This document shows, one piece after another, positions 1 to 54,675 of a stretch of 54,675 nucleotides of DNA. Made by a program: the position numbers and the translations under genes. The DNA comes from a virus: positions 1 through 54,675 of IMG/VR virus record IMGVR_UViG_3300030333_004255, one strand, 5' to 3'. Under the pieces are notes generated by a model. It saw nothing but the letters and a program-made list of their open reading frames with translations. It made no database searches and was not told where the DNA came from. How positions within the stretch are numbered: the stretch's first letter is position 1; each line of letters opens with the position of its first letter.

Positions 1-722
1 TGATCTTTGCCGCCTTGATCTTGAGCAGTCACGCCAGCTTCAACGAAGAGTTCGCTCTTCGAGATAACCTGACTAACAGTCTTGAGAAGACCTTCGATCT
101 TCTGAGCTGCTTCCGCGTCATGGCTATGAAGCGACTTGACCATAAGACCAAGCTCGTCTGCTGTATGGCCAGGGATGTTCCCGTAGCTCTTAGCAGCTTT
201 CTCAATAAACTCTTTGGTGAGACGCTCGTCGCGCTCAACCTTGAGAACCTCTTCGAGTTCCGCTGCTTTCTTTACAGCTTCCTCGTTTGCCTTCCAAAGA
301 TTCTCAACTTGAGCGCGTACCTCATCAGGGATGTCATTCATATTGATTGAATCTTCAGAAGACTTTTCCATTGCGACATCTTCTTGTGCCATAGGAGTCT
401 CCTGTACTTCTTCCGGTTTTTCGAAATCGAGAAGCGTAGCCAAAGCGACCAACGCATCCTTCATCCCTGTTTCATCCTTGTACGCCTGAACAATTCTCAT
501 CGCTCCGATGAGTCCGTGTCGTGCGTCGTCGGTCAGTTCTTTACTCACCAGAGCTTCAACCACCTCAGTCTCTTGCTCCAGTGGGACATCGATAATGTCT
601 TTAATAATGTCGTTCATTTGTTCTGCTTTCCTAATAGCAAACACACGCTGATTAGCGCCCTTATCCACGAGGGACACTTCTACAGTATCTAGATCGATCA
701 GCGTATTGACGGTATCTTCCAT
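1..722 (-). CDS. Capsid scaffold-like protein, N-terminal part (continues at 54675)
   Basis: The ATG is at 722-720. Reading runs off the window after 240 codons and resumes at the other end with stop TAA at 54441-54443, giving 285 residues in total. The N-terminus carries a VSLVDKGAN-type motif common in phage head assembly proteins, followed by a long acidic, helical, Glu/Lys-rich middle with coiled-coil character. Position between the prohead protease and the decoration and major capsid genes is the classical scaffold position. It is preceded by a strong minus-strand promoter. The function is inferred from position and composition; no scaffold family motif is decisive. Confidence 0.7.
   Translation of the reverse strand, partial: MEDTVNTLIDLDTVEVSLVDKGANQRVFAIRKAEQMNDIIKDIIDVPLEQETEVVEALVSKELTDDARHGLIGAMRIVQAYKDETGMKDALVALATLLDFEKPEEVQETPMAQEDVAMEKSSEDSINMNDIPDEVRAQVENLWKANEEAVKKAAELEEVLKVERDERLTKEFIEKAAKSYGNIPGHTADELGLMVKSLHSHDAEAAQKIEGLLKTVSQVISKSELFVEAGVTAQDQGGKD
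2..99. repeat. Terminal direct repeat, left copy (98 bp)
   Basis: Identical to 54578-54675 base for base. Base 1 (t) does not match base 54577 (g), so the identity is exactly 98 bp. It lies inside the scaffold gene and keeps its reading frame when the ends are joined, which points to an assembly overlap of a circular or circularly permuted genome rather than a physical phage terminus. Confidence 0.95.
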
Positions 723-830
723 AAACCCGCAGTCCTTTGCGAATGAACATAAATATACTGGTGCTTTGAATCAGCTAAGGTGGGACTTTAAATCAGTCTA
801 TGTGTGAGCAATTAAATCTACTCAAATAGA

Positions 831-859
831 ATTGTAAAGAAATCTTTAGTTTTCGTCAA
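831..859 (-). promoter_or_regulatory. Sigma70 promoter for scaffold/capsid genes
   Basis: On the minus strand TTGACG (859-854) and TACAAT (836-831) are separated by 17 bases. This lies in the AT-rich gap 723-885 between the protease gene and the scaffold start, and would supply extra transcription of scaffold, decoration and major capsid genes. Otherwise the gap holds only two CTGATT[CT]AAA copies (near 766 and 788). Confidence 0.7.
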
Positions 860-885
860 GTTAGTAAAGACTTCTTTGTTTTTGA

Positions 886-2580
886 CTAGCTTCTTGTTGG
901 GGGTGCAAATGAGTTACCCCCTGTTGGCCCCCTATTATAAGGTGTATCTACTGTGGCCGTAGGCTCCCCTTCTAACCTATCCGCTAGTGATGGTGGCCGG
1001 GGGGCTTGCATTGTGTGGTATGTAATATTCGGTAGCTCGGATTTCTTTCGCTCGATACGATGGCCATAGCCACCAATACTGAACCCAGTAATAGAGCCGT
1101 CCATAACAGCCTTATATTCCTCGTCGCCAAGTCTGACTCCCATCACCCAGGTACCTGAAGTGATGTAGTCGTCACCAAAGGGAATCCTGTATGAATTATG
1201 GTCTTCCCCGGCTAGAGCCTTCCGATAATCCTCATCGGAAGGATAATGAACTACATATGATTCTACCACCTTAGCGTTTGCTAAGGATGTATGCTGCCTG
1301 CCTACCGTTCTGCTCTTCTCCAGATATTTGTGAGCCGTGTCTTCAATCTCACCAACCGGAACCATATCCCCATGAGCGTCCTCTTCATCTGGAGATAGAA
1401 CAGCAGAATAGACAATTCTCTTCGAGTCATCACTCTTGGTGATCGAGACTTCAAAGTCTTCACTCTGTTTGTCCTCCACATATTTAAACATCGACTTAAC
1501 TTTGCGACCCACTTCACCAGAGTCTCCGTGGCGACGCAGTGCGGCAGGATGAGGGAGAGTGAAATCTGCTTTCTCCCCCAGATATTCCTTAGCCACTCTA
1601 CCCAATGCTACAGTAAGGGTATGTTCATTTGACTTCTCAGGGTACATATCCGCATATCGTTCTATATCTAAGATATCTACATCTGATTTAACTACACCCA
1701 TAGGGTCTAGATAACTGTTCTTAAATACAGCTCCGTCTGGACCCACCAGAAACTCACGCCTTGCTTTCTCAAGAGGTGTTGGTTCTGCAACTACAAACAG
1801 AATATCAGACTTTCCTACGAGCCTAGCCATTTGGTCTCCCCCACTTATTGGCAGCTTACGTCTAACCATTTCGCGCAATATTAAACGCGCTGCCTTTAAC
1901 ATTCCTAGACGCTTCTCGCCTTTAGTATTTCCCATCCCATACCACTGCTTCAGACGCTTCCACATCATTCGCAAATCGTGGTCCTTCATATTGCGAACTA
2001 CGTTTGTAGTAATATCGTAGAGACGGACTTGAGGCCCACCCCTCTTACTCCCCTCAGCTTTCTTCGCCTCTTCACGACGGACAACTGACTCAGACCAACG
2101 CTTACCAGCGTCCCCACCCCAGAGAAGCCAAGCGATGAAACCATTGGTTGGCTTTGAGTCACTACCCCATCTGCGCCCTTGAGAGTCAGGCCCCGTCTTC
2201 TTGTCGCCTTTGTGTCGGCTGAAGTAAGCTTTCATTCTCTTAACGGTAGAGTATGAAACCTTCCCCCCGATCAAGTCACGAGCCCTAGCAATACCAGAGC
2301 CGATACCCTGCTTGCCCGCTTCCTGTGGAGTTAGCCCCCCGCGTCCAAACTTCTCACGAAGTCGGAGACCTCTGCGAGCAGCCGACCGAACATCTTGAGG
2401 AACCGTAAAAGACTCCTCCTTCTGCATATGCGTTTCGATTAGCTCGACTTCCAAAACCTCAGTGGCTTTGTCATGAGGCACAAAACCATCAGGTGGGTTA
2501 GCCATGAGCTTCACACCGTCTATGTCATACACCATCCAGTGATGACCTTTGGGAGCAGGCACCTTAATAGTTTTAGGCAT
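886..2580 (-). CDS. XkdF-type prohead protease fusion, 564 aa
   Basis: The C-terminal part (about 375-510) matches the phage XkdF/prohead serine protease pattern: QHTSL with His430, then VES near 440, and GFSIGG with candidate nucleophile Ser501. Upstream are two more modules. Residues about 58-170 form the basic, Arg-rich phage domain with ARRGLRLREKFGRGG and ending IAWLLWGGDAGKRW. Residues about 250-355 (ILFVVAEPTP, LVGPDGAVFKN, ALGRVAKEYL, LPHPAALRRH) look like a uracil-DNA glycosylase-type fold; that reading is only inference. The gene overlaps the portal gene by 8 bp, as expected for a translationally coupled head gene. It is longer than stand-alone XkdF proteins. It probably cleaves scaffold or capsid during head maturation. 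Confidence 0.75.
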   Translation of the reverse strand: MPKTIKVPAPKGHHWMVYDIDGVKLMANPPDGFVPHDKATEVLEVELIETHMQKEESFTVPQDVRSAARRGLRLREKFGRGGLTPQEAGKQGIGSGIARARDLIGGKVSYSTVKRMKAYFSRHKGDKKTGPDSQGRRWGSDSKPTNGFIAWLLWGGDAGKRWSESVVRREEAKKAEGSKRGGPQVRLYDITTNVVRNMKDHDLRMMWKRLKQWYGMGNTKGEKRLGMLKAARLILREMVRRKLPISGGDQMARLVGKSDILFVVAEPTPLEKARREFLVGPDGAVFKNSYLDPMGVVKSDVDILDIERYADMYPEKSNEHTLTVALGRVAKEYLGEKADFTLPHPAALRRHGDSGEVGRKVKSMFKYVEDKQSEDFEVSITKSDDSKRIVYSAVLSPDEEDAHGDMVPVGEIEDTAHKYLEKSRTVGRQHTSLANAKVVESYVVHYPSDEDYRKALAGEDHNSYRIPFGDDYITSGTWVMGVRLGDEEYKAVMDGSITGFSIGGYGHRIERKKSELPNITYHTMQAPRPPSLADRLEGEPTATVDTPYNRGPTGGNSFAPPTRS

Positions 2581-3949
2581 CTGTATCCTCCACCTCTGCT
2601 ACAGGCTCTTCTAACTCAGCCGGTTCTTCCATCTGCTCCAAGTCACCCATAAGACCAGCTGCCCTAATATCAGGGTCAGCCTTGGGCAGCCGACTCATCG
2701 CACGAAGGTGATCTTCAATCTTCTTATCGGGAGTAATGAGCCCAGCCATAACCATCCGGTTAAGGAAGTTGGACATCTCTTCGAGCTGAGGAGTATCAAT
2801 CGGAGATGTATCTACCTTGGGCCAAATCTCTTGGTCGAACTCAGGGTTGAGAGCAAAGAGCTTGTTAACCGCGAAGCGGTTGAAGACACTCTTAATATTA
2901 TCGACAAGACTTCCCAAAGACATCTGGAACATCTTCATCTTATTACCGACCAGGGAACTACTGCTCCCGCCATCGGCACCCAGAGTTACGAACTCTGTAA
3001 ACGTAGACATTGCGATACGAGATTCATAACGCTTCACTACTTCGTCCGTCGCTATCTGCCGACTACCACCTGTAGTCAAAAGTGAAAGCTTGTAGCCTGT
3101 TGGCCTACCCTCTGGGTCTGTCTCGGACGGCATCAAGATACCAGCCCGCTCATCTCGCCGAATCTGCTGGACTAGGTTCTCTAGGTCTGAACGTAGAGTC
3201 GCGTCCCCAGAATCTGCATCAGTAGACAGGATGCGTGGCGGCACCTGCATCACAGGCAAACCAGCTAAGTCACGCTCAATTCCAATTGCTTCAATCTCTT
3301 GGATGCGGCGTAGGAAGTACCAGCTACGGTAGGCATTACGTAGGATGCTTCTACCCTGTGGATTATTTCTCGTAGTTCGTGTACGAAAGAGAAGCGACTT
3401 TTCCATAGGGACAAAGTGCTGAGTGTAGTCAGGAAGGCCAGATTGGTGCATACCCAAGATGCCCCCATCACTATCTATCTCCCACCGATCTAGCGTTTCC
3501 TGACCACGAGGCGCAAACATGCGCCAACCTACTCGATTATCTTTATACCGACTGTTGAGATTAGGGTTCTTATTCTTACCCCGTCGAATCTTGTACAGCA
3601 CTTCGAAGTAACTGAAACCGTATGGCAGCATTGTTAGTACTTCTGAGATGAAGTCACCCCAGGTATTAGACATGTCATCTAAACATTGCTCTAAAAACTC
3701 TGCCGCTTCCTGAGCTTCGTCGCTGTCGTCTGCGGGCTTCACATGCCAATCGAGCCCGCGAATCAGAGACTCAATGCCGTGAAGCATCGCCCCAACGATA
3801 GGATCGTTGTCACGCATCTCAGTGTAGACTTTGAACTCCCGCTCCCACGTCGAGAGTTTGGCGTGCCACTCTTCATCGATATACCCACCGTAATGCTTGA
3901 GCCCGGTAGTACCGTGGATTCTCAAGTCGGCTTTCTTTTTCCTAGGCAT
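2573..3949 (-). CDS. Portal protein, 458 aa
   Basis: Forms the dodecameric DNA channel at the capsid vertex. The N-terminal third has the typical portal pattern: DNDPIVGAMLHGI, then GLDWHVKP, then MLPYGFSYFEVLY, as in the Mu gp29/DUF935-like portals. The length is normal. It starts 4 bp after the terL stop and overlaps the next gene by 8 bp, in the standard order TerL-portal-protease. The C-terminus is an acidic tail. Confidence 0.88.
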   Translation of the reverse strand: MPRKKKADLRIHGTTGLKHYGGYIDEEWHAKLSTWEREFKVYTEMRDNDPIVGAMLHGIESLIRGLDWHVKPADDSDEAQEAAEFLEQCLDDMSNTWGDFISEVLTMLPYGFSYFEVLYKIRRGKNKNPNLNSRYKDNRVGWRMFAPRGQETLDRWEIDSDGGILGMHQSGLPDYTQHFVPMEKSLLFRTRTTRNNPQGRSILRNAYRSWYFLRRIQEIEAIGIERDLAGLPVMQVPPRILSTDADSGDATLRSDLENLVQQIRRDERAGILMPSETDPEGRPTGYKLSLLTTGGSRQIATDEVVKRYESRIAMSTFTEFVTLGADGGSSSSLVGNKMKMFQMSLGSLVDNIKSVFNRFAVNKLFALNPEFDQEIWPKVDTSPIDTPQLEEMSNFLNRMVMAGLITPDKKIEDHLRAMSRLPKADPDIRAAGLMGDLEQMEEPAELEEPVAEVEDTDA

Positions 3950-3953
3950 CTAA

Positions 3954-5432
3954 TCAAACCCCCCAAGGGCTAGTTCTCAAACCAGCGTTTGAAACCACTA
4001 GGTCCGTAATAAACTCTCTATGGCTTTTAAAAGCCAGGGCTAATGCGTCCGCACGGTCAGGGGACAGTATCCCCCGTCTACGCATCTCGTCTTTCGACTC
4101 AATCTTAATCTTGCCCTTTGAATCAATCGTGTACTGAAGCTCGGATAGCTGGACTGCCATGTCCTCATCACGAGGATCGATGTCCATATCACCCTTCTCA
4201 AAACGCTCGCGTAGGTTCCAGTACAGCTCAGCACGCTCGTTGAGGAACCTATTCTTGTCCGTTGCACTACGAGATACGTTCACATCTACGATAGCTCGCT
4301 TGAATTCAGACTCTTTCAGGCGGTCGATAACGCCACCACCTACACCACAACCGTCCACGAAGATGGATTCAGGTCCGTTCTGTCGGGCAAGTTCTATGAT
4401 TTTGCCCACAGAATTCATCGTATTACTGTCATTCCATGCACCAATAACACGCGCTTTAGATCCTTTACGCATCACAACTATCGTTTCATTGCTCCCAAAC
4501 CGTGCGATATCCACACCAAATGTACAGATACCGTCCTCATGTAGCGTTCTATTTTTCGCTTCGTCTACCCAGGCCATCGGAATCAACGCATTGTCCTGAT
4601 TGTCTGGGAACTGACCAAGCACTCGCGCCTGCCAAATAGGAGAGCTGTCGCCATACTTTTCATACTGAGCGCGTGCCCAGTGAGGCGTTACCAAAGTCGG
4701 GTAAGGAAGGGGGGAGTGGATTTTGTTCTCCCACCTGTTCGTCGAAACATCTTCTGGAGTAATACCGAACGTCGTGAAATTAGGTGTATCAAAGCAAGAC
4801 ACAGCAAAATTGCTACAAGCAGGGTTTTTAAACGCACGCCCAAACGGAGTGTTCTCATTGGTGGGGTTACCTATTCGCAACAATCTACTGTGAGAACTAC
4901 TCAGGATAGATTCGATACCTTGATCTATGGCATCCGTGATGCCACAAGCTTCATCAACCACAACAAGGCAGTGCTCCGCATGGAACCCCTGAAACTTATC
5001 CGGGTCGTAATCGTTCGCCGTAAACCCCATCGCCATCCAGTCAGAAGAAATATTCAACTGCTGTTTGAGCATCTTGCCACCCAAGGGAATCTTGCTCTTA
5101 GCGTGGGCTGTACGAATCTCCTTCCAGAGAATCCCCCTAACCTGACGGTCAGTAGGAGCAGTCGTGATGACTAGAGAGGAAGGGAAGTTGTACAGGAACC
5201 ACATGACTGCGCGAGATGCCAGCCAGGACTTACCAATACCGTGGCCAGAACGAACATTCGTCTCGCGGTGGTCTGCTACTGATTGGAGAACTTGAGATTG
5301 TACAGGCCAAGGTCTCTCTCCCAACACCTGACGTATCCACCAAGTAGGGTTAGACCTAGACTTCGCAAGCAGGGAGTGCTTGTTCTTATATGCACCGATA
5401 GGTGCTCCTGAACTTTCAGCAGCGTCTGCCAT
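3954..5432 (-). CDS. terL: Terminase large subunit, 492 aa
   Basis: The DNA packaging motor and headful or site nuclease. Walker A is SGHGIGKS (62-69) and Walker B LVVVDE (156-161, with the catalytic Glu161). The C-terminal RNase H-like nuclease shows GVDIARFG (Asp308), FVDGCGVGGG (Asp360) and SPDRADALAL (Asp459, Asp462). All key residues are present and the length is standard. It begins 45 bp after terS; the ATG at 5432 follows a short AT-rich leader. Confidence 0.96.
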   Translation of the reverse strand: MADAAESSGAPIGAYKNKHSLLAKSRSNPTWWIRQVLGERPWPVQSQVLQSVADHRETNVRSGHGIGKSWLASRAVMWFLYNFPSSLVITTAPTDRQVRGILWKEIRTAHAKSKIPLGGKMLKQQLNISSDWMAMGFTANDYDPDKFQGFHAEHCLVVVDEACGITDAIDQGIESILSSSHSRLLRIGNPTNENTPFGRAFKNPACSNFAVSCFDTPNFTTFGITPEDVSTNRWENKIHSPLPYPTLVTPHWARAQYEKYGDSSPIWQARVLGQFPDNQDNALIPMAWVDEAKNRTLHEDGICTFGVDIARFGSNETIVVMRKGSKARVIGAWNDSNTMNSVGKIIELARQNGPESIFVDGCGVGGGVIDRLKESEFKRAIVDVNVSRSATDKNRFLNERAELYWNLRERFEKGDMDIDPRDEDMAVQLSELQYTIDSKGKIKIESKDEMRRRGILSPDRADALALAFKSHREFITDLVVSNAGLRTSPWGV

Positions 5433-5477
5433 TTTTATTTATAGTCCGCATTTGAATCAGCGGGGTTACGAGTCGTA

Positions 5478-5930
5478 TCAATCTGACTCTATTACGACCT
5501 CATTTGAATCAGAGGTCTTCTCATCGTTCATAACAAACTCTGCCCAGTTGGCAATATTAATAGCGCCGCCATTCGGCCCAGATAGCTCATGCCGAACCGG
5601 CGCATCCAAACCAATCAACTTGGAGCGACGCTCCATGATTCGGAGCACAGAGTTTACTGCCTTGTCATTACCACCCATCGCATCTGGCCACACCGCGTTG
5701 GTTAGGTGATCCAGTCTCTCTAGTTCAAGATATACCATCTCTTCTAGGTCCAGGTTAGATTCTACATTCTTCACCAGGTTGCTCATGCGGCTGCGAACCC
5801 GACCCAACGGGACATCCAGAGTCTTAGAGATTTGTGCGTAGGTCTTACCCTGGATACGCAGAGCCAATACCTGAGCTGTCTCTTTGTCCAGCTTGAATGG
5901 CTTCTTCTCTAAGTTCTGTAGAGCAGTCAT
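5478..5930 (-). CDS. terS: Terminase small subunit, 150 aa
   Basis: A DNA recognition subunit for packaging. An N-terminal helix-turn-helix is visible at about 18-50 (ALRIQGKTYAQISKTLDVPL), followed by a helical oligomerisation region and a variable acidic tail. It is the first gene of the minus-strand late block, directly upstream of terL. The bases GATTCAAATG in its last codons recur in the terS-terL spacer. Assigned mostly from the HTH and position. Confidence 0.82.
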   Translation of the reverse strand: MTALQNLEKKPFKLDKETAQVLALRIQGKTYAQISKTLDVPLGRVRSRMSNLVKNVESNLDLEEMVYLELERLDHLTNAVWPDAMGGNDKAVNSVLRIMERRSKLIGLDAPVRHELSGPNGGAINIANWAEFVMNDEKTSDSNEVVIESD

Positions 5931-5973
5931 GAATTCATGATAGCTTATGATTTAATTCTAAACAAGTAGTGAG

Positions 5974-6025
5974 AATCGAGGCACGTGGAAGCGTTAGTCG
6001 GGAGATACTTCCACGGCACTCGATT
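5974..6025. other. Long inverted repeat in divergent region
   Basis: Arms 5974-5991 and 6008-6025 share 15 of 18 paired positions around a 16-base loop: AATCGAG plus CGTGGAAG in each arm with a 3-base mismatch between. It lies about 45 bp upstream of terS, where it could be a minus-strand leader hairpin or a protein binding site. I see no convincing promoter for terS. Confidence 0.6.
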
Positions 6026-6128
6026 GAAGGGGGCGAGCACATCCATCGTGCGCGTGAAGCACCCACCCCAAAAAGCACTCGTAAAAATAGTAGTAGGTGT
6101 CGGAGTTTAGTGCAAGTTCTCAGCTATG

Positions 6129-6215
6129 ACGCAGTGCGTTAATAGTTGGGAAATTACAAAAATTTTGTGTGAGGTTACCCGCAGGCCTAACGCAGCGCGT
6201 TAGACGCAGCGCGTC
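6129..6215. repeat. Three ACGCAGYGCGT dyads
   Basis: Inverted repeats with arms ACGC/GCGT around AGC or AGT lie at 6129-6139, 6188-6202 (extended to TAACGC-AGC-GCGTTA) and 6203-6215 (GACGC-AGC-GCGTC). The last two abut. They sit between the two divergent blocks and are candidate operators for a dimeric regulator. Confidence 0.65.
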
Positions 6216-6231
6216 ACAGGATGTGGGGGGT

Positions 6232-6305
6232 CAAGTAGCAAGTAGCAAGTAGCACTAGCGGCAAGTAGCAAGTAGCAAGTAGACCTAGCAGCAAGTAGCA
6301 AGTAG
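6232..6305. repeat. CAAGTAG tandem array, 30-bp super-repeat
   Basis: Eight copies of CAAGTAG occur in groups of three, three and two (starts 6232, 6239, 6246; 6262, 6269, 6276; 6292, 6299), separated by the 9-mers CACTAGCGG and ACCTAGCAG. Groups start every 30 bp, near three helical turns. The array ends about 50 bp upstream of the early promoter. Confidence 0.9.
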
Positions 6306-6355
6306 TAGGCGCTACTACCCACTAAGGAAAAGCGAAAGAAAAGTTAGCTATAGGC

Positions 6356-6384
6356 TTGACAGGACCTTCCACATGCTTCACAAT
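6356..6384 (+). promoter_or_regulatory. Main early promoter (consensus sigma70)
   Basis: TTGACA (6356-6361), a 17-base spacer and CACAAT (6379-6384). The match and spacing are near ideal, and the position ahead of the whole plus-strand block suggests the immediate-early promoter read by unmodified host RNA polymerase. Confidence 0.8.
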
Positions 6385-6403
6385 GGGGCTGGGACTTGTC
6401 CCG

Positions 6404-6447
6404 CCGCCTACACAATGTAGGCGGGTTGGTCCTACCAATTAGGTAGG
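6404..6447 (+). other. Two hairpins in early leader
   Basis: CCGCCTACA (6404-6412) pairs with TGTAGGCGG (6416-6424) over a 3-base loop; CCTACC (6431-6436) pairs with GGTAGG (6442-6447). They begin about 12 bases after the predicted transcription start. Neither is followed by a U tract, so they look like leader or mRNA-protecting structures rather than intrinsic terminators. Confidence 0.6.
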
Positions 6448-6456
6448 GGTGGTTAC

Positions 6457-6525
6457 TGTCCAATGGTTGGACACTAACTTACTGTCCAAGGTTGGACACT
6501 AACAGTTACTGTCCAAGGTTGGACA
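6457..6525. promoter_or_regulatory. Three TGTCCA...TGGACA palindromes
   Basis: Sites at 6457-6473 (TGTCCAA-TGG-TTGGACA, one base longer than the rest), 6483-6498 and 6510-6525 (both TGTCCAAGGTTGGACA). This is the only triple cluster of the family and sits between the early promoter and the first early gene, consistent with a multi-site operator or leader RNA element. Confidence 0.85.
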
Positions 6526-6541
6526 GAAAGTGAAATCAGTC

Positions 6542-7483
6542 ATGGCAAAATCAGCTGACATGAAAAAGCAAGAAGCACACAAGGTTAACTCTACTAAGGC
6601 AGCCTATGCGACCCTAGCAACGCTCAACACGTTGTCCGATATTGCGACTCGGATTGCAGGTCAAGGTGTCGTTGTCCTACGCTCGCCAGCAAGTGGCAAG
6701 GTGCGAGGTGGCAAGCGTGAGACACCCGTAGACGTATTCGACGCGTCTCAATATGGGAAGTCTAAGGCTGCCAGTGCAGGCACTTACAAGGCTGGACATG
6801 CTCATATCTACATTAGCCAAGCGTGTACGCTGAAAGAGGTTCAAGAGTGCCTGGCCAAGGGGCTTTATACGCTCAAGTTCCACCAACCTATCAAAGGTGA
6901 CGCTAGCCTAGAACCGCGCAAGGCAGACCCATTCACGGGAAAAGACCTTACAGGCAAACCAGGTAAGGCTGAATGGAAGTGGGCACGCGCGCAGCTGGCC
7001 CCATTCTCGTCTCAGATTGCGAAGCTATACTGGAGTCCGCTAAAGGCTGTATCATCGGCCAAGCGGGACGCTACCAAGGCCAAGCAAGAAGCAGCCAAGC
7101 AAGAAGCTGAAAAGGGAATGAGCGAAGCTGAGAAGGCTCTTAGCGCTTTCCGCGAAGCTAACAAGCTACCTAAGGTAAGATGGACTCTAGACGGCGCTAA
7201 GATGGACAAGCTACCCTTGGACCAAGTGGAGCGAATCCAAGGTGCAATGACTAAGGCTATGGCCAAGCGGGTTGTCATCAACGCGGCCGACCTTACCAAG
7301 GCCAAGGCATACCGTGACGAAATCACGCCACTGGTAGACGCCGCGCTCAAGTCTCAACCTGCGACTGCAAGCACGGCGGAAAAGAGTCAAGCAGATACCA
7401 AGGCCAAGGCCAAGCGTGCGAACAAGGTCGCAGGTGTCAAGGCCACTCCTAGCCTAAGAGCGGAGTCAGCCAAGGCCAGCTAA
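6542..7483 (+). CDS. First early gene, basic Lys/Ala-rich protein, 313 aa
   Basis: Function not recognised. I chose ATG 6542, the first ATG after the operator triplet; an in-frame GTG at 6530 lies too close to it. Residues about 1-160 may be folded; from about 170 on the sequence is rich in Ala, Lys and Glu, with a C-terminal Lys/Ala tail reminiscent of histone H1-like tails. That composition and the first position after the strongest promoter suggest a nucleic-acid-binding host-takeover protein; this is inference. Confidence 0.8.
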   Translation: MAKSADMKKQEAHKVNSTKAAYATLATLNTLSDIATRIAGQGVVVLRSPASGKVRGGKRETPVDVFDASQYGKSKAASAGTYKAGHAHIYISQACTLKEVQECLAKGLYTLKFHQPIKGDASLEPRKADPFTGKDLTGKPGKAEWKWARAQLAPFSSQIAKLYWSPLKAVSSAKRDATKAKQEAAKQEAEKGMSEAEKALSAFREANKLPKVRWTLDGAKMDKLPLDQVERIQGAMTKAMAKRVVINAADLTKAKAYRDEITPLVDAALKSQPATASTAEKSQADTKAKAKRANKVAGVKATPSLRAESAKAS

Positions 7484-7545
7484 GCATTCATGCCCTAGCG
7501 CCTCTTAGAATGGATTCTAAGGGGCCCTAGCGGGATAAATGCTTA
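7481..7545 (+). other. 65-nt foldback after first early gene
   Basis: Outer arms TAAGCATT (7481-7488, including the stop codon) and AATGCTTA (7538-7545) are perfectly complementary, and an inner stem CTTAGAAT/ATTCTAAG lies at 7504-7521. There is no U tract. It may be an mRNA 3'-end stabiliser or processing site, immediately before the next palindrome. Confidence 0.6.
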
Positions 7546-7546
7546 G

Positions 7547-7562
7547 TGTCCAAGGTTGGACA
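7547..7562. promoter_or_regulatory. Palindrome TGTCCAAGGTTGGACA
   Basis: A member of the 13-copy family; a perfect 7+7 dyad ending 21 bp before the ATG of the 7584 gene and just upstream of its AGGAGA ribosome binding site. Confidence 0.85.
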
Positions 7563-7583
7563 TAAACACACAGGAGACACACA

Positions 7584-7991
7584 ATGCGGAAACACGAAAG
7601 ACTTAGAACACTAGCTGCGCGGCAACTAGACAAGATGACCAGGGAAGCGCAGCTAGACCTAGCACGTTGCACACAAGGGGCGCGAACTAACTACGAGGCT
7701 CGTCGAAAGCAAAACCAGGTGTTCCCGCTCCCAGAGCACCCTATAGGCTCTAACGATTTCAGTGGCTGGTTCCACGGGTCAGGCCAGTTCAAGGTATGGG
7801 GTGCGATGTCCTATCGGGCTAGGGTAGAACTGGCTAGGGTAGCCAAGCCACTAGCAGCCCCTGGGGCGCTGTACGAGAGTGGTATGGCTAACGAGCGGAC
7901 CAGCCCCTACGAGTCAGCGAAGCTAGACGACAATGGGTCCATTCCGAGCGAGTGCGCCTACCTGCTACGCGTCGCGGTTGGTATAGAGTAG
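7584..7991 (+). CDS. Unrecognised early protein, 135 aa
   Basis: No family recognised. The ATG has the recurrent start cassette AGGAGACACACAATG. The N-terminus is Arg-rich and basic (about 1-45), then a Gly/Trp-containing middle (GWFHGSGQFKVWG) and a neutral C-terminus. It is the last gene before the origin-like repeat region. A DNA-binding or replication-initiation role would fit its position but is not shown by any motif. Confidence 0.75.
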   Translation: MRKHERLRTLAARQLDKMTREAQLDLARCTQGARTNYEARRKQNQVFPLPEHPIGSNDFSGWFHGSGQFKVWGAMSYRARVELARVAKPLAAPGALYESGMANERTSPYESAKLDDNGSIPSECAYLLRVAVGIE

Positions 7992-8016
7992 AAAGTATCA
8001 CTACCCACTAGGTGCA

Positions 8017-8139
8017 CCACAAAAGTGGTGCATCGTTTGGACTGAAAATGACACAGTGCATAACCACAAAAGTGACTCACGCCACAAAAGTGACGCACCA
8101 CAAAAGTGGTGTCTCCAAATGGATACGCCACAAAAGTGG
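8017..8139. repeat. Five CCACAAAAGTG repeats (origin candidate, part 1)
   Basis: Exact copies start at 8017, 8064, 8082, 8098 and 8128, with a degenerate sixth near 8179. Three are extended to CCAC-AAAA-GTGG, a small dyad. Together with the adjacent GTTGCC array they form an iteron-like cluster in a region with no convincing gene. Confidence 0.85.
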
Positions 8140-8200
8140 TGTCTCCAATCGTTTACAAGATGTATCCAAGTGGAGACGCCGAAATAGTGGTGCCATACAT

Positions 8201-8320
8201 GTATGGCAACGTACGTTGCCATATGTTGCCATATGTTGCCATACGTTGCCCTATACGTATGGCAACGTATGTTGCCCTATGTTGCCCTATGTTGCCATAC
8301 GTTGCCATACGTTGCCATAC
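8201..8320. repeat. GTTGCC iteron array, 10-bp period (origin candidate, part 2)
   Basis: Nine direct units of GTTGCC[AC]TA[TC] start at 8215, 8225, 8235, 8245, 8271, 8281, 8291, 8301 and 8311. Two inverted units (GTATGGCAAC) lie at 8201-8210 and 8257-8266. The 10-bp spacing puts all sites on one face of the helix, as in replication initiator iterons. Open frames crossing it encode only translated repeat and are not credible genes. A GC-rich alternating stretch (8325-8358) follows. Confidence 0.88.
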
Positions 8321-8387
8321 GTCCTCGCGCGCATGTGGGCGCATGTGTGCGCGCACGACGTAATACAGCGCGAAAATTCTCGAATAC

Positions 8388-8468
8388 TTTTTTTTACGCG
8401 TCACGTGTAAGGGAATTTTTGAAAAAATATTTTTTTTTACGCGTCACGTGTAGAGGAATTTTTGAAAA
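8388..8468. repeat. AT-rich 38-bp direct repeat (possible unwinding element)
   Basis: Copies at 8388-8425 and 8431-8468 differ at two positions. Each has an 8-T run, ACGCGTCACGTGTA and GGAATTTTTGAAAA. An AT-rich repeated block next to iterons is the usual form of a DNA unwinding element. Confidence 0.8.
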
Positions 8469-8478
8469 CTTTTTTTAG

Positions 8479-8494
8479 TGTCCAAGTTTGGACA
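8479..8494. promoter_or_regulatory. Palindrome TGTCCAAGTTTGGACA
   Basis: A family member immediately after the AT-rich repeats and 22 bp before the ATG of a 22-codon reading frame. Confidence 0.82.
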
Positions 8495-8516
8495 CAAACA
8501 CCAGGAGATACACACA

Positions 8517-8585
8517 ATGTTAGTAGCAGCTTTCTTAACTGTAGGTTTTTTCGGGTTCGCGGGCTGGGATTTCGCACCCCGATGA
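8517..8585 (+). CDS. Candidate 22-aa hydrophobic peptide
   Basis: ATG 8517 to TGA 8585, reading MLVAAFLTVGFFGFAGWD and a few more residues: a single hydrophobic segment. It has both family signals, the palindrome and the cassette AGGAGATACACACAATG, which argues that it is translated despite its size. The function is unknown. Alternatively it is a decayed gene start beside the origin. Confidence 0.45.
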   Translation: MLVAAFLTVGFFGFAGWDFAPR

Positions 8586-8592
8586 ACCAGGG

Positions 8593-8836
8593 ATTGCAGT
8601 GCAATGCATGCATGGTTGCATGCAGCGTATACCCTATAGGGTATATGCGCTGCACTGCAAGGCGTTGCACACGCTACGCAACTTGCAACTATACGGAATC
8701 ATTAAAGATTCCCGTTTGAGTTGCATAGCGTTGCACTATAATTGCATGATATTTCGTAATTTTCATGCAACGTCCAACTATTTGTAATCATTAGGCTTTT
8801 CAGAGTGGGTTGCACGCCGCTTTTTTTATGCAACTC
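8593..8836. repeat. TGCAA/TTGCA-rich block with 18-bp palindrome
   Basis: About eleven TTGCA or TGCAA elements, often GTTGCA[TC], occur on both strands without a gene. At 8622-8653, GCAGCG and CGCTGC flank the perfect palindrome TATACCCTATAGGGTATA (8628-8645), a strong potential cruciform. GAGTTGCAT (about 8718) is mirrored by ATGCAACTC (about 8828). This is a second candidate set of replication or partition sites; no coding capacity is seen. Confidence 0.7.
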
Positions 8837-8854
8837 ACTATAGACAACAGTTAC

Positions 8855-8870
8855 TGTCCATACTTGGACA
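8855..8870. promoter_or_regulatory. Palindrome TGTCCATACTTGGACA
   Basis: A family member with a 6+6 core (TGTCCA/TGGACA) and a mismatch at the seventh pair, 15 bp upstream of the 8886 start. Confidence 0.8.
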
Positions 8871-8885
8871 CAAAAGGAGTTCGTG

Positions 8886-9257
8886 ATGCACAACGCTCAC
8901 ACGCTACAAATTATGAACCGTCCATCGCCTAGGGCCCAAGGGCTCCTGTTTGAAACGGAACTTCACACTTTCCACCTCGTTCGTAAGGACCGGAAGGGAA
9001 AGCGATTTGAATTCCGCACGTACCAGATTGGTGGCGAAGCGGGCATGGCCCGAGTCAAGAGTGCTGACGTGGATTACACTACCTCTGGCTTCGATGGTGA
9101 GCTGGAAGCCCTAGAGGCTTTCCGTCTCCACCTGGTGAAGGCAGGTATCGTCACGAAGGTCTCGAAATTTCCGCCAAGATTTTTTCCAGGTAGAGGCCAG
9201 CGAGTCTGTCGGTTCAACCCCCACACCGACATGTTCTACGCTGTGAAGGTAAAGTAG
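8886..9257 (+). CDS. Unrecognised early protein, 123 aa
   Basis: No family recognised. ATG 8886 follows AAGGAG with 6 bases spacing and the palindrome at 8855; an in-frame GTG one codon earlier is less likely. A basic, mixed alpha/beta-looking protein with KDRKGKRFEFRTYQI in the middle and FPPRFFPGRGQRVCRF near the C-terminus. The stop TAG overlaps the GTG start of the next small frame. Confidence 0.75.
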   Translation: MHNAHTLQIMNRPSPRAQGLLFETELHTFHLVRKDRKGKRFEFRTYQIGGEAGMARVKSADVDYTTSGFDGELEALEAFRLHLVKAGIVTKVSKFPPRFFPGRGQRVCRFNPHTDMFYAVKVK

Positions 9258-9364
9258 TGGTACTATTTGCAAAGCTAATAGCGATACTATATCTTTTCAA
9301 ACTGATTAGCCTGGGTTGTGACTGGGCGGAGGATTTCAAAGATGAATTACCAAAGACACGCTGA
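9257..9364 (+). CDS. Candidate 35-aa lipoprotein or membrane peptide
   Basis: GTG 9257 shares its first base with the preceding stop. The product has a hydrophobic N-terminus (about 2-20), a lipobox-like SLGC ending at Cys21, then an acidic tail (DWAEDFKDE). It overlaps the next gene by 23 bp. The ribosome site (GAAGG) is modest. Plausible as a small phage envelope peptide; low certainty. Confidence 0.4.
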   Translation: MVLFAKLIAILYLFKLISLGCDWAEDFKDELPKTR

Positions 9365-9707
9365 AGTTAGCCAAGCCATGGTTAATAAGGGCTACCCTCA
9401 ATCAATCAAAAATCTCTCGTTGGATGAGCTGGACAGAATCCAGCAGATGGAGTGCGAGCACATCATGCATCCAGCTATTTACCCTCTCGGAGAGGTGGAT
9501 GATTTGAATGAGTGTACAATTGATGAGCTAGAGGCACGCATCGACAGCTGCCTAGAGTTGGCATCGACCTACGAGCGTCGCTCGAATAACGACTTCCGTC
9601 AGGCTTGGGAGCGTATGAAGTACAGCTCGTGGGCAGAGCGAGTGATGGAAGTGGCGGACGAGCTTGCAGACTTGATCGAGTACAGAAACAACCCACCTAC
9701 ATGGTGA
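9342..9707 (+). CDS. Unrecognised acidic helical protein, 121 aa
   Basis: ATG 9342 is preferred over an in-frame GTG at 9318 because GGAGG precedes it at 9 bases. The sequence is acidic and almost wholly helical (SLDELDRIQQM, TIDELEARIDSCL, ERVMEVADELADLIEY). No motif recognised. It may bind a host protein; this is only inference from composition and early position. Confidence 0.75.
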   Translation: MNYQRHAEVSQAMVNKGYPQSIKNLSLDELDRIQQMECEHIMHPAIYPLGEVDDLNECTIDELEARIDSCLELASTYERRSNNDFRQAWERMKYSSWAERVMEVADELADLIEYRNNPPTW

Positions 9708-9713
9708 ACTTAA

Positions 9714-9729
9714 TGTCCAAAGTTGGACA
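9714..9729. promoter_or_regulatory. Palindrome TGTCCAAAGTTGGACA
   Basis: A perfect 7+7 family member 6 bp after the stop of the 9342 gene, followed within 10 bp by a TAGGAG ribosome site that now leads into no intact gene (see 9741). Confidence 0.82.
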
Positions 9730-9740
9730 CAAACTGTAGG

Positions 9741-9890
9741 AGTTGTGGTCAGACCAAGAACCAACAGGCTGAATTACTGCGGAGTACTGGTAAGTCGTTC
9801 AAACAGAAGAGGCAACGGGCAGGCTGCGTGCCACCTACTGACCTCAAGCAGCTGACTTTTACCATGCCTGCACAGCTGAATAAACGGTGA
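9741..9890 (+). pseudogene. Possible broken small gene, ~49 codons, no usable start
   Basis: Downstream of a palindrome and TAGGAG, one frame stays open to TGA 9888-9890 and has protein-like composition (NQQAELLRSTGKSFKQ..., then DLKQLTFTMPAQLNKR). It has no ATG, GTG or TTG near the ribosome site; the GTG at 9745 is in another frame that runs to a different stop. A small indel at the start would explain this. Alternatively the stretch is noncoding. Confidence 0.35.
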
Positions 9891-9917
9891 CGTGCTGGCC
9901 ACAACTTCTACATTTAA

Positions 9918-9933
9918 TGTCCAAACTTGGACA
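9918..9933. promoter_or_regulatory. Palindrome TGTCCAAACTTGGACA
   Basis: A perfect 7+7 family member, 31 bp before the 9965 start codon. Confidence 0.83.
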
Positions 9934-9964
9934 CAAACTGCGAGGCATACTCGCGTAAGGAAAC

Positions 9965-10648
9965 ATGAAAATGTTTGAAGCTCTTTTATATTTTCCGATG
10001 ACTGAAGACGAACGTGCTGATGGTACTTCGATACCTGGCACAGGGGCATGTAAGCTGCTCAAGAAATTTGACAGCATCCACAAGGTACTTGATTGGCTGA
10101 ATACGGTGCGGGCCCAGAATACCAAGTACATGGATACTGGTGAGGGGTTCTGTTATACCTTCCGTCTCTCTGGCTTCAAGTTCCTGGAGCTAAAAACACA
10201 TCAGTATCAAACAGAGTACTCGTCGCGCAGTGGTACGAAGTTAGATGAACTCTCATCGATGGTTTTCGATGTTAATGAATTCATCTCTCGCAATGAGGAT
10301 GATGTGGATGAGTACCTCTTCAAGTGTGTGAAGAAGCACATTATTCAGAAGTATGTCAAGTTCGTGGGGAAGCCCAACCAGTTGGGTGAAGAACTTGGGT
10401 ATGGTACCCGTGTGGTCATCAAGTCCATGGGCGAGGACTTCGCCCTGGTCCACATGGTCCCTGACGGGACGGGGCAGATAGACTTCCACTTCCAGAAGCT
10501 GGACACGTGCCAGCATGAGTGGGTGGAGTCTATGGGGTGGGCATCATACCCGGCTCCCATGGAGACCAAGCCTTCAGTTCGTACCGGTAAGTACACTTGC
10601 CGGAATTGTGGGGAAGAGCGTGTGCATCTTCAGGACACCCCCTTTTAA
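9965..10648 (+). CDS. Unrecognised early protein with C-terminal zinc motif, 227 aa
   Basis: No family recognised. ATG 9965 follows TAAGGA. The C-terminal 50 residues contain CQHEW and later YTCRNCGEERVHL, a probable Cys/His zinc site. The middle is acidic (SRNEDDVDEYLF). It is the largest gene in this stretch of operator-led single genes and is flanked by palindromes on both sides, so it is probably its own regulatory unit. Confidence 0.78.
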   Translation: MKMFEALLYFPMTEDERADGTSIPGTGACKLLKKFDSIHKVLDWLNTVRAQNTKYMDTGEGFCYTFRLSGFKFLELKTHQYQTEYSSRSGTKLDELSSMVFDVNEFISRNEDDVDEYLFKCVKKHIIQKYVKFVGKPNQLGEELGYGTRVVIKSMGEDFALVHMVPDGTGQIDFHFQKLDTCQHEWVESMGWASYPAPMETKPSVRTGKYTCRNCGEERVHLQDTPF

Positions 10649-10654
10649 TTTTAG

Positions 10655-10670
10655 TGTCCAAGTTTGGACA
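10655..10670. promoter_or_regulatory. Palindrome TGTCCAAGTTTGGACA
   Basis: A perfect 7+7 member, 6 bp after the stop of the previous gene and 28 bp before the 10699 start. Confidence 0.83.
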
Positions 10671-10698
10671 GTAAGTATCCGCGAACCAGGAGAAACCA

Positions 10699-10869
10699 AT
10701 GGTAGATGATCCAACAAAACGTCCATGTCCAAAGTGTAAGTCAGACAAGGTAAGGACCTACACACACCCAAGAGGCTTATCGTTCGGCTGCTACGTGCAG
10801 TGCGACAGGTGCGTAACGGTTGTTCGAGACTACACCATAGATAACTATACATCGAAACGAAAAGGTTGA
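10699..10869 (+). CDS. Lar-like zinc-ribbon protein, 56 aa
   Basis: ATG 10699 with CAGGAGAAACCA before it. The layout is CPKCKSD near the N-terminus and CDRC about 30 residues on, a two-knuckle zinc ribbon like Lar-family restriction-alleviation proteins (CPFCG...C..C). Size and placement among small early genes fit that family, but Lar-type ribbons are easily confused with other zinc ribbons. If right, it would protect phage DNA from type I restriction. Confidence 0.55.
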   Translation: MVDDPTKRPCPKCKSDKVRTYTHPRGLSFGCYVQCDRCVTVVRDYTIDNYTSKRKG

Positions 10870-10879
10870 GGGTTACCCA

Positions 10880-11143
10880 ATGACAATCTCTCATATGAAA
10901 GCCCTGGCTGTACTCATCATAGAGTACTCAGGTTCATCAACTCCTCATGACTTAGCAGTTGTGGCACATGCCAAAGCCCTCGTGATGGGGTTGGAGAAAC
11001 TTGAAAAGGAACTCCTGAAAATGCAGGAGGACCTTGGGGATGTATGGGTGACAGATACACGTGACCAGAGAATGTGGTCATCGATAGACGACAGGTTTGA
11101 AACAATTTTACAGGGAGAGACTAATGATCTGCCACGTAGTTAG
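10880..11143 (+). CDS. Unrecognised small helical protein, 87 aa
   Basis: Starts 10 bp after the zinc-ribbon stop. A hydrophobic N-terminal helix (MKALAVLIIEY) precedes an amphipathic helix rich in Leu, Lys and Glu (about 35-60). Its end overlaps the next start by 20 bp, so the two are translationally coupled. No function assigned. Confidence 0.7.
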   Translation: MTISHMKALAVLIIEYSGSSTPHDLAVVAHAKALVMGLEKLEKELLKMQEDLGDVWVTDTRDQRMWSSIDDRFETILQGETNDLPRS

Positions 11144-11618
11144 GACAGAAGGGGGTGAGACCACCACCAAAACTTTTCAAAATCTTCTCGCCGCAGTGAG
11201 CTACATCGATGAGATGGAGGAGAAGATTGAGGGGTGGTGGAATGAACTAACCCCACGTAACTTTCAGTGTGAACTGGTATTCGAGGGAGGGTTCTCCATA
11301 CAGGAGACAGTGGTGAATGACGCTGGCACATTCACAGACCCGCAGAAAAAATTCGATGAGTGGGACCTAAGCGCACCACGAGGAAAATCATCTGGTTACA
11401 CAGCTGGGCCAAAGGGTGAGTTCATGCATGACTTTCAAACTTGGCTCATTGATGGACTGTGCTTTGAGTACGGTTTGGATGATGGGGAAGTGTACAGAAT
11501 TATACAAATGTACGTAGACGGAAAGCCCATTGTAACTGTGAGCATTGGACATGGTGGGTATACAGCCCACCGTTACAAGTGGAACGATAGTACCTTTCAT
11601 TATGAGGGGGTGTCATGA
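11124..11618 (+). CDS. Unrecognised protein, 164 aa
   Basis: ATG 11124 is chosen because AGGGAGAG lies 4 bases upstream; an in-frame TTG at 11097 is inside the previous gene. Acidic, Trp-rich protein (WWNEL, DEWDL, DFQTWL) with a beta-rich C-terminus ending GYTAHRYKWNDSTFHY. No family recognised. It overlaps the next gene by 4 bp (ATGA). Confidence 0.75.
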   Translation: MICHVVRTEGGETTTKTFQNLLAAVSYIDEMEEKIEGWWNELTPRNFQCELVFEGGFSIQETVVNDAGTFTDPQKKFDEWDLSAPRGKSSGYTAGPKGEFMHDFQTWLIDGLCFEYGLDDGEVYRIIQMYVDGKPIVTVSIGHGGYTAHRYKWNDSTFHYEGVS

Positions 11619-12058
11619 CACACGAAGAAGAAATCCAAAAGCTAAAGACTACCATCTCCAAGCAACGCAAGAGTAGGAAGGAGGTAAACAAAGAGCTGGC
11701 TAATGAGAAGCTACGCTACTCAAAACTAGAGGAGAAGTTTAACAAGCTGGCCCAAAAACCTAAGACTCCACTGAGAAAACAACTTGAGAACGTCAAGAGA
11801 AACTATTCTCAGGCGTTGTCTTCCGAGCGTGAAATAAAAAGAGAGTACGATAACTTCGTCAAGGTAAATCAAAAACGTGTGGATCACTGGCAAAAGACAG
11901 CGGAGGGTTTCGCAAAGCAGGTTGAATCACTCAAGGAAGAACTTCGAAAGTCAAAACAAAATAACCGTGAAACCATGGTCGAGATTCTAGAGGCACAGCT
12001 ACCGGCAGGGTTTCACAACATCCTTAACAGGTTACTTAACCCAGAGGATTACCAATGA
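11615..12058 (+). CDS. Coiled-coil protein, 147 aa
   Basis: Highly charged, Lys/Glu-rich and helical throughout, with heptad patterns at about 1-45 and 55-115. ATGA overlaps on both sides couple it to its neighbours. The next two genes encode membrane peptides, so the three may form a membrane-attached assembly; this is inference. Confidence 0.75.
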   Translation: MTHEEEIQKLKTTISKQRKSRKEVNKELANEKLRYSKLEEKFNKLAQKPKTPLRKQLENVKRNYSQALSSEREIKREYDNFVKVNQKRVDHWQKTAEGFAKQVESLKEELRKSKQNNRETMVEILEAQLPAGFHNILNRLLNPEDYQ

Positions 12059-12255
12059 AAAAGCAGACACTACTTAGACAGCTAGCATCAACCCACAATC
12101 AACTGGCCGAGGCTTTGGATAGGGCAGAGGCAGCAGAGCGTAGGGCACAGCAGCCCGTAGAGGAGGAGCCAGAAGTTTCTTACAACTTCTTTGGGATTGT
12201 AATTGCCCTAGGTGTTGTAGGTGCAGGGGTGTGGGGGATGTTGACCTATGTCTAA
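12055..12255 (+). CDS. Small membrane protein, 66 aa
   Basis: An N-terminal Ala/Glu/Arg helix (about 1-38), then one transmembrane segment at about 44-64 (FFGIVIALGVVGAGVWGML). It overlaps the coiled-coil gene by 4 bp and the next gene by 8 bp. Unknown function. Confidence 0.7.
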   Translation: MKKQTLLRQLASTHNQLAEALDRAEAAERRAQQPVEEEPEVSYNFFGIVIALGVVGAGVWGMLTYV

Positions 12256-12430
12256 TGCATTTAACATAGCTCTCGTATGGAGCTGCATCATCCTAATCAT
12301 AAAAGGTATCTGGCACATGAAGGTAGGGGGAGAAGCAAACTATGAAGCGATGAAGTGGTTGTGGATTACAGCAGCGTTCTCGCTGACAGTCTTCCACGTG
12401 GTTGTAACAAATAAGAATAAGAGAACTTAG
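12248..12430 (+). CDS. Small membrane protein, 60 aa
   Basis: Two predicted transmembrane segments, about 5-22 (IALVWSCIILIIKGIW) and 36-53 (WLWITAAFSLTVFHVVV), with a basic C-terminus. It overlaps the previous gene. It could alter the host membrane; no holin-specific signature and far from the lysis region. Confidence 0.68.
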   Translation: MSNAFNIALVWSCIILIIKGIWHMKVGGEANYEAMKWLWITAAFSLTVFHVVVTNKNKRT

Positions 12431-12459
12431 AACAGGGTAAAACACACAGGAGAACACAC

Positions 12460-12645
12460 ATGAGTTTTTTCAAGAAGAGTAATGGACAGTCAACTACCCC
12501 ACGCCAGGACATGGCGCGTCACATGGTGGAGTTCGTAGAGAATGGGGGAAGCCAGGAAGTGGCTGATGAGTTTGAAGAGGCTTCAGCTATTGGTCACCGA
12601 CCACAAGGGTGTACACGTACACCAACAAAAGAATATAGAGAGTAG
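12460..12645 (+). CDS. Small hydrophilic protein, 61 aa
   Basis: ATG 12460 follows the cassette CAGGAGAACACACATG. An acidic segment (VENGGSQEVADEFEEASAIG) is followed by a basic tail (PQGCTRTPTKEYRE). Not recognised. The start cassette is the best support. Confidence 0.65.
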   Translation: MSFFKKSNGQSTTPRQDMARHMVEFVENGGSQEVADEFEEASAIGHRPQGCTRTPTKEYRE

Positions 12646-12705
12646 CTTTTTTTTCAGTAACCCTATAGACTTTAGTTAATAGATAACATAATCACCGGGG
12701 GAATA

Positions 12706-12807
12706 ATGATAGAGGAATATTTTAAACAGGAGTTTTTAACCCCTTTGCCAGCCTTACTTGGTTGGTTGGGATTGAAGTTAACCGGATTGATTTTTACAGG
12801 AGAGTAG
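12706..12807 (+). CDS. Candidate 33-aa peptide
   Basis: ATG 12706 with CCGGGGGA upstream; stop TAG 12805-12807 is one base before the next ATG, a coupling arrangement. The peptide is partly hydrophobic (LTPLPALLGWLGLKLTGLIF). Too short to assign. Confidence 0.45.
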   Translation: MIEEYFKQEFLTPLPALLGWLGLKLTGLIFTGE

Positions 12808-12808
12808 A

Positions 12809-12979
12809 ATGCGTAGAGGAAAAGCAGCACTTGAAGAACGTAGAAACACAGCAGCTGAGTTGAAAGCTCAGCGTGCAGCACGGTCACCTGAACAACAGCT
12901 CGAAGTAATTAAGAGCCGTCCTGGTCAGAGTGCGCGTGAGACTACACGTCTTCAGGCACAGATTAAAGCGGCTAAGTAA
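12809..12979 (+). CDS. Small basic helical protein, 56 aa
   Basis: ATG 12809 with ACAGGAGAG before it, stop TAA 12977-12979. Rich in Arg, Ala, Gln and Lys (LEERRNTAAELKAQRAARS), a likely single helix or coiled coil that could bind nucleic acid. The terminator at 12992 ends this transcription unit. Confidence 0.6.
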   Translation: MRRGKAALEERRNTAAELKAQRAARSPEQQLEVIKSRPGQSARETTRLQAQIKAAK

Positions 12980-12991
12980 AACACCACAGCC

Positions 12992-13020
12992 TGGGCATGC
13001 TTTGAACTGCCCATCTTTTT
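12992..13020 (+). terminator. Rho-independent terminator
   Basis: TGGGCA (12992-12997) pairs with TGCCCA (13008-13013) over a 10-base loop, followed by TCTTTTT (13014-13020). It closes the operon 10880-12979 and stands 3 bp before the next palindrome. Confidence 0.75.
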
Positions 13021-13022
13021 AA

Positions 13023-13038
13023 TGTCCAAGTTTGGACA
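13023..13038. promoter_or_regulatory. Palindrome TGTCCAAGTTTGGACA
   Basis: A perfect 7+7 member between a terminator and the 13059 start. Since the terminator should stop upstream transcripts, this site marks a place where either a promoter or antitermination is needed. Confidence 0.82.
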
Positions 13039-13058
13039 CTAACTTATCGGAGACACAC

Positions 13059-13646
13059 ATGACAGTAGTAGCAGCAGGACCAATTATCGAAGCAACCAAG
13101 AAGACCAAGGGTCGAGACGGTAGCTCTCACTTCCTAACTCTCATCGGCGAGCGTCCCAATGGTAGCCAATGGGGTGGCGAGATGACCGAGGAGATCCTAG
13201 AGTTGTTCATCGCCACGGGTACCGTGGTTCCTCACGAGGAGCTGAGTCCCAACCAGGTAACCAAGGGGTGTGTCTACGTGAAGGTGGCTCAGGGTTTGGT
13301 GAGTAAACTTTTTCCCAACGCAACCTTCGACGTTCAGACTTCAAACAACCTCCTTCGATCTCAAATCCTAGTGGTGAGAAAGTCTATCCACGAGGGGCAG
13401 TTCGATGAAGACGGTAATCCTTTCAACGGGGTTGAGAATAAGTTCGAGCTTCAGACGAAGGTGCCTTTCGATGGGCAGGCCACCGATGAAGCTTGGGTAA
13501 TCCTCGGGCCTGGGGCTGACGGTCTTGTGATTTACACCACCTACCCTGGCCCGCTCCTAGGGGACATGCCAGAAAATTGGGATGGTAACGCGGATAAGCT
13601 GGACTTGTACCGGGATGCGTACCCGGTCAAGCGTTACCAGGGTTAA
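13059..13646 (+). CDS. Unrecognised protein, 195 aa
   Basis: ATG 13059 carries the start cassette CGGAGACACACATG; an in-frame start at 13032 would fall inside the palindrome and is rejected. Predicted beta-rich in the N-terminal half (HFLTLIGERPNGSQWGGEM), then a Gly/Pro/Asp-rich region (VILGPGADGLVIYTTYPGPL). No family recognised. It is a single-gene unit preceded by a terminator and followed by a tRNA-like element. Confidence 0.75.
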   Translation: MTVVAAGPIIEATKKTKGRDGSSHFLTLIGERPNGSQWGGEMTEEILELFIATGTVVPHEELSPNQVTKGCVYVKVAQGLVSKLFPNATFDVQTSNNLLRSQILVVRKSIHEGQFDEDGNPFNGVENKFELQTKVPFDGQATDEAWVILGPGADGLVIYTTYPGPLLGDMPENWDGNADKLDLYRDAYPVKRYQG

Positions 13647-13660
13647 CAAACAGGGTACCC

Positions 13661-13741
13661 CTGCCCGAGGTGTTGCCTGGTGGCATACCCCAATGGAGCG
13701 CGCACTCCGGGGAGGCGTTGGTTCAAATCCAACCGGGCGGG
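13661..13741 (+). tRNA. tRNA-like element (non-canonical, identity unclear)
   Basis: A seven-pair acceptor stem CTGCCCG (13661-13667) / CGGGCGG (13734-13740), discriminator G, and a perfect T arm GTTGG-TTCAAAT-CCAAC (13717-13733). The D arm is GTGT/ATAC. The anticodon hairpin TGGAG/CTCCG (13694-13709) has a 6-base loop CGCGCA with no U33, and five unpaired bases precede it; U8 is also missing. No CCA is encoded. It may be a degenerate tRNA, a tRNA mimic or a captured attachment site; the anticodon would read GCG if functional. Confidence 0.45.
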
Positions 13742-13753
13742 GGTTCAGTTTTC

Positions 13754-13769
13754 TGTCCAACTTTGGACA
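13754..13769. promoter_or_regulatory. Palindrome TGTCCAACTTTGGACA
   Basis: A perfect 7+7 member between the tRNA-like element and the 13788 start. Confidence 0.82.
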
Positions 13770-13787
13770 CTAACGAAAGGTTAGAAG

Positions 13788-14234
13788 ATGTGGAAAATAA
13801 ATTTCCCAGAGGGAAGTAAAGTACGAGTGTACCACGACAACGAGAAGGCTTGCTCAGGTTACTCTGATGAGTTTTTAATTAAGGGTCCGCGACCAAGTGA
13901 GATCGTGAGCATCTACCCTGAAGATGGGTTTGAGTCTGAACTGCTGATGGATTTGGTTGGTGGTTCCACCGTTCAGATGAATATGCGGTGGGGTGAAGGC
14001 CCGCGCTACGATCCTGACGGTAGCCTCGTAGATGAGGAACACCTCATCAGTTGTACAATTGAAGAGTACTGCGAAGCATTCTTCAAACGTGAGGATTCAG
14101 AAGAACTATTCAATGGTTTCTGGAGCGGGCAGTACTATCACTGCTTCCACATCGATACCAGCTACTGCAAGATTGCAAGCGGTACTTCAGGTGCTGGGGG
14201 TTTTGTGCTTCGAAATCCAAAGGATAAGTCATGA
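13788..14234 (+). CDS. Unrecognised acidic protein, 148 aa
   Basis: ATG 13788 with AAAGGTTAGAAG upstream. Acidic and Tyr/Phe-rich, beta-like N-terminus (MWKINFPEGSKVRVYHD), C-terminal Gly-rich stretch (ASGTSGAGGFVLRN). It begins a tightly packed run to 15323 with 4-bp or 10-bp overlaps. Unknown function. Confidence 0.72.
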   Translation: MWKINFPEGSKVRVYHDNEKACSGYSDEFLIKGPRPSEIVSIYPEDGFESELLMDLVGGSTVQMNMRWGEGPRYDPDGSLVDEEHLISCTIEEYCEAFFKREDSEELFNGFWSGQYYHCFHIDTSYCKIASGTSGAGGFVLRNPKDKS

Positions 14235-14635
14235 CTAACAAAGAAGACATAGTGATGACCTTTGGTGGGGACACCAGGCTAGCTTGTAAGAACACCCTTC
14301 CTACACCTAAACAAATCGCAAAGTCCGTATGCTTCCGTAAAGAAATTGATTGGAAGATTTGGGCCAACGACACCTGTGTACGAGAACGAGATTTTGAAAC
14401 AGAAGTATTTGATAGTGAGCGAGAACAACTGCATCACGCTGCGTCAATCTGTCGTGACTTGTACAAGATTCAGAAGGGGCGCAAGTCAGTCACACTACAC
14501 GCATGGAGGAGAGGAACGAAAACAGGTTTGTTTATCCTCCGCTTCCATGGTCGTGAAGACTGCGCCATGAATCTAAACAACTGGAAAATCTATGAGCTGT
14601 GGTGTGAACGCTGCGACAAGGAGAGATGGGTGTGA
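14231..14635 (+). CDS. Unrecognised protein with C-terminal CxxC, 134 aa
   Basis: Overlaps the previous gene by 4 bp. Basic centre (KGRKSVTLHAWRRGTKTG) and a terminal WCERCDKERW, half of a possible zinc site; Cys residues near positions 19 and 34 might complete it. Not recognised. Confidence 0.7.
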   Translation: MTNKEDIVMTFGGDTRLACKNTLPTPKQIAKSVCFRKEIDWKIWANDTCVRERDFETEVFDSEREQLHHAASICRDLYKIQKGRKSVTLHAWRRGTKTGLFILRFHGREDCAMNLNNWKIYELWCERCDKERWV

Positions 14636-15027
14636 GAGAACTAAAAGTATTTAGGGTTGACCACCTTGGCTACACCTGGTGCCAGAGTTGTATGTTTCAA
14701 GGCAACCCTGGGAAGTGTGACGAGACGTTTGCGTCAGTGCCTGACGAGCACCTTGGTTATGAAGACAAGTGCGATGGTTGCGAATCACCTACGGAGGATT
14801 GGCCTGGTATGCCTTGGCATACAAACGGACGCCTACCTGTATGGCCTGAAGGTTGTATCAACAAGTTCATTGAGCAGTGGGGTGAACCTCTTCGAAGGCA
14901 AGGCTTATCGGAAAAGGAAATATATAAACACTGGTGGGAGAAACACTATGGAATACCACATCAGGAGATTGAACGAGAGTTGAAACTACAACGCGAGGCT
15001 TGGCCCATAGCTAAGGAGAAGTCATGA
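14626..15027 (+). CDS. Unrecognised Cys-rich protein, 133 aa
   Basis: Overlaps the previous gene by 10 bp. The N-terminal half has WCQSC, then GKCDE, then KCDGCES, a likely treble-clef or ribbon-like zinc site at about 19-52. The C-terminal half is helical and charged (LRRQGLSEKEIYKHWW). No family recognised. Confidence 0.7.
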   Translation: MGVRELKVFRVDHLGYTWCQSCMFQGNPGKCDETFASVPDEHLGYEDKCDGCESPTEDWPGMPWHTNGRLPVWPEGCINKFIEQWGEPLRRQGLSEKEIYKHWWEKHYGIPHQEIERELKLQREAWPIAKEKS

Positions 15028-15323
15028 GCAGAACATTAGTTGAATCCTTTTCAAATGGATTTCTGAAACCATCAGAATGTTTGGATGACTTCCTTGCTGA
15101 TGAGTGGGGAGTCACTGATGAATACGGTTGCTGGTACATAGCTCAGTGGGAGGGTGACATGGATGACTCACCCCATGCAGCTGACTTACAATACGATGGC
15201 AAACGTTACATCTTCAACACGTATTATTCTGGGCCAGGTGTAGTGGTAAGGGGCTGCACGTATGGTGACAGAGAACTAGCAATCAAAGCTTTCAAAAAGT
15301 TAATGTCCAATGTTGGACAGTAA
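15024..15323 (+). CDS. Unrecognised acidic protein, 99 aa
   Basis: Starts at an ATGA overlap. Acidic and aromatic-rich (DEYGCWYIAQWEGDMDD). Its last five codons (SNVGQ) are encoded by the palindrome at 15304-15319, so this operator copy is embedded in coding sequence. Confidence 0.7.
   Translation: MSRTLVESFSNGFLKPSECLDDFLADEWGVTDEYGCWYIAQWEGDMDDSPHAADLQYDGKRYIFNTYYSGPGVVVRGCTYGDRELAIKAFKKLMSNVGQ
15304..15319. promoter_or_regulatory. Palindrome TGTCCAATGTTGGACA
   Basis: A perfect 7+7 member inside the 3' end of the previous gene and 14 bp before the 15334 start. Retention of the motif inside a reading frame argues that it is selected. Confidence 0.85.
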
Positions 15324-15333
15324 GGAGAGACAC

Positions 15334-15582
15334 ATGAGTAACCCATTCCCAGACACACAGTATGACGCACTACTAAAGAAAGTTATGAACGAGTTTGCAC
15401 ATATGAAAAACCATCTAACCTATATGGAAAAACAGTGTGATGAGTTCCGTATGTACATCGAGGAACTCGAAGATGAGCTGATTCGGTTTCAAGATCCTGA
15501 TGCTACAGCTGAGGACTACCAGGTTCCTACTCAATATGGACAGCCAGGTGCAGGGAAGACTTACGCTGTAGAGGGAGAGTAA
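15334..15582 (+). CDS. Small helical protein, 82 aa
   Basis: ATG 15334 has AAGGAGAGACACATG; an in-frame start at 15310 lies within the palindrome. N-terminal amphipathic helix (about 8-55) with coiled-coil character, then a Gln/Pro/Gly tail (VPTQYGQPGAGKTY); the GAGKT string is not in a P-loop context. Unknown. Confidence 0.7.
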   Translation: MSNPFPDTQYDALLKKVMNEFAHMKNHLTYMEKQCDEFRMYIEELEDELIRFQDPDATAEDYQVPTQYGQPGAGKTYAVEGE

Positions 15583-15584
15583 AG

Positions 15585-16121
15585 ATGGGAGTGTACACAC
15601 ATTTATTAAACAAGTCCAAACCATGGACGGTGCCAGGTTTAGGCAAGGTATTCAATTTGAAGTACTCACATCGCAGTTCGGATGAGAACATCAACAAGTG
15701 GCACAGCGAGGACAAGGAGGGGAAACGAATCACTTCTCTTGCACTCGCACGTAATCAAAGGTCTGTAGATAACTGGTTCCCAACTGAGTACGTTTATTTT
15801 GCTTACGATTTAGATGACCAGGAAGTGGGCTCCATCTTCAAGGTTTTCCGGGGGAGGACAGACAACAGGGACCTACGAGTCTGGTACGACTGCAATGACG
15901 ACCCTGGTGAATGGGTGGGCACTGTAGAAGTACTCAACCTAAAGCCTCGAAAGAAACTTCGTTACCTACCTGTACCTCCTAGACCAGTGGATGAAACGAA
16001 AGAGACTTACATCTGCGAAGAATGCAATGAGGAAAAACCCTGGTCTAACGGAAGCGATTCATCTCCAGAGTGTGATGACTGTTGGGCCAAGAACCAGGAG
16101 AACGAGGGTGAAAACCTATAA
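15585..16121 (+). CDS. Unrecognised protein with C-terminal zinc ribbon, 178 aa
   Basis: Begins 2 bp after the previous stop, with GGGAGAGTAAAG before the ATG. The C-terminus shows ICEECNEEKPW and later CDDCW, a four-Cys ribbon at about 141-168. The N-terminal 130 residues look beta-rich. It may bind nucleic acid; family not recognised. Confidence 0.72.
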   Translation: MGVYTHLLNKSKPWTVPGLGKVFNLKYSHRSSDENINKWHSEDKEGKRITSLALARNQRSVDNWFPTEYVYFAYDLDDQEVGSIFKVFRGRTDNRDLRVWYDCNDDPGEWVGTVEVLNLKPRKKLRYLPVPPRPVDETKETYICEECNEEKPWSNGSDSSPECDDCWAKNQENEGENL

Positions 16122-16380
16122 ATATAAAGTCAAACTCTTCATTGACGACTCAACCAACAAAGGCGTCCGTCGTTTGATGTACGGTGTTTATGACTACTGT
16201 GAGCAGCACGAGTATTTCAGAGAGGCAGAGTTCGAGAAGGTGTGGACTGCTATCATGCCCATAAGGCTAGAAGCTTTCAACTCTCGTATACTTGGAAATA
16301 TGGATTCGCAAGTTGTGCCTGAAGTCGTCAGCGTTACTAAAAGCTACTGGAAAAACTACCGTAAAAGATACGGACTATAG
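16108..16380 (+). CDS. Unrecognised small basic protein, 90 aa
   Basis: GTG 16108 is chosen: CAGGAG lies 7-8 bases upstream and the frame overlaps the previous gene by only 14 bp; the frame is open further back but without a good start. Tyr/Lys-rich (TYKYKVKLFIDD, YWKNYRKRYGL). Unknown. Confidence 0.6.
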   Translation: MKTYKYKVKLFIDDSTNKGVRRLMYGVYDYCEQHEYFREAEFEKVWTAIMPIRLEAFNSRILGNMDSQVVPEVVSVTKSYWKNYRKRYGL

Positions 16381-16390
16381 GAGAACACAC

Positions 16391-16447
16391 ATGGGTAAAG
16401 CAGAAGACGTTATCAGTGAAGAGAAGAGGAGACTTCGTGATGGATGA
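16391..16447 (+). CDS. Candidate 18-aa leader peptide
   Basis: ATG 16391 has the exact cassette TAGGAGAACACACATG, and the frame ends with TGA inside ATGGATGA, overlapping the next gene start at 16440. The peptide MGKAEDVISEEKRRLRDG is charged. It may be a coupled leader controlling the next gene or the remnant of a truncated gene that kept its start cassette. Confidence 0.45.
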   Translation: MGKAEDVISEEKRRLRDG

Positions 16448-16838
16448 TTTTGTACAGAGAGAAGTAGAAAAAGATTTGGCTATGTTGAGAGGCTTGGACC
16501 GAAGGAGTCTTGCAGAAAGGAAGGAATCACGTGACGACTATGCAAAGATTCTCAAGGACCCGGAAGAGTTAGACATTGTTCTAAGGGACTTCTTCTCCTT
16601 CTCTTATGGGGAGGGTGCTAGATTTTTATTAGAGCGGGTTCTAAAAAATCCCCACAAACGTACAAACAAAGTGGCTCAAATCAGCGCAATGATAGCAGGG
16701 TTTGAATGTAAATGCCCTAATCGGTATGCGAAGGATGCCTACGTTCTCCAGCTAACACAACCAGAAAGAGACGCAGCTAACGAGCTATTCAAGAGATACA
16801 TCAAGGAATGGGAGGAAGAACAAAATGTGGACGCATAG
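16440..16838 (+). CDS. Unrecognised helical protein, 132 aa
   Basis: ATG 16440 is preferred over an in-frame GTG at 16416: GAGGAG lies 8 bases upstream and the leader stop overlaps it. Helical and charged, with a CKC pair (FECKCPNRY) near 93. It overlaps the next gene by 14 bp. Unknown function. Confidence 0.68.
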   Translation: MDDFVQREVEKDLAMLRGLDRRSLAERKESRDDYAKILKDPEELDIVLRDFFSFSYGEGARFLLERVLKNPHKRTNKVAQISAMIAGFECKCPNRYAKDAYVLQLTQPERDAANELFKRYIKEWEEEQNVDA

Positions 16839-17088
16839 AACTTATGATGGGCACACCATCTGCGCTTACTCATCAGGATACTTAGATTGGGGGTTGAAGA
16901 TCACCGACGACTTAGGCTTTGTTGTGTTTAACAACCCACACTACCTGTCTAATGACTCTTGGGGTTTCAATGATCCAGAGGATGAGGATTCAGATGAGAG
17001 AATATCTTGGTCCGACCAAGAGTGGAAGGACGCGCTAAGGGAAAAAGCGGATGAGTTTATAGATTTGGTTTACTACCCAGAGGATTAA
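16825..17088 (+). CDS. Unrecognised acidic protein, 87 aa
   Basis: Overlaps the previous gene by 14 bp; GGAGGAAGAACAAA precedes the ATG. Trp/Tyr/Asp-rich, strongly acidic centre (NDPEDEDSDERISW). Small acidic early proteins of this type can mimic DNA, but no such family is recognisable here. Confidence 0.65.
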   Translation: MWTHRTYDGHTICAYSSGYLDWGLKITDDLGFVVFNNPHYLSNDSWGFNDPEDEDSDERISWSDQEWKDALREKADEFIDLVYYPED

Positions 17089-17092
17089 AATA

Positions 17093-17230
17093 ATGAAACT
17101 TCAAAAAGAATTTCTAACCCAGGCTGAGGCTTGGGCATGGGTACAAAAACAGAAGCAGCCCAAACGCGGGGACTACTTCATCGAGAAAGATATCATGTCA
17201 GGCAAGTATGTTGTCTGGCTCATGGACTAG
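17093..17230 (+). CDS. Small protein, 45 aa
   Basis: ATG 17093 lies 4 bp after the previous stop, with the ribosome site (CAGAGG) inside that gene's end. Sequence begins MKLQKEFLTQAEAWAWVQKQ and ends YVVWLMD; Lys/Gln/Trp-rich. Coupled to its neighbours by spacing. Unknown. Confidence 0.6.
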   Translation: MKLQKEFLTQAEAWAWVQKQKQPKRGDYFIEKDIMSGKYVVWLMD

Positions 17231-17245
17231 ATCAGGGAGAAAAAC

Positions 17246-17452
17246 ATGACATCCATTAACATCCACCGTGTAGAGAAGCTAAAGATTGAAGATCTTAAAA
17301 TTGAATCTGAGGCTTACGACCAGGGTTACTTCTACGTGAAGAGGTTAGTTGTTCACTCTGAAGATGGTGATTTCCAAATTGACTTATTGTCTACCGAACA
17401 CTGCGCTCACTCTTATGAAAACAAAACAAACAGTTACTATGGAGAGGATTGA
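17246..17452 (+). CDS. Small acidic protein, 68 aa
   Basis: ATG 17246 follows CAGGGAGAAAAAC. Beta-like, acidic protein (MTSINIHRVEKLKIEDLKI). The 38-bp gap after it holds a small hairpin CCTCAT/ATGAGG. Unknown. Confidence 0.65.
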   Translation: MTSINIHRVEKLKIEDLKIESEAYDQGYFYVKRLVVHSEDGDFQIDLLSTEHCAHSYENKTNSYYGED

Positions 17453-17490
17453 TTTTATTTTCCTCCCCTCATAGACATGAGGTATAAGCT

Positions 17491-17937
17491 ATGATAAACA
17501 TACAGCTGGAGATGCAGACACTTCGGTCTGCGTTAACAAATCTTCTCCAATTAGGAGTAAGCCGTAATTATTTACGGCAGGAAGTGAAGCAAACTATGGA
17601 CAACTGGCAACGCAAACTAACCACACGAAAGCCTGTACAGACAGGACTACCAGGGCCAGGGGACTTCGACCCTCCTGAGAGTAACCACGTAGACTTTGAT
17701 GGTATCCTCATGGAGGAGGACATCAGAGATTATTTGGAAAACCCACAGGTTCTGGGTGACTTGCTAGCCTTTGAGTCAGGCCCTGGCTCAGCCACTGAGA
17801 TGATGACCAAATATCTTTGGTCTCATTACTGCGGTGTATGTGATGAAACTACAGCGCATTACGAGAAGAAGATGATAGAGTTGTTACGCAATGTCTTTGA
17901 AAAAGAAATTGAAGAATTAGTAAATGGCAAATTGTAG
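17491..17937 (+). CDS. Unrecognised protein, 148 aa
   Basis: Helical N-terminus (about 1-48), a Pro/Gly/Asp linker (TGLPGPGDFDPPESNHVDFD) and a helical C-terminus with a CGVC pair near 113. Unknown; Cys pair and His residues might bind a metal. Confidence 0.68.
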   Translation: MINIQLEMQTLRSALTNLLQLGVSRNYLRQEVKQTMDNWQRKLTTRKPVQTGLPGPGDFDPPESNHVDFDGILMEEDIRDYLENPQVLGDLLAFESGPGSATEMMTKYLWSHYCGVCDETTAHYEKKMIELLRNVFEKEIEELVNGKL

Positions 17938-17946
17938 GAGGCAGTA

Positions 17947-18252
17947 ATGGCGAGCATGAAAGTAGAGCAAACGTCGCTTGTTTTCCAAGAGCTAGGGGAG
18001 AACAGGAGTCAGGCAGTGAGGGCTGCCCACCTGGCTGAACAATGTTGGGCACTATGCATCCGAATGGATGATGTAAATCTTAGAAGTCATCTGCTTAACA
18101 TGTCAGTGCGTGAGCTTGCAGCTATTTACGGGTCAGCTGCTGGGGAGGGAACGGCGTTTGATTTCCGAACAGACAGCGAGAAAGAAGAGGGTTTACCCGT
18201 GACCAGTACCAAAATTGCTAACTTTGTAAGGGAGCAGGGATGGAGGAAGTGA
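17947..18252 (+). CDS. Unrecognised helical protein, 101 aa
   Basis: ATG 17947 follows TAGGAGGCAGTA, the best ribosome site in this stretch. Mostly helical, with no membrane segment. It overlaps the next gene by 13 bp. Unknown. Confidence 0.68.
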   Translation: MASMKVEQTSLVFQELGENRSQAVRAAHLAEQCWALCIRMDDVNLRSHLLNMSVRELAAIYGSAAGEGTAFDFRTDSEKEEGLPVTSTKIANFVREQGWRK

Positions 18253-18473
18253 AACCCCTAAGAGCGGGAATGCTCATAATCTGGGCTTCAGTTTCACTTT
18301 TCTTATCAGTGTTCTTTGGATTCTGTGTTGGGTTCTACTTTGATTACCAACATATATTCAGCTGGAGCAACTACCTTTTATTTACAGGTAGTGTTTTAGG
18401 TTTAGTTATTCTGATACTTCTACAAACAGCTTTATTGTATAAGCTAGAAAAACATATAGAAGATTCAGATTAG
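18240..18473 (+). CDS. Small membrane protein, 77 aa
   Basis: Two transmembrane helices, about 10-33 and 44-67, with short charged ends (MEEVKP and KLEKHIEDSD). Ribosome site GGAGCAGGG. It ends the run 15334-18473, and a new promoter follows. Unknown. Confidence 0.7.
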   Translation: MEEVKPLRAGMLIIWASVSLFLSVFFGFCVGFYFDYQHIFSWSNYLLFTGSVLGLVILILLQTALLYKLEKHIEDSD

Positions 18474-18475
18474 TA

Positions 18476-18505
18476 TTGACGTAGTTAGTGTAAAGCTAAT
18501 AGATA
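18476..18505 (+). promoter_or_regulatory. Sigma70-like promoter for DUF932 gene
   Basis: TTGACG (18476-18481), 18 bases, TAGATA (18500-18505), in an AT-rich gap ahead of the last palindrome and the 18583 gene. The spacing is one over the optimum. Confidence 0.55.
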
Positions 18506-18547
18506 AATAATGTGGTTTTATTTACAACAAATGCTAGAAGCATTTAC

Positions 18548-18563
18548 TGTCCAAACATGGACA
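18548..18563. promoter_or_regulatory. Palindrome TGTCCAAACATGGACA (last copy)
   Basis: The last family member; 6+6 core with a mismatch at the seventh pair. It lies about 35 bp downstream of the predicted transcription start and 19 bp before the gene start. No copy occurs between here and the end of the window. Confidence 0.82.
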
Positions 18564-18582
18564 TTAAACAGGAGAGATACAC

Positions 18583-19560
18583 ATGCCAGCAGCGGTAGAA
18601 ACTATGATGTATGCAGGAGCAACACCTTGGCACGGAGAGGGCACCTATGTAGGTGACCAAGATGTTCTGAGTAAGGAGGCCCTCGTGGCTTCTGGTTTGG
18701 AGTGGGGTGTTCACAAAGCGGAGTGTTATGCTCAAGATGAGGGCGGTGATATTTTCATCCCTGATATGAGAGCAGTACTTCGAGATACTGACAATGCCTA
18801 CATGGGTATGGTCGGTAAAGACTTTCACCTTCTTCAGAACAGTGAAGCCTTTGAGTTCATGGACTCCCTGGTTGAAGAGGGTAAGATGAGATACCATACT
18901 GCGGGCTCTCTCCGTAACGGTAAGCGTATCTTTATCCTTGGTAAGATTGGAGAGTACGAGGCTCTGCCTAATGATTTGGTAGACAAGTATATCCTGCTTT
19001 ACAACTCCCACGATGGTACCGGGGCACTACGGTGTCTTCCGACAACAGTGCGGGTTGTCTGTGCTAACACTGTGAACATGGCTTTGAGCCAGGGACGAGG
19101 GCAGGGTATCTCGGTACGCCATACTAAGAACATGCGTTCTCGTATGGATGAAGCTCACAAGATTTTTGGCCTTGCTCAGGATCAGCTTTCTGAGGCCGAG
19201 GAGTTTCACAAGGCTCTTGCTCAGACCACTATGACCAATGGTCAGTGGGATGAGTTTGCTAACATCCTTATCCCTGACCCTGTTGGTGAAGGTAAGGACG
19301 GCAAGCCTAAGAACCCTAAGCGTGCTCAGAACAACCGGGACAAGCTTCAGAACTTGTACCTTATGGGACGGGGCTCTGAGATCAGCGGTGTTCGTTTCAC
19401 ACCTTGGGCTGCTTACAATGCGGTGACTGAGTACGTGAACTACGAGCGTAGTTCTCGTGGTGGCCAGGCCAACCGCTTTGAGTCTGCACTCTTTGGTAGT
19501 GGTGCGACTCTGATTCAGAAGGCTGAGTCAACACTCAAAGAAATGTTCCTGGCAGCATGA
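18583..19560 (+). CDS. DUF932 / phage-plasmid-like protein (TIGR03299), 325 aa
   Basis: Recognised by the pattern TPWHGEGTYV near the N-terminus, VRVVCANTVNMAL at about 160 and SVRHTKNM after it, all typical of the DUF932 family, which is widespread in phages and plasmids and of unsettled function. Full length. ATG 18583 carries CAGGAGAGATACACATG. It has its own promoter and palindrome, and its codon usage looks more optimised than that of the neighbouring small genes, so it may be highly expressed. Confidence 0.85.
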   Translation: MPAAVETMMYAGATPWHGEGTYVGDQDVLSKEALVASGLEWGVHKAECYAQDEGGDIFIPDMRAVLRDTDNAYMGMVGKDFHLLQNSEAFEFMDSLVEEGKMRYHTAGSLRNGKRIFILGKIGEYEALPNDLVDKYILLYNSHDGTGALRCLPTTVRVVCANTVNMALSQGRGQGISVRHTKNMRSRMDEAHKIFGLAQDQLSEAEEFHKALAQTTMTNGQWDEFANILIPDPVGEGKDGKPKNPKRAQNNRDKLQNLYLMGRGSEISGVRFTPWAAYNAVTEYVNYERSSRGGQANRFESALFGSGATLIQKAESTLKEMFLAA

Positions 19561-19823
19561 TGTCAGTGGCGATGAGATGTTCCCTACTCGCGTTGTGGGT
19601 AGGGAGCTTCTCTCTCCATCTGTCCAGTTGTGCTACCACATCTAAACATATTGAATTCGAAGTGCCGTGTGATTGTATAACGGTTCAAGATCAATATGAG
19701 TTAGACCAGACTATCGATAACGCTCTTTTTGAATACGATAATAAAGACGTAGATGGGCTGACGCGCACAATGAACAGATTACAGAGAGAGAAGTTTAAAC
19801 GTAACATTGAGAGGACTAAATGA
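19557..19823 (+). CDS. Small predicted lipoprotein, 88 aa
   Basis: Overlaps the DUF932 gene by 4 bp. A signal peptide (hydrophobic about 7-22) ends with lipobox LSSC at 22-25, so Cys25 would be lipidated. The mature part is acidic then basic (NRLQREKFKRNIERTK). Could act in superinfection exclusion or as part of an early envelope complex; inference only. Confidence 0.65.
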   Translation: MMSVAMRCSLLALWVGSFSLHLSSCATTSKHIEFEVPCDCITVQDQYELDQTIDNALFEYDNKDVDGLTRTMNRLQREKFKRNIERTK

Positions 19824-19936
19824 AGGTTAAAAAAGTCTACTTAATTCCAGCACGGACTTACTGGGTTGGGATGGGATTGCTCCTGTTCAATGCCGTAGCG
19901 TTACTTACAGTAAGGCTCTGGTTCAGTGGATGTTAG
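19820..19936 (+). CDS. Small membrane peptide, 38 aa
   Basis: Starts at an ATGA overlap with the lipoprotein gene. A basic N-terminus is followed by one transmembrane helix (about 14-33, YWVGMGLLLFNAVALLTVRL) and ends in Cys. Tight coupling suggests it acts with the lipoprotein. Confidence 0.55.
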   Translation: MKVKKVYLIPARTYWVGMGLLLFNAVALLTVRLWFSGC

Positions 19937-19949
19937 AAAGGGGGGACCA

Positions 19950-20342
19950 ATGAAAGTACAAGTGTATAGAAATCTCAAACACGGTAAGGGTAGGCACAGT
20001 CACTTCTGGTCAATCAAGCACAAGGGTAAAGTCATCAACAAATCTCAGCCGACTCAGGGCGTGGTGCTTCAGAACGTCTCTGTCCGCCTCTGGTTGAAGA
20101 CTGTTGAGAAGATCAGGGAGACAGGTGTAAAGACACCAGCAGCTTTCTTAGAGGGAGACCTCACAACTTACAGCGGCGTTGTTCGTTGGACCGAGAGTGA
20201 CCAGCCAGAGGGCACAGAGAGGATTACCTTCAACCCTCACCACCTAAGTAACTTCGTATGGGAATCTGATGGGAAAGTTGTTGAGGGTATTCTTGATAAG
20301 GTCTGGTTCACAAAGGAAGGCGTATTTGCACATAGAAACTAA
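19950..20342 (+). CDS. Unrecognised basic protein, 130 aa
   Basis: ATG 19950 has AAAGGGGGGACCA upstream; an in-frame GTG at 19926 lies inside the previous gene. Basic and beta-rich N-terminus (KHGKGRHSHFWSIKHKGKV), acidic centre. No family recognised. Confidence 0.7.
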   Translation: MKVQVYRNLKHGKGRHSHFWSIKHKGKVINKSQPTQGVVLQNVSVRLWLKTVEKIRETGVKTPAAFLEGDLTTYSGVVRWTESDQPEGTERITFNPHHLSNFVWESDGKVVEGILDKVWFTKEGVFAHRN

Positions 20343-20373
20343 TCGTGAGTTCACACGATTAAGGAAAGGACAC

Positions 20374-20823
20374 ATGAAAATACATGAGTTAGCAACTGAG
20401 TTTGCTGAGGTAGCCAGGCTCAGTCCTGATTTGGTTCAACCTAAGTATGGGGGTGAGAAGGGTTCTCTTCGAGGACACTGCTATGTTTTGACTGAGGCGT
20501 TGTGGTACGAGAGGGGTAAGGCCACGGGTTGGAAACCCACGTACCTAAACTCTAAGACATGGCCAGAAGGTCTCATGCCTGGGGAAACACACTGGTATTT
20601 GGTAAGAACTTTTGGTCAGGAGAACATCACATTTTACGAAGTGTGTGACCCTACAGCAGAACAGTTTGATATCAAAATTCCTTACTACGAAGGCAGGTCA
20701 TGCGGCTTTCAGACAAAGGAGCCAAGTAAGAGAACCAAGTCTTTGATTGCCAGGGTGAAGTACATCAGAATTATGAAGAATATAGAAACTCAAGTTTGGG
20801 AAAGCATAGGAGAACACACATGA
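20374..20823 (+). CDS. Putative papain-fold-like phage protein, 149 aa
   Basis: ATG 20374 follows AAGGAAAGGACAC; the longer frame back to 20269 overlaps another gene. Three conserved-looking blocks, GHCYVLTEALWYE, THWYL and CDPTAEQFD, could supply a Cys-His-Asp triad of a papain/NlpC-like fold, and the C-terminal block (EGRSCGFQTKEPSKR) is a string I associate with uncharacterised phage proteins. No enzyme activity is established. It overlaps the next gene by 4 bp. Confidence 0.55.
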   Translation: MKIHELATEFAEVARLSPDLVQPKYGGEKGSLRGHCYVLTEALWYERGKATGWKPTYLNSKTWPEGLMPGETHWYLVRTFGQENITFYEVCDPTAEQFDIKIPYYEGRSCGFQTKEPSKRTKSLIARVKYIRIMKNIETQVWESIGEHT

Positions 20824-21152
20824 CATATGAATCTTTAACTAGAGCCACATTCAAACCCCCGCAGTTTGATCAAGGTGACAAGCATTTGTATGAAAGGGAG
20901 AACGGTTGGGGTTTCTCTTGCAACATGGTTTCAAACTGTCACACGGTTTTTAGTGGGTGTCACCACAATTACGAAGTGAGAGATCGTCTGGTATCAGCAG
21001 GTGTAATAAATGAAACATGTGAAGAAGACACTGAGAGTTCTTGCATGTACGTATACTTTAAAACAAAAGATGACGGGCTTGCATTTCTTGACCGTTTGAA
21101 TAAGTACCTCGTATCCAAATCAGAAAAGCTGTTAGCAGCATTAGCCTACTAA
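20820..21152 (+). CDS. Unrecognised protein, 110 aa
   Basis: ATG 20820 carries the exact cassette TAGGAGAACACACATG embedded in the end of the previous gene. Contains CHTVFSGCHHNYEVRD, a Cys/His cluster that may bind metal, and YVYFKTKDDGLAFLDRL. Unknown. Confidence 0.68.
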   Translation: MTYESLTRATFKPPQFDQGDKHLYERENGWGFSCNMVSNCHTVFSGCHHNYEVRDRLVSAGVINETCEEDTESSCMYVYFKTKDDGLAFLDRLNKYLVSKSEKLLAALAY

Positions 21153-21162
21153 GGAGAACTTT

Positions 21163-21339
21163 ATGAAGACCAGTAAAGAACTAAAAGATATTGTCAAAGA
21201 CCTCAGCTCAATCCACAAGATTGCTCAAGGTCTACGAACCAGGGGCTACAACATCCCGATGAAGGACATCAATGCTCAGCGGGAGCGAGCTGAGAAGTCA
21301 TTGAAGCGGGCACAGTTGCGAGAGAGTGCTCATGCCTAG
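21163..21339 (+). CDS. Small basic helical protein, 58 aa
   Basis: ATG 21163 with AAGGAGAACTTT before it, stop TAG 21337-21339. Starts MKTSKELKDIVKDLSS; Lys/Arg/Ala-rich, coiled-coil-like. It overlaps the next gene by 8 bp, so the two are coupled. Confidence 0.6.
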   Translation: MKTSKELKDIVKDLSSIHKIAQGLRTRGYNIPMKDINAQRERAEKSLKRAQLRESAHA

Positions 21340-21925
21340 ATATACTTACACAGTACCCAAGTCGTTCATGCTTCTACACCATATCACTATGGATGTAGGA
21401 GCCTACGACTACATACAGATTACTGTAGGGGGTAAAGCCAAAGCCTCTGCCACCAATGGTGTAGTAGCTGGAGTGATTTCTCAAACCCTTACAGCTTGTG
21501 ACGTTCTAAAACCTGTAAAGACTTTCTACATTACAAAGTATCACGCAGATGAAGCTTTAAACATACTTGAATGTACAGACAGGGTTATAGAGTTTGAGTA
21601 CAAAGGTGAAGAAGCCAGCGTCTTATACTTAAAGGATGATAGCGGAGATAGGCATTATCTACCTTTTACATGGGAGCCGCAAGATAATCACAGCTTTGAT
21701 ATAGATGATCTATTCCCTGATCCAGATATCAATGAGCCTAGACCTGCGGTGAGAATGCCACTCTATGCAATGAGATCTGTAATGGAAATACTGGAAGGGA
21801 TGAACGTACAAGAATTAAACTTCTTGTTTTGTGCAGAAGGTAAGCCAGCTTTATCCCATTACACAAGCTATTGCGAACAGGTAGGTGAGCTTCAATCTTC
21901 GTTTGTAACAGCCTTGGCAAGCTAA
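21332..21925 (+). CDS. Unrecognised protein, 197 aa
   Basis: ATG 21332 is chosen inside the end of the previous gene. Beta-rich, with KASATNGVVAGVISQTL and an acidic DIDDLFPDPDINEP stretch. The pattern faintly recalls half of a sliding clamp (the SATNG-type strand), but I would not assign that without structure prediction. Ends the operon before the regulator promoter. Confidence 0.65.
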   Translation: MPRYTYTVPKSFMLLHHITMDVGAYDYIQITVGGKAKASATNGVVAGVISQTLTACDVLKPVKTFYITKYHADEALNILECTDRVIEFEYKGEEASVLYLKDDSGDRHYLPFTWEPQDNHSFDIDDLFPDPDINEPRPAVRMPLYAMRSVMEILEGMNVQELNFLFCAEGKPALSHYTSYCEQVGELQSSFVTALAS

Positions 21926-21931
21926 TTTTAT

Positions 21932-21962
21932 TTGACTAGATGTATAGAGAAAAACTATACAT
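21932..21962 (+). promoter_or_regulatory. Promoter with overlapping dyad, upstream of HTH regulator
   Basis: TTGACT (21932-21937), 18 bases, TATACA (21956-21961). A perfect dyad ATGTATAG-N7-CTATACAT (21940-21947, 21955-21962) covers the spacer and the -10 box, the classical arrangement for repression by steric block. Confidence 0.6.
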
Positions 21963-21979
21963 CATACACAACATATATC

Positions 21980-22019
21980 ACATAGTTCTTCCCTCTTGTG
22001 AAAAGAGGGGGAGCTATGT
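21980..22019 (+). other. Long leader hairpin before regulator gene
   Basis: ACATAG and CTATGT close a hairpin whose inner stem is CCCTCTT/AAGAGGG with loop GTGAA. There is no U tract after it. It lies in the predicted 5' leader of the 22052 gene. Confidence 0.55.
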
Positions 22020-22051
22020 AATATATAAACTATACCTTTAAGGAGTAGACA

Positions 22052-22285
22052 GTGACTAACCAAGAGAAAATTCTAGCAGCGGCAGCCTTCGATCGAGTGA
22101 TCGACATCGTTGGAAGTCAGACAGAGCTAGCCAAGAGGTTGCAAGTAAAGCAGCCATCCGTGAACAGCTGGAAGATGCGGTGCCAGATCCCAGCAGACCG
22201 GGTTTTAGATATTGAAAAAATTGTCGGTGGTCAGGTGACAAGATATGAGATGAGGCCCGACGTGTTTGGGAAACAGAATGGTTAA
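22052..22285 (+). CDS. Cro/YdaS-like HTH regulator, 77 aa
   Basis: GTG 22052 with AGGAG 6 bases upstream. A helix-turn-helix spans about 20-50 (SQTELAKRLQVKQPSVNSWK), followed by PADRVLDIEKIVGG and the C-terminal YEMRPDVFG that is typical of YdaS/Cro-type proteins. A dimeric DNA binder. Its own promoter holds a dyad, suggesting autoregulation, and it is the only clear small HTH regulator in the window, so it is also a candidate reader of the 13-copy palindrome family. Confidence 0.85.
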   Translation: MTNQEKILAAAAFDRVIDIVGSQTELAKRLQVKQPSVNSWKMRCQIPADRVLDIEKIVGGQVTRYEMRPDVFGKQNG

Positions 22286-22427
22286 CAGCCTGATACTCCT
22301 GTACATATTCGGAATCCTACTGGGGTGTGGTTTAGAAAAGGTAGTGGATTACATCCTAGATGGGGGACTCAATGCTTCACTCAGCAAACTCCGAGTTAGT
22401 TCTAGATATCGTAGAAGAGACTGTTGA
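22278..22427 (+). CDS. Candidate small lipoprotein, 49 aa
   Basis: ATG 22278 overlaps the regulator stop by 8 bp. Hydrophobic N-terminus with LLGC at 14-17, a lipobox-like site, then a basic tail (LRVSSRYRRRDC). The last 56 bp overlap the next gene in another frame. Plausible but short. Confidence 0.45.
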   Translation: MVNSLILLYIFGILLGCGLEKVVDYILDGGLNASLSKLRVSSRYRRRDC

Positions 22428-22725
22428 TTTTATTTTCAAAGCAGACAGAGTTTCTGACTCTCAAGTAGCTCAGATAAAAGAAACTATTACGGGCGCGATG
22501 GAGATGTACTTTGGTTTTGCAATCGAATCTAGCGCCAACTTTGATGATGATAAAGCCAGGTCTAACTGTGAAGACAGCGACTTACTTCTACTATGCCTCA
22601 GAATCGTAGAGGGTATTGAAGCGTGGGGGACTGACCCACCTACAATGCAAGTACTAAAACAAGTAATGAGTGCAGGGAAAGAAGAAGTTGATGCTTTGCG
22701 TTATACCATGGAGGATTTTAAGTAA
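22372..22725 (+). CDS. Unrecognised acidic helical protein, 117 aa
   Basis: ATG 22372 has GGGGG 5 bases upstream; ATG 22360 in the same frame is an alternative. Acidic, helical, no motif. Unknown. Confidence 0.65.
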   Translation: MLHSANSELVLDIVEETVDFIFKADRVSDSQVAQIKETITGAMEMYFGFAIESSANFDDDKARSNCEDSDLLLLCLRIVEGIEAWGTDPPTMQVLKQVMSAGKEEVDALRYTMEDFK

Positions 22726-22736
22726 GGGGAACACAC

Positions 22737-22970
22737 ATGGAACATGACTTATCATGGTGGTTAGAGCACTTGTTTTTTAGTGCTATATTTATAGTTATCT
22801 TTTTTGAAACTATATTAGCCAGGCTTTTAGGTACATCTCTTTTAACAATCATGGGTATAAGTGAAGCTGCTAGATACATGTCTCGCATCAGAAAAAACAA
22901 GACGACCTATGTTGTAGATAAGAGAAAATATAAAGCTTCTAATCAAGATACCTTTTATGAAGATTCTTAA
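22737..22970 (+). CDS. Small membrane protein, 77 aa
   Basis: ATG 22737 carries GGGGAACACACATG. One or two hydrophobic segments at about 9-42 (FFSAIFIVIFFETILARLLG), then a basic, Lys/Tyr-rich cytoplasmic tail. Directly upstream of the replication module. Unknown. Confidence 0.65.
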   Translation: MEHDLSWWLEHLFFSAIFIVIFFETILARLLGTSLLTIMGISEAARYMSRIRKNKTTYVVDKRKYKASNQDTFYEDS

Positions 22971-22988
22971 TAGTTAAGGAAAACACAC

Positions 22989-24275
22989 ATGCAATTATAC
23001 CCTTATCAAAAGAAAGGGGTGGTGTTCTTGCAAGGTAGGCAAGCGGCACTACTCTTCGATGAGATGGGCTTGGGTAAAACAGTCCAAGCAATCAAGGCAG
23101 CTAACTGGGATAAACCTATCCTTGTAGTATGTCCAGCCTTTCTAAAGTTTAACTGGGAGAAAGAACTAAAACTGTGGGGCTACCCACACCCTGTGACAGT
23201 AATCAAGAAAAAGAAAGACTACCGTAAACCAGTTGGTAAAGAAGCTGTGGTGGTGTCCTACTCTATGTTACCTCCATGGGTTAACAAGATGGAGAGCGGT
23301 ACTACTCTGATTGCCGATGAGGCGCACTGCGTCAAGAACTACAAGGCTCAGAGGACCAAGCGTTTTAGGTCACTGTCTTCTGCTACCATGAAAGCTAAAG
23401 GTAGAGTTTGGGCAATGACTGGTACACCTCTGATGAACAAACCAAATGAGATGTGGGGTCTACTCAAATCTATCGGCCTAGCATACGAGGCTTATGGTGA
23501 CTGGGAAAACTTTGTTCGTCTGTTCAATGGTAGGAAGAACAGATGGAATGGGTGGGACTGGGGTATCCCTCGCGATGGAGCTGGTGACGGTTTAAAGAAA
23601 GTAGGTCTTGGAAGACGCAAGCGAAGTGTGCTACCAGATCTGCCGACTAAGGCCCGCCGGTTTGTAGAGGTAACCCTCAGTAGAACCGTAAAGTCCATGT
23701 GCAACGATGTTCTATCTGAGTTGCAGTCACATGGAATTAGTCTAGAAGATATCACTGCTTCTCACAAAGCAGCTGGTCTCAGAATAGAATTTTCGAATAT
23801 TGCTAGGATTCGTAAAGCTGTCGCTGATGCGAAGATCCCTAAGATGCTTGAGTATGTCAGTCTCTTCGAAGAGACGTACACACCACTGGTTGTGTTTGCT
23901 CAACATCGAGCACCGATAGATGCGCTAGCTACACGTGAAGGGTGGGCTACTATCACTGGGGATACTCCACAAATCAGACGGGCAGAATATGTGCAGATGT
24001 TTCAGGAGGGGAAGCTGAAAGGCATCGCTGGGACCATCGGCGCAATGAGTACGGGGCTGACTCTTACCCATGCAAGCAACATGATGTTTGTAGATATGAG
24101 CTGGGTGCCAGGAGACAACCTCCAAGCGGAGGATAGAATATGCAGAATAGGACAAAAATCCGCATGCCAATATCTGATACTCACTGCCGATCATCCCATG
24201 GACGAGCTTGTCAACAGAGCACTGGTGTACAAAGCAGAAGTACTTGCCAACTCTGTAGATAAAGCTTATGCCTAA
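22989..24275 (+). CDS. SNF2-family DNA helicase/ATPase, 428 aa
   Basis: Superfamily 2 motor. Motif I DEMGLGKT (24-31), motif Ia VVCPAFLKFNW, motif II DEAH (110-113), motif III MTGTPL, and C-terminal motif VI EDRICRIGQ. Compact phage version with both RecA-like lobes. ATG 22989 carries AAGGAAAACACACATG. First gene of the replication and recombination module; likely remodels or unwinds DNA during replication or recombination. Confidence 0.93.
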   Translation: MQLYPYQKKGVVFLQGRQAALLFDEMGLGKTVQAIKAANWDKPILVVCPAFLKFNWEKELKLWGYPHPVTVIKKKKDYRKPVGKEAVVVSYSMLPPWVNKMESGTTLIADEAHCVKNYKAQRTKRFRSLSSATMKAKGRVWAMTGTPLMNKPNEMWGLLKSIGLAYEAYGDWENFVRLFNGRKNRWNGWDWGIPRDGAGDGLKKVGLGRRKRSVLPDLPTKARRFVEVTLSRTVKSMCNDVLSELQSHGISLEDITASHKAAGLRIEFSNIARIRKAVADAKIPKMLEYVSLFEETYTPLVVFAQHRAPIDALATREGWATITGDTPQIRRAEYVQMFQEGKLKGIAGTIGAMSTGLTLTHASNMMFVDMSWVPGDNLQAEDRICRIGQKSACQYLILTADHPMDELVNRALVYKAEVLANSVDKAYA

Positions 24276-24281
24276 AAGCTA

Positions 24282-24308
24282 TTGACATATATTATCAATT
24301 GCTATACA
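24282..24308 (+). promoter_or_regulatory. Promoter candidate for primase-helicase gene
   Basis: TTGACA (24282-24287), 15 bases, TATACA (24303-24308). The hexamers are near consensus but the spacer is short. The longest reading frame of the next gene would start on the TTG of the -35 box, which argues for the later GTG start instead. Confidence 0.5.
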
Positions 24309-24338
24309 TCCTTTGGTGGGTGCGTAGGGGGACATGTG

Positions 24339-26102
24339 GTGGATTTCTCAACAGTGGAAGATTACACGTCTAGAGGGTTATGCGTCATACCAGTAGAGGG
24401 AATGGGTAAAAGACCTCTACACAACAATTGGACTACATCCAATAATGAGTGGAGTGAGAACGATTTTCAAAACAGGAATATCGGAATCATCACAGGCAAG
24501 CGTAGTAATATCGTTGTCATTGACATTGATAACCGGGGAGATGAATCAGCTGACGATAAAGCTCAGAAGATTCTAGGTCTTTATCCGACAAACTTGGTTA
24601 GCCGTACGGGCAGCGGCGGCTACCATTTGTTTTACCGTTACCCTCATGGGACCAGTAGGGTACCTAATGCGGTTGGTAAAGACGGTATCGATGTCAGAGG
24701 CGATGGGGGAATGGTCGTCGTACCGCCTTCAACTACAACCAAGGGTCCGTATTCTTGGTTGAATGAGGGCAAGCCTGGCGACTTCCCCCTCGCCTTCCTT
24801 AGTAAAAAAAGCTCAGACTCTTGGGATGAGCGTCAAAAAGAGAATGCCCGGAATGATCCTGACTGGGTGATGAGGGCTCTTCAAGGTGTATCTGAAGGGG
24901 GTAGGAATGACTTATGTGCAAAACTAGCGGGCTACTTTTTAGCCAAAGGTTTAACGACACGTATTGTTCTCTCTGTTCTTCAGGATTGGAATAGGAAAAA
25001 CAACCCTCCCTTATCCAACAGAGAACTAAGGGAGACTGTTGAATCAATAAACAGGGCTGAAGAAAGATCAATACAAGAGACCGCTAGTAAACCATCTAAG
25101 AGTGGACCGTCTAAACTAAAGTTTGGTTTGATGGGGTTTCAAGAGTACATGACTAAATATGGTACCAATGACGTACGTTGGACTGTCAAAGATTGGCTAC
25201 CAGAGAGCACCATATGTTTTGTTGTATCTCCTCCAGGGTCTTACAAGACCTGGCTTTTGATGGACTTAGCTGTATCTGTTGCCAGCGGTATGCCGTTCTT
25301 AGGTAATGTACCAGTAGAAAAAACAGGGCCGGTTATTATTATCCAGCAAGAGGATCACCATGTGCAAACTGTAGAACGTTTGGCTTTGATTGCTACTCAG
25401 CGTCTCAACCTGGGAAATCCGTCAGAGTCTTCAGGTATGTTTGAGGTCAACGTTCCACCTGATCTACCAATATACATACATACAGATAGACAACTTAGAT
25501 TTGATGACTCGAATAGTACGGAAGCTTTGGGAGAAGTTGTCCGTGAAATCAAACCAGCTTTGGTTCTGATAGATCCCCTGTATTCAACTGTGAGTACTGA
25601 TGACTATATGGCCAGGGCAGCTGAACAGATGATGTTCATGAAGGATTTAAGAGATGAGTTGGGTACTACGTTTATTCTGGCACACCATCGTAAGAAAGGT
25701 GGTGACTTACATCGTGAAGGTCTTTGGGGCTCGCAGTTCCTCAATGCGTTTCTTGAAACAGGTTGGCAGATAACACCTACTGACAACACAAACATAAAAA
25801 TGAAACGACACTTCAAGGCATCAAAGAACCCGGAAGAGGTGGAGATTAGTTGGAACATCGATACAAAGAATCCTGTGTACAACATAGAAGTAAAAGATTC
25901 TAATCAGGGAACTATCGAGGACACCGTTCTATCTATCTTTGATTCAGGTCCAAAGTCAGTAAAGGAAGTAGCAGATGCACTGAATGTAGATAAGAGTACT
26001 GCTTCTCGTAGACTCAAGAAGATGGAAGCGGACGGTCTTGTTGAGAAGTTTAAGGTAGGGAGATTTCAGAAGTACAGGGTGAAGCATAAATTCAACTTCT
26101 AG
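24339..26102 (+). CDS. Prim-pol / RepA-type primase-helicase, 587 aa
   Basis: GTG 24339 is preferred (AGGGGGA 6 bases upstream); a second GTG lies one codon earlier. N-terminal archaeo-eukaryotic prim-pol (about 1-140) with the metal motif IDID (Asp62, Asp64) and GGYHLFY (His96). A helical PriCT-like linker (about 185-240). Then a RecA-fold ATPase: P-loop SPPGSYKT (297-304), Walker B LVLID (408-412), AHHRKKGG (448-455). A C-terminal winged helix spans about 530-587 (VKEVADALNVDKSTASRRLK). It should synthesise primers and unwind the fork in one polypeptide. Confidence 0.92.
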   Translation: MDFSTVEDYTSRGLCVIPVEGMGKRPLHNNWTTSNNEWSENDFQNRNIGIITGKRSNIVVIDIDNRGDESADDKAQKILGLYPTNLVSRTGSGGYHLFYRYPHGTSRVPNAVGKDGIDVRGDGGMVVVPPSTTTKGPYSWLNEGKPGDFPLAFLSKKSSDSWDERQKENARNDPDWVMRALQGVSEGGRNDLCAKLAGYFLAKGLTTRIVLSVLQDWNRKNNPPLSNRELRETVESINRAEERSIQETASKPSKSGPSKLKFGLMGFQEYMTKYGTNDVRWTVKDWLPESTICFVVSPPGSYKTWLLMDLAVSVASGMPFLGNVPVEKTGPVIIIQQEDHHVQTVERLALIATQRLNLGNPSESSGMFEVNVPPDLPIYIHTDRQLRFDDSNSTEALGEVVREIKPALVLIDPLYSTVSTDDYMARAAEQMMFMKDLRDELGTTFILAHHRKKGGDLHREGLWGSQFLNAFLETGWQITPTDNTNIKMKRHFKASKNPEEVEISWNIDTKNPVYNIEVKDSNQGTIEDTVLSIFDSGPKSVKEVADALNVDKSTASRRLKKMEADGLVEKFKVGRFQKYRVKHKFNF

Positions 26103-26113
26103 GAAATACACAC

Positions 26114-27076
26114 ATGAAGTATTCGTATAGCCAAATAAAAACATTTGGAAAGTGTCAGTACAAATGGCACCTAAATTACAAGGAAGGTCTTGTACCTCCT
26201 CCATCTGATGTCATGTCATTCGGCAAGTTCGGTCACAAGATGATTGAGAACGTATTGCTTGGTAGAGACATTTTGCATGACATCGTAGTGGGTGAGGGTG
26301 ATTTTGACATGACGGAATTGCAAGAGCTTCAAGACTTGCTCGATGACGCTCAAACTGTAGTCGAGTTATTCTTGAAGACTTTACCACTCAGTGACTGGGA
26401 AACCGTACAGTTAGACGGTGAACCTTTGATTGAGAAGAAGCTTGAGATGGACCTGGGTAGAGGTACCCAATACATCGGATACATTGACTGGGTTGCCAGG
26501 CACAAGTCATCAGGCCAGGTGTGGTTGTGGGACTTCAAGTTCAGAGGGTCTTTCTTGCCGGACTGGACTGAGGAGCTGGACTTACAGAAGCCTACTTACA
26601 TGAAGCATCTGTATGACCTAGGGGTGGAACCAATCGGCACCATCAGTTGTCAGATCAAGAACAAGGCTCCAAAGGTTCCAACCCTGACTAAGAAGGGTGG
26701 GCTGTCGAAGGCCAAGATCACCACCACCTGGGAGACTTATTACCAGGCTATCATAGACAACGGGTTGGACCCTGCGGACTATGAAGACATGAGAGAGAAG
26801 CTTGCAGGTAACACCTGGTTCCAACTGTCTAGAAGTTTCAGACAGCCAGAAGAGGTTGATAGAACTTGGAACGAAGTGTTCCTGCGAACGGTAGACAAAA
26901 TAGAAACTCAGTGGTCCAGCGATACACCGCCGCCACGATCAATAGATTTTATGAGCTGCAACATGTGCCAGTTCAGAGACATTTGTATTGAAGATCTTAA
27001 AGGTAGGGACACCGAAGATCTGAAAGCTTTATTTAACAAAAGGGAAAACAAACATGCCTCCAAAGAAACTATCTAG
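26114..27076 (+). CDS. Cas4/RecB-like PD-(D/E)XK exonuclease, 320 aa
   Basis: Motifs of the RecB-like family in order: KFGHKMIE (His41), LIEKKL (Glu107), GYID (Asp125) and WDFKF (Asp140, Lys142). Cys14, Cys282, Cys285 and Cys291 match the four-Cys iron-sulphur arrangement of Cas4 and AddB. ATG 26114 carries AGGAAATACACACATG. Next to a Sak4-like ATPase and SSB, it is probably the DNA-end resection nuclease of phage recombination. Confidence 0.9.
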   Translation: MKYSYSQIKTFGKCQYKWHLNYKEGLVPPPSDVMSFGKFGHKMIENVLLGRDILHDIVVGEGDFDMTELQELQDLLDDAQTVVELFLKTLPLSDWETVQLDGEPLIEKKLEMDLGRGTQYIGYIDWVARHKSSGQVWLWDFKFRGSFLPDWTEELDLQKPTYMKHLYDLGVEPIGTISCQIKNKAPKVPTLTKKGGLSKAKITTTWETYYQAIIDNGLDPADYEDMREKLAGNTWFQLSRSFRQPEEVDRTWNEVFLRTVDKIETQWSSDTPPPRSIDFMSCNMCQFRDICIEDLKGRDTEDLKALFNKRENKHASKETI

Positions 27077-27830
27077 AAGTCCACAGTACTGGAACGGAAT
27101 GATCTATGCTCCACCAGGGGCAGGTAAGACAACTTTGTTTGGTACTGCTCAACGTCACCCCGACATGCAGCACGTACTATTCATTGATGTGGAAGGGGGT
27201 TTGTCCTCCGTCAGTCACATCGATGGGATTCTTTACGAGCGTGTTGGTAAGGATGATTCGGGTAAGCCCAACCACCGTACCTGTGAAGATCTAGAGCGGA
27301 TTTTCTGGAGCCTGGTCAACAAAGAAAAAGGTTATGAGAAGATTCAAACTGTTGTCATTGATAGTGGTACGGAACTTCAAGGCATGGATCTTCAGGACAT
27401 CGTGATGTCTCACGTCAATGATCCGAAGCACAGACGAGATAACCCAGATTTGCTGGAGCAGCGAGATTACATGTTGAACACATCTCGACTCAAGCGGATC
27501 TTTCGTTTGTTTCGTGACGCTGATTTCCATTTCTTTGTGAGTGCCTTGACTAGAAAGATTGAGGACGACAAAGGAAACATGACGGAGATGGCACCACACT
27601 TCACACAGAAGCTAGGTGAAACTCTCATGGGGTACATGGACTTTGTATGGTTTATGTATGTGGACAAAGACGGCAATCGAAAGATGCTAACCCAACCAAA
27701 AGGTCCATACAAAGCAAAGACCCGAGGTCTAGAATTTGCAGAAGCTATTGGACCCGTGGTTGAGAACCCAACCATGCCTAAGTTGTATGAGCTTTACTTG
27801 AAGGCTGGAAACACAAATAAGAAAAAATAA
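27054..27830 (+). CDS. Sak4-like RecA-fold recombinase ATPase (AAA_24), 258 aa
   Basis: Walker A YAPPGAGKTT (18-27), Walker B VVIDSG (100-105), and a short RecA core as in phage Sak4/AAA_24 proteins, which act as single-strand annealing recombinases together with a cognate SSB. It overlaps the nuclease gene by 23 bp and is followed by the SSB gene, the usual Sak4 partnership. Confidence 0.88.
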   Translation: MPPKKLSRSPQYWNGMIYAPPGAGKTTLFGTAQRHPDMQHVLFIDVEGGLSSVSHIDGILYERVGKDDSGKPNHRTCEDLERIFWSLVNKEKGYEKIQTVVIDSGTELQGMDLQDIVMSHVNDPKHRRDNPDLLEQRDYMLNTSRLKRIFRLFRDADFHFFVSALTRKIEDDKGNMTEMAPHFTQKLGETLMGYMDFVWFMYVDKDGNRKMLTQPKGPYKAKTRGLEFAEAIGPVVENPTMPKLYELYLKAGNTNKKK

Positions 27831-27869
27831 GGGGAGCAACCCAGAAACAGGTAGGGTGGGTCGCTCCCC
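27831..27869. other. Strong hairpin; minus-strand terminator-like
   Basis: Bases 27831-27842 and 27858-27869 form 11 of 12 pairs (GGGGAGC/GCTCCCC, then ACCC/GGGT) over a 15-base loop. On the plus strand no U tract follows. On the minus strand it is followed by TTATTTTTTC, so it would terminate antisense transcription. It could also protect the upstream or downstream mRNA end. Confidence 0.65.
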
Positions 27870-27928
27870 TGGAAAAACACACCCTCCCAGACTAAACATT
27901 TTTAGAAAAAACTACAAGGGAGATTCTC

Positions 27929-28381
27929 ATGAATCCTGAAGCATTAGACCAAGAGTGGGAAATTGATTTGAGTGAAGTGTCATCTGGTAAGAAGAAGACT
28001 TCGAATGATGACCCCAAACGATTCTGTATTCCAGACGGACCTTACGCCGTCAAGGTAACGGATGTAAACCGGGAGATGTCTTCAAACGACAACCCTATGT
28101 TTGTTTGGGATTTCGAAGTTTGCGATGGCCCACACACCGGGCATAGCATTCGTTACTGGACAACCATTACACCTGCCGCACTCTGGAAGGTATCAGAGAC
28201 AGTGGTGGCACTGGGTCTTGGAGACAACGGGCAACTTGCCAAGTTCACTAAGGAGAAAGCTTTGGGCCGTCGAGCCATGGCGGAAGTCAAAGCCGAAGAG
28301 TGGAACAAGAAGTGGAACTCTAAGATCCAATCGATGGAGGCCCACCCTGATGGCCCCATCATGGATGATCTACCATTCTGA
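27929..28381 (+). CDS. Single-stranded DNA-binding protein, 150 aa
   Basis: An N-terminal OB-fold-like core (about 30-125: DGPYAVKVTDVN, MFVWDFEV, RYWTTITPAALWK) and an acidic C-terminus ending MDDLPF, which closely matches the DDIPF-type tail by which SSBs recruit partner proteins. Resembles the DUF669-type phage SSBs. Lies between Sak4 and the polymerase and between two strong hairpins. ATG 27929 follows AGGGAGATTCTC. Confidence 0.82.
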   Translation: MNPEALDQEWEIDLSEVSSGKKKTSNDDPKRFCIPDGPYAVKVTDVNREMSSNDNPMFVWDFEVCDGPHTGHSIRYWTTITPAALWKVSETVVALGLGDNGQLAKFTKEKALGRRAMAEVKAEEWNKKWNSKIQSMEAHPDGPIMDDLPF

Positions 28382-28404
28382 AAACTGTATTGATCTAGCT
28401 GAGA

Positions 28405-28427
28405 GGGGTGGGGGTTACCCCCGCCCC
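28405..28427 (+). other. GC-rich hairpin between SSB and polymerase genes
   Basis: GGGGTGGGGG (28405-28414) pairs with CCCCCGCCCC (28418-28427), with one G-U pair, over a 3-base loop. It ends 23 bp before the polymerase start and has no U tract. It may lower polymerase expression relative to SSB or shield the SSB message. Confidence 0.75.
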
Positions 28428-28450
28428 GCTTGGCCAAAGGAATAACACAC

Positions 28451-30142
28451 GTGATCATAGATACAGATAATTTCAGTTGGGCTGTCAACCAGATTAGCAA
28501 ACACGATCTTGTCTTCGTAGACTTGGAGACCACTGGTCTCGAACCATTTAACGGGGATAAGATTTGTGGTGTTGCTGTCATGGTTGGCGAAGACTCTATG
28601 TACTTCCCCTTTCGTCATATGGTGGGAGCAAACTTACCAAAAGATTATATGGGCAAGCTTGCTCCTTATTTATCAGACCCTCACAAAACTTACTGTGGGC
28701 ACAACTACAAGTTTGACCTCAAGTTCCTACACTGCGCTGGAGTAAAACTACCTGAGAAGATTCTCGATACTATGATTGCAGCGCACCTGGTGTACGAGGA
28801 GGAGAAGTCTTTTGGCCTCAAGCAGCTAGGTGACAAGTACTTGGGCAAAGGAGCCAGTGATGAGTCCAGCATCCTTGACGATAAGCTAAACCTGTTTGGC
28901 TTCAAGAAGTCAGAGATGTACCGACTACCTGCATCAGACGTAGCACTTTACGCTGAGCAGGATGTAAAGTTAACCGCTAGACTCTTGTCCTTATTTCAAG
29001 ATTTGTTAACCCAGGAAAAAAATATGGACCTCTTCAAAGAGGTTTGTAAGTTCCAGCTCCTCATAACCAGGATGGAAATCCTAGGGATACACATAGATAC
29101 AGACAGGGTTCGTCAATTCATGGCGGAAGCTAAGACCCAAATCAACAAAGTAGGTCTAAGCATTCGTCAAATGAGGGGACGTAACATCAACCCTGGTTCT
29201 CCCCAACAAGTAACCGAATGGCTAGGTACACCAGATTCAAAGAGCCGTACTCTTGAAAGGTTGAAAAGAAACCGCAAAGAGTGTGAAGCTATCTTGAATT
29301 ATCGTGCCTGGTCCAAAGTAAAGAATACCTATTACAGTCCCTTCATCCAACAGGTGGACCCTGATGGAAACATCCACCCAACATTTAGAATGACTGGGAC
29401 TGTATCTGGAAGACTATCCTGCTCTAAGCCCAACCTACATGCGGTTCCCCGCAAGTCTGACATATACAAAGTCAAGAACTGCATACGGGCTAGAGCAGGG
29501 TATGTCTTATCAGAGATAGATTATAGCCAGGCTGAAATTAGAGTAGGGTCTCACTACGCCAGAGAAAACAAGATGCTTGAGATGATTCGCTCAGGTGTAG
29601 ACATCCACACTCAGACGGCTAAGGAAGTAGGCATAGACCGCTTCATAGCCAAGACCCTCAACTTCAGTATCATCTATGGGATCGGGCCAATGGCTTTGGC
29701 AGAGAACCTGGAGATATCTGAGGAAGAGGCTCGCACTTATCTCAACAAGTACAACAAGAAGTTCCCAGGCTTCCGAAGACTCTTATACAACGCACAGACA
29801 GCAGCCGAGACCAGAGGCTACATCCAGATGTATACGGGACGCAGGAGGCATTTCAGGGGCGAAGACGCTCCTTACCACAAGGCCATCTCCTACCTTATCC
29901 AAGGGTCAGCAGCCGAGATGCTACGCACTTCGATGTGTAGGATCTGGGATGAGTTAGACCGCGACGTTGTAAGGATGGTTCTTACAGTTCATGACAGTAT
30001 CCTCTTTGAGATTAAAGAAGGGTACGAGAAAGAAATCATTCCAGAGATTCTTCAGATCATGAACGACCAAAGGTGGTGCTCGTCACCTATCAAGAGTGAT
30101 GCAGACGTAGGGTTGTACTGGGGTGAAATGACACCCTTCTAA
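28451..30142 (+). CDS. Family A DNA polymerase with 3'-5' exonuclease, 563 aa
   Basis: GTG 28451 carries AAAGGAATAACACACGTG; a longer frame from 28430 would begin in the hairpin end. Exo I VDLETTG (Asp24, Glu26), exo II GHNYKFD, exo III YAEQDVK are all present, so it proofreads. Polymerase motif A EIDYSQAE (Asp357), O-helix RFIAKTLNFSIIYG (Arg397, Lys401, Phe405) and motif C TVHDS (Asp515). The residue equivalent to E. coli Phe762 is Phe. The replicative polymerase of the phage. Confidence 0.96.
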   Translation: MIIDTDNFSWAVNQISKHDLVFVDLETTGLEPFNGDKICGVAVMVGEDSMYFPFRHMVGANLPKDYMGKLAPYLSDPHKTYCGHNYKFDLKFLHCAGVKLPEKILDTMIAAHLVYEEEKSFGLKQLGDKYLGKGASDESSILDDKLNLFGFKKSEMYRLPASDVALYAEQDVKLTARLLSLFQDLLTQEKNMDLFKEVCKFQLLITRMEILGIHIDTDRVRQFMAEAKTQINKVGLSIRQMRGRNINPGSPQQVTEWLGTPDSKSRTLERLKRNRKECEAILNYRAWSKVKNTYYSPFIQQVDPDGNIHPTFRMTGTVSGRLSCSKPNLHAVPRKSDIYKVKNCIRARAGYVLSEIDYSQAEIRVGSHYARENKMLEMIRSGVDIHTQTAKEVGIDRFIAKTLNFSIIYGIGPMALAENLEISEEEARTYLNKYNKKFPGFRRLLYNAQTAAETRGYIQMYTGRRRHFRGEDAPYHKAISYLIQGSAAEMLRTSMCRIWDELDRDVVRMVLTVHDSILFEIKEGYEKEIIPEILQIMNDQRWCSSPIKSDADVGLYWGEMTPF

Positions 30143-30169
30143 GGTAGTCTAATATTAAGGGGGAATAAT

Positions 30170-30376
30170 ATGACTAGACCTAAAACTACTTACTGTCAGA
30201 ATTGCATAACTATTACAGATAAGCTATCTTTGGAAGATTACGGGGAAAGAAAATTTTGGATCTGCGCTAAGTGTAAGTTCCCGCTCCCGAAGAAAGCTTA
30301 TGAGTTAGGTTACAAAGTTTCTGGAAAAGCTTGGGGTGAAGACTTGTACAGAAAAAAGGGAATCAGGAACAGCTAG
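30170..30376 (+). CDS. Zinc-ribbon protein, 68 aa
   Basis: YCQNC near residue 8 and WICAKCKFPL near 32 make a four-Cys ribbon; the C-terminus is basic. RBS AAGGGGGAATAAT. Follows the polymerase by 27 bp. Unknown function; nucleic-acid binding is likely. Confidence 0.7.
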   Translation: MTRPKTTYCQNCITITDKLSLEDYGERKFWICAKCKFPLPKKAYELGYKVSGKAWGEDLYRKKGIRNS

Positions 30377-30384
30377 GAGGGGAT

Positions 30385-30816
30385 ATGTTCAAAACAAAGG
30401 GGCACGCACAGGGGTATGCAAAAGAAGATCTGAAACTTTTGCAAGAGTACATCAAGAATTTAGATAATGACATTAAGGACGTAGCTGCAAAAGCTTCTCA
30501 ATATAAAAGATTAGAGTTGGAAGAAATGGAATCAAATGAGTACCTGGCAGAGGTACCTCCAAGAGATTTCTATGACATGTTCACTCAACTCATCAGAGAT
30601 TTGAAAGCATGTAAGAAAACTCTTCATGTCATGGAGAGAAAAGTAGATAGAGTTATGAACCAGTCAAAACCTAAGTACAAGGTTTTAGATTGGGTTTTAC
30701 TTATACCGCTATTTGAAAAATTTGGATGGGTGAACAATGGGCAAATATCAGCGGGAGAAGGGAGCACGGTTCGAGAGGGAAGTCGCCAACATTCTGAAGT
30801 CCGTGTTCGGTGGTAG
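30385..30816 (+). CDS. Unrecognised coiled-coil protein, 143 aa
   Basis: ATG 30385 with AGGAGGGGAT upstream. Charged helices over about 10-95, then a short hydrophobic stretch (YKVLDWVLLIPLFEKFGWV). The last 80 bp overlap the resolvase gene in another frame, more than usual here. Confidence 0.65.
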   Translation: MFKTKGHAQGYAKEDLKLLQEYIKNLDNDIKDVAAKASQYKRLELEEMESNEYLAEVPPRDFYDMFTQLIRDLKACKKTLHVMERKVDRVMNQSKPKYKVLDWVLLIPLFEKFGWVNNGQISAGEGSTVREGSRQHSEVRVRW

Positions 30817-31084
30817 AACAACTAGATCGTCAGGGCAATGCTTCTCTGGCGATACCAGGGCAGATGTGGACTGCCCTGAGATTTGGGTAGAGTGTAAAGT
30901 TGGGGCACGTCCCAACATCAAGGCTGCTCTTGAACAGGCAGAGGAAGCCAAGGCTTCTAGCGGCGCATCAAAGATGTGTGTCGCTGTATGCAAATGGGAT
31001 AGGCAGCCAGCAACAGCAACTATGAGACTCGATGACTTCGTGAAAGTTTTGAGTCTCGCATACGGAGATAAGTACAATGAATGA
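30737..31084 (+). CDS. Hjc-like Holliday junction resolvase, 115 aa
   Basis: Archaeal-Hjc-like PD-(D/E)XK fold: KGARFEREV (Glu13), SSGQCFSGDTRADVDC (Asp43/Asp45) and WVECKVG (Glu52, Lys54). Size and motif order fit. Resolves branched replication or recombination intermediates before packaging. ATG 30737; overlaps its neighbours on both sides. Confidence 0.82.
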   Translation: MGKYQREKGARFEREVANILKSVFGGRTTRSSGQCFSGDTRADVDCPEIWVECKVGARPNIKAALEQAEEAKASSGASKMCVAVCKWDRQPATATMRLDDFVKVLSLAYGDKYNE

Positions 31085-31271
31085 AGTTACTAAACCAAAG
31101 AGCGCCAGAGGTAGAGCTAAGGACAACCTTCGGGACACTATTGCAATCGCAGCGATGCAGGGGATTTTAGCAAGCTCCTCGTCCATGAGGTTTGGAAGTG
31201 AGAAGGCGCTGGCTAAACATGCTTATGATTTAGCAGAGGCTATGATTGAGTACAGGAACTCTAATATGTGA
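31077..31271 (+). CDS. Small basic protein, 64 aa
   Basis: Overlaps the resolvase gene by 8 bp. Basic N-terminus (TKPKSARGRAKDNLRD), helical remainder (ALAKHAYDLAEAMIEY). Unknown. Confidence 0.65.
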   Translation: MNEVTKPKSARGRAKDNLRDTIAIAAMQGILASSSSMRFGSEKALAKHAYDLAEAMIEYRNSNM

Positions 31272-31294
31272 GTAACCGGGGGGAAAACACACAC

Positions 31295-32047
31295 ATGAAA
31301 ATAAAACCTATCTTATATCTAGTCTGCGGAATGGCAGTAGTCTTGAAGTGTTGGTTAACCGTACGGTTCTGCTGGGAGTTGGACGGTAATAACGTTGAGG
31401 CTACAGTGCTTGGACTTATCAATGACCTGGCCCAGCTTGGGTTTGGTTTGATGGCAGTCTACTTCTACGGCGTCAGAAAGATAGCTCTGTATGGTTTGTC
31501 AGCTGCTTGCACCGTAGTCTCTATCATAGCCAGCTTGGGGTTCTTTATCCAATCGGACAAAGTTTCCCAGGTCAAAGCTGTGGAGAGGACAGCAAATTAC
31601 CAGCAACTTCTGTCTAAAAAGGAGAGGCTTGTGGGGATGAATGCTTCTGACCTACAGGTTGCTCTAAGGTATGAGGGTTACAATAGAATCACAGATGCTA
31701 AGAATCTTAGAGCTGTGGTGGCTGATAGGGAAGATCAGATAAGCTATATAGCTCTGGAGATTGACAAGCTGGAGCAAGCCCCGCCAGAAGAGATAGGCTC
31801 TCCTATGTTTGCGGGACTTGCAACCATGACCGGATGGACTTCATCCAATATAAGAATGGTTTCATACATCTACTTGTCCATTCTTCTAGAGATCATAGCC
31901 CTGGTTAGCCTGGCCTTTACTGCACCAAAACCTGTTTCACGTGAAACTGTTATAGAGTCGGTGGCTCCTCTGGCTTACCTAACAGACGGGGGTCTGAGTA
32001 ACCGTTTGGATACAGCTGAAAACATTGCCAGCCCCAGGTATGCGTAA
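31295..32047 (+). CDS. Membrane protein with four TM segments, 250 aa
   Basis: ATG 31295 carries GGGGGAAAACACACACATG; the in-frame GTG at 31268 is rejected. Transmembrane segments at about 5-27, 37-58, 62-84 and 199-217, with a charged coiled-coil-like domain between TM3 and TM4. Last gene of the plus-strand block. Its 3' end contains a parS-like site and overlaps the convergent lipoprotein gene by 98 bp. Possible role in superinfection exclusion or membrane takeover; not shown. Confidence 0.72.
   Translation: MKIKPILYLVCGMAVVLKCWLTVRFCWELDGNNVEATVLGLINDLAQLGFGLMAVYFYGVRKIALYGLSAACTVVSIIASLGFFIQSDKVSQVKAVERTANYQQLLSKKERLVGMNASDLQVALRYEGYNRITDAKNLRAVVADREDQISYIALEIDKLEQAPPEEIGSPMFAGLATMTGWTSSNIRMVSYIYLSILLEIIALVSLAFTAPKPVSRETVIESVAPLAYLTDGGLSNRLDTAENIASPRYA
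31933..31948. promoter_or_regulatory. parS-like site TGTTTCACGTGAAACt
   Basis: The 14-bp perfect palindrome GTTTCACGTGAAAC (31934-31947) equals the core of the bacterial ParB target parS (TGTTNCACGTGAAACA); 15 of 16 consensus positions match. It lies inside the membrane protein gene, coding for VSRET. No ParA or ParB gene is visible, so the host ParB would be the reader. Confidence 0.6.
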
Positions 32048-32264
32048 CATTGCTACTCAGTAGATAGGTACGGTTCTGGTAAGTAACTAACGGGAAACCA
32101 GCGGCAATAGATTCCCCAGTGAGCTTACCTTCAACCCAACGGTCTGTACAAGGTTCAACGAACCTAACGTCTACACCGATTTTAGCTGATTTCGGTGTAG
32201 GCGTGCAGTCAACGCAGCTGATACTCAGGATTATCAAGGGCAACAAACCTTTTAGCTTACTCAT
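31950..32264 (-). CDS. Small predicted lipoprotein, 104 aa
   Basis: N-terminal signal (LKGLLPLIILSISC) with Cys17 as a possible lipidation site; the lipobox is imperfect. Mature part has Cys pairs and Trp/Pro-rich sequence. Last gene of the minus-strand block, coupled by ATGA to the metalloprotease-like gene. It could be the outer-membrane spanin subunit, but that is inference. Its last third overlaps the convergent membrane gene. Confidence 0.6.
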   Translation of the reverse strand: MSKLKGLLPLIILSISCVDCTPTPKSAKIGVDVRFVEPCTDRWVEGKLTGESIAAGFPLVTYQNRTYLLSSNVTHTWGWQCFQLYPNGYSDPRLLGKPEEPPTL

Positions 32265-32611
32265 TTACCCGCCCTTGGTTTCTTGTAGTTAATGCTTTCA
32301 ACCGCCTGGTGTAGCAGTAGACCAAACACTTGGATTGATTTGTGCTCCATGTCAGCCTCGGAGAAGAAGTTGATTGCTTCCACAATCTCGTGCCAGAAAG
32401 TCTCCCAGGCTAAAGTGTTATTCATATTAGTATTGATAGCGATCACCAGATTAGACGGGTCAAAGTAGCCGTAACAATCGTCCAGGTTTTCTCTAACCAC
32501 CTCGATGGTGTGGCCAGCGATGGTCACTTCAACAGGCAGCTTTTTGGACCGGCTCTTCTTTTTCTTAGAGCTGTTAGGTTTAGGGGGTATGCTCTTGTAG
32601 TATATTTTCAT
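32261..32611 (-). CDS. Metalloprotease-like phage protein, 116 aa
   Basis: ATG at 32611 has GGGGAG 8 bases upstream and overlaps the previous stop as ATGA; a TTG start 27 bp earlier is less likely. Basic N-terminus, then WHEIVEAINFF near the middle, with a downstream Glu, as in small phage zinc-peptidase-like proteins of the HE-x2-EA type. Only the first half of a classical HExxH is present (His-Glu without the second His), so activity is uncertain. Confidence 0.6.
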   Translation of the reverse strand: MKIYYKSIPPKPNSSKKKKSRSKKLPVEVTIAGHTIEVVRENLDDCYGYFDPSNLVIAINTNMNNTLAWETFWHEIVEAINFFSEADMEHKSIQVFGLLLHQAVESINYKKPRAGK

Positions 32612-33348
32612 CTGATTAACTCCCCTTCTAAGATACAACTCTTGTTAACTATTGGTATTGATTGAAGAATAGGTGTGCCGTCCTTGTGGATATACCCCAC
32701 ACCAAAGCCCGTCACCCACTCAGCAGCCATGGACGCTTGGTTGGCGTAGTCGATTTGACTTATATCCCCCAGCCACCCAAACATCGCAGCGGTTAGAAGC
32801 TGACCCTGGACATTGTTCCTGGTAATCGTCGCGCACCTATGTGTGTGCCCGATGATGACAGACGAACCTAGCTTGGCTGCCGCAGTCCGGTGAGCACTTT
32901 GCCCTGATGACCCATAGTCATGAGATACAACTAGATTACCTAACTTCAATTGTTTTCTATATGGAATGTACTCCCAGTTATTTTCAGACAGTTCAAATAG
33001 CTTATCTGTTTCCACCATGCCGAATAGCTCAGGTGCTTTCGACATTACATACCGCTCTAGTCGGTACTCATGGTTACCAGATAGATAGATTTTGCGTGGT
33101 ACGTCTAAACGCTCAATCCTGGCCAGGCACTTGCGTACGGCCTTTACTTCATCTTGAAGTAGAGCCACCCGATTGGGTGATTTGTCGTGAGAGCTGACAG
33201 AGTAGAAGTCAGCAAAGTCGCCAAGGATAACGAGAACATCAGGCTGGAATCGGTCAATGGCTTTTAGTGCAATCTTGAATGCAGATTGGTCATGATACGG
33301 TACGTGTGTATCAGGGATGAAGAAAACTTTCTTTACTCCCCGAATCAT
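32608..33348 (-). CDS. Calcineurin-like metallophosphoesterase, 246 aa
   Basis: All signature blocks are present: PDTHVPYH (Asp13, His15), LGDFAD (Asp44), GNHE (91-94), SHDYG (His143) and GHTH (167-170). A two-metal phosphoesterase acting on nucleotides, nucleic acid ends or phosphoproteins; the substrate cannot be read from sequence. Unusual place at the distal end of the late block. Confidence 0.93.
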   Translation of the reverse strand: MIRGVKKVFFIPDTHVPYHDQSAFKIALKAIDRFQPDVLVILGDFADFYSVSSHDKSPNRVALLQDEVKAVRKCLARIERLDVPRKIYLSGNHEYRLERYVMSKAPELFGMVETDKLFELSENNWEYIPYRKQLKLGNLVVSHDYGSSGQSAHRTAAAKLGSSVIIGHTHRCATITRNNVQGQLLTAAMFGWLGDISQIDYANQASMAAEWVTGFGVGYIHKDGTPILQSIPIVNKSCILEGELIR

Positions 33349-33371
33349 TATTATCCCCTATGTTAGTGTCA

Positions 33372-33962
33372 TTAGAACCTCAGATTATTCAGATCTCGTT
33401 TGTCGATCAGTGTGTACGTAAACTTGTCCCAACCCCTCAGAGCAATCTGAGTTCGACACAATTTAAGAAGTCTTTGAAAGTCAGCTTCTCTAGCAAAGAC
33501 TTGGCACCCCGCTGACCATCGGTCTACACGAGTAGATACTTTTCCAGCCTTATGTATATTGATGCCGTAGAAACCTTCAGCTACTTCATTTGAATTTAAA
33601 TCCAGTATAGTGTCCCGGTTTGCATCTCGGTAAACCTTCACAGGTCCATTCCTTTGGCACAGTGCGGTGTATTGTTTTCTATGTAGGTCTAAAGACCATA
33701 CGCCCCGATACTGCCCAGGGACCAGGATGGCTGTGCCTTTTACGTTCTGTGGATTTTCAAGATGGTAGTGACCGGGATCGGTCGTTGCTGGCCAGTACTC
33801 TACCTTCCAATGTCCGTCCTCTAGGTACGCGCAACCCAGTAGATCATCGAAAGCATTGTAATTTAGATTGCATCTAATGCCGAATATATTTAAATCAAAG
33901 TCACCGCTATCAAATACAGCGTGACCTAAATTCTTCATGTGCTCCAATATTAGCGGTAGCAT
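33372..33962 (-). CDS. L,D-transpeptidase/YkuD-like protein, endolysin candidate, 196 aa
   Basis: Contains GINIHKAG (His137) and WSAGCQVF (Ser150, Cys153), spaced like the His...S-x-G-C motif of YkuD-fold L,D-transpeptidases and their phage relatives. It lies directly after the holin-like genes and no lysozyme, amidase or peptidase gene is seen elsewhere, so it is the best candidate for the peptidoglycan enzyme. YkuD enzymes usually make cross-links rather than cut them, so the lytic role is inference. Confidence 0.6.
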   Translation of the reverse strand: MLPLILEHMKNLGHAVFDSGDFDLNIFGIRCNLNYNAFDDLLGCAYLEDGHWKVEYWPATTDPGHYHLENPQNVKGTAILVPGQYRGVWSLDLHRKQYTALCQRNGPVKVYRDANRDTILDLNSNEVAEGFYGINIHKAGKVSTRVDRWSAGCQVFAREADFQRLLKLCRTQIALRGWDKFTYTLIDKRDLNNLRF

Positions 33963-33971
33963 ATTGTCCCC

Positions 33972-34145
33972 TCACCATGTGACCCTCACCCCGGTTAATG
34001 CTTCCCATTGCTTATTAGTATTAGCGCCAGCAGAGGCAAATAGAGAAACCGAGTCGCTAACTCGATGATCAAGACGAGCATCAATCCTACCGACATCATT
34101 ATTAATACCGGCAATAAGATTAAACGCTCCCGAACCTTGGCCCAT
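33972..34145 (-). CDS. Small protein, 57 aa, in the lysis region
   Basis: ATG at 34145, stop TGA at 33974-33972. The frame is open upstream to near 34205 without a standard start, so the real start could be an unusual codon after AGGAG. The C-terminus (VSLFASAGANTN...ALTGVRVTW) alternates polar and nonpolar residues and ends in Trp, like a terminal outer-membrane beta strand. Function unknown; it fills the gap between holin and endolysin candidates. Confidence 0.5.
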   Translation of the reverse strand: MGQGSGAFNLIAGINNDVGRIDARLDHRVSDSVSLFASAGANTNKQWEALTGVRVTW

Positions 34146-34183
34146 CTTTTCGATCCCCTGTAACGCCGCATTAACTCGTTCTT

Positions 34184-34432
34184 CTATTCCTCCGTCGATG
34201 ACGGCTCCTGCTTTTTTACAAGCTCTTTAGCTGCTCCAATCTGAGCAACTCCCTGCACCTCTTTACCCTTCACCATTGAACGGCCAGCAGCGTAAGAGCT
34301 GCCGCACACTGCGGAAAGAATACCACCAGCAATAGTGGTCCACTGGTTCTCGCCAACACTGGCCAGGATAAGACCGCCAACCATTCCTACTAAGTTCAAC
34401 CAGAATTCAGTTGATTTAAATCCGCTCTTCAC
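34184..34432 (-). CDS. Holin candidate, 82 aa
   Basis: GTG start with GGGAGG upstream. Two hydrophobic segments, about 11-27 (WLNLVGMVGGLILASVG) and 32-50 (TTIAGGILSAVCGSSYAAG), and a charged C-terminus: class II holin topology. Overlaps the previous gene by 17 bp. Position between tail fibres and the cell-wall enzyme supports it. Confidence 0.65.
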   Translation of the reverse strand: MKSGFKSTEFWLNLVGMVGGLILASVGENQWTTIAGGILSAVCGSSYAAGRSMVKGKEVQGVAQIGAAKELVKKQEPSSTEE

Positions 34433-34712
34433 GACGTGCCTCCCTTAATGCTTCTTCCCTAGCAGTCTGTTTAGTCCAGTTGATTCTTACCTCTTCCCTG
34501 AACTCACAGAACTCCCGATGAAAATCGGATGTCTTGTCTGTTAAATTTTCAACGTTGTCTTGAAGTTCTTTTACTTGCAGTTCAAGTAAACTAATACGAG
34601 TATAAACGGTCCCGCCATTCTTCTTGGCCATCTGCTTCTCGACCAATTTTATCAGAGCCATTACGACTCCAACCAGGGCTGCGGTGCCCGCAGGTTGTGT
34701 AAGCTCTTCCAT
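34416..34712 (-). CDS. Membrane-anchored coiled-coil protein (XhlA- or spanin-like), 98 aa
   Basis: One N-terminal hydrophobic segment (about 8-22, AGTAALVGVVMALIK) followed by a long coiled coil (LLELQVKELQDNVENLTDK). Both holin-associated XhlA-like proteins and inner-membrane spanins have this form. Lies just upstream of the holin candidate. Confidence 0.55.
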   Translation of the reverse strand: MEELTQPAGTAALVGVVMALIKLVEKQMAKKNGGTVYTRISLLELQVKELQDNVENLTDKTSDFHREFCEFREEVRINWTKQTAREEALREARREERI

Positions 34713-34735
34713 CCCCCATCCCCTTTGTCCCCGTA

Positions 34736-35050
34736 TTATTCCTCCGACGACCAGCTTGCTACCAGTTCAGCAGCCTTACCTTGGGGCATCAGCGAGAACC
34801 CTTCGGCCTGCAACGCTGGTATCTCCACCTCAAAGTCCAGTTGGGAGAACTTCACAATCTGGTGCGTGTCGTTCTTTGCGCCGAGTCCTACCTGACGTGA
34901 GCGCGTGGCTTGTCGGTACGTCGGGTGGACGTGTGTCTCGTTATCGTCCTCGTCTATTAACACGTAGTCGAACCGCGTAATTTCCGCAGGCAAAGCCGTG
35001 TCGATTTTATCTAGCGGCACTAGCGCGTAAGTCCAGCTCCATTGACTCAT
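34736..35050 (-). CDS. Unrecognised fibre-associated protein, 104 aa
   Basis: Overlaps the LamG fibre gene by 4 bp (ATGA), which couples their translation. Beta-rich N-terminus, acidic C-terminus (ELVASWSSEE). Might be a fibre chaperone or small tail component; no family recognised. Confidence 0.6.
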   Translation of the reverse strand: MSQWSWTYALVPLDKIDTALPAEITRFDYVLIDEDDNETHVHPTYRQATRSRQVGLGAKNDTHQIVKFSQLDFEVEIPALQAEGFSLMPQGKAAELVASWSSEE

Positions 35051-37890
35051 AACGTATCTCCCAGCAAAATTCGTTTGCCCTGCTCGAACATATTCCCAAT
35101 TTCGTTATCGCTAAAACTTTTTCCGATGTAGAGTCTAGGCATCGCAATCTGTCCACCGCTAGGGCTTGTCGCGCTAGCTGACCCGTTAATGTAAGCCGTG
35201 CCTGCGTCCGTCATATCTCCGAAGCCCGTTGAATTAGTGCCGGTGTTGAAGCTTGCATCTGTGATTCTTCGCCAGTGCCATTTTTGGGATGTAGCACCGA
35301 GCCGCTGAAGTGCGACAAAATGCCAAGCCCCGTCTGTCACCGTGCCACTTGCAGGTGCCGGGTAGATAGCAACCTCACCGCTCCCCGCGCCTTTTGGTTT
35401 CCAGAGGATATTGTTGGTTGCGCTAGCGTAGATTCGCATCCCGTAGGAGTTCGTGCTGCCACGTATGTCCCAGAAGTAGTGAGTAGACCCGCCGCTTAGA
35501 TGCGTAGTGCGTAACCAAAATGCTACACAGTATTCGCCGGTGCCCCACGTCGGGCAATCGTGCTTTAGATAGCCTTGGAGTTGAGTTGAGTTTACGTTTT
35601 GCATGAACGGGAAATTAATCTTTGACGAGCCTACGGTTTTGGTTGTTATGGCCCCAAAAGTGGACAGGCCAGCCGTAGTTCCTTCTGGGGCAGTTGCCAT
35701 GTTAGGAGCACCGTAGACGGTCATGTCATCGGAGCCCTCAAGGTCAGAACACGTAACCGGGTTATCAGTCCGCCAAAGATGCTGTAACGCGGAACTCTGA
35801 TCGTAATTCCCAATATCGGATCGAATGTCTGCACCCTTACCAGCCGAGTGAATTGCTGCCACTGAGTCAGCATCAAGGGCGGCATTCCAAAGCCCGACAT
35901 CAGTAATCAATCCGTCGAATTGAGTGGCCGCCTGGAGCCCTGAACTGTAGTAGCGAGCACCGATACGAACAATATTAAGATCGTTTGCCGATGTGTCAGA
36001 ACGAGAACGGGTATTGCAGTTAGTGTCAGAGCCGTTGATATAGAGTTTGTACTCGCTTGTCGTGGATGTCACCACAATATGAAACCATTGACCGAATGCA
36101 ATAGAACCAGACCAAAGGTCCGTAGCGCTGGATACACCAACGCCCTCGATATTTATGTACTCAACAGCCGTTTGGCTGGATGAGCCAAAGTCAATGGTGA
36201 TCCCATTTTGATAATCGTTAGATGAGCCATCGTGCGCCGATATGATGCTAGGATAATTCCCGGCGCTATCGAACGCACACACCCAAGCGCTGAATGTGAA
36301 CGTCGCGGTGCTTAGGCTCGTGTCCGAAGACTGGAGATAATCGCCGCTTGATGCCCCGGCAAGATAGATCAAAGAGCTAGAGCTTTGAAGTCCTAATTGA
36401 GGACACGGGGTAGGCTCCGCAAAAGACATGCCGCAGTTATCAGCAATTAAATGTTTATCATTGCCGGAGCAATCCTGAGCAAAAAGACCGTTTAAGTTGT
36501 TTGCTCCGCCTATGTCAAAATCGGACAGAGGGTACCACCGCTTCAGGTTCGAAGCGCTAGCGCCAGTCGGTAAAATTTGCTCGGGGTTTTTGTACTGCTC
36601 AAGCGCCTGCGCTGCCGTAAAGGCAATATCGAACATTTTAACGTGGGCAATTTTTCCGCTGAACGCTTGAAGAGGAGAGCCTGAGTTGTAGCGGTAACCA
36701 ATCTCGAACGTGTTGTCGGTCCCGCCATATGCCAGCGATGGCGCGGCACTATACTCTTTCCCATCAACATAAAGCTTGATCGTTGTTGAGTCTTTATCGA
36801 AGGTTGTGGCGACGTGATACCATTTCCCAGCTTGCAACACGCTCCCCGTGGAAACCTTCACATGAGTTGACGCTGCATAATAAGCAATAGCAGCAATCTC
36901 GTTGGTGCCTGTTCTGTAGATTGCGAGGTTGTTTGATACGTTGGCCTTGGTGTTGCCTACGATTGTTGTGTTGCCACCACTTAAAGAATCAGCGTTGAAC
37001 CAACAAGAGAGGGTCGTAGTATCACCTGATCCGTTGATGTCGAATGTCGTTGTCCCGCGAAGTCCGTCACCCGTTCCGTCAAAGTCGAAGGCTCGCCCAG
37101 AAACTACGTCAGCGTCTAGGCGCGTCCCCGTCAAGTCGAAGCCGTTTGGCAAACGAGCGCAATCGCCGACTAACACCGATCCGTTGTTTGTCCCGTTCTG
37201 ATTCCCCGTGCTGTCGTTGTAGTCATCATCAAGCAGGTAGTAGAGCGAAGGAGTTACGACCGCAGCCGTCGCCGTGTAGCTCGTAGCCAGCATGATAGAA
37301 CGGACCTGTGCTTGAGTGAGAACCGTCCCCTTGTAGATTCCCACATTGCAAAGACACCCACCAAAGTTCTGATTCGCGCCTGAGTAGCTTGCTCCCAAAA
37401 TGAGATCTTCGTCAGGGTCAATAGAGCCGCTGATAGAGGATATATCCGTGGTTTTGTCTAGTTGACCATCGACATAGCAGAGAAGGTTAGAACTACGATC
37501 AATGGTGAAAGCGAAGTGGTGCCAAACCCCGTCATTCACAACCGCCGTCCCATCAACGTCGCCAGTCTTGTTTGAGCCGTCTACTTGAATCGAGCAACGG
37601 GTTACCCCGTCGCCTTTGAACCCAAAACGATAGCCGTCATAGGTAGAGGCTCCGTCTTGTTTCGACACACAAAAGTGTTCTGCGGTCCCTGTAGTCTTCG
37701 CCCAATAGACCACGCTAAAATTACCTGTGGTCATTTGACTGTTAGCGTGATCTCCGCAGTTTACGAAATCATCGGTATCGTCAAAGAACGCGCTCCCCGT
37801 ACTAACAAAGCGAGGAGCGGTATCAAGACGCAAGTCAACGTTGAGTCCCGTTTTGGGATATACAAAACCTGCATCGGGACTCGGTATCAT
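35047..37890 (-). CDS. Tail fibre with four LamG domains, 947 aa
   Basis: Four concanavalin A-like (LamG) modules in series, at about 30-210, 260-435, 505-690 and 745-940. Each has the signature W(H/Y)HFA- or WFHIVV-type strand followed by a YVDG or YING turn (for example GVWHHFAFTIDRSSNLLCYV and GKWYHVATTFD), with loop pieces FGGCLCNVGIYKG or FSGKIAHVKMFD. Such modules bind glycans or proteins, so this is a likely receptor-binding fibre. No chaperone or protease tail domain is seen. Confidence 0.85.
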   Translation of the reverse strand: MIPSPDAGFVYPKTGLNVDLRLDTAPRFVSTGSAFFDDTDDFVNCGDHANSQMTTGNFSVVYWAKTTGTAEHFCVSKQDGASTYDGYRFGFKGDGVTRCSIQVDGSNKTGDVDGTAVVNDGVWHHFAFTIDRSSNLLCYVDGQLDKTTDISSISGSIDPDEDLILGASYSGANQNFGGCLCNVGIYKGTVLTQAQVRSIMLATSYTATAAVVTPSLYYLLDDDYNDSTGNQNGTNNGSVLVGDCARLPNGFDLTGTRLDADVVSGRAFDFDGTGDGLRGTTTFDINGSGDTTTLSCWFNADSLSGGNTTIVGNTKANVSNNLAIYRTGTNEIAAIAYYAASTHVKVSTGSVLQAGKWYHVATTFDKDSTTIKLYVDGKEYSAAPSLAYGGTDNTFEIGYRYNSGSPLQAFSGKIAHVKMFDIAFTAAQALEQYKNPEQILPTGASASNLKRWYPLSDFDIGGANNLNGLFAQDCSGNDKHLIADNCGMSFAEPTPCPQLGLQSSSSLIYLAGASSGDYLQSSDTSLSTATFTFSAWVCAFDSAGNYPSIISAHDGSSNDYQNGITIDFGSSSQTAVEYINIEGVGVSSATDLWSGSIAFGQWFHIVVTSTTSEYKLYINGSDTNCNTRSRSDTSANDLNIVRIGARYYSSGLQAATQFDGLITDVGLWNAALDADSVAAIHSAGKGADIRSDIGNYDQSSALQHLWRTDNPVTCSDLEGSDDMTVYGAPNMATAPEGTTAGLSTFGAITTKTVGSSKINFPFMQNVNSTQLQGYLKHDCPTWGTGEYCVAFWLRTTHLSGGSTHYFWDIRGSTNSYGMRIYASATNNILWKPKGAGSGEVAIYPAPASGTVTDGAWHFVALQRLGATSQKWHWRRITDASFNTGTNSTGFGDMTDAGTAYINGSASATSPSGGQIAMPRLYIGKSFSDNEIGNMFEQGKRILLGDTL

Positions 37891-38132
37891 TATTCTTCCT
37901 CTTTAGGCGCGGACTCAATCACGCTGTGTTTTCCGCCATCTTCCATGTGAGTTTTCAACGCGTCGATAGAGTTAGTCATAATCTCTTCGACGCCAGCAAG
38001 CGGAAGGCTTACGACGAAACCGACTTCAAGATCTGGCGAAAAGCATTGAGCGTTGATCACGCCTTTTACTTCGCCGATTTCAAGATCTTTCTGGATTACA
38101 ATTTCAACTCTGTCGAGTCTTTTCTCTGCCAT
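37890..38132 (-). CDS. Small tail-associated protein, 80 aa (paralogue of next)
   Basis: Couples to the fibre gene by a TAATG overlap. Reads MAEKRLDRVEIVIQKDLEIG and ends in an acidic tail. Same length and pattern as the 38135 protein (N-terminal I.I.KD strand, mid-domain SLP...V, terminal helix plus Pro/Glu tail), so the two look like a tandem duplication. Unknown role. Confidence 0.65.
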   Translation of the reverse strand: MAEKRLDRVEIVIQKDLEIGEVKGVINAQCFSPDLEVGFVVSLPLAGVEEIMTNSIDALKTHMEDGGKHSVIESAPKEEE

Positions 38133-38134
38133 AA

Positions 38135-38395
38135 TTATTCCCCGTCACCTTCCTCTGGAGGAGGTGGTGTTGCTTCGGTCACAGTAAACCCGCCCTCAGC
38201 CATCGCTGTTTCTACCTTAGAAACGATGTCTGGAAGCACGCTTGCCACGTTCGATTCTGGTAATGAAATAAACTGATTGCTTTTAGTTCCGAACTCGACG
38301 GCCTTGTAATGACCTCGCGCCGATACGCTAATCGAATCAGTTGTGAAATCTTTGATCACTGTGATCTGGATTTGCTGGATTTCTTTGGTCGCCAT
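38135..38395 (-). CDS. Small tail-associated protein, 86 aa (paralogue)
   Basis: ATG at 38395 is preferred: GGGAGA lies 7 bases upstream, whereas the longer frame (38428) begins inside the upstream gene. Sequence begins MATKEIQQIQITVIKDF and ends with PPPPEEGDGE. Similar in layout to its neighbour at 37890. Unknown. Confidence 0.65.
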   Translation of the reverse strand: MATKEIQQIQITVIKDFTTDSISVSARGHYKAVEFGTKSNQFISLPESNVASVLPDIVSKVETAMAEGGFTVTEATPPPPEEGDGE

Positions 38396-38408
38396 TTGCG
38401 AATCTCCC

Positions 38409-40841
38409 TTATGCGTACGCTTGCCCAATTACTGACGCGTAGATCATTTCATTACCAGAGGTGTCATGCGTTAGAACGAACTGGACTATATCGAATGCCT
38501 GATCGCCCGTGCTCATTGTGTGCTTAACACCACCAGCCCATTTGATTGTCACGTTGCCTAGAGAACCAGTACCGTAGCCCGTAAATGCAGCAGCGGTTGA
38601 AGGATAAGTGATAGTGTAAGCCGCCCCACCGCTCGTATCTCTTTGCTGCAAAATGCAAGTCCTGGTCTGGTAAGTACCTTGGGCAGGGTAGAAGTGAATT
38701 TTCATCGTAGTGATATCTGCCGTCAATTGATGCTCATTGCAGTCACCAGTATGGCAGACCATAATCAACTCACCGCTACTTTGAGTCAGCCCGTTTGTGT
38801 CGTCAAACGTTGCCCGGACACCACCAGCGCCTAAGACTTCAAAGGATATAGTGTCATCCGCTTTTCGGATGTCGATACCTTTGCTGCCAAATGTTCCACT
38901 GGTCCCGCTGGCGAATGCAGTTTTTAGGTTTAACTCTTTGAACCCATTGGATTCTGTCCCCAAAGCGCAAACACCGTCGCCAGCCGTCGAAAGACTTTCT
39001 ACGAGGTTGTTACCAATCACCGCCGAATTGGCTGCCGAAGTTACGACATTGTACCCGATCGCGATCTGGTTATCGAGTGTGGCAGCGCAATCGCTTTCGC
39101 TACCGATACTAATGTTTTGATTGCCCGAGGTGATTGTGTTACCGGCCCGGTAGCCCATGATAGTGTTGTCGTCACCACCGCTAATCTCCGTCCCAGCCGC
39201 GCTTCCCATAATCGTGTTATTGCTCGCCGCACTCCCACTGGTCATAATCATGCGACCGAAACAGACGTTGCTGCTAGAGGCCCCGGTGTTGTGCATAACT
39301 GATTGACCGAAAAGAACGTTACTGTTCCCAGTCGTATGAAGTCCAAGCTTAGTCCCAAAACCAGTGTTCTCGGTTTGAGAATTGTCGTCGTTGCTAAAAA
39401 GCGAGTTCCCTAATTTCAAACCTGTGTCGTCGTCTGCGCCCAAATGGAATTGCTGATCGTTGATACGTTTGAACAAATCCTTGCCGTCGCCCGTCTGAAA
39501 TCGAAACGCCGGAGGATCTGTGTACATAGTCGAGTTATCAGTAGGTGTTCCACTAATGGCTGAATCAAGCGTTAATGCTGTGTCGCTTTGGATGGATGCG
39601 ACTGTAAAAGTCTCCGTTCCACCGTCCGTAGTAATTTTGATTGCCGAACCCCAGTTCAGCTCGTTCTTGAAGTCAGTCCCGTCACCGACAAGGCTAGTGC
39701 CCGAGCTAGAAGAGTCTAGGTGCCCTGTCAAAGCTTCGTTCAAAGTACCCTTAACGTCGAGAATAGCAGCAGGAGCATTAGTGTTGATTCCAATTTTGTC
39801 TGCACTAGCATCACAGTGCAGCATGTTGGCTACATTTGCGGATGAATAGTTAAAGTTGCAGTCATGCTGTTGCTCATTGAATAAAACAAACCCGTCTGAC
39901 CCAGCCCTTGCGCTTAAACGGTGCTGGTTTTTAACCTTAGCGCCCGCAGCGTTCGTACCGTACAGACTGATAGCACCAGCCGCACTATCATAAGTCTCCA
40001 TACGAATCGCGAGATGATCTGTATCGGTCTTGAACCCTATTAAGTCTTCATGGGTAGAACTGGCTTTTACGTGAAATTTATAAGCAGGGCTTGATTCGTT
40101 GATCCCTACATTACCGGAGCCGTCGATAGTTAAACGATCTCCACCCGCTGTCTTAAAACGCATCTTATCAGTGTTGTGGTGATAACCGATCAAGCCTACG
40201 TCATTTGTGGCAGGGTCTACAAAGTTTAAACTAGCTTCATAGCTGGATGTGGTGCAAATCGAGATTCCTGTATTGCCAGAACCCTCGACAATGAGATCGT
40301 CGGCATTGGCGGTCACATCTGTGACTGTAGAATTGCCAGTCATGATGTGGAGGGAGCCCTTCGGGGCTACATCCATAACAGCCGTTTCACCACCTGTAGA
40401 AATCTGTCCAGCTGAATGGATCCTGAGATATTCAGTTAGCGATGAGCCGTCGTTTGCTTGAAAGACAATCTTGCCTTTACTGTCGTCAGCTGACCCGTCG
40501 TGAGAAACTTGAACCCGAGCCATAGTCACCGCAGCAGGAGAACCCCCTCCGGTTCTCAAACCCGTGAAGTCCATTTGGGATTCGCGTCCGTTGTCGCTGT
40601 CTTCGGCTGTGCTGTTATCGAATGTCAAAGTGGGGCTGGCGTTCTCGATCTCGACATCACCCACCGAAATGACTGAAGCACCACCGCCTGCGAGAATTAG
40701 TTTCTCCGCAGAGTCAGTTGTATCTATCTCAATATAATCTGCACCATCAGCAGATTCAATTAATACTGAGGGATCTGTATTGTCATCTATACTAGAGGTA
40801 CCTGCAACACCACTTTGTTGGAAGTCACTAAAACCTGCCAT
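38409..40841 (-). CDS. Tail fibre with YadA-head-like repeats, 810 aa
   Basis: N-terminal beta-rich phage fibre region, a domain around 360-445 of the type GTSLVGDGTDF...DTALTLDSAISGT, and at about 490-620 short repeats ending NTIMG or NQNISIGSES, like the trimeric YadA/adhesin head beta-roll. The C-terminus is a beta domain without a recognisable chaperone. A trimeric fibre or tail spike is likely. Couples to the upstream gene by TAATG. Confidence 0.75.
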   Translation of the reverse strand: MAGFSDFQQSGVAGTSSIDDNTDPSVLIESADGADYIEIDTTDSAEKLILAGGGASVISVGDVEIENASPTLTFDNSTAEDSDNGRESQMDFTGLRTGGGSPAAVTMARVQVSHDGSADDSKGKIVFQANDGSSLTEYLRIHSAGQISTGGETAVMDVAPKGSLHIMTGNSTVTDVTANADDLIVEGSGNTGISICTTSSYEASLNFVDPATNDVGLIGYHHNTDKMRFKTAGGDRLTIDGSGNVGINESSPAYKFHVKASSTHEDLIGFKTDTDHLAIRMETYDSAAGAISLYGTNAAGAKVKNQHRLSARAGSDGFVLFNEQQHDCNFNYSSANVANMLHCDASADKIGINTNAPAAILDVKGTLNEALTGHLDSSSSGTSLVGDGTDFKNELNWGSAIKITTDGGTETFTVASIQSDTALTLDSAISGTPTDNSTMYTDPPAFRFQTGDGKDLFKRINDQQFHLGADDDTGLKLGNSLFSNDDNSQTENTGFGTKLGLHTTGNSNVLFGQSVMHNTGASSSNVCFGRMIMTSGSAASNNTIMGSAAGTEISGGDDNTIMGYRAGNTITSGNQNISIGSESDCAATLDNQIAIGYNVVTSAANSAVIGNNLVESLSTAGDGVCALGTESNGFKELNLKTAFASGTSGTFGSKGIDIRKADDTISFEVLGAGGVRATFDDTNGLTQSSGELIMVCHTGDCNEHQLTADITTMKIHFYPAQGTYQTRTCILQQRDTSGGAAYTITYPSTAAAFTGYGTGSLGNVTIKWAGGVKHTMSTGDQAFDIVQFVLTHDTSGNEMIYASVIGQAYA

Positions 40842-41251
40842 TAGAATCCTCCCAGAATTGCGGACACCGTAGCTTTGTCGTTAGCGTTGGGAGAGCCAGT
40901 AGCCACAACATTAGCTAGGCGGAAGTTTTTGGCGTTGACTTCGAAGTTGATCACAAAGCTTACAGTCGAAGACGATACCTTCTTAAACAACATGTCGGAC
41001 ATTGTAAGTGTGCCAGACGACAATGCTGAGGTTTGCAACGTGTAGAACGTGGAACCGTCGTCACTAGCTTCGATGTTAAACTGGATACCAGTGCCAGCGT
41101 TGCGAGTGTAGGTCACGTAAAGGCTGACCTGGTTGTGATTGGCGCAATCGATAGATGTGCCTGCTGCAACCGCACTGTTAATAGCTGTAGCGTTGAATCC
41201 TGTAGCGGTAGCTGCTACAGGTTTAGTTAGTTTCAGTCCTCTTACTGCCAT
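40841..41251 (-). CDS. Small beta-rich virion-like protein, 136 aa
   Basis: Ser/Thr/Ala-rich, all-beta appearance with QVSLYVTYTRNAGTGIQF and IEASDDGSTFYTLQTS, typical of small phage structural proteins with an Ig-like or jelly-roll fold. Lies between tail tip and fibre genes. Exact role unknown. Confidence 0.6.
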   Translation of the reverse strand: MAVRGLKLTKPVAATATGFNATAINSAVAAGTSIDCANHNQVSLYVTYTRNAGTGIQFNIEASDDGSTFYTLQTSALSSGTLTMSDMLFKKVSSSTVSFVINFEVNAKNFRLANVVATGSPNANDKATVSAILGGF

Positions 41252-41359
41252 TGTTATTCTCCCCCGCCGCCCATGTATTCCAGTGAAAGTGTAGCATTAT
41301 CTGCAACGTACATCCAGATTGTAATTTAGAGCAACAGTATTTAATCCATTCTATTTGTC

Positions 41360-41395
41360 GGCCAGGGAAATCACCGGGGTTGGACCCCCCTGGCC
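41360..41395 (-). other. Nested hairpin between tail tip and next gene
   Basis: GGCCAGGG/CCCTGGCC arms (41360-41367 and 41388-41395) enclose a second GGGGT/ACCCC stem. A smaller CCCCT/AGGGG hairpin lies just before it at about 41401-41413 (minus-strand order). No clear U tract follows. The rest of the 165-bp gap holds no gene I can see. Possible attenuator or RNA processing site after the tail-tip gene. Confidence 0.6.
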
Positions 41396-41416
41396 TAGCC
41401 CCCTCTAAGGGGAGCG

Positions 41417-44400
41417 TTAGTCGATTTGTTTGCCCTGGAATACACAAAGTATTCCACCGTTATCAAAGGTCATTGTTTTTGCGGTGGTGTTTGTAACTAC
41501 CACTTTAATTAGATCGTTTTTATATATACTAACTGGACCTGAGTTTAAATTAAACAAAGTAAAAGTAGTTGTACCGTTGTATGAAAAATCCCCTGATATA
41601 GCCGCATAACTCACACCCGCATTAGTGCTTCTTTGGATTTCAACAGTAGACAGTAAATTAGAGTCAACAGCGTGTGTAGTTTTGATTCGTACAGAAAACT
41701 CATAAATCCCATCTCTGGGTACAGTATATACCCCTGTCGAGGCGTTATAACCTTCCCCTATATCAAAAGAGGGTGCATTGGCTTTGTCATCAAACACTAC
41801 AGTGTAGGAGGCTGAGGCTGCTACAGTGGGGGCAGAGGCGGCACGCACTGCTGCTCTAAAACTAGGAGTAGCATTAACCAGGCGGGCGTCATTGATGTAC
41901 ATGTTCCCGGTGTTATTGGCCCTAGTGAATACAAACTTGCACCACTTGGTAGCCGAGTTAAGCTTGAAGGCTTTGGTCATCTCGGTCCAAGTAGTTACGT
42001 TTAGCGTGGTGGACAAATCATTCTCTAGGGTATGGTTTGCAGGGGTTGTGCTTTTATCCCCTTGATATTCATACACTTTCATACTGAAGTCAGCACCTGT
42101 GTTATCTGTTAACACATTCGCTAAAGCTCTAACCACCCCACCAGCTGGGACAGGGAACAGATCAGTTTCTATGGATGCTGAAGACGAAGTACCTGACGGG
42201 CTCTTGATAGACGCTACGCCATTTAAAACCAGGTTGTTGCCGTGACCTAACTCTCTTTGAAAATCAGTACCCCAAGTCCCTGATGTTACATTGAAACCAA
42301 AAGGTGCTCGATGGTTGGACTGAGCCGAACCAGAATTTTCGATATGCTCATGCCAGCTGCCGATATCCCCAAACGGGTTATACTGCACCATGTCAGAATA
42401 GTTGGCGTCACGATGCGATGCGTTATTCCCCCGAGCTACAAATGTAACGACATTACTCATAGGGGTGTTTACGACACTAGATGAAGCGTCCTGTGTATCA
42501 GGGTTAATAGACAGGGTTCGAACTCTTTGGCAGCAGGCAAAGTAATACGTTGTTCCCGGTATCAAACCAGCAACAGTAAACGTAGAGCCTCCGGTACCTA
42601 CATAGGTACCCCCTTGCTCAAAAGGAGTGTGGTCATTTTGAACCGCGTTAGATACCAAAGCCCCTGAACTTGTAGACATAAAATAATGCCCACCTACATC
42701 CCACATATTTCGTACCTGTGTAGAGTGCTCTATAGCTGGGCTCATGTTCAGTGTTGCGGTATTGCCTCCCCCATTAAGTAACCCTCTGCCACCAGTTACT
42801 GCAATAGATGTAATATCTATGGAGCCCGAACCAGAAGGCAATGCGTTAGCCAATGTGAAGTAATAGTTATCAGCAGTGCCATCGTTGTAAAAACTAGAGG
42901 TAGTTACAGATTCTACAATGTTAGTATGAGTCTGTGTACCACTATCTGTATAGGTTAGGGTAACCTCCCTACCAGGGAACACTTCGCTTATCAGAGCATT
43001 CCTAGCGGCATCGTTTCTAGTGATCACCTTTTTAGCTGAGTCACCTTTAGTAAACTTGTACAGACCTGTAAGGTTGTAGTTCGACACTGCGGCAACGCTG
43101 GCATCCGCCACAACTTCTAGAACTGGGGCATCTAAATCTGTGTAGGTTACAGAAGATGTGGCACCTCTTAACCAACTATTAATACCTCCAGATGGTTTAC
43201 CTCTACAGGTCATAGAGGTAGTAGCCCCGCTACCAGAGATAGAGTGTTTCAAACTGTATAAAGCCAGGGATTGATCTGAAGTATAGTGGTCGTCGTTGGC
43301 TTCAAACTTATAGTAATCCCCTACCTCAGCAGCCCAGAAGTATGGCATTTCTACCTCTTGGACTATTTCAGGATCTTGCAAATCCTTTAAAGCCATACGA
43401 GCTAGACGGTCTGCTTCTACCTGTGTACCGATCATTGAGAGGGTGCCTTCGTTACCAGCAAGCCGCATAGATCTTCTTCCGTACTTAGCTATCGACGAAG
43501 CATTCTCTGCGTCCACATGTCTCCGGTTGGAAGCTACCCACTCATCCCCATCTCGAATCGTTTCGTTATAATGAACCCTGACATGGTTTCTAATCCTAGC
43601 CTGGCTTACCGATACAGATTCAACATTGTAGTACAAGGAAGGGTTAAAGGTAAAATCAACGTTAGTTGAAACCCTGTCTCTGTGTGGCAAAAATAAAGTA
43701 GGGACAAAAGCACCGTCAGATGTAGCATCTATAGCATTACCAGTATCTACTTCATCGTTCCACTTGAACCTAAAATCCCATCCAATCTCATTAGCAACTT
43801 CTCGACAGGCATTCATAAGGTTCTTGTCAATCACCTTGAAGTTGTGAGTAGGGATATATTGGGGCCTCTCATCAATAGTAAAAGAATCTCCAGACCTATT
43901 ACCCCCACCAACCAACTGGTCTTGCACTTTCATGGAAGTGTCACTGGTAATCTCATCCACTATTGTAGCGAAAGGTGTCCCACCAGAATCTAAAGTAACG
44001 CCCTGACCTACAGCCAACTCGGTTGTAAATTTCGTACTTGATCCGGTAACAACATTTGTATCTTCATTTATAGATATAGTACCCGTACCAGTTTTAGCCG
44101 ATACAGTGTTAGAGGAGAGTAGACTGGTATCATCCCCTGTCTCTGTATAGAGGTAGTAGTCTACATTGTTATGTGTATAGACTGCGGTACCGTCAGCAGC
44201 TGTAGTGTAAGCCTCGTTGTTCGAAGCCATAATTTGCTGGATAATTTGAATAAGGCTTAATGTATTACCAGTATCTACCCCACCGTTACCGTAACTTGTG
44301 AACTCACCGCCACTATCTCTGGGTGGGTAAATCATCCACCAGTCTTGGTACCTGCCCCCTAAATCCCTACAATTTATACTTACAATAGAGTCACCCCAAT

Positions 44401-45052
44401 CGATGTCATCTATGTAACCTCGGAACACTTCTTTCCAATCACTAGATCTGGGGGATTGGTCCATAGCTGTAGTAGCCGTCTCAATAACTATTTTACTTGC
44501 GATATCTAAAGCAGGGGAAGATACACCGTAATTCAAATTTGGAATGGACGATGGAGCCAGAGGGGCCAGATTTAATTCTTCGACTTGTCTAACCAAATTA
44601 ATAGAAGCAGTCCTTACGGGGTTATCCAAATCATCAGTAATCTCTACTGACTCTATCCAGTTAAACCCTCGATAATCAGACAGGTCTATGATGTTGGAAC
44701 CAGAGTTTTGAACTATATCTAAACTGGAGCCAGCAGTCATATCCTCAGTAACAGTTAGAGAAGTGTTCGAATCTATTGCAGATACAACCCTGCTTTCAGA
44801 CCCTACGGTAATCTCAGAACCTACTGATAACTGTTCTAAAAACTTACTACCTGTTGCCGTAAGTGTTGTTAAAGACCCACCCGCCACTACCCCTGAACCA
44901 CTACCAGTTAGGGTTTGACTCGTTGACCGGAAGTTCCCTGTGTACGCATTACCGTTAGTAACAGGACTAGACCTATCCACCCGCACCCGTACATGCACTG
45001 ACCTGTTGGCAGATTGATGGATGTTAGTTTGTGCTGTCGTTAAGGTTCTCAT
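41417..45052 (-). CDS. Tail tip/central fibre protein with C1q-like end, 1211 aa
   Basis: The largest gene. The N-terminal half matches tail-tip hub style proteins (GFNWIESVEITDDLDNPVRT, then FRGYIDDIDWGDS). Two inserted beta domains of one type lie at about 48-110 and 315-385 (GSKFLEQLSVGSEITVG and STKFTTELAVGQGVTLD). The C-terminal about 135 residues look like a C1q/TNF jelly roll (ASTGVYTVPRDGIYEFSVRI). Probably the central tail spike contacting the host. TAATG junction with the upstream gene. Confidence 0.75.
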   Translation of the reverse strand: MRTLTTAQTNIHQSANRSVHVRVRVDRSSPVTNGNAYTGNFRSTSQTLTGSGSGVVAGGSLTTLTATGSKFLEQLSVGSEITVGSESRVVSAIDSNTSLTVTEDMTAGSSLDIVQNSGSNIIDLSDYRGFNWIESVEITDDLDNPVRTASINLVRQVEELNLAPLAPSSIPNLNYGVSSPALDIASKIVIETATTAMDQSPRSSDWKEVFRGYIDDIDWGDSIVSINCRDLGGRYQDWWMIYPPRDSGGEFTSYGNGGVDTGNTLSLIQIIQQIMASNNEAYTTAADGTAVYTHNNVDYYLYTETGDDTSLLSSNTVSAKTGTGTISINEDTNVVTGSSTKFTTELAVGQGVTLDSGGTPFATIVDEITSDTSMKVQDQLVGGGNRSGDSFTIDERPQYIPTHNFKVIDKNLMNACREVANEIGWDFRFKWNDEVDTGNAIDATSDGAFVPTLFLPHRDRVSTNVDFTFNPSLYYNVESVSVSQARIRNHVRVHYNETIRDGDEWVASNRRHVDAENASSIAKYGRRSMRLAGNEGTLSMIGTQVEADRLARMALKDLQDPEIVQEVEMPYFWAAEVGDYYKFEANDDHYTSDQSLALYSLKHSISGSGATTSMTCRGKPSGGINSWLRGATSSVTYTDLDAPVLEVVADASVAAVSNYNLTGLYKFTKGDSAKKVITRNDAARNALISEVFPGREVTLTYTDSGTQTHTNIVESVTTSSFYNDGTADNYYFTLANALPSGSGSIDITSIAVTGGRGLLNGGGNTATLNMSPAIEHSTQVRNMWDVGGHYFMSTSSGALVSNAVQNDHTPFEQGGTYVGTGGSTFTVAGLIPGTTYYFACCQRVRTLSINPDTQDASSSVVNTPMSNVVTFVARGNNASHRDANYSDMVQYNPFGDIGSWHEHIENSGSAQSNHRAPFGFNVTSGTWGTDFQRELGHGNNLVLNGVASIKSPSGTSSSASIETDLFPVPAGGVVRALANVLTDNTGADFSMKVYEYQGDKSTTPANHTLENDLSTTLNVTTWTEMTKAFKLNSATKWCKFVFTRANNTGNMYINDARLVNATPSFRAAVRAASAPTVAASASYTVVFDDKANAPSFDIGEGYNASTGVYTVPRDGIYEFSVRIKTTHAVDSNLLSTVEIQRSTNAGVSYAAISGDFSYNGTTTFTLFNLNSGPVSIYKNDLIKVVVTNTTAKTMTFDNGGILCVFQGKQID

Positions 45053-46056
45053 TACACTTCCGTCAACGTGAAGGACAGGCGTTGCATTATCCTACCATTA
45101 GTTTGGATATACTCAGAGTTACCTACTTGCCCTCTAACAGTTACCAGGTTTTCTTTAGTTATATCGCCAGTCATCTTTAGGTTAGGAAGAGCGCCCATCT
45201 CTTGTCCAAAGTTATACCAACCTAAGACCATATCAGTGGGAGCTGCGTAGGGTAGCAGTTGCACATCGTCTATCCTGTCAGGCCATCTCAAAGATGAGCT
45301 GAGAGGGTAAACACCTAATTTTATATTGGTCCAGCTTGAGGGGTCTGGGGTGTGTGATGTCGTAGCATAAGCTTGAAGAACCCCATTGATATATAAGTAT
45401 TGGTTGTACTCACCGGACTCTGCGTTTCTTCTAATAACCGCCGTAACCATTTTGAAACTACCGTCAAATGGATCTGAAATACTAAGGTGGCTAGTTTTAT
45501 CAGACGAACCAGATGCATCTACAGCGGATATTTTGTAGTTCAACTTGTTGTCCGAAGTAGTCCTGTATAAACGCACGCTGTTTCTATAATAGTCAGTTTT
45601 GTACATATTGAGTAAGTACTCAGTAGCACTAGGAGTAGCTGCGGTATCTGTCCAAACATTGAAGGTCAGGTCTTGTTGAGTCTTAATCATCTCAGTAGGG
45701 TAATCCGAATATATACCCGTACCTACTAACCTAGATTTTCCTGAGAACCCTGTGGGTACAGTGGAGCTGTAACTACCTCCAGCGTTTGTAGCAACAGGCG
45801 AAACATTTTTAGTCGAGTATGTAGTGTCGTCCATCGTGAACAACTGACCCTCACCTCGAATCAAACCACCATAAGCCAAGGCTTCTTTCTCTGTGAGGAA
45901 GGACGATATAAATGTCCATCTGCGTTTGGTGTAGCGCACATCTTGATAATGCCCTCCCGCTACACTTCTAGCTGAGGCACCCGCTGTATCTAAAGACTCA
46001 GAACCACTGTTAACTTCTATGGGTATCTCAACACCATTGAGTTTAAGGAAAGCCAT
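45052..46056 (-). CDS. Distal tail-like protein with LamG-like insert, 334 aa
   Basis: Begins MAFLKLNGVEIPIEVNSGSE; residues about 20-90 form a beta domain that recurs at the C-terminus, and about 95-275 look like an inserted LamG/concanavalin module ending DDVQLLPYAAPTDMVLGWYN. It is a paralogue of the next gene with the same domain order. Position after the tape measure fits Dit or another tail-tip ring protein. Confidence 0.68.
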   Translation of the reverse strand: MAFLKLNGVEIPIEVNSGSESLDTAGASARSVAGGHYQDVRYTKRRWTFISSFLTEKEALAYGGLIRGEGQLFTMDDTTYSTKNVSPVATNAGGSYSSTVPTGFSGKSRLVGTGIYSDYPTEMIKTQQDLTFNVWTDTAATPSATEYLLNMYKTDYYRNSVRLYRTTSDNKLNYKISAVDASGSSDKTSHLSISDPFDGSFKMVTAVIRRNAESGEYNQYLYINGVLQAYATTSHTPDPSSWTNIKLGVYPLSSSLRWPDRIDDVQLLPYAAPTDMVLGWYNFGQEMGALPNLKMTGDITKENLVTVRGQVGNSEYIQTNGRIMQRLSFTLTEV

Positions 46057-47054
46057 TATGACTCCTCCAACGCAATAGAAAGCTTTCGCATGTTAGATGA
46101 ACCGTTGGCTTGTATAACCTCCTCAGAACTTACATACCCGTAGAAGAGTGTAGTTAACGTATCGTCAGGAATACAGTCTCCATCTACATAGACTTTAGGG
46201 AGAGGAGACATAGCCTTACCCATTGCATGCCAGGCAGATACTATGTCGGATGTTGCAGCGTACGGAACTACCATTACCTCATCGATGTAGCCACCTGTGT
46301 ACTGACTCCCACTGGCACCATCGTTACCAATAGCAACAACAAAACTTGAGCTAGATAAATCTGGAATTCTGCAAGTAGTTGTATTGGACTCAGAAGCAGC
46401 TGATGCGGCATTGTAGTATAACTCTTTACAACTCTCACCTGTTTCTGGGTTAGTTCTCAAAACAGCAGTGAACATATGAAAGTTACTTACACCTGTCCAA
46501 ACTGTTGTTTTTGTAAGAGAGTGAGAACCTGCACTGTTTGAGGTAGTAAATATTATACTATCAACGCCACCACCCCTAGCGAGTTGAACGGTATTATCAC
46601 CTTGATCTGCATAGAATATATTACCCGTGCCACTAGTTGCGTCTGATGCCCACACGTTAATAGTTAAATCAGTTAACCCTGTGACTACACTTGATGGGTA
46701 TACAAGGTGAGTTCCAGCATCTAATGACTTGTTGAACTTTACGTGAGTGCTTTCCTGAGCATTAGCCGTAGAGGTTGTCGGCCCCACCCCTCGGCTGCTG
46801 TAGAGGTACTCGGCAGTAGAGTGCCCATCGAATGACCAGTACTCCCCCCGACCTCGAACCAAACCCTCAACAGCAGAAGCCTCCATCTCAGAAAGAGGGA
46901 TAGTTGTGAATTCCACTATTCGTTTGAAACCATAGCGAACGTTGACAGGAGAACCGTCGTAACCTTTCTCAAAGGAACCTACTTCTTTAGTAGTTACCGA
47001 TAAGGAGTCTAATTCAATGGGGACCGTGTACCCATTTATTCGCAACATTGTCAC
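46056..47054 (-). CDS. Distal tail-like protein with LamG-like insert, 332 aa (paralogue)
   Basis: Reads MTMLRINGYTVPIELDSLSV; shares with the 45052 protein the N-terminal block, the LamG-like insert (NFHMFTAVLRTNPETGE, IDEVMVVPYAATSDIVSAWH) and the C-terminal QANG...RKLSIALEE strand. TAATG junctions on both sides. A tandem duplication that has diverged strongly. Confidence 0.68.
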   Translation of the reverse strand: MTMLRINGYTVPIELDSLSVTTKEVGSFEKGYDGSPVNVRYGFKRIVEFTTIPLSEMEASAVEGLVRGRGEYWSFDGHSTAEYLYSSRGVGPTTSTANAQESTHVKFNKSLDAGTHLVYPSSVVTGLTDLTINVWASDATSGTGNIFYADQGDNTVQLARGGGVDSIIFTTSNSAGSHSLTKTTVWTGVSNFHMFTAVLRTNPETGESCKELYYNAASAASESNTTTCRIPDLSSSSFVVAIGNDGASGSQYTGGYIDEVMVVPYAATSDIVSAWHAMGKAMSPLPKVYVDGDCIPDDTLTTLFYGYVSSEEVIQANGSSNMRKLSIALEES

Positions 47055-50005
47055 TATCTAACCCCACTAGGTTTCCCCCGTAGCGGGGTACCACTCCTTA
47101 CCATAGAGTTCCACTCTTGCTCGCGTGTAAGTTTTCTCATGAAGTCTTTAGTGTCCGCCACTTGGACAACCATACTTTGAATTACCACTCCACCCGCAAC
47201 CCCTCCACGAGGGATAACCTGCTCACCAGGAGAAAGCATAGCTGGTACAGAGTCCCCGAAACCAACACCCGGTACTACACCACCGTGCTGGAAGTGGATT
47301 AATTCACCTTGAGGGCCAACCCTGGTTGTCCTGCCAGTCCCCATGGTGTCTCTAATAACTTGTATAGTATCACTCAACGCAGCTTGGAATGCGCGAAGGT
47401 TTGCCTTGAACCCAGCTGGGATATTACCCGACTTCTTTAACTCTTCGTTTAAGTTCTTGAATTCTTCTCTGGTGTCCCTTGTCTCTTCACCAAGCTTGTC
47501 CATCTCATCGATAGCGTCAAAGACTGCATTCGGGTCCATCCGTTGTAAATCTACAACGCCGAAAGTAATAGCATCTAAAGCGTCCGCTAAAGCGTTGTAT
47601 ACTTTAGCAATAGCCCAAACGATCCCACCTATTACATAACCAATCCCTTTGAAGACAAGCATCAAAGCTTTTGTAGCTAGCTCAAATACTTTTAGGACAG
47701 GGGTAAGTGCTTTTATAGTTACACCTATTATAAAGAACAGCGCACCAAAGGCTTTCAAAGGACTCAAAAATACATCCAGTACACCCACCAAACTTTCAAA
47801 TATGGTATTTAGACCTATACTTAAAACTTTGAATGATTGAGTCGAGGTAGCCATTTGAAGAAGCCCCGCAACTGCCCCCATCATAGGGTTACCAGTAGCG
47901 GCGGTTACTTGAGCAAATGTTGATACAGTACTACCAAACTCTCCCATAGACCCCATGGCCGTGTCAATCATCCCACCTATAGCGGAAATCTCAGGGACGT
48001 TTAAACCTTGGATTTCATCTAAAACAGCAGATCCCGCAGACTCAAATAAAACAGTAGCGGTGTTTATCATAGGGTTAGCTAGTGCAGCTTCAATCTTTTT
48101 GTTTTGGCGAGTGCCTCCGTAGTACCTAAAAGAGAGGGGTCCGCGCTCATCTGCCCCCACTCCCCCACCTGTAGTAAACTCATTCAACATGAACTTAAAA
48201 GAGTTGACACCTCTTTGAAAAATTTCACCGTACTGTCTTATTGTGCTCTGTAATTCTACAGCTGCCCCATTAAAATATTGTTCTAGAGCAGACATTACAT
48301 TTCGAGCAGCCTCTTCACCTCGTTTTTCCAGAAGCTCCTCGTTCTTTAACCCTGTTAGAATACTGTTGAAAGCTACACGTGCCGTTTGCTCTAAGTTAAA
48401 ATTATCTACTGCGGATGCGCCTATAGCCAAAGCTACTTTGAACTTCTCATTAATTTTACCAATACCTTCAGTTAGGATATTGTCTATATCTAAAAGCTCG
48501 TTTTGTTTCTTCAACTCTAGAGCACGAGCCCTTGCTAAAGCTAACTCGTCGTCTGAAGAACCGTCAGGGTTTCTAGCAAGAAGGGGAGGCACCCCTGGTT
48601 GATCTCTGTACAGCAAAGATTCAGCTTTACGTGCAGCAGCTTTCCTAGCCTTCGCCGCCCTGCTTTCCCGCTCCTGGCTGTACATTTCTCCAGCTTCGAC
48701 GCCATAGATACCACCTAAGGCCATACCCCCCAAAGCACCAAAGAAAGTCCCCGCTGGCCCAAGCATACTCCCAGCCATACCACCGGCAGCACCTCCAGCA
48801 ATAAGACCGGATAACCCCATTCCATCCCCAAAGAAAAAATCACTCATCTTATCAAAGGGGAGACCTTTAATTGCTAAAGCTAAGTCATTAAACTTTGTAA
48901 CTAAAAAAGTCAGAGGACCTAAAAGAGATTCACCTATGTTCTCTCCTAGGGTTTTAACTATATTACTCATCCTATCGAGCTGCTTATTTAGCGAATCTCG
49001 AATAGTATCTGACTGTTGCTGGATTGCCCCATCTGCACTATCTAGTGTACGTAGAAACTCTTTAAAGTCTCCAGTACTTCTTGTTAGGGCTGTTACTGCT
49101 CTAGCTGAGTTACGGTTAAAAATTGTAAAAGAGTCACCAGCTGTCATATTAGCGTCAGCTAACTGCTGCAATATTACCCGAAGGGGTAACATTTTATTCT
49201 CTGTTTCATGGGTAACTATACCCATCTCAATTAATTTTCGTTTAGCTTTGTCAGTAGGGTTGGATAAATCCATCAACATTGCTTGAAGGGCACGCCCCGC
49301 CAAACCAGCTTCAAGACCTGTTTCACCTAATAATGATAAAGCCGTAACGACTTCATTCATTTCAATTCCAGATGCCTGAGCAATAGCACCTGTAAACTTA
49401 AACCCTTCACCTAGACCAGCGATGGATACGTTGGCATTAGCTGCGGCTTTAGCTAATACATCAGAAACAGCTTCTAAATCTTTAAGCTCTAATCCGTATG
49501 ACTTTAAAACCCGGATAGATAAGTTAGCTGCCTCTGATACAGATATACCACTAGCGGTAGCCAGGTTGGCTACGTGCTTTAATGCTTCACCTACTTCACC
49601 GGCTTGAAAACCTGCACGACCTAAAACGGTTGAGGCTTTTAACAGGGCTACAGATGTATGCTCCGTAGCTGTTGAAACAGCCTGTACAGATTCTTTTAGA
49701 TTTTGAAAGTCTGCGGCAGACCCGGATGTAATTGCCTGAACTTCACGAAAACGTTCTTCAAACTCAGCAGCTGTACCTGCTAAAACCTGAATACTTTTAC
49801 GTAATACGTCCAAGCCTTTTAAAACAGGGGATACTTGAAAGGCTTGGAATGTTTTACCTAAAGCTCCAAGGGGGCCACCCTGCCCAGATAATTTTTGGAG
49901 AGAGCCGAATCTTTTTTCGACCCGAGCCATTGTTTTCTGAAACTGAGAATCGTCCCCAGTAATGACCGCGTTTAACTCAGCTATTCTTGCTTTGCTTGAT
50001 GCCAT
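47054..50005 (-). CDS. Tail tape measure protein, 983 aa
   Basis: Carries the TP901-type core at about 65-300 (TEHTSVALLKASTVLGRAG, LSIRVLKSYGL, GLGEGFKFTGAIAQASG, LAGRALQAM). Hydrophobic segments follow at about 385-430 and 735-800, and a Gly-rich end. At roughly 1.5 angstrom per residue it implies a tail near 150 nm. Overlaps the chaperone fusion by 25 bp. Confidence 0.93.
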   Translation of the reverse strand: MASSKARIAELNAVITGDDSQFQKTMARVEKRFGSLQKLSGQGGPLGALGKTFQAFQVSPVLKGLDVLRKSIQVLAGTAAEFEERFREVQAITSGSAADFQNLKESVQAVSTATEHTSVALLKASTVLGRAGFQAGEVGEALKHVANLATASGISVSEAANLSIRVLKSYGLELKDLEAVSDVLAKAAANANVSIAGLGEGFKFTGAIAQASGIEMNEVVTALSLLGETGLEAGLAGRALQAMLMDLSNPTDKAKRKLIEMGIVTHETENKMLPLRVILQQLADANMTAGDSFTIFNRNSARAVTALTRSTGDFKEFLRTLDSADGAIQQQSDTIRDSLNKQLDRMSNIVKTLGENIGESLLGPLTFLVTKFNDLALAIKGLPFDKMSDFFFGDGMGLSGLIAGGAAGGMAGSMLGPAGTFFGALGGMALGGIYGVEAGEMYSQERESRAAKARKAAARKAESLLYRDQPGVPPLLARNPDGSSDDELALARARALELKKQNELLDIDNILTEGIGKINEKFKVALAIGASAVDNFNLEQTARVAFNSILTGLKNEELLEKRGEEAARNVMSALEQYFNGAAVELQSTIRQYGEIFQRGVNSFKFMLNEFTTGGGVGADERGPLSFRYYGGTRQNKKIEAALANPMINTATVLFESAGSAVLDEIQGLNVPEISAIGGMIDTAMGSMGEFGSTVSTFAQVTAATGNPMMGAVAGLLQMATSTQSFKVLSIGLNTIFESLVGVLDVFLSPLKAFGALFFIIGVTIKALTPVLKVFELATKALMLVFKGIGYVIGGIVWAIAKVYNALADALDAITFGVVDLQRMDPNAVFDAIDEMDKLGEETRDTREEFKNLNEELKKSGNIPAGFKANLRAFQAALSDTIQVIRDTMGTGRTTRVGPQGELIHFQHGGVVPGVGFGDSVPAMLSPGEQVIPRGGVAGGVVIQSMVVQVADTKDFMRKLTREQEWNSMVRSGTPLRGKPSGVR

Positions 50006-50663
50006 TCTTTACCAGGCCCTTTTTCCCAGAAAGCGTCCTGCTCTCTCTTTTCTATTTCTTCATCAATCTGATCTAAAACAGATCTCGTTGATTTTATCTT
50101 CTGCTTCTTACCTCGTAACTTACTAGGTGTGACACGGGTACCCTTCTTCACATGAGGTTGAACACATACTGCGGCATGCCAAGCTAACATATCCATTTGG
50201 ATATCTAACTTGTCGTTATACCCTTGGGCATAGTACATGAACTCATACAGTGTGAGTTCCCAGAACTCCGCAGGTTTTAAGCCTAACTTACCTGCTAATG
50301 TTAGGAGTTCTCCCCATCTGACTTTCCCTCGTCTTCATCCTCATCCATGTAAGACTGGATCCCTGGAATCGACGAAGCGATAGCAGTGAATACCGAAGTC
50401 ATTAGGTCTCCTAATTCACCTTCGTAATCATCTAACCATCTTCCTACTTTGGCAGGTGTTAGTTTTTTGTTCTCGTACAAAAGACCTACAAATATTGCGT
50501 CTCGGAGAAGTCTCAGACCTACAGAATCTTGGGCCATCAAAGTGACAATACCTTTCCCTGATAGATCTTCTAACTTGGCAATCTCATTAGTTCGATAACG
50601 AACTGTTCGGAGCTTACCCCCAATGTTAATGCTAGCCTCTCCACGTGCTGGATTCGCGCTCAT
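49981..50663 (-). CDS. Tail assembly chaperone fusion (G-GT type) by -1 frameshift, 227 aa
   Basis: Frame 0 is read from 50663 to the slippery GGGAAAG (50328-50322); a -1 slip continues to the stop at 49981, joining 114 and 113 residues. The -1 frame upstream of its first ATG is already protein-like: WGELLTLAGKLGLKPAEFWE follows the slip, a pattern typical of the T domain of siphophage chaperones. Together with the short product it would coat the tape measure during tail assembly. Confidence 0.85.
50301..50663 (-). CDS. Tail assembly chaperone, short product, 120 aa
   Basis: Frame-0 product ending 6 residues after the slippery site. Starts MSANPARGEASINIGGKLRT, resembling GTA gp10-like/tail chaperone proteins (a beta N-terminus, then LEDLSGKGI and a helical core), with an acidic tail (MDEDEDEGKSDG). 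Lies between tail tube and tape measure genes. Confidence 0.82.
   Translation of the reverse strand: MSANPARGEASINIGGKLRTVRYRTNEIAKLEDLSGKGIVTLMAQDSVGLRLLRDAIFVGLLYENKKLTPAKVGRWLDDYEGELGDLMTSVFTAIASSIPGIQSYMDEDEDEGKSDGENS
50322..50328 (-). promoter_or_regulatory. Programmed -1 frameshift site GGGAAAG
   Basis: In frame 0 the codons read ..G GGA AAG, exactly the X-XXY-YYZ heptamer used by the lambda G/T tail chaperone gene. The frame-0 stop follows 18 bases later, and the -1 frame is open for 113 codons. Confidence 0.85.
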
Positions 50664-50689
50664 AATTTTTTACCCCGGTTAAATGTTAA

Positions 50690-51151
50690 TTACGAATGTA
50701 GCCAATCGTATGTAGTAGGCTGTCCACAAACTCTGGCTGACACTGAGATGCGGTATACGTCATCCATTGCCATCTCATGACTGATGCTGGTGATCAAACA
50801 TTTACCAGCCAGGTATGTGTTTGTACCGTCAATCAGAACTTCAAATTGAAGCTTGCCCCCAGTGTTAAGCGTAGAGTCATCACCTTTTAGTTCTTCCAAA
50901 CTATGAAGGATATCTCTTACAGGAAGTGCTGAACCTGCATTAGTAGCGGGATACATAATGGTAAAATCCATAGTGATGTCACGCATACCTTGAAAGTAAT
51001 CTCTATGGCCAGAGTTACCGTACGCTGTAATATCAATTTCAGTGGCACTGTGGCTCATTGAAAAATCTGATAAGTTTGGTACAGCTACCGTGCTATCCCC
51101 TTCAGGACCAATTTTAAGTGACAAACTTCTTGCTGCTAGTTCGTTAGCCAT
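50690..51151 (-). CDS. Major tail tube protein, 153 aa
   Basis: Beta-rich protein of the right size and place. Blocks: PNLSDFSMSHSATEIDITAY, a central strand region and LITSISHEMAMDDVYRISVS, as in siphophage tail tube proteins. No sheath gene follows, supporting a non-contractile tail. Confidence 0.82.
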   Translation of the reverse strand: MANELAARSLSLKIGPEGDSTVAVPNLSDFSMSHSATEIDITAYGNSGHRDYFQGMRDITMDFTIMYPATNAGSALPVRDILHSLEELKGDDSTLNTGGKLQFEVLIDGTNTYLAGKCLITSISHEMAMDDVYRISVSARVCGQPTTYDWLHS

Positions 51152-51162
51152 TGCTCTTCTCC

Positions 51163-51570
51163 TTATTTCGTTAGAATCAAATTAATCGACCACAAGTGAT
51201 GGCCTGAATCGTCTACCCCTAAGTACAACGGATCTGAAGTCGTTGCCCTAGAATCTATATAACTTGCAGTAGGTGGACCCATATCTACTACTGCCATCAC
51301 GCTCTCCGCTAAGGAAAGCCCCCCGGATAAATCGTTCTTATCTGACCTTACCAGAACTTGTACACCAGGTTTTGATAAACCGCCCTTATTGCCGCCGTCC
51401 CCAAAAGCTTCTTTAGCTAAACCACCTCTACCAATAACGAAGACACACGTATGGGGTACGCCGGATGCAGTATCTACTTCCCGCATAGGACCACCAAAGC
51501 AGTTAGTGCCCAGTGTCAATGAGCCTACATTGGATGCAATGTATGTAGCTACATCTAACTGAGCTGGCAT
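51163..51570 (-). CDS. Tail terminator-like (minor capsid-type) protein, 135 aa
   Basis: Starts MPAQLDVATYIASNVGSL and contains PGVQVLVRSDKNDLSGGLSL and HHLWSINLILT: the pattern of small neck/tail terminator proteins that cap the tail tube. Lies directly before the tail tube gene and overlaps the gp10-like gene by 1 bp. Confidence 0.72.
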   Translation of the reverse strand: MPAQLDVATYIASNVGSLTLGTNCFGGPMREVDTASGVPHTCVFVIGRGGLAKEAFGDGGNKGGLSKPGVQVLVRSDKNDLSGGLSLAESVMAVVDMGPPTASYIDSRATTSDPLYLGVDDSGHHLWSINLILTK

Positions 51571-52058
51571 TACTCTTGGTCCTCGTAAGTTTTATCTTGA
51601 AGTGACCCCACAGTAACACCCGTTTGAGCATGCTTTCTTGTAAGCCTCGCCAACCTTTTAGCAGCTCCAGGTAATGATTCATTGTAAGGGCGTTCTAGAA
51701 ATTTAGATTTAGACCTATGGGTCTCGTGCTGAACAAGAGCGTATTCCACATTATAGCCTAACCCTACTTCAGGCCTTTTGGTAGTTTTAGGGGCAGTAAC
51801 TTTTGCAGATCTTCTAAGATCCCCTGTTAACCTTGGTGCCAAAGGGACGCTTTTATCCATGATCATTATCCCCTGCTCCAACAAAGCAGCTGCAAAAGCA
51901 TGAGGGAATCTTTTTTTGATTTGCTTCAAGTTGTGTTTTGCTTGGTCAAACCCTGCCATTTGTGCCCCAATGAGAGCACCTTTCATTCCACCTGAAGCCA
52001 GTTTTCTAATTACCGACTTACCTACTTTGGTGTTGTATACTTTAAATCTAAACGCCAT
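51570..52058 (-). CDS. HK97 gp10-like neck/tail completion protein, 162 aa
   Basis: ATG at 52058 has GAGGG upstream; the ATG 15 bp earlier has none at a useful distance. Core pattern GIMIMDKSVPLAPRLTGDLRRSAKV, then GYNVEYALVQHETHRSKSKFLERP, is the signature of the HK97 gp10 family (V-P-..TG.LR.S...Y....E). Overlaps the preceding gene by 11 bp. Confidence 0.85.
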   Translation of the reverse strand: MAFRFKVYNTKVGKSVIRKLASGGMKGALIGAQMAGFDQAKHNLKQIKKRFPHAFAAALLEQGIMIMDKSVPLAPRLTGDLRRSAKVTAPKTTKRPEVGLGYNVEYALVQHETHRSKSKFLERPYNESLPGAAKRLARLTRKHAQTGVTVGSLQDKTYEDQE

Positions 52059-52305
52059 CACCGCCCTCAACATCCTCAGAAACTACAGGAGGGTCTACAG
52101 GAGAAGGGTCTACTTTACCTTTAGACTTCTTACGAGTTTTCTTTGGTTTAGGTTCTTCCTCTTCCTCTAAGACTGCATAACCTAATTCAATAAAATTAGA
52201 GGCGGTTGATTCAGGGATATCATACACTCTATCTTTTTTGTGATACGCGGGTACTTTTGCTGTGTTACTAATAAGAACGTAAGTGTCTAGCATCCTGACT
52301 TTCAT
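52048..52305 (-). CDS. Small head-tail region protein, 85 aa
   Basis: Short beta N-terminus (MKVRMLDTYVLIS, KKDRVYDIPESTASNFIELG) with an acidic then Lys-rich tail (EEEEEPKPKKTRKKSKGK). Proteins of this shape are common between connectors and neck proteins but their role is not established. Confidence 0.65.
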   Translation of the reverse strand: MKVRMLDTYVLISNTAKVPAYHKKDRVYDIPESTASNFIELGYAVLEEEEEPKPKKTRKKSKGKVDPSPVDPPVVSEDVEGGDGV

Positions 52306-52312
52306 TTCAGCC

Positions 52313-52639
52313 TCATAACTCGGTGCGGTAGTAATCTACATTGCCCAGCTCATCAAAGAACTTTTCCACAACCTTTGGTTTAAAACCGTTGTTATCTGAA
52401 CTGTTAGATACACCAGGCAAGAATACTATAGATGAGAGTTTAATTTCATCTTCGGTTATAACAACAGTAGATATTTGTTTCTCTAAACCTTCGGGAGTTT
52501 CTATCGTTTCTGTTTTGTTTTCAACTCTCGCTGAAATAGAAGACGCAGACCCATACGTAATGTCGCCGTAGTTGTTTCTACTTGCGGCGCTCTTGACACT
52601 AATGGTCAAAGTCAGCTGACTTTTTAGCTGCGCGTCCAT
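52313..52639 (-). CDS. Head closure / stopper protein, 108 aa
   Basis: Beta-barrel-like connector pattern: NNYGDITYGSASSISARVENK, a loop with TVVITEDEIKLSSIVFLPG. Size and order (after the adaptor, before the gp10-like protein) fit the stopper that seals the filled head. Overlaps the adaptor by 1 bp. Confidence 0.75.
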   Translation of the reverse strand: MDAQLKSQLTLTISVKSAASRNNYGDITYGSASSISARVENKTETIETPEGLEKQISTVVITEDEIKLSSIVFLPGVSNSSDNNGFKPKVVEKFFDELGNVDYYRTEL

Positions 52640-53070
52640 CAGTGTCGATGGTATTCATTGTCCTCATCAAGGACAATTCTATCATCCTGTCCAACCTTAA
52701 ATCCGGGCTGGACGTTGGATGTGTTTTGGTCGAGTGAATCCTTGCCAGAGATAGTAAGGCCACCGGCAAACACTTCGGCGTGCCGGTTGACCCTACTTCT
52801 CAGCATGGATGCACGAGCCTCATACGCCTTGGCTCGTTGACTGGCCTTTACTTTGAGTTCCCCATTTTCAGTATCTGCCTGACGTGCGAACTTGGACGCG
52901 ATCAATTCACATGCGGTAGCCGCACACTCTATGATCTTTGTCTCAATAGTCAGGAGATAGTCTATCTCTGCATCGGCAAGCAGTTGGTCGCTACTGTTTG
53001 TGTCTCCACACCAGAAACGGACTGCCTCCCGATTAGAGTTAGCTGGGTCTCCACCGTAAGTAAAAGCCAT
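52639..53070 (-). CDS. Head-tail adaptor (gp6-like), 143 aa
   Basis: Helical connector: VRFWCGDTNSSDQLLADAEI, then LTIETKIIECAATACELIAS, then a charged helix (KVKASQRAKAYEARASMLRS) as in HK97 gp6/SPP1 gp15-type adaptors. Follows the major capsid gene by 11 bp. Confidence 0.8.
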   Translation of the reverse strand: MAFTYGGDPANSNREAVRFWCGDTNSSDQLLADAEIDYLLTIETKIIECAATACELIASKFARQADTENGELKVKASQRAKAYEARASMLRSRVNRHAEVFAGGLTISGKDSLDQNTSNVQPGFKVGQDDRIVLDEDNEYHRH

Positions 53071-53081
53071 GACTCTACCTA

Positions 53082-54038
53082 TTAAGCAGTAGTAGTATTG
53101 GTGAAGAAAAAGCCCAATGATGAAGAAACAAGTTTCTGATCATAAGCCATTTCCATCTCAATACGATCTGAGCGCAAGTGATCCATACGGAATCGGCTTA
53201 CCCGCTGACCCTGATTAGAACCCTGATACCCAGACCACGTAAACGTGTACCCAAGGCTTGGATGCATGAGTGATGGAGTTTTTGGAGCATAAGCTAGAAG
53301 AGCATTACTTGCTCCATAAATACGCGAGTAAGATGCAGTTGCACCTTCATTCGCTGTATTTCTAATAGCCCGTGCTACCAAAACTTCTTCAAGACCGAGA
53401 AGTGAAGCTAAGAGCTGCTCAGTTGCAACACCTTGCTGAGTGTACTTGATACGATCAAGAACATCAGAGTTGTTCTTCAGCTCTGTAAAAGCATTAACAC
53501 CGCAAACAAGTTTGTTTGGACGGTAGCCTGTCAACCCTTCTACGGCATCCATTTTTGCTTGGATGTTTTCAATAGCGTTAGCAGCATCAAACTTTACAAC
53601 ACCACCTGTGTCATCATTTACACCGTTTGTATAAGCAGTTTCTGTAAAGAACGTTGAGGCCCAATCAAGCTCACGCTTGAGAAGCATGTGCTGAGTAAGG
53701 AACTCAACCGCATCGCGGTTCATATCCAAGGGAGCATCAGCGTTCGCACGTGTCGCATCATCGATATCCTTGTGAAGTGCAATGACATCACAGCTATACG
53801 TTGCGGTGCTGAGGTTGTAACCTGATCCCGCAGACTCAGTTCCCGGCGCACGGAGTCTTGCATCTGTGCGGAAGAAATCATCCTGGGTGTAGGTGAAATA
53901 TTTATCAGTTTGTTTTGCAACAGGAACTGATGGAAAAACTCTATCTGCGATAAAGTTAGACATGTCGTTCTTGAATCCAACACTAAGGTTGGTCAAGGGG
54001 GTGTCTACATGAACATCTGTACTAGTTGGCTGTGGCAT
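53082..54038 (-). CDS. Major capsid protein (HK97 fold), 318 aa
   Basis: ATG at 54038 with AGGAG 7 bases upstream. Pattern: NFIADRVFPSVPVAKQTDKY at the N-terminal arm, LDWASTFF in the spine helix, GYRPNKLVCGVNAFTELKNN and SRFRMDHLRSDRIEMEMAYD in the A-domain. Lies after scaffold and decoration genes, in the expected order. Expected to be the most abundant virion protein. Confidence 0.9.
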   Translation of the reverse strand: MPQPTSTDVHVDTPLTNLSVGFKNDMSNFIADRVFPSVPVAKQTDKYFTYTQDDFFRTDARLRAPGTESAGSGYNLSTATYSCDVIALHKDIDDATRANADAPLDMNRDAVEFLTQHMLLKRELDWASTFFTETAYTNGVNDDTGGVVKFDAANAIENIQAKMDAVEGLTGYRPNKLVCGVNAFTELKNNSDVLDRIKYTQQGVATEQLLASLLGLEEVLVARAIRNTANEGATASYSRIYGASNALLAYAPKTPSLMHPSLGYTFTWSGYQGSNQGQRVSRFRMDHLRSDRIEMEMAYDQKLVSSSLGFFFTNTTTA

Positions 54039-54050
54039 TTTGAGACTCCT

Positions 54051-54425
54051 TTACGCTTGCTTGCCGTTTTTCTGAAGAAGAACAGCAACGATGTCTCCGT
54101 TGGCTGTGGGATCTTCTAAGGCGACCCCCATCCGAAATGACCCTGTTTCCGTAACCTTACCCGCCGAGTTAGAATCACAGCCGACGTTGTAGCCTGCTCC
54201 GAGTCCTGACTCAGTTCCGATATAGAGTTTGGTAACACCGTAAACACAAATAGTAGCAGGCTGACCTGCGGTGGGCTTGTTTTGAAGAACACCGATCGGG
54301 TTGGCATTATCACCCGTCAACGCAGCCTTGCCATCCGTATCCACAGCAACAAAGTAGTACTGTTTCGCCGAAAGGTCAGCAGCTGCCTCCAGGGTAATCG
54401 TTATTTGGTTTTCTTGAAAAGCCAT
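54051..54425 (-). CDS. Capsid decoration/cement protein (DUF2190-like), 124 aa
   Basis: Beta-rich: LSAKQYYFVAVDTDGKAALT, PIGVLQNKPTAGQPATICVY, ESGLGAGYNVGCDSNS: the pattern of phage head decoration proteins of the DUF2190 type. ATG at 54425 with CGAGGAG upstream, 12 bp before the capsid gene. Confidence 0.85.
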   Translation of the reverse strand: MAFQENQITITLEAAADLSAKQYYFVAVDTDGKAALTGDNANPIGVLQNKPTAGQPATICVYGVTKLYIGTESGLGAGYNVGCDSNSAGKVTETGSFRMGVALEDPTANGDIVAVLLQKNGKQA

Positions 54426-54440
54426 TTTAAAATCTCCTCG

Positions 54441-54675
54441 TTAGTTACTCTGAACGTATTCAGTGTAGAGTTTTCGACCTTCATCAGATTTCATCACAAC
54501 GTCGTATGCTTTCGCATAAGATACGCCGGGATTCTCTGAACAGTGCTTCTGCGCCAGAGCATCAAGCTGATTAAGTGGATCTTTGCCGCCTTGATCTTGA
54601 GCAGTCACGCCAGCTTCAACGAAGAGTTCGCTCTTCGAGATAACCTGACTAACAGTCTTGAGAAGACCTTCGATC
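54441..54675 (-). CDS. Capsid scaffold-like protein, C-terminal part
   Basis: Continuation of the gene starting at 722; joined across the overlap it is in frame and ends TAA at 54443-54441. The last 45 residues are a helical, charged segment (NQLDALAQKHCSENPGVSYA, then KLYTEYVQSN), like C-terminal scaffold helices that touch the capsid. It ends 15 bp before the decoration gene. Confidence 0.7.
   Translation of the reverse strand, partial: IEGLLKTVSQVISKSELFVEAGVTAQDQGGKDPLNQLDALAQKHCSENPGVSYAKAYDVVMKSDEGRKLYTEYVQSN
54578..54675. repeat. Terminal direct repeat, right copy (98 bp)
   Basis: Identical to bases 2-99; see the left copy. One copy should be removed before circularisation. Confidence 0.95.

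Follow-up and report, generated by a model that had tools for sequence, protein, structure and literature searches.

Thirteen near-invariant palindromes in the early operon of a tailed phage as probable dispersed operators for an early phage protein

The window analyzed here is a 54,675 nt stretch that constitutes the entire IMG/VR record of a tailed phage (IMGVR_UViG_3300030333_004255). It displays thirteen copies of a palindrome of the type TGTCCA-N4-TGGACA, all of them in the early operon at 6.46–18.56 kb. These palindromes are best explained, with a probability of roughly 0.6, as dispersed operators for one early, dimeric phage DNA-binding protein, which the first early gene most likely encodes. 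A preliminary description of the sequence had offered a dispersed operator regulon as one reading, and this is supported by exchanges of the palindrome code between related phages and by covariation of the code with gp01, the first early protein of another phage group.

A scan of the window gives twelve exact sites and one with a 5-base centre, and confirms the thirteen copies at the positions first described. Copies with one mismatch are absent from the window and the family is therefore discrete. A tolerance of two mismatches adds a single, unrelated match at position 32511 (shuffled sequences: mean 2.85, largest 8), and no other spacings of the 6+6 dyad are found in the window. The full 7+7 dyad with a 2-base centre is present in ten of the fixed-spacing sites, and the copy at 6457 has the arms TGTCCAA/TTGGACA around a 3-base centre. 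This gives eleven full dyads, with only the 6+6 core at 8855 and 18548, the same division as originally reported. Alignment of the flanks extends the unit to 24 bp, TTA-N-TGTCCAA-NN-TTGGACA-N-WAA, in which TT at −4/−3 and AA at +3/+4 are common to 13/13 copies and A at −2 to 12/13, and positions −1 and +1 vary freely between copies. A 24-mer search recovers the twelve fixed-spacing sites (24 strand matches) where 0.2 are expected; the sites are thus near-invariant dispersed dyads.

The late and packaging genes of the window are oriented leftward and the early genes rightward. The sites are confined to 6.4–18.6 kb of the 54.7 kb, and the leftward late genes contain none, as had been noted. Site 1 (positions 6457–6473, TGTCCAA-TGG-TTGGACA, with the 3-base centre), site 2 (6483–6498, 24-mer 6479–6502) and site 3 (6510–6525, 24-mer 6506–6529) are spaced 26–27 bp apart, and directly behind this triple site is the first early gene, at 6542–7483 on the plus strand, which encodes an orphan protein of 313 aa. 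Both the exact motif and the 24-mer are found at site 4 (7547–7562), site 5 (8479–8494, ahead of a small ORF), site 6 (8855–8870, 6+6 core), site 7 (9714–9729), site 8 (9918–9933), site 9 (10655–10670), site 10 (13023–13038) and site 11 (13754–13769). Site 12 (15304–15319) overlaps the C-terminal codons of the ORF at 15024–15323 (...MSNVGQ*), and site 13 (18548–18563, 6+6 core) is on an insertion of approximately 23 nt before a DUF932 gene. No strand is assigned to the palindromes. Many copies are within short intergenic regions. The distance to a start codon is usually about 14–31 nt, as previously described, except that the copy at 9714 has no obvious ATG. The copy at 15304, which had been placed inside coding sequence, does overlap an ORF but only its last codons, and is a gene-boundary rather than a mid-gene site.

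A sigma70-like candidate for the early promoter, TTGACA-17-CACAAT (10/12 matches), is at positions 6356–6384 on the plus strand, about 70–130 bp upstream of sites 1–3; it is a candidate only, as the total of promoter-like matches in the region is not above that of shuffled sequences. The palindromes themselves leave too short a distance to the start codons for a promoter, a point on which this analysis agrees with the earlier one: the gap between dyad and ribosome site is 0–20 nt in the window and in a sister phage, G021, and does not leave room for a sigma70 −10 element and transcript start. Nor do the sites have the form of intrinsic terminators (a hairpin followed by a T run), only that at 15304 being listed as such, on the minus strand. 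In the proposed mode of action, a protein made very early would bind both the leader of its own gene and the boundaries between the genes of the early operon, where it would impede elongation by RNA polymerase and probably damp early transcription. If the phage is temperate, the same protein could also provide superinfection immunity with phage-specific codes. This roadblock type of action appears preferable to control of initiation because the sites abut ribosome sites and are downstream of the candidate promoter.

The same positions, 0–30 nt ahead of ribosome sites, are also those expected of an RNA element, i.e. a hairpin in the polycistronic early mRNA through which a phage RNA-binding protein or nuclease controls translation or decay of the next gene. 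Each site folds into a 6–9 bp hairpin closed by a loop of 4 nt, with a folding energy of about −7 to −11 kcal/mol, and the arms are almost always complementary; one hybrid site in G021 would retain a U-G pair. Repressor operators rarely take the form of near-perfect dyads, and RNA hairpins would fit such dyads too, which counts against the DNA reading. Four properties speak against a hairpin: the −1/+1 rungs are free within conserved flanks, the inner A/T pair is retained in most cases despite lying unpaired in the loop of the predicted fold, sites occur inside genes and in both flank orientations, and the arms show no copy-to-copy covariation within a phage. Known RNA families were not found in the window or in three roseophage loci. 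Binding of a dimer to DNA is favored because of the symmetry, the free rungs within conserved flanks and the two flank orientations, and the RNA hairpin, which the preliminary description had set beside the operator reading, is the less likely of the two and on its own account unlikely.

The window phage is without a close relative in cultivation: its matches for terminase and polymerase are all below 60% identity. The motif is absent from eight contigs that carry a 65–72% identical DUF932 protein; compared with these relatives, the window carries about 23 additional nt before this gene, a cassette that separates a conserved sequence from the ribosome site. One of the eight contigs is G021. 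Its terminase is 100% identical to that of the window, its late genes are mostly 96–100% identical, and the polymerase and helicase are 98% and 94% identical; its early block is mostly unrelated. G021 displays palindromes of its own, TAATCGTAA-N4-TTACGATTA (nine copies), TAATCGCAA-N4-TTGCGATTA (four copies) and one hybrid. Many of these are directly behind a stop codon, with the TAA common to both and a ribosome site at the end. At 8855 the code is exchanged in place, since the homologous leader in G021 has TAATCGTAACTTTTTGCGATTA. Similarly, the counterpart of site 5 is a TAATCGCAA-type site before the small ORF at the equivalent place (8585), and a lone sister-type dyad in the window, TAATCGTG-N6-CACGATTA at 20340–20361, is found where G021 has TAATCGTAA-N4-TTACGATTA. 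It had been proposed that absence of the motif from the same gene starts in relatives would speak against a conserved element. The exact sequence is indeed lacking there, but a different palindrome is present in equivalent places, which strengthens the case for an element.

Contigs with a 76–77% identical terminase carry AATGGCYAA-type sites, and one with a 99% identical terminase carries G021-type sites. If the three types (window, AATGGC and G021) are superposed on the dyad axis, they are alike in an outer TTAAT-like part and variable at the positions between. By eye, the three types appear to be one evolving operator. The set changes as a unit; since the whole set is replaced by another palindrome in a near-identical phage, the palindromes appear to be a phage-specific code that needs a phage-specific reader. 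Homology between the first early genes of L407 and the L408 group extends over the N-terminal part, and the codes of these phages differ; L407 and G021 have a common code together with a common C-terminal stretch of the first early protein (E-value = 2e-5). This pattern gives a hint that specificity may reside in the C-terminal part of the L407 and G021 proteins.

The candidate reader in the window is, by its position, the product of the gene at 6542–7483. No relatives of this protein were found in IMG/VR, and neither HMM searches nor profile comparisons detected a gp01 homologue in the window; here the same palindrome is found in an unrelated phage. Homology of the protein itself to gp01 was rejected, as the similarity is not significant (E-value = 0.46). 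A similarity to the first protein of L410 (Smith-Waterman z of 6.9) was likewise rejected, with a composition-adjusted BLASTP E-value of 6.5. A single-sequence AlphaFold model was uninformative (pLDDT 42) and was not used. The HTH protein encoded at 22052, earlier suggested for binding assays, is unlikely to be the reader: it is about 77% identical in G021 though the G021 palindrome is very different, and its recognition helix is near-identical (VKQPSVNSWK in the window, VKQPSVNNWK in G021). This protein has its own 9-bp dyad just upstream, at 21939–21963.

A scan of IMG/VR for TGTCCAANNTTGGACA gives multi-copy loci in 19 of 119 cases, compared with 0 of 120 for a control palindrome. Matches with a single copy are near chance level, thus only multi-copy contigs were used. 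A scan of a genome collection gives mostly single chance copies and no clear host regulon. Because some dispersed palindrome is present in about 2% of phage stretches, it may in part be coincidental that one word recurs in several lineages. The largest multi-copy group consists of HMO-2011-type ocean phages that have in common the first early protein gp01 (references: gp01 of CRP-1 and CRP-345). All 80 of the gp01 loci examined contain GTCC(A/G)A-NN-T(T/C)GGAC sites, 398 in total, in either the CGTCCAATGTTGGACA version or the CCGA version, and the code is uniform within a phage apart from two loci that have a single odd site each. The in-gene sites of these loci are in different reading frames in different genes, so the constraint acts on the nucleic acid, and their flanks are opposite to those of the intergenic sites. 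Among cultured phages, CRP-1, CRP-345 and HMO-2011 (3/3) have both gp01 and sites; in HMO-2011 the gp01 is diverged (E-value = 1.4e-12) and the code is its own, AGTCCG-N4-CGGACT. CRP-603, CRP-2, CRP-207, CRP-738, CRP-3 and HTVC033P (6/6) have neither in their first 20 kb. Mentions of palindromes or inverted repeats were not found in the published descriptions of HMO-2011-type phages that were covered, nor did searching the literature for the motif halves yield anything relevant.

A tree from which the relevant gp01 segment was left out requires six events for the change from CCAA to CCGA. At gp01 positions 101, 112 and 119 the usual residues I, T and R are replaced by M, S and N/S/K/A in 6/6 CCGA clades; residue 131 likewise departs in the six clades but is encoded by the in-gene site itself. 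When conserved columns are considered, any such column was seen in only 2 of 3529 random draws of six unswitched proteins. An earlier randomisation, which counted columns differing in five of six contrasts irrespective of conservation, was not significant. Restriction to strongly supported branches leaves only four independent pairs (median sign-test p 0.125–0.25), with the same direction in nearly all pairings. L417 (CCAA) and L418 (CCGA), 90% identical, have M101 and S112 in common and differ at 119 (R and N, respectively), which points to residue 119. Residues 112, 116, 119 and 120 are in a predicted helix (111–122), spaced as on one face. No matches of gp01 to solved folds were found, and direct binding of gp01 to the sites as DNA is thus inferred from covariation and helix geometry. 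Horizontal exchange of the gp01 segment could mean fewer independent events, with the tie between segment and code kept. The covariation supports a phage-encoded reader in these other phages, and the unrelated first protein of the window would do the same job as gp01.

The gp01 data also bear on whether the palindromes are simply a repeat that spreads, as a selfish or recombination-prone cassette would, into the boundaries between genes and has no regulatory role. The site before the DUF932 gene does resemble a clean insertion of about 23 nt, and the sites within a phage are near-identical. Yet the copies are invariant at some rungs and free to vary at others, the codes shift together with gp01 residues, and presence or absence tracks gp01, which makes this explanation highly improbable.

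Known systems resemble these probable dispersed operators in part. In Cluster O mycobacteriophages (Corndog group), 17-bp repeats, TGTTCGG-NNN-CCGAACA, with a 3-bp centre are described in more than 30 copies throughout the genome and binding of a dimeric protein is proposed (PMC4351075). The window sites are like these repeats in being dispersed, near-invariant 7+7 dyads, many intergenic and some in genes, and unlike them in being early-only and in having a code that varies between close relatives; in the passages covered, a reader or a change of code is not reported for Cluster O. The Cluster O sequence itself gives one match with two mismatches in the window, which is chance level. Dyads of 16–24 bp in many copies per genome would also suit parS-like or nucleoid sites, with a non-transcriptional role in partition or replication of the DNA or in its condensation or protection, and the authors judged the Cluster O repeats unlikely to act in transcription initiation (PMC4351075). 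Such a role is improbable here: the sites do not extend beyond the early transcription unit and most of them are at the boundaries of genes, and ParA or CTPase domains were not seen among the scanned proteins.

Cluster A stoperators (L5 group) are asymmetric 13-mers, oriented with transcription, that bind a monomeric immunity repressor, by which elongation is halted (PMC6550527, PMC9283540). Here again there are many phage-specific, often intergenic sites, a motif that varies with the phage's own putative DNA-binding protein, and a proposed roadblock-like action. Unlike stoperators, the palindromes are symmetric 24-mers, perfect or near-perfect dyads rather than asymmetric 13-bp sites, and their candidate reader is the first early gene. 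The ESAS of Cluster K have 17-bp imperfect arms and a variable spacer, and the inverted-repeat consensus of SAS/ESAS differs between subclusters (PMC3203893). The resemblance to ESAS noted at the outset holds for the architecture, i.e. repeats placed shortly before the start codons of genes for non-structural proteins, but not for the sequence, since the 13-bp SAS GGGATAGGAGCCC is absent at start codons (chance level). Lambdoid phages show heteroimmunity through repressor/operator pairs, with operators grouped at two promoters. The present phages are comparable in that close relatives have different operators and swapped control regions, and unlike in that operators are spread across 12 kb of gene boundaries and a CI-like repressor was not identified. 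The palindromes lack defining features of Cluster A stoperators, of Cluster O repeats and of SAS/ESAS, and are probably dispersed phage operators, akin to stoperators in their proposed action and to Cluster O repeats in appearance.

Dispersed phage palindromes were earlier reported, for Cluster O, as repeats of unknown function (PMC4351075). Here the natural variation makes a code legible and gives a specific protein as candidate reader, together with residues that are candidates for its specificity, in roseophages from culture and in a new lineage alike; it also suggests that private operator codes may separate phages that co-occur in the sea. It is conceivable, though somewhat less than an even chance, that several unrelated lineages keep their early operons under dispersed palindromes with private, fast-changing codes, each read by a rapidly evolving first early protein that has no known DNA-binding fold, and that in abundant ocean phages one helix of this protein determines the code.

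The design of the main palindrome recurs in another phage locus, L017, where the dispersed palindrome is AGTCTAA-NN-TTAGACT (three copies). The GC-rich phage G001 (locus L252) has 29 sites of the TGTCCAA type. Its first early protein (positions 1367–2047 of L252) has a linker, VSKVGQSE, that is encoded by an in-gene site, and in this it is like gp01, the first early protein of HMO-2011-type ocean phages; beyond this linker, relatedness of the two proteins is undetectable.

The early region of the window also displays CAAGTAG-like repeated units at positions 6230–6320, upstream of the early promoter candidate, and short repeats of the CCACAAAAGTG and TTGCCATACGT types, distinct from the main palindrome, in a non-coding block at positions 8010–8320. 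The TGCA-rich conserved leader at positions 8590–8830, which contains the dyad TATACCCT-AT-AGGGTATA, is common to the sister phage G021 and the relative L407. The protein adjoining the terminase (positions 5478–5930) has a sigma70 region 4-like HTH (Pfam, E-value = 2e-6) and is 100% identical in the window and G021. A perfect 9-bp dyad, GATGTATAG-N7-CTATACATC (positions 21939–21963), is a short distance upstream of the YdaS/Cro-like gene at 22052–22285 and is probably the operator of that gene itself.

In L433, L441 and L472, gp01 is preceded by a long hairpin and by a non-coding conserved block of the form CTCGTGAGTTTAGCGCACGAAC...GCGCAGAGGATCAC. An Rfam search of the block and hairpin from these loci gave zero matches; together they may represent a new structured RNA.
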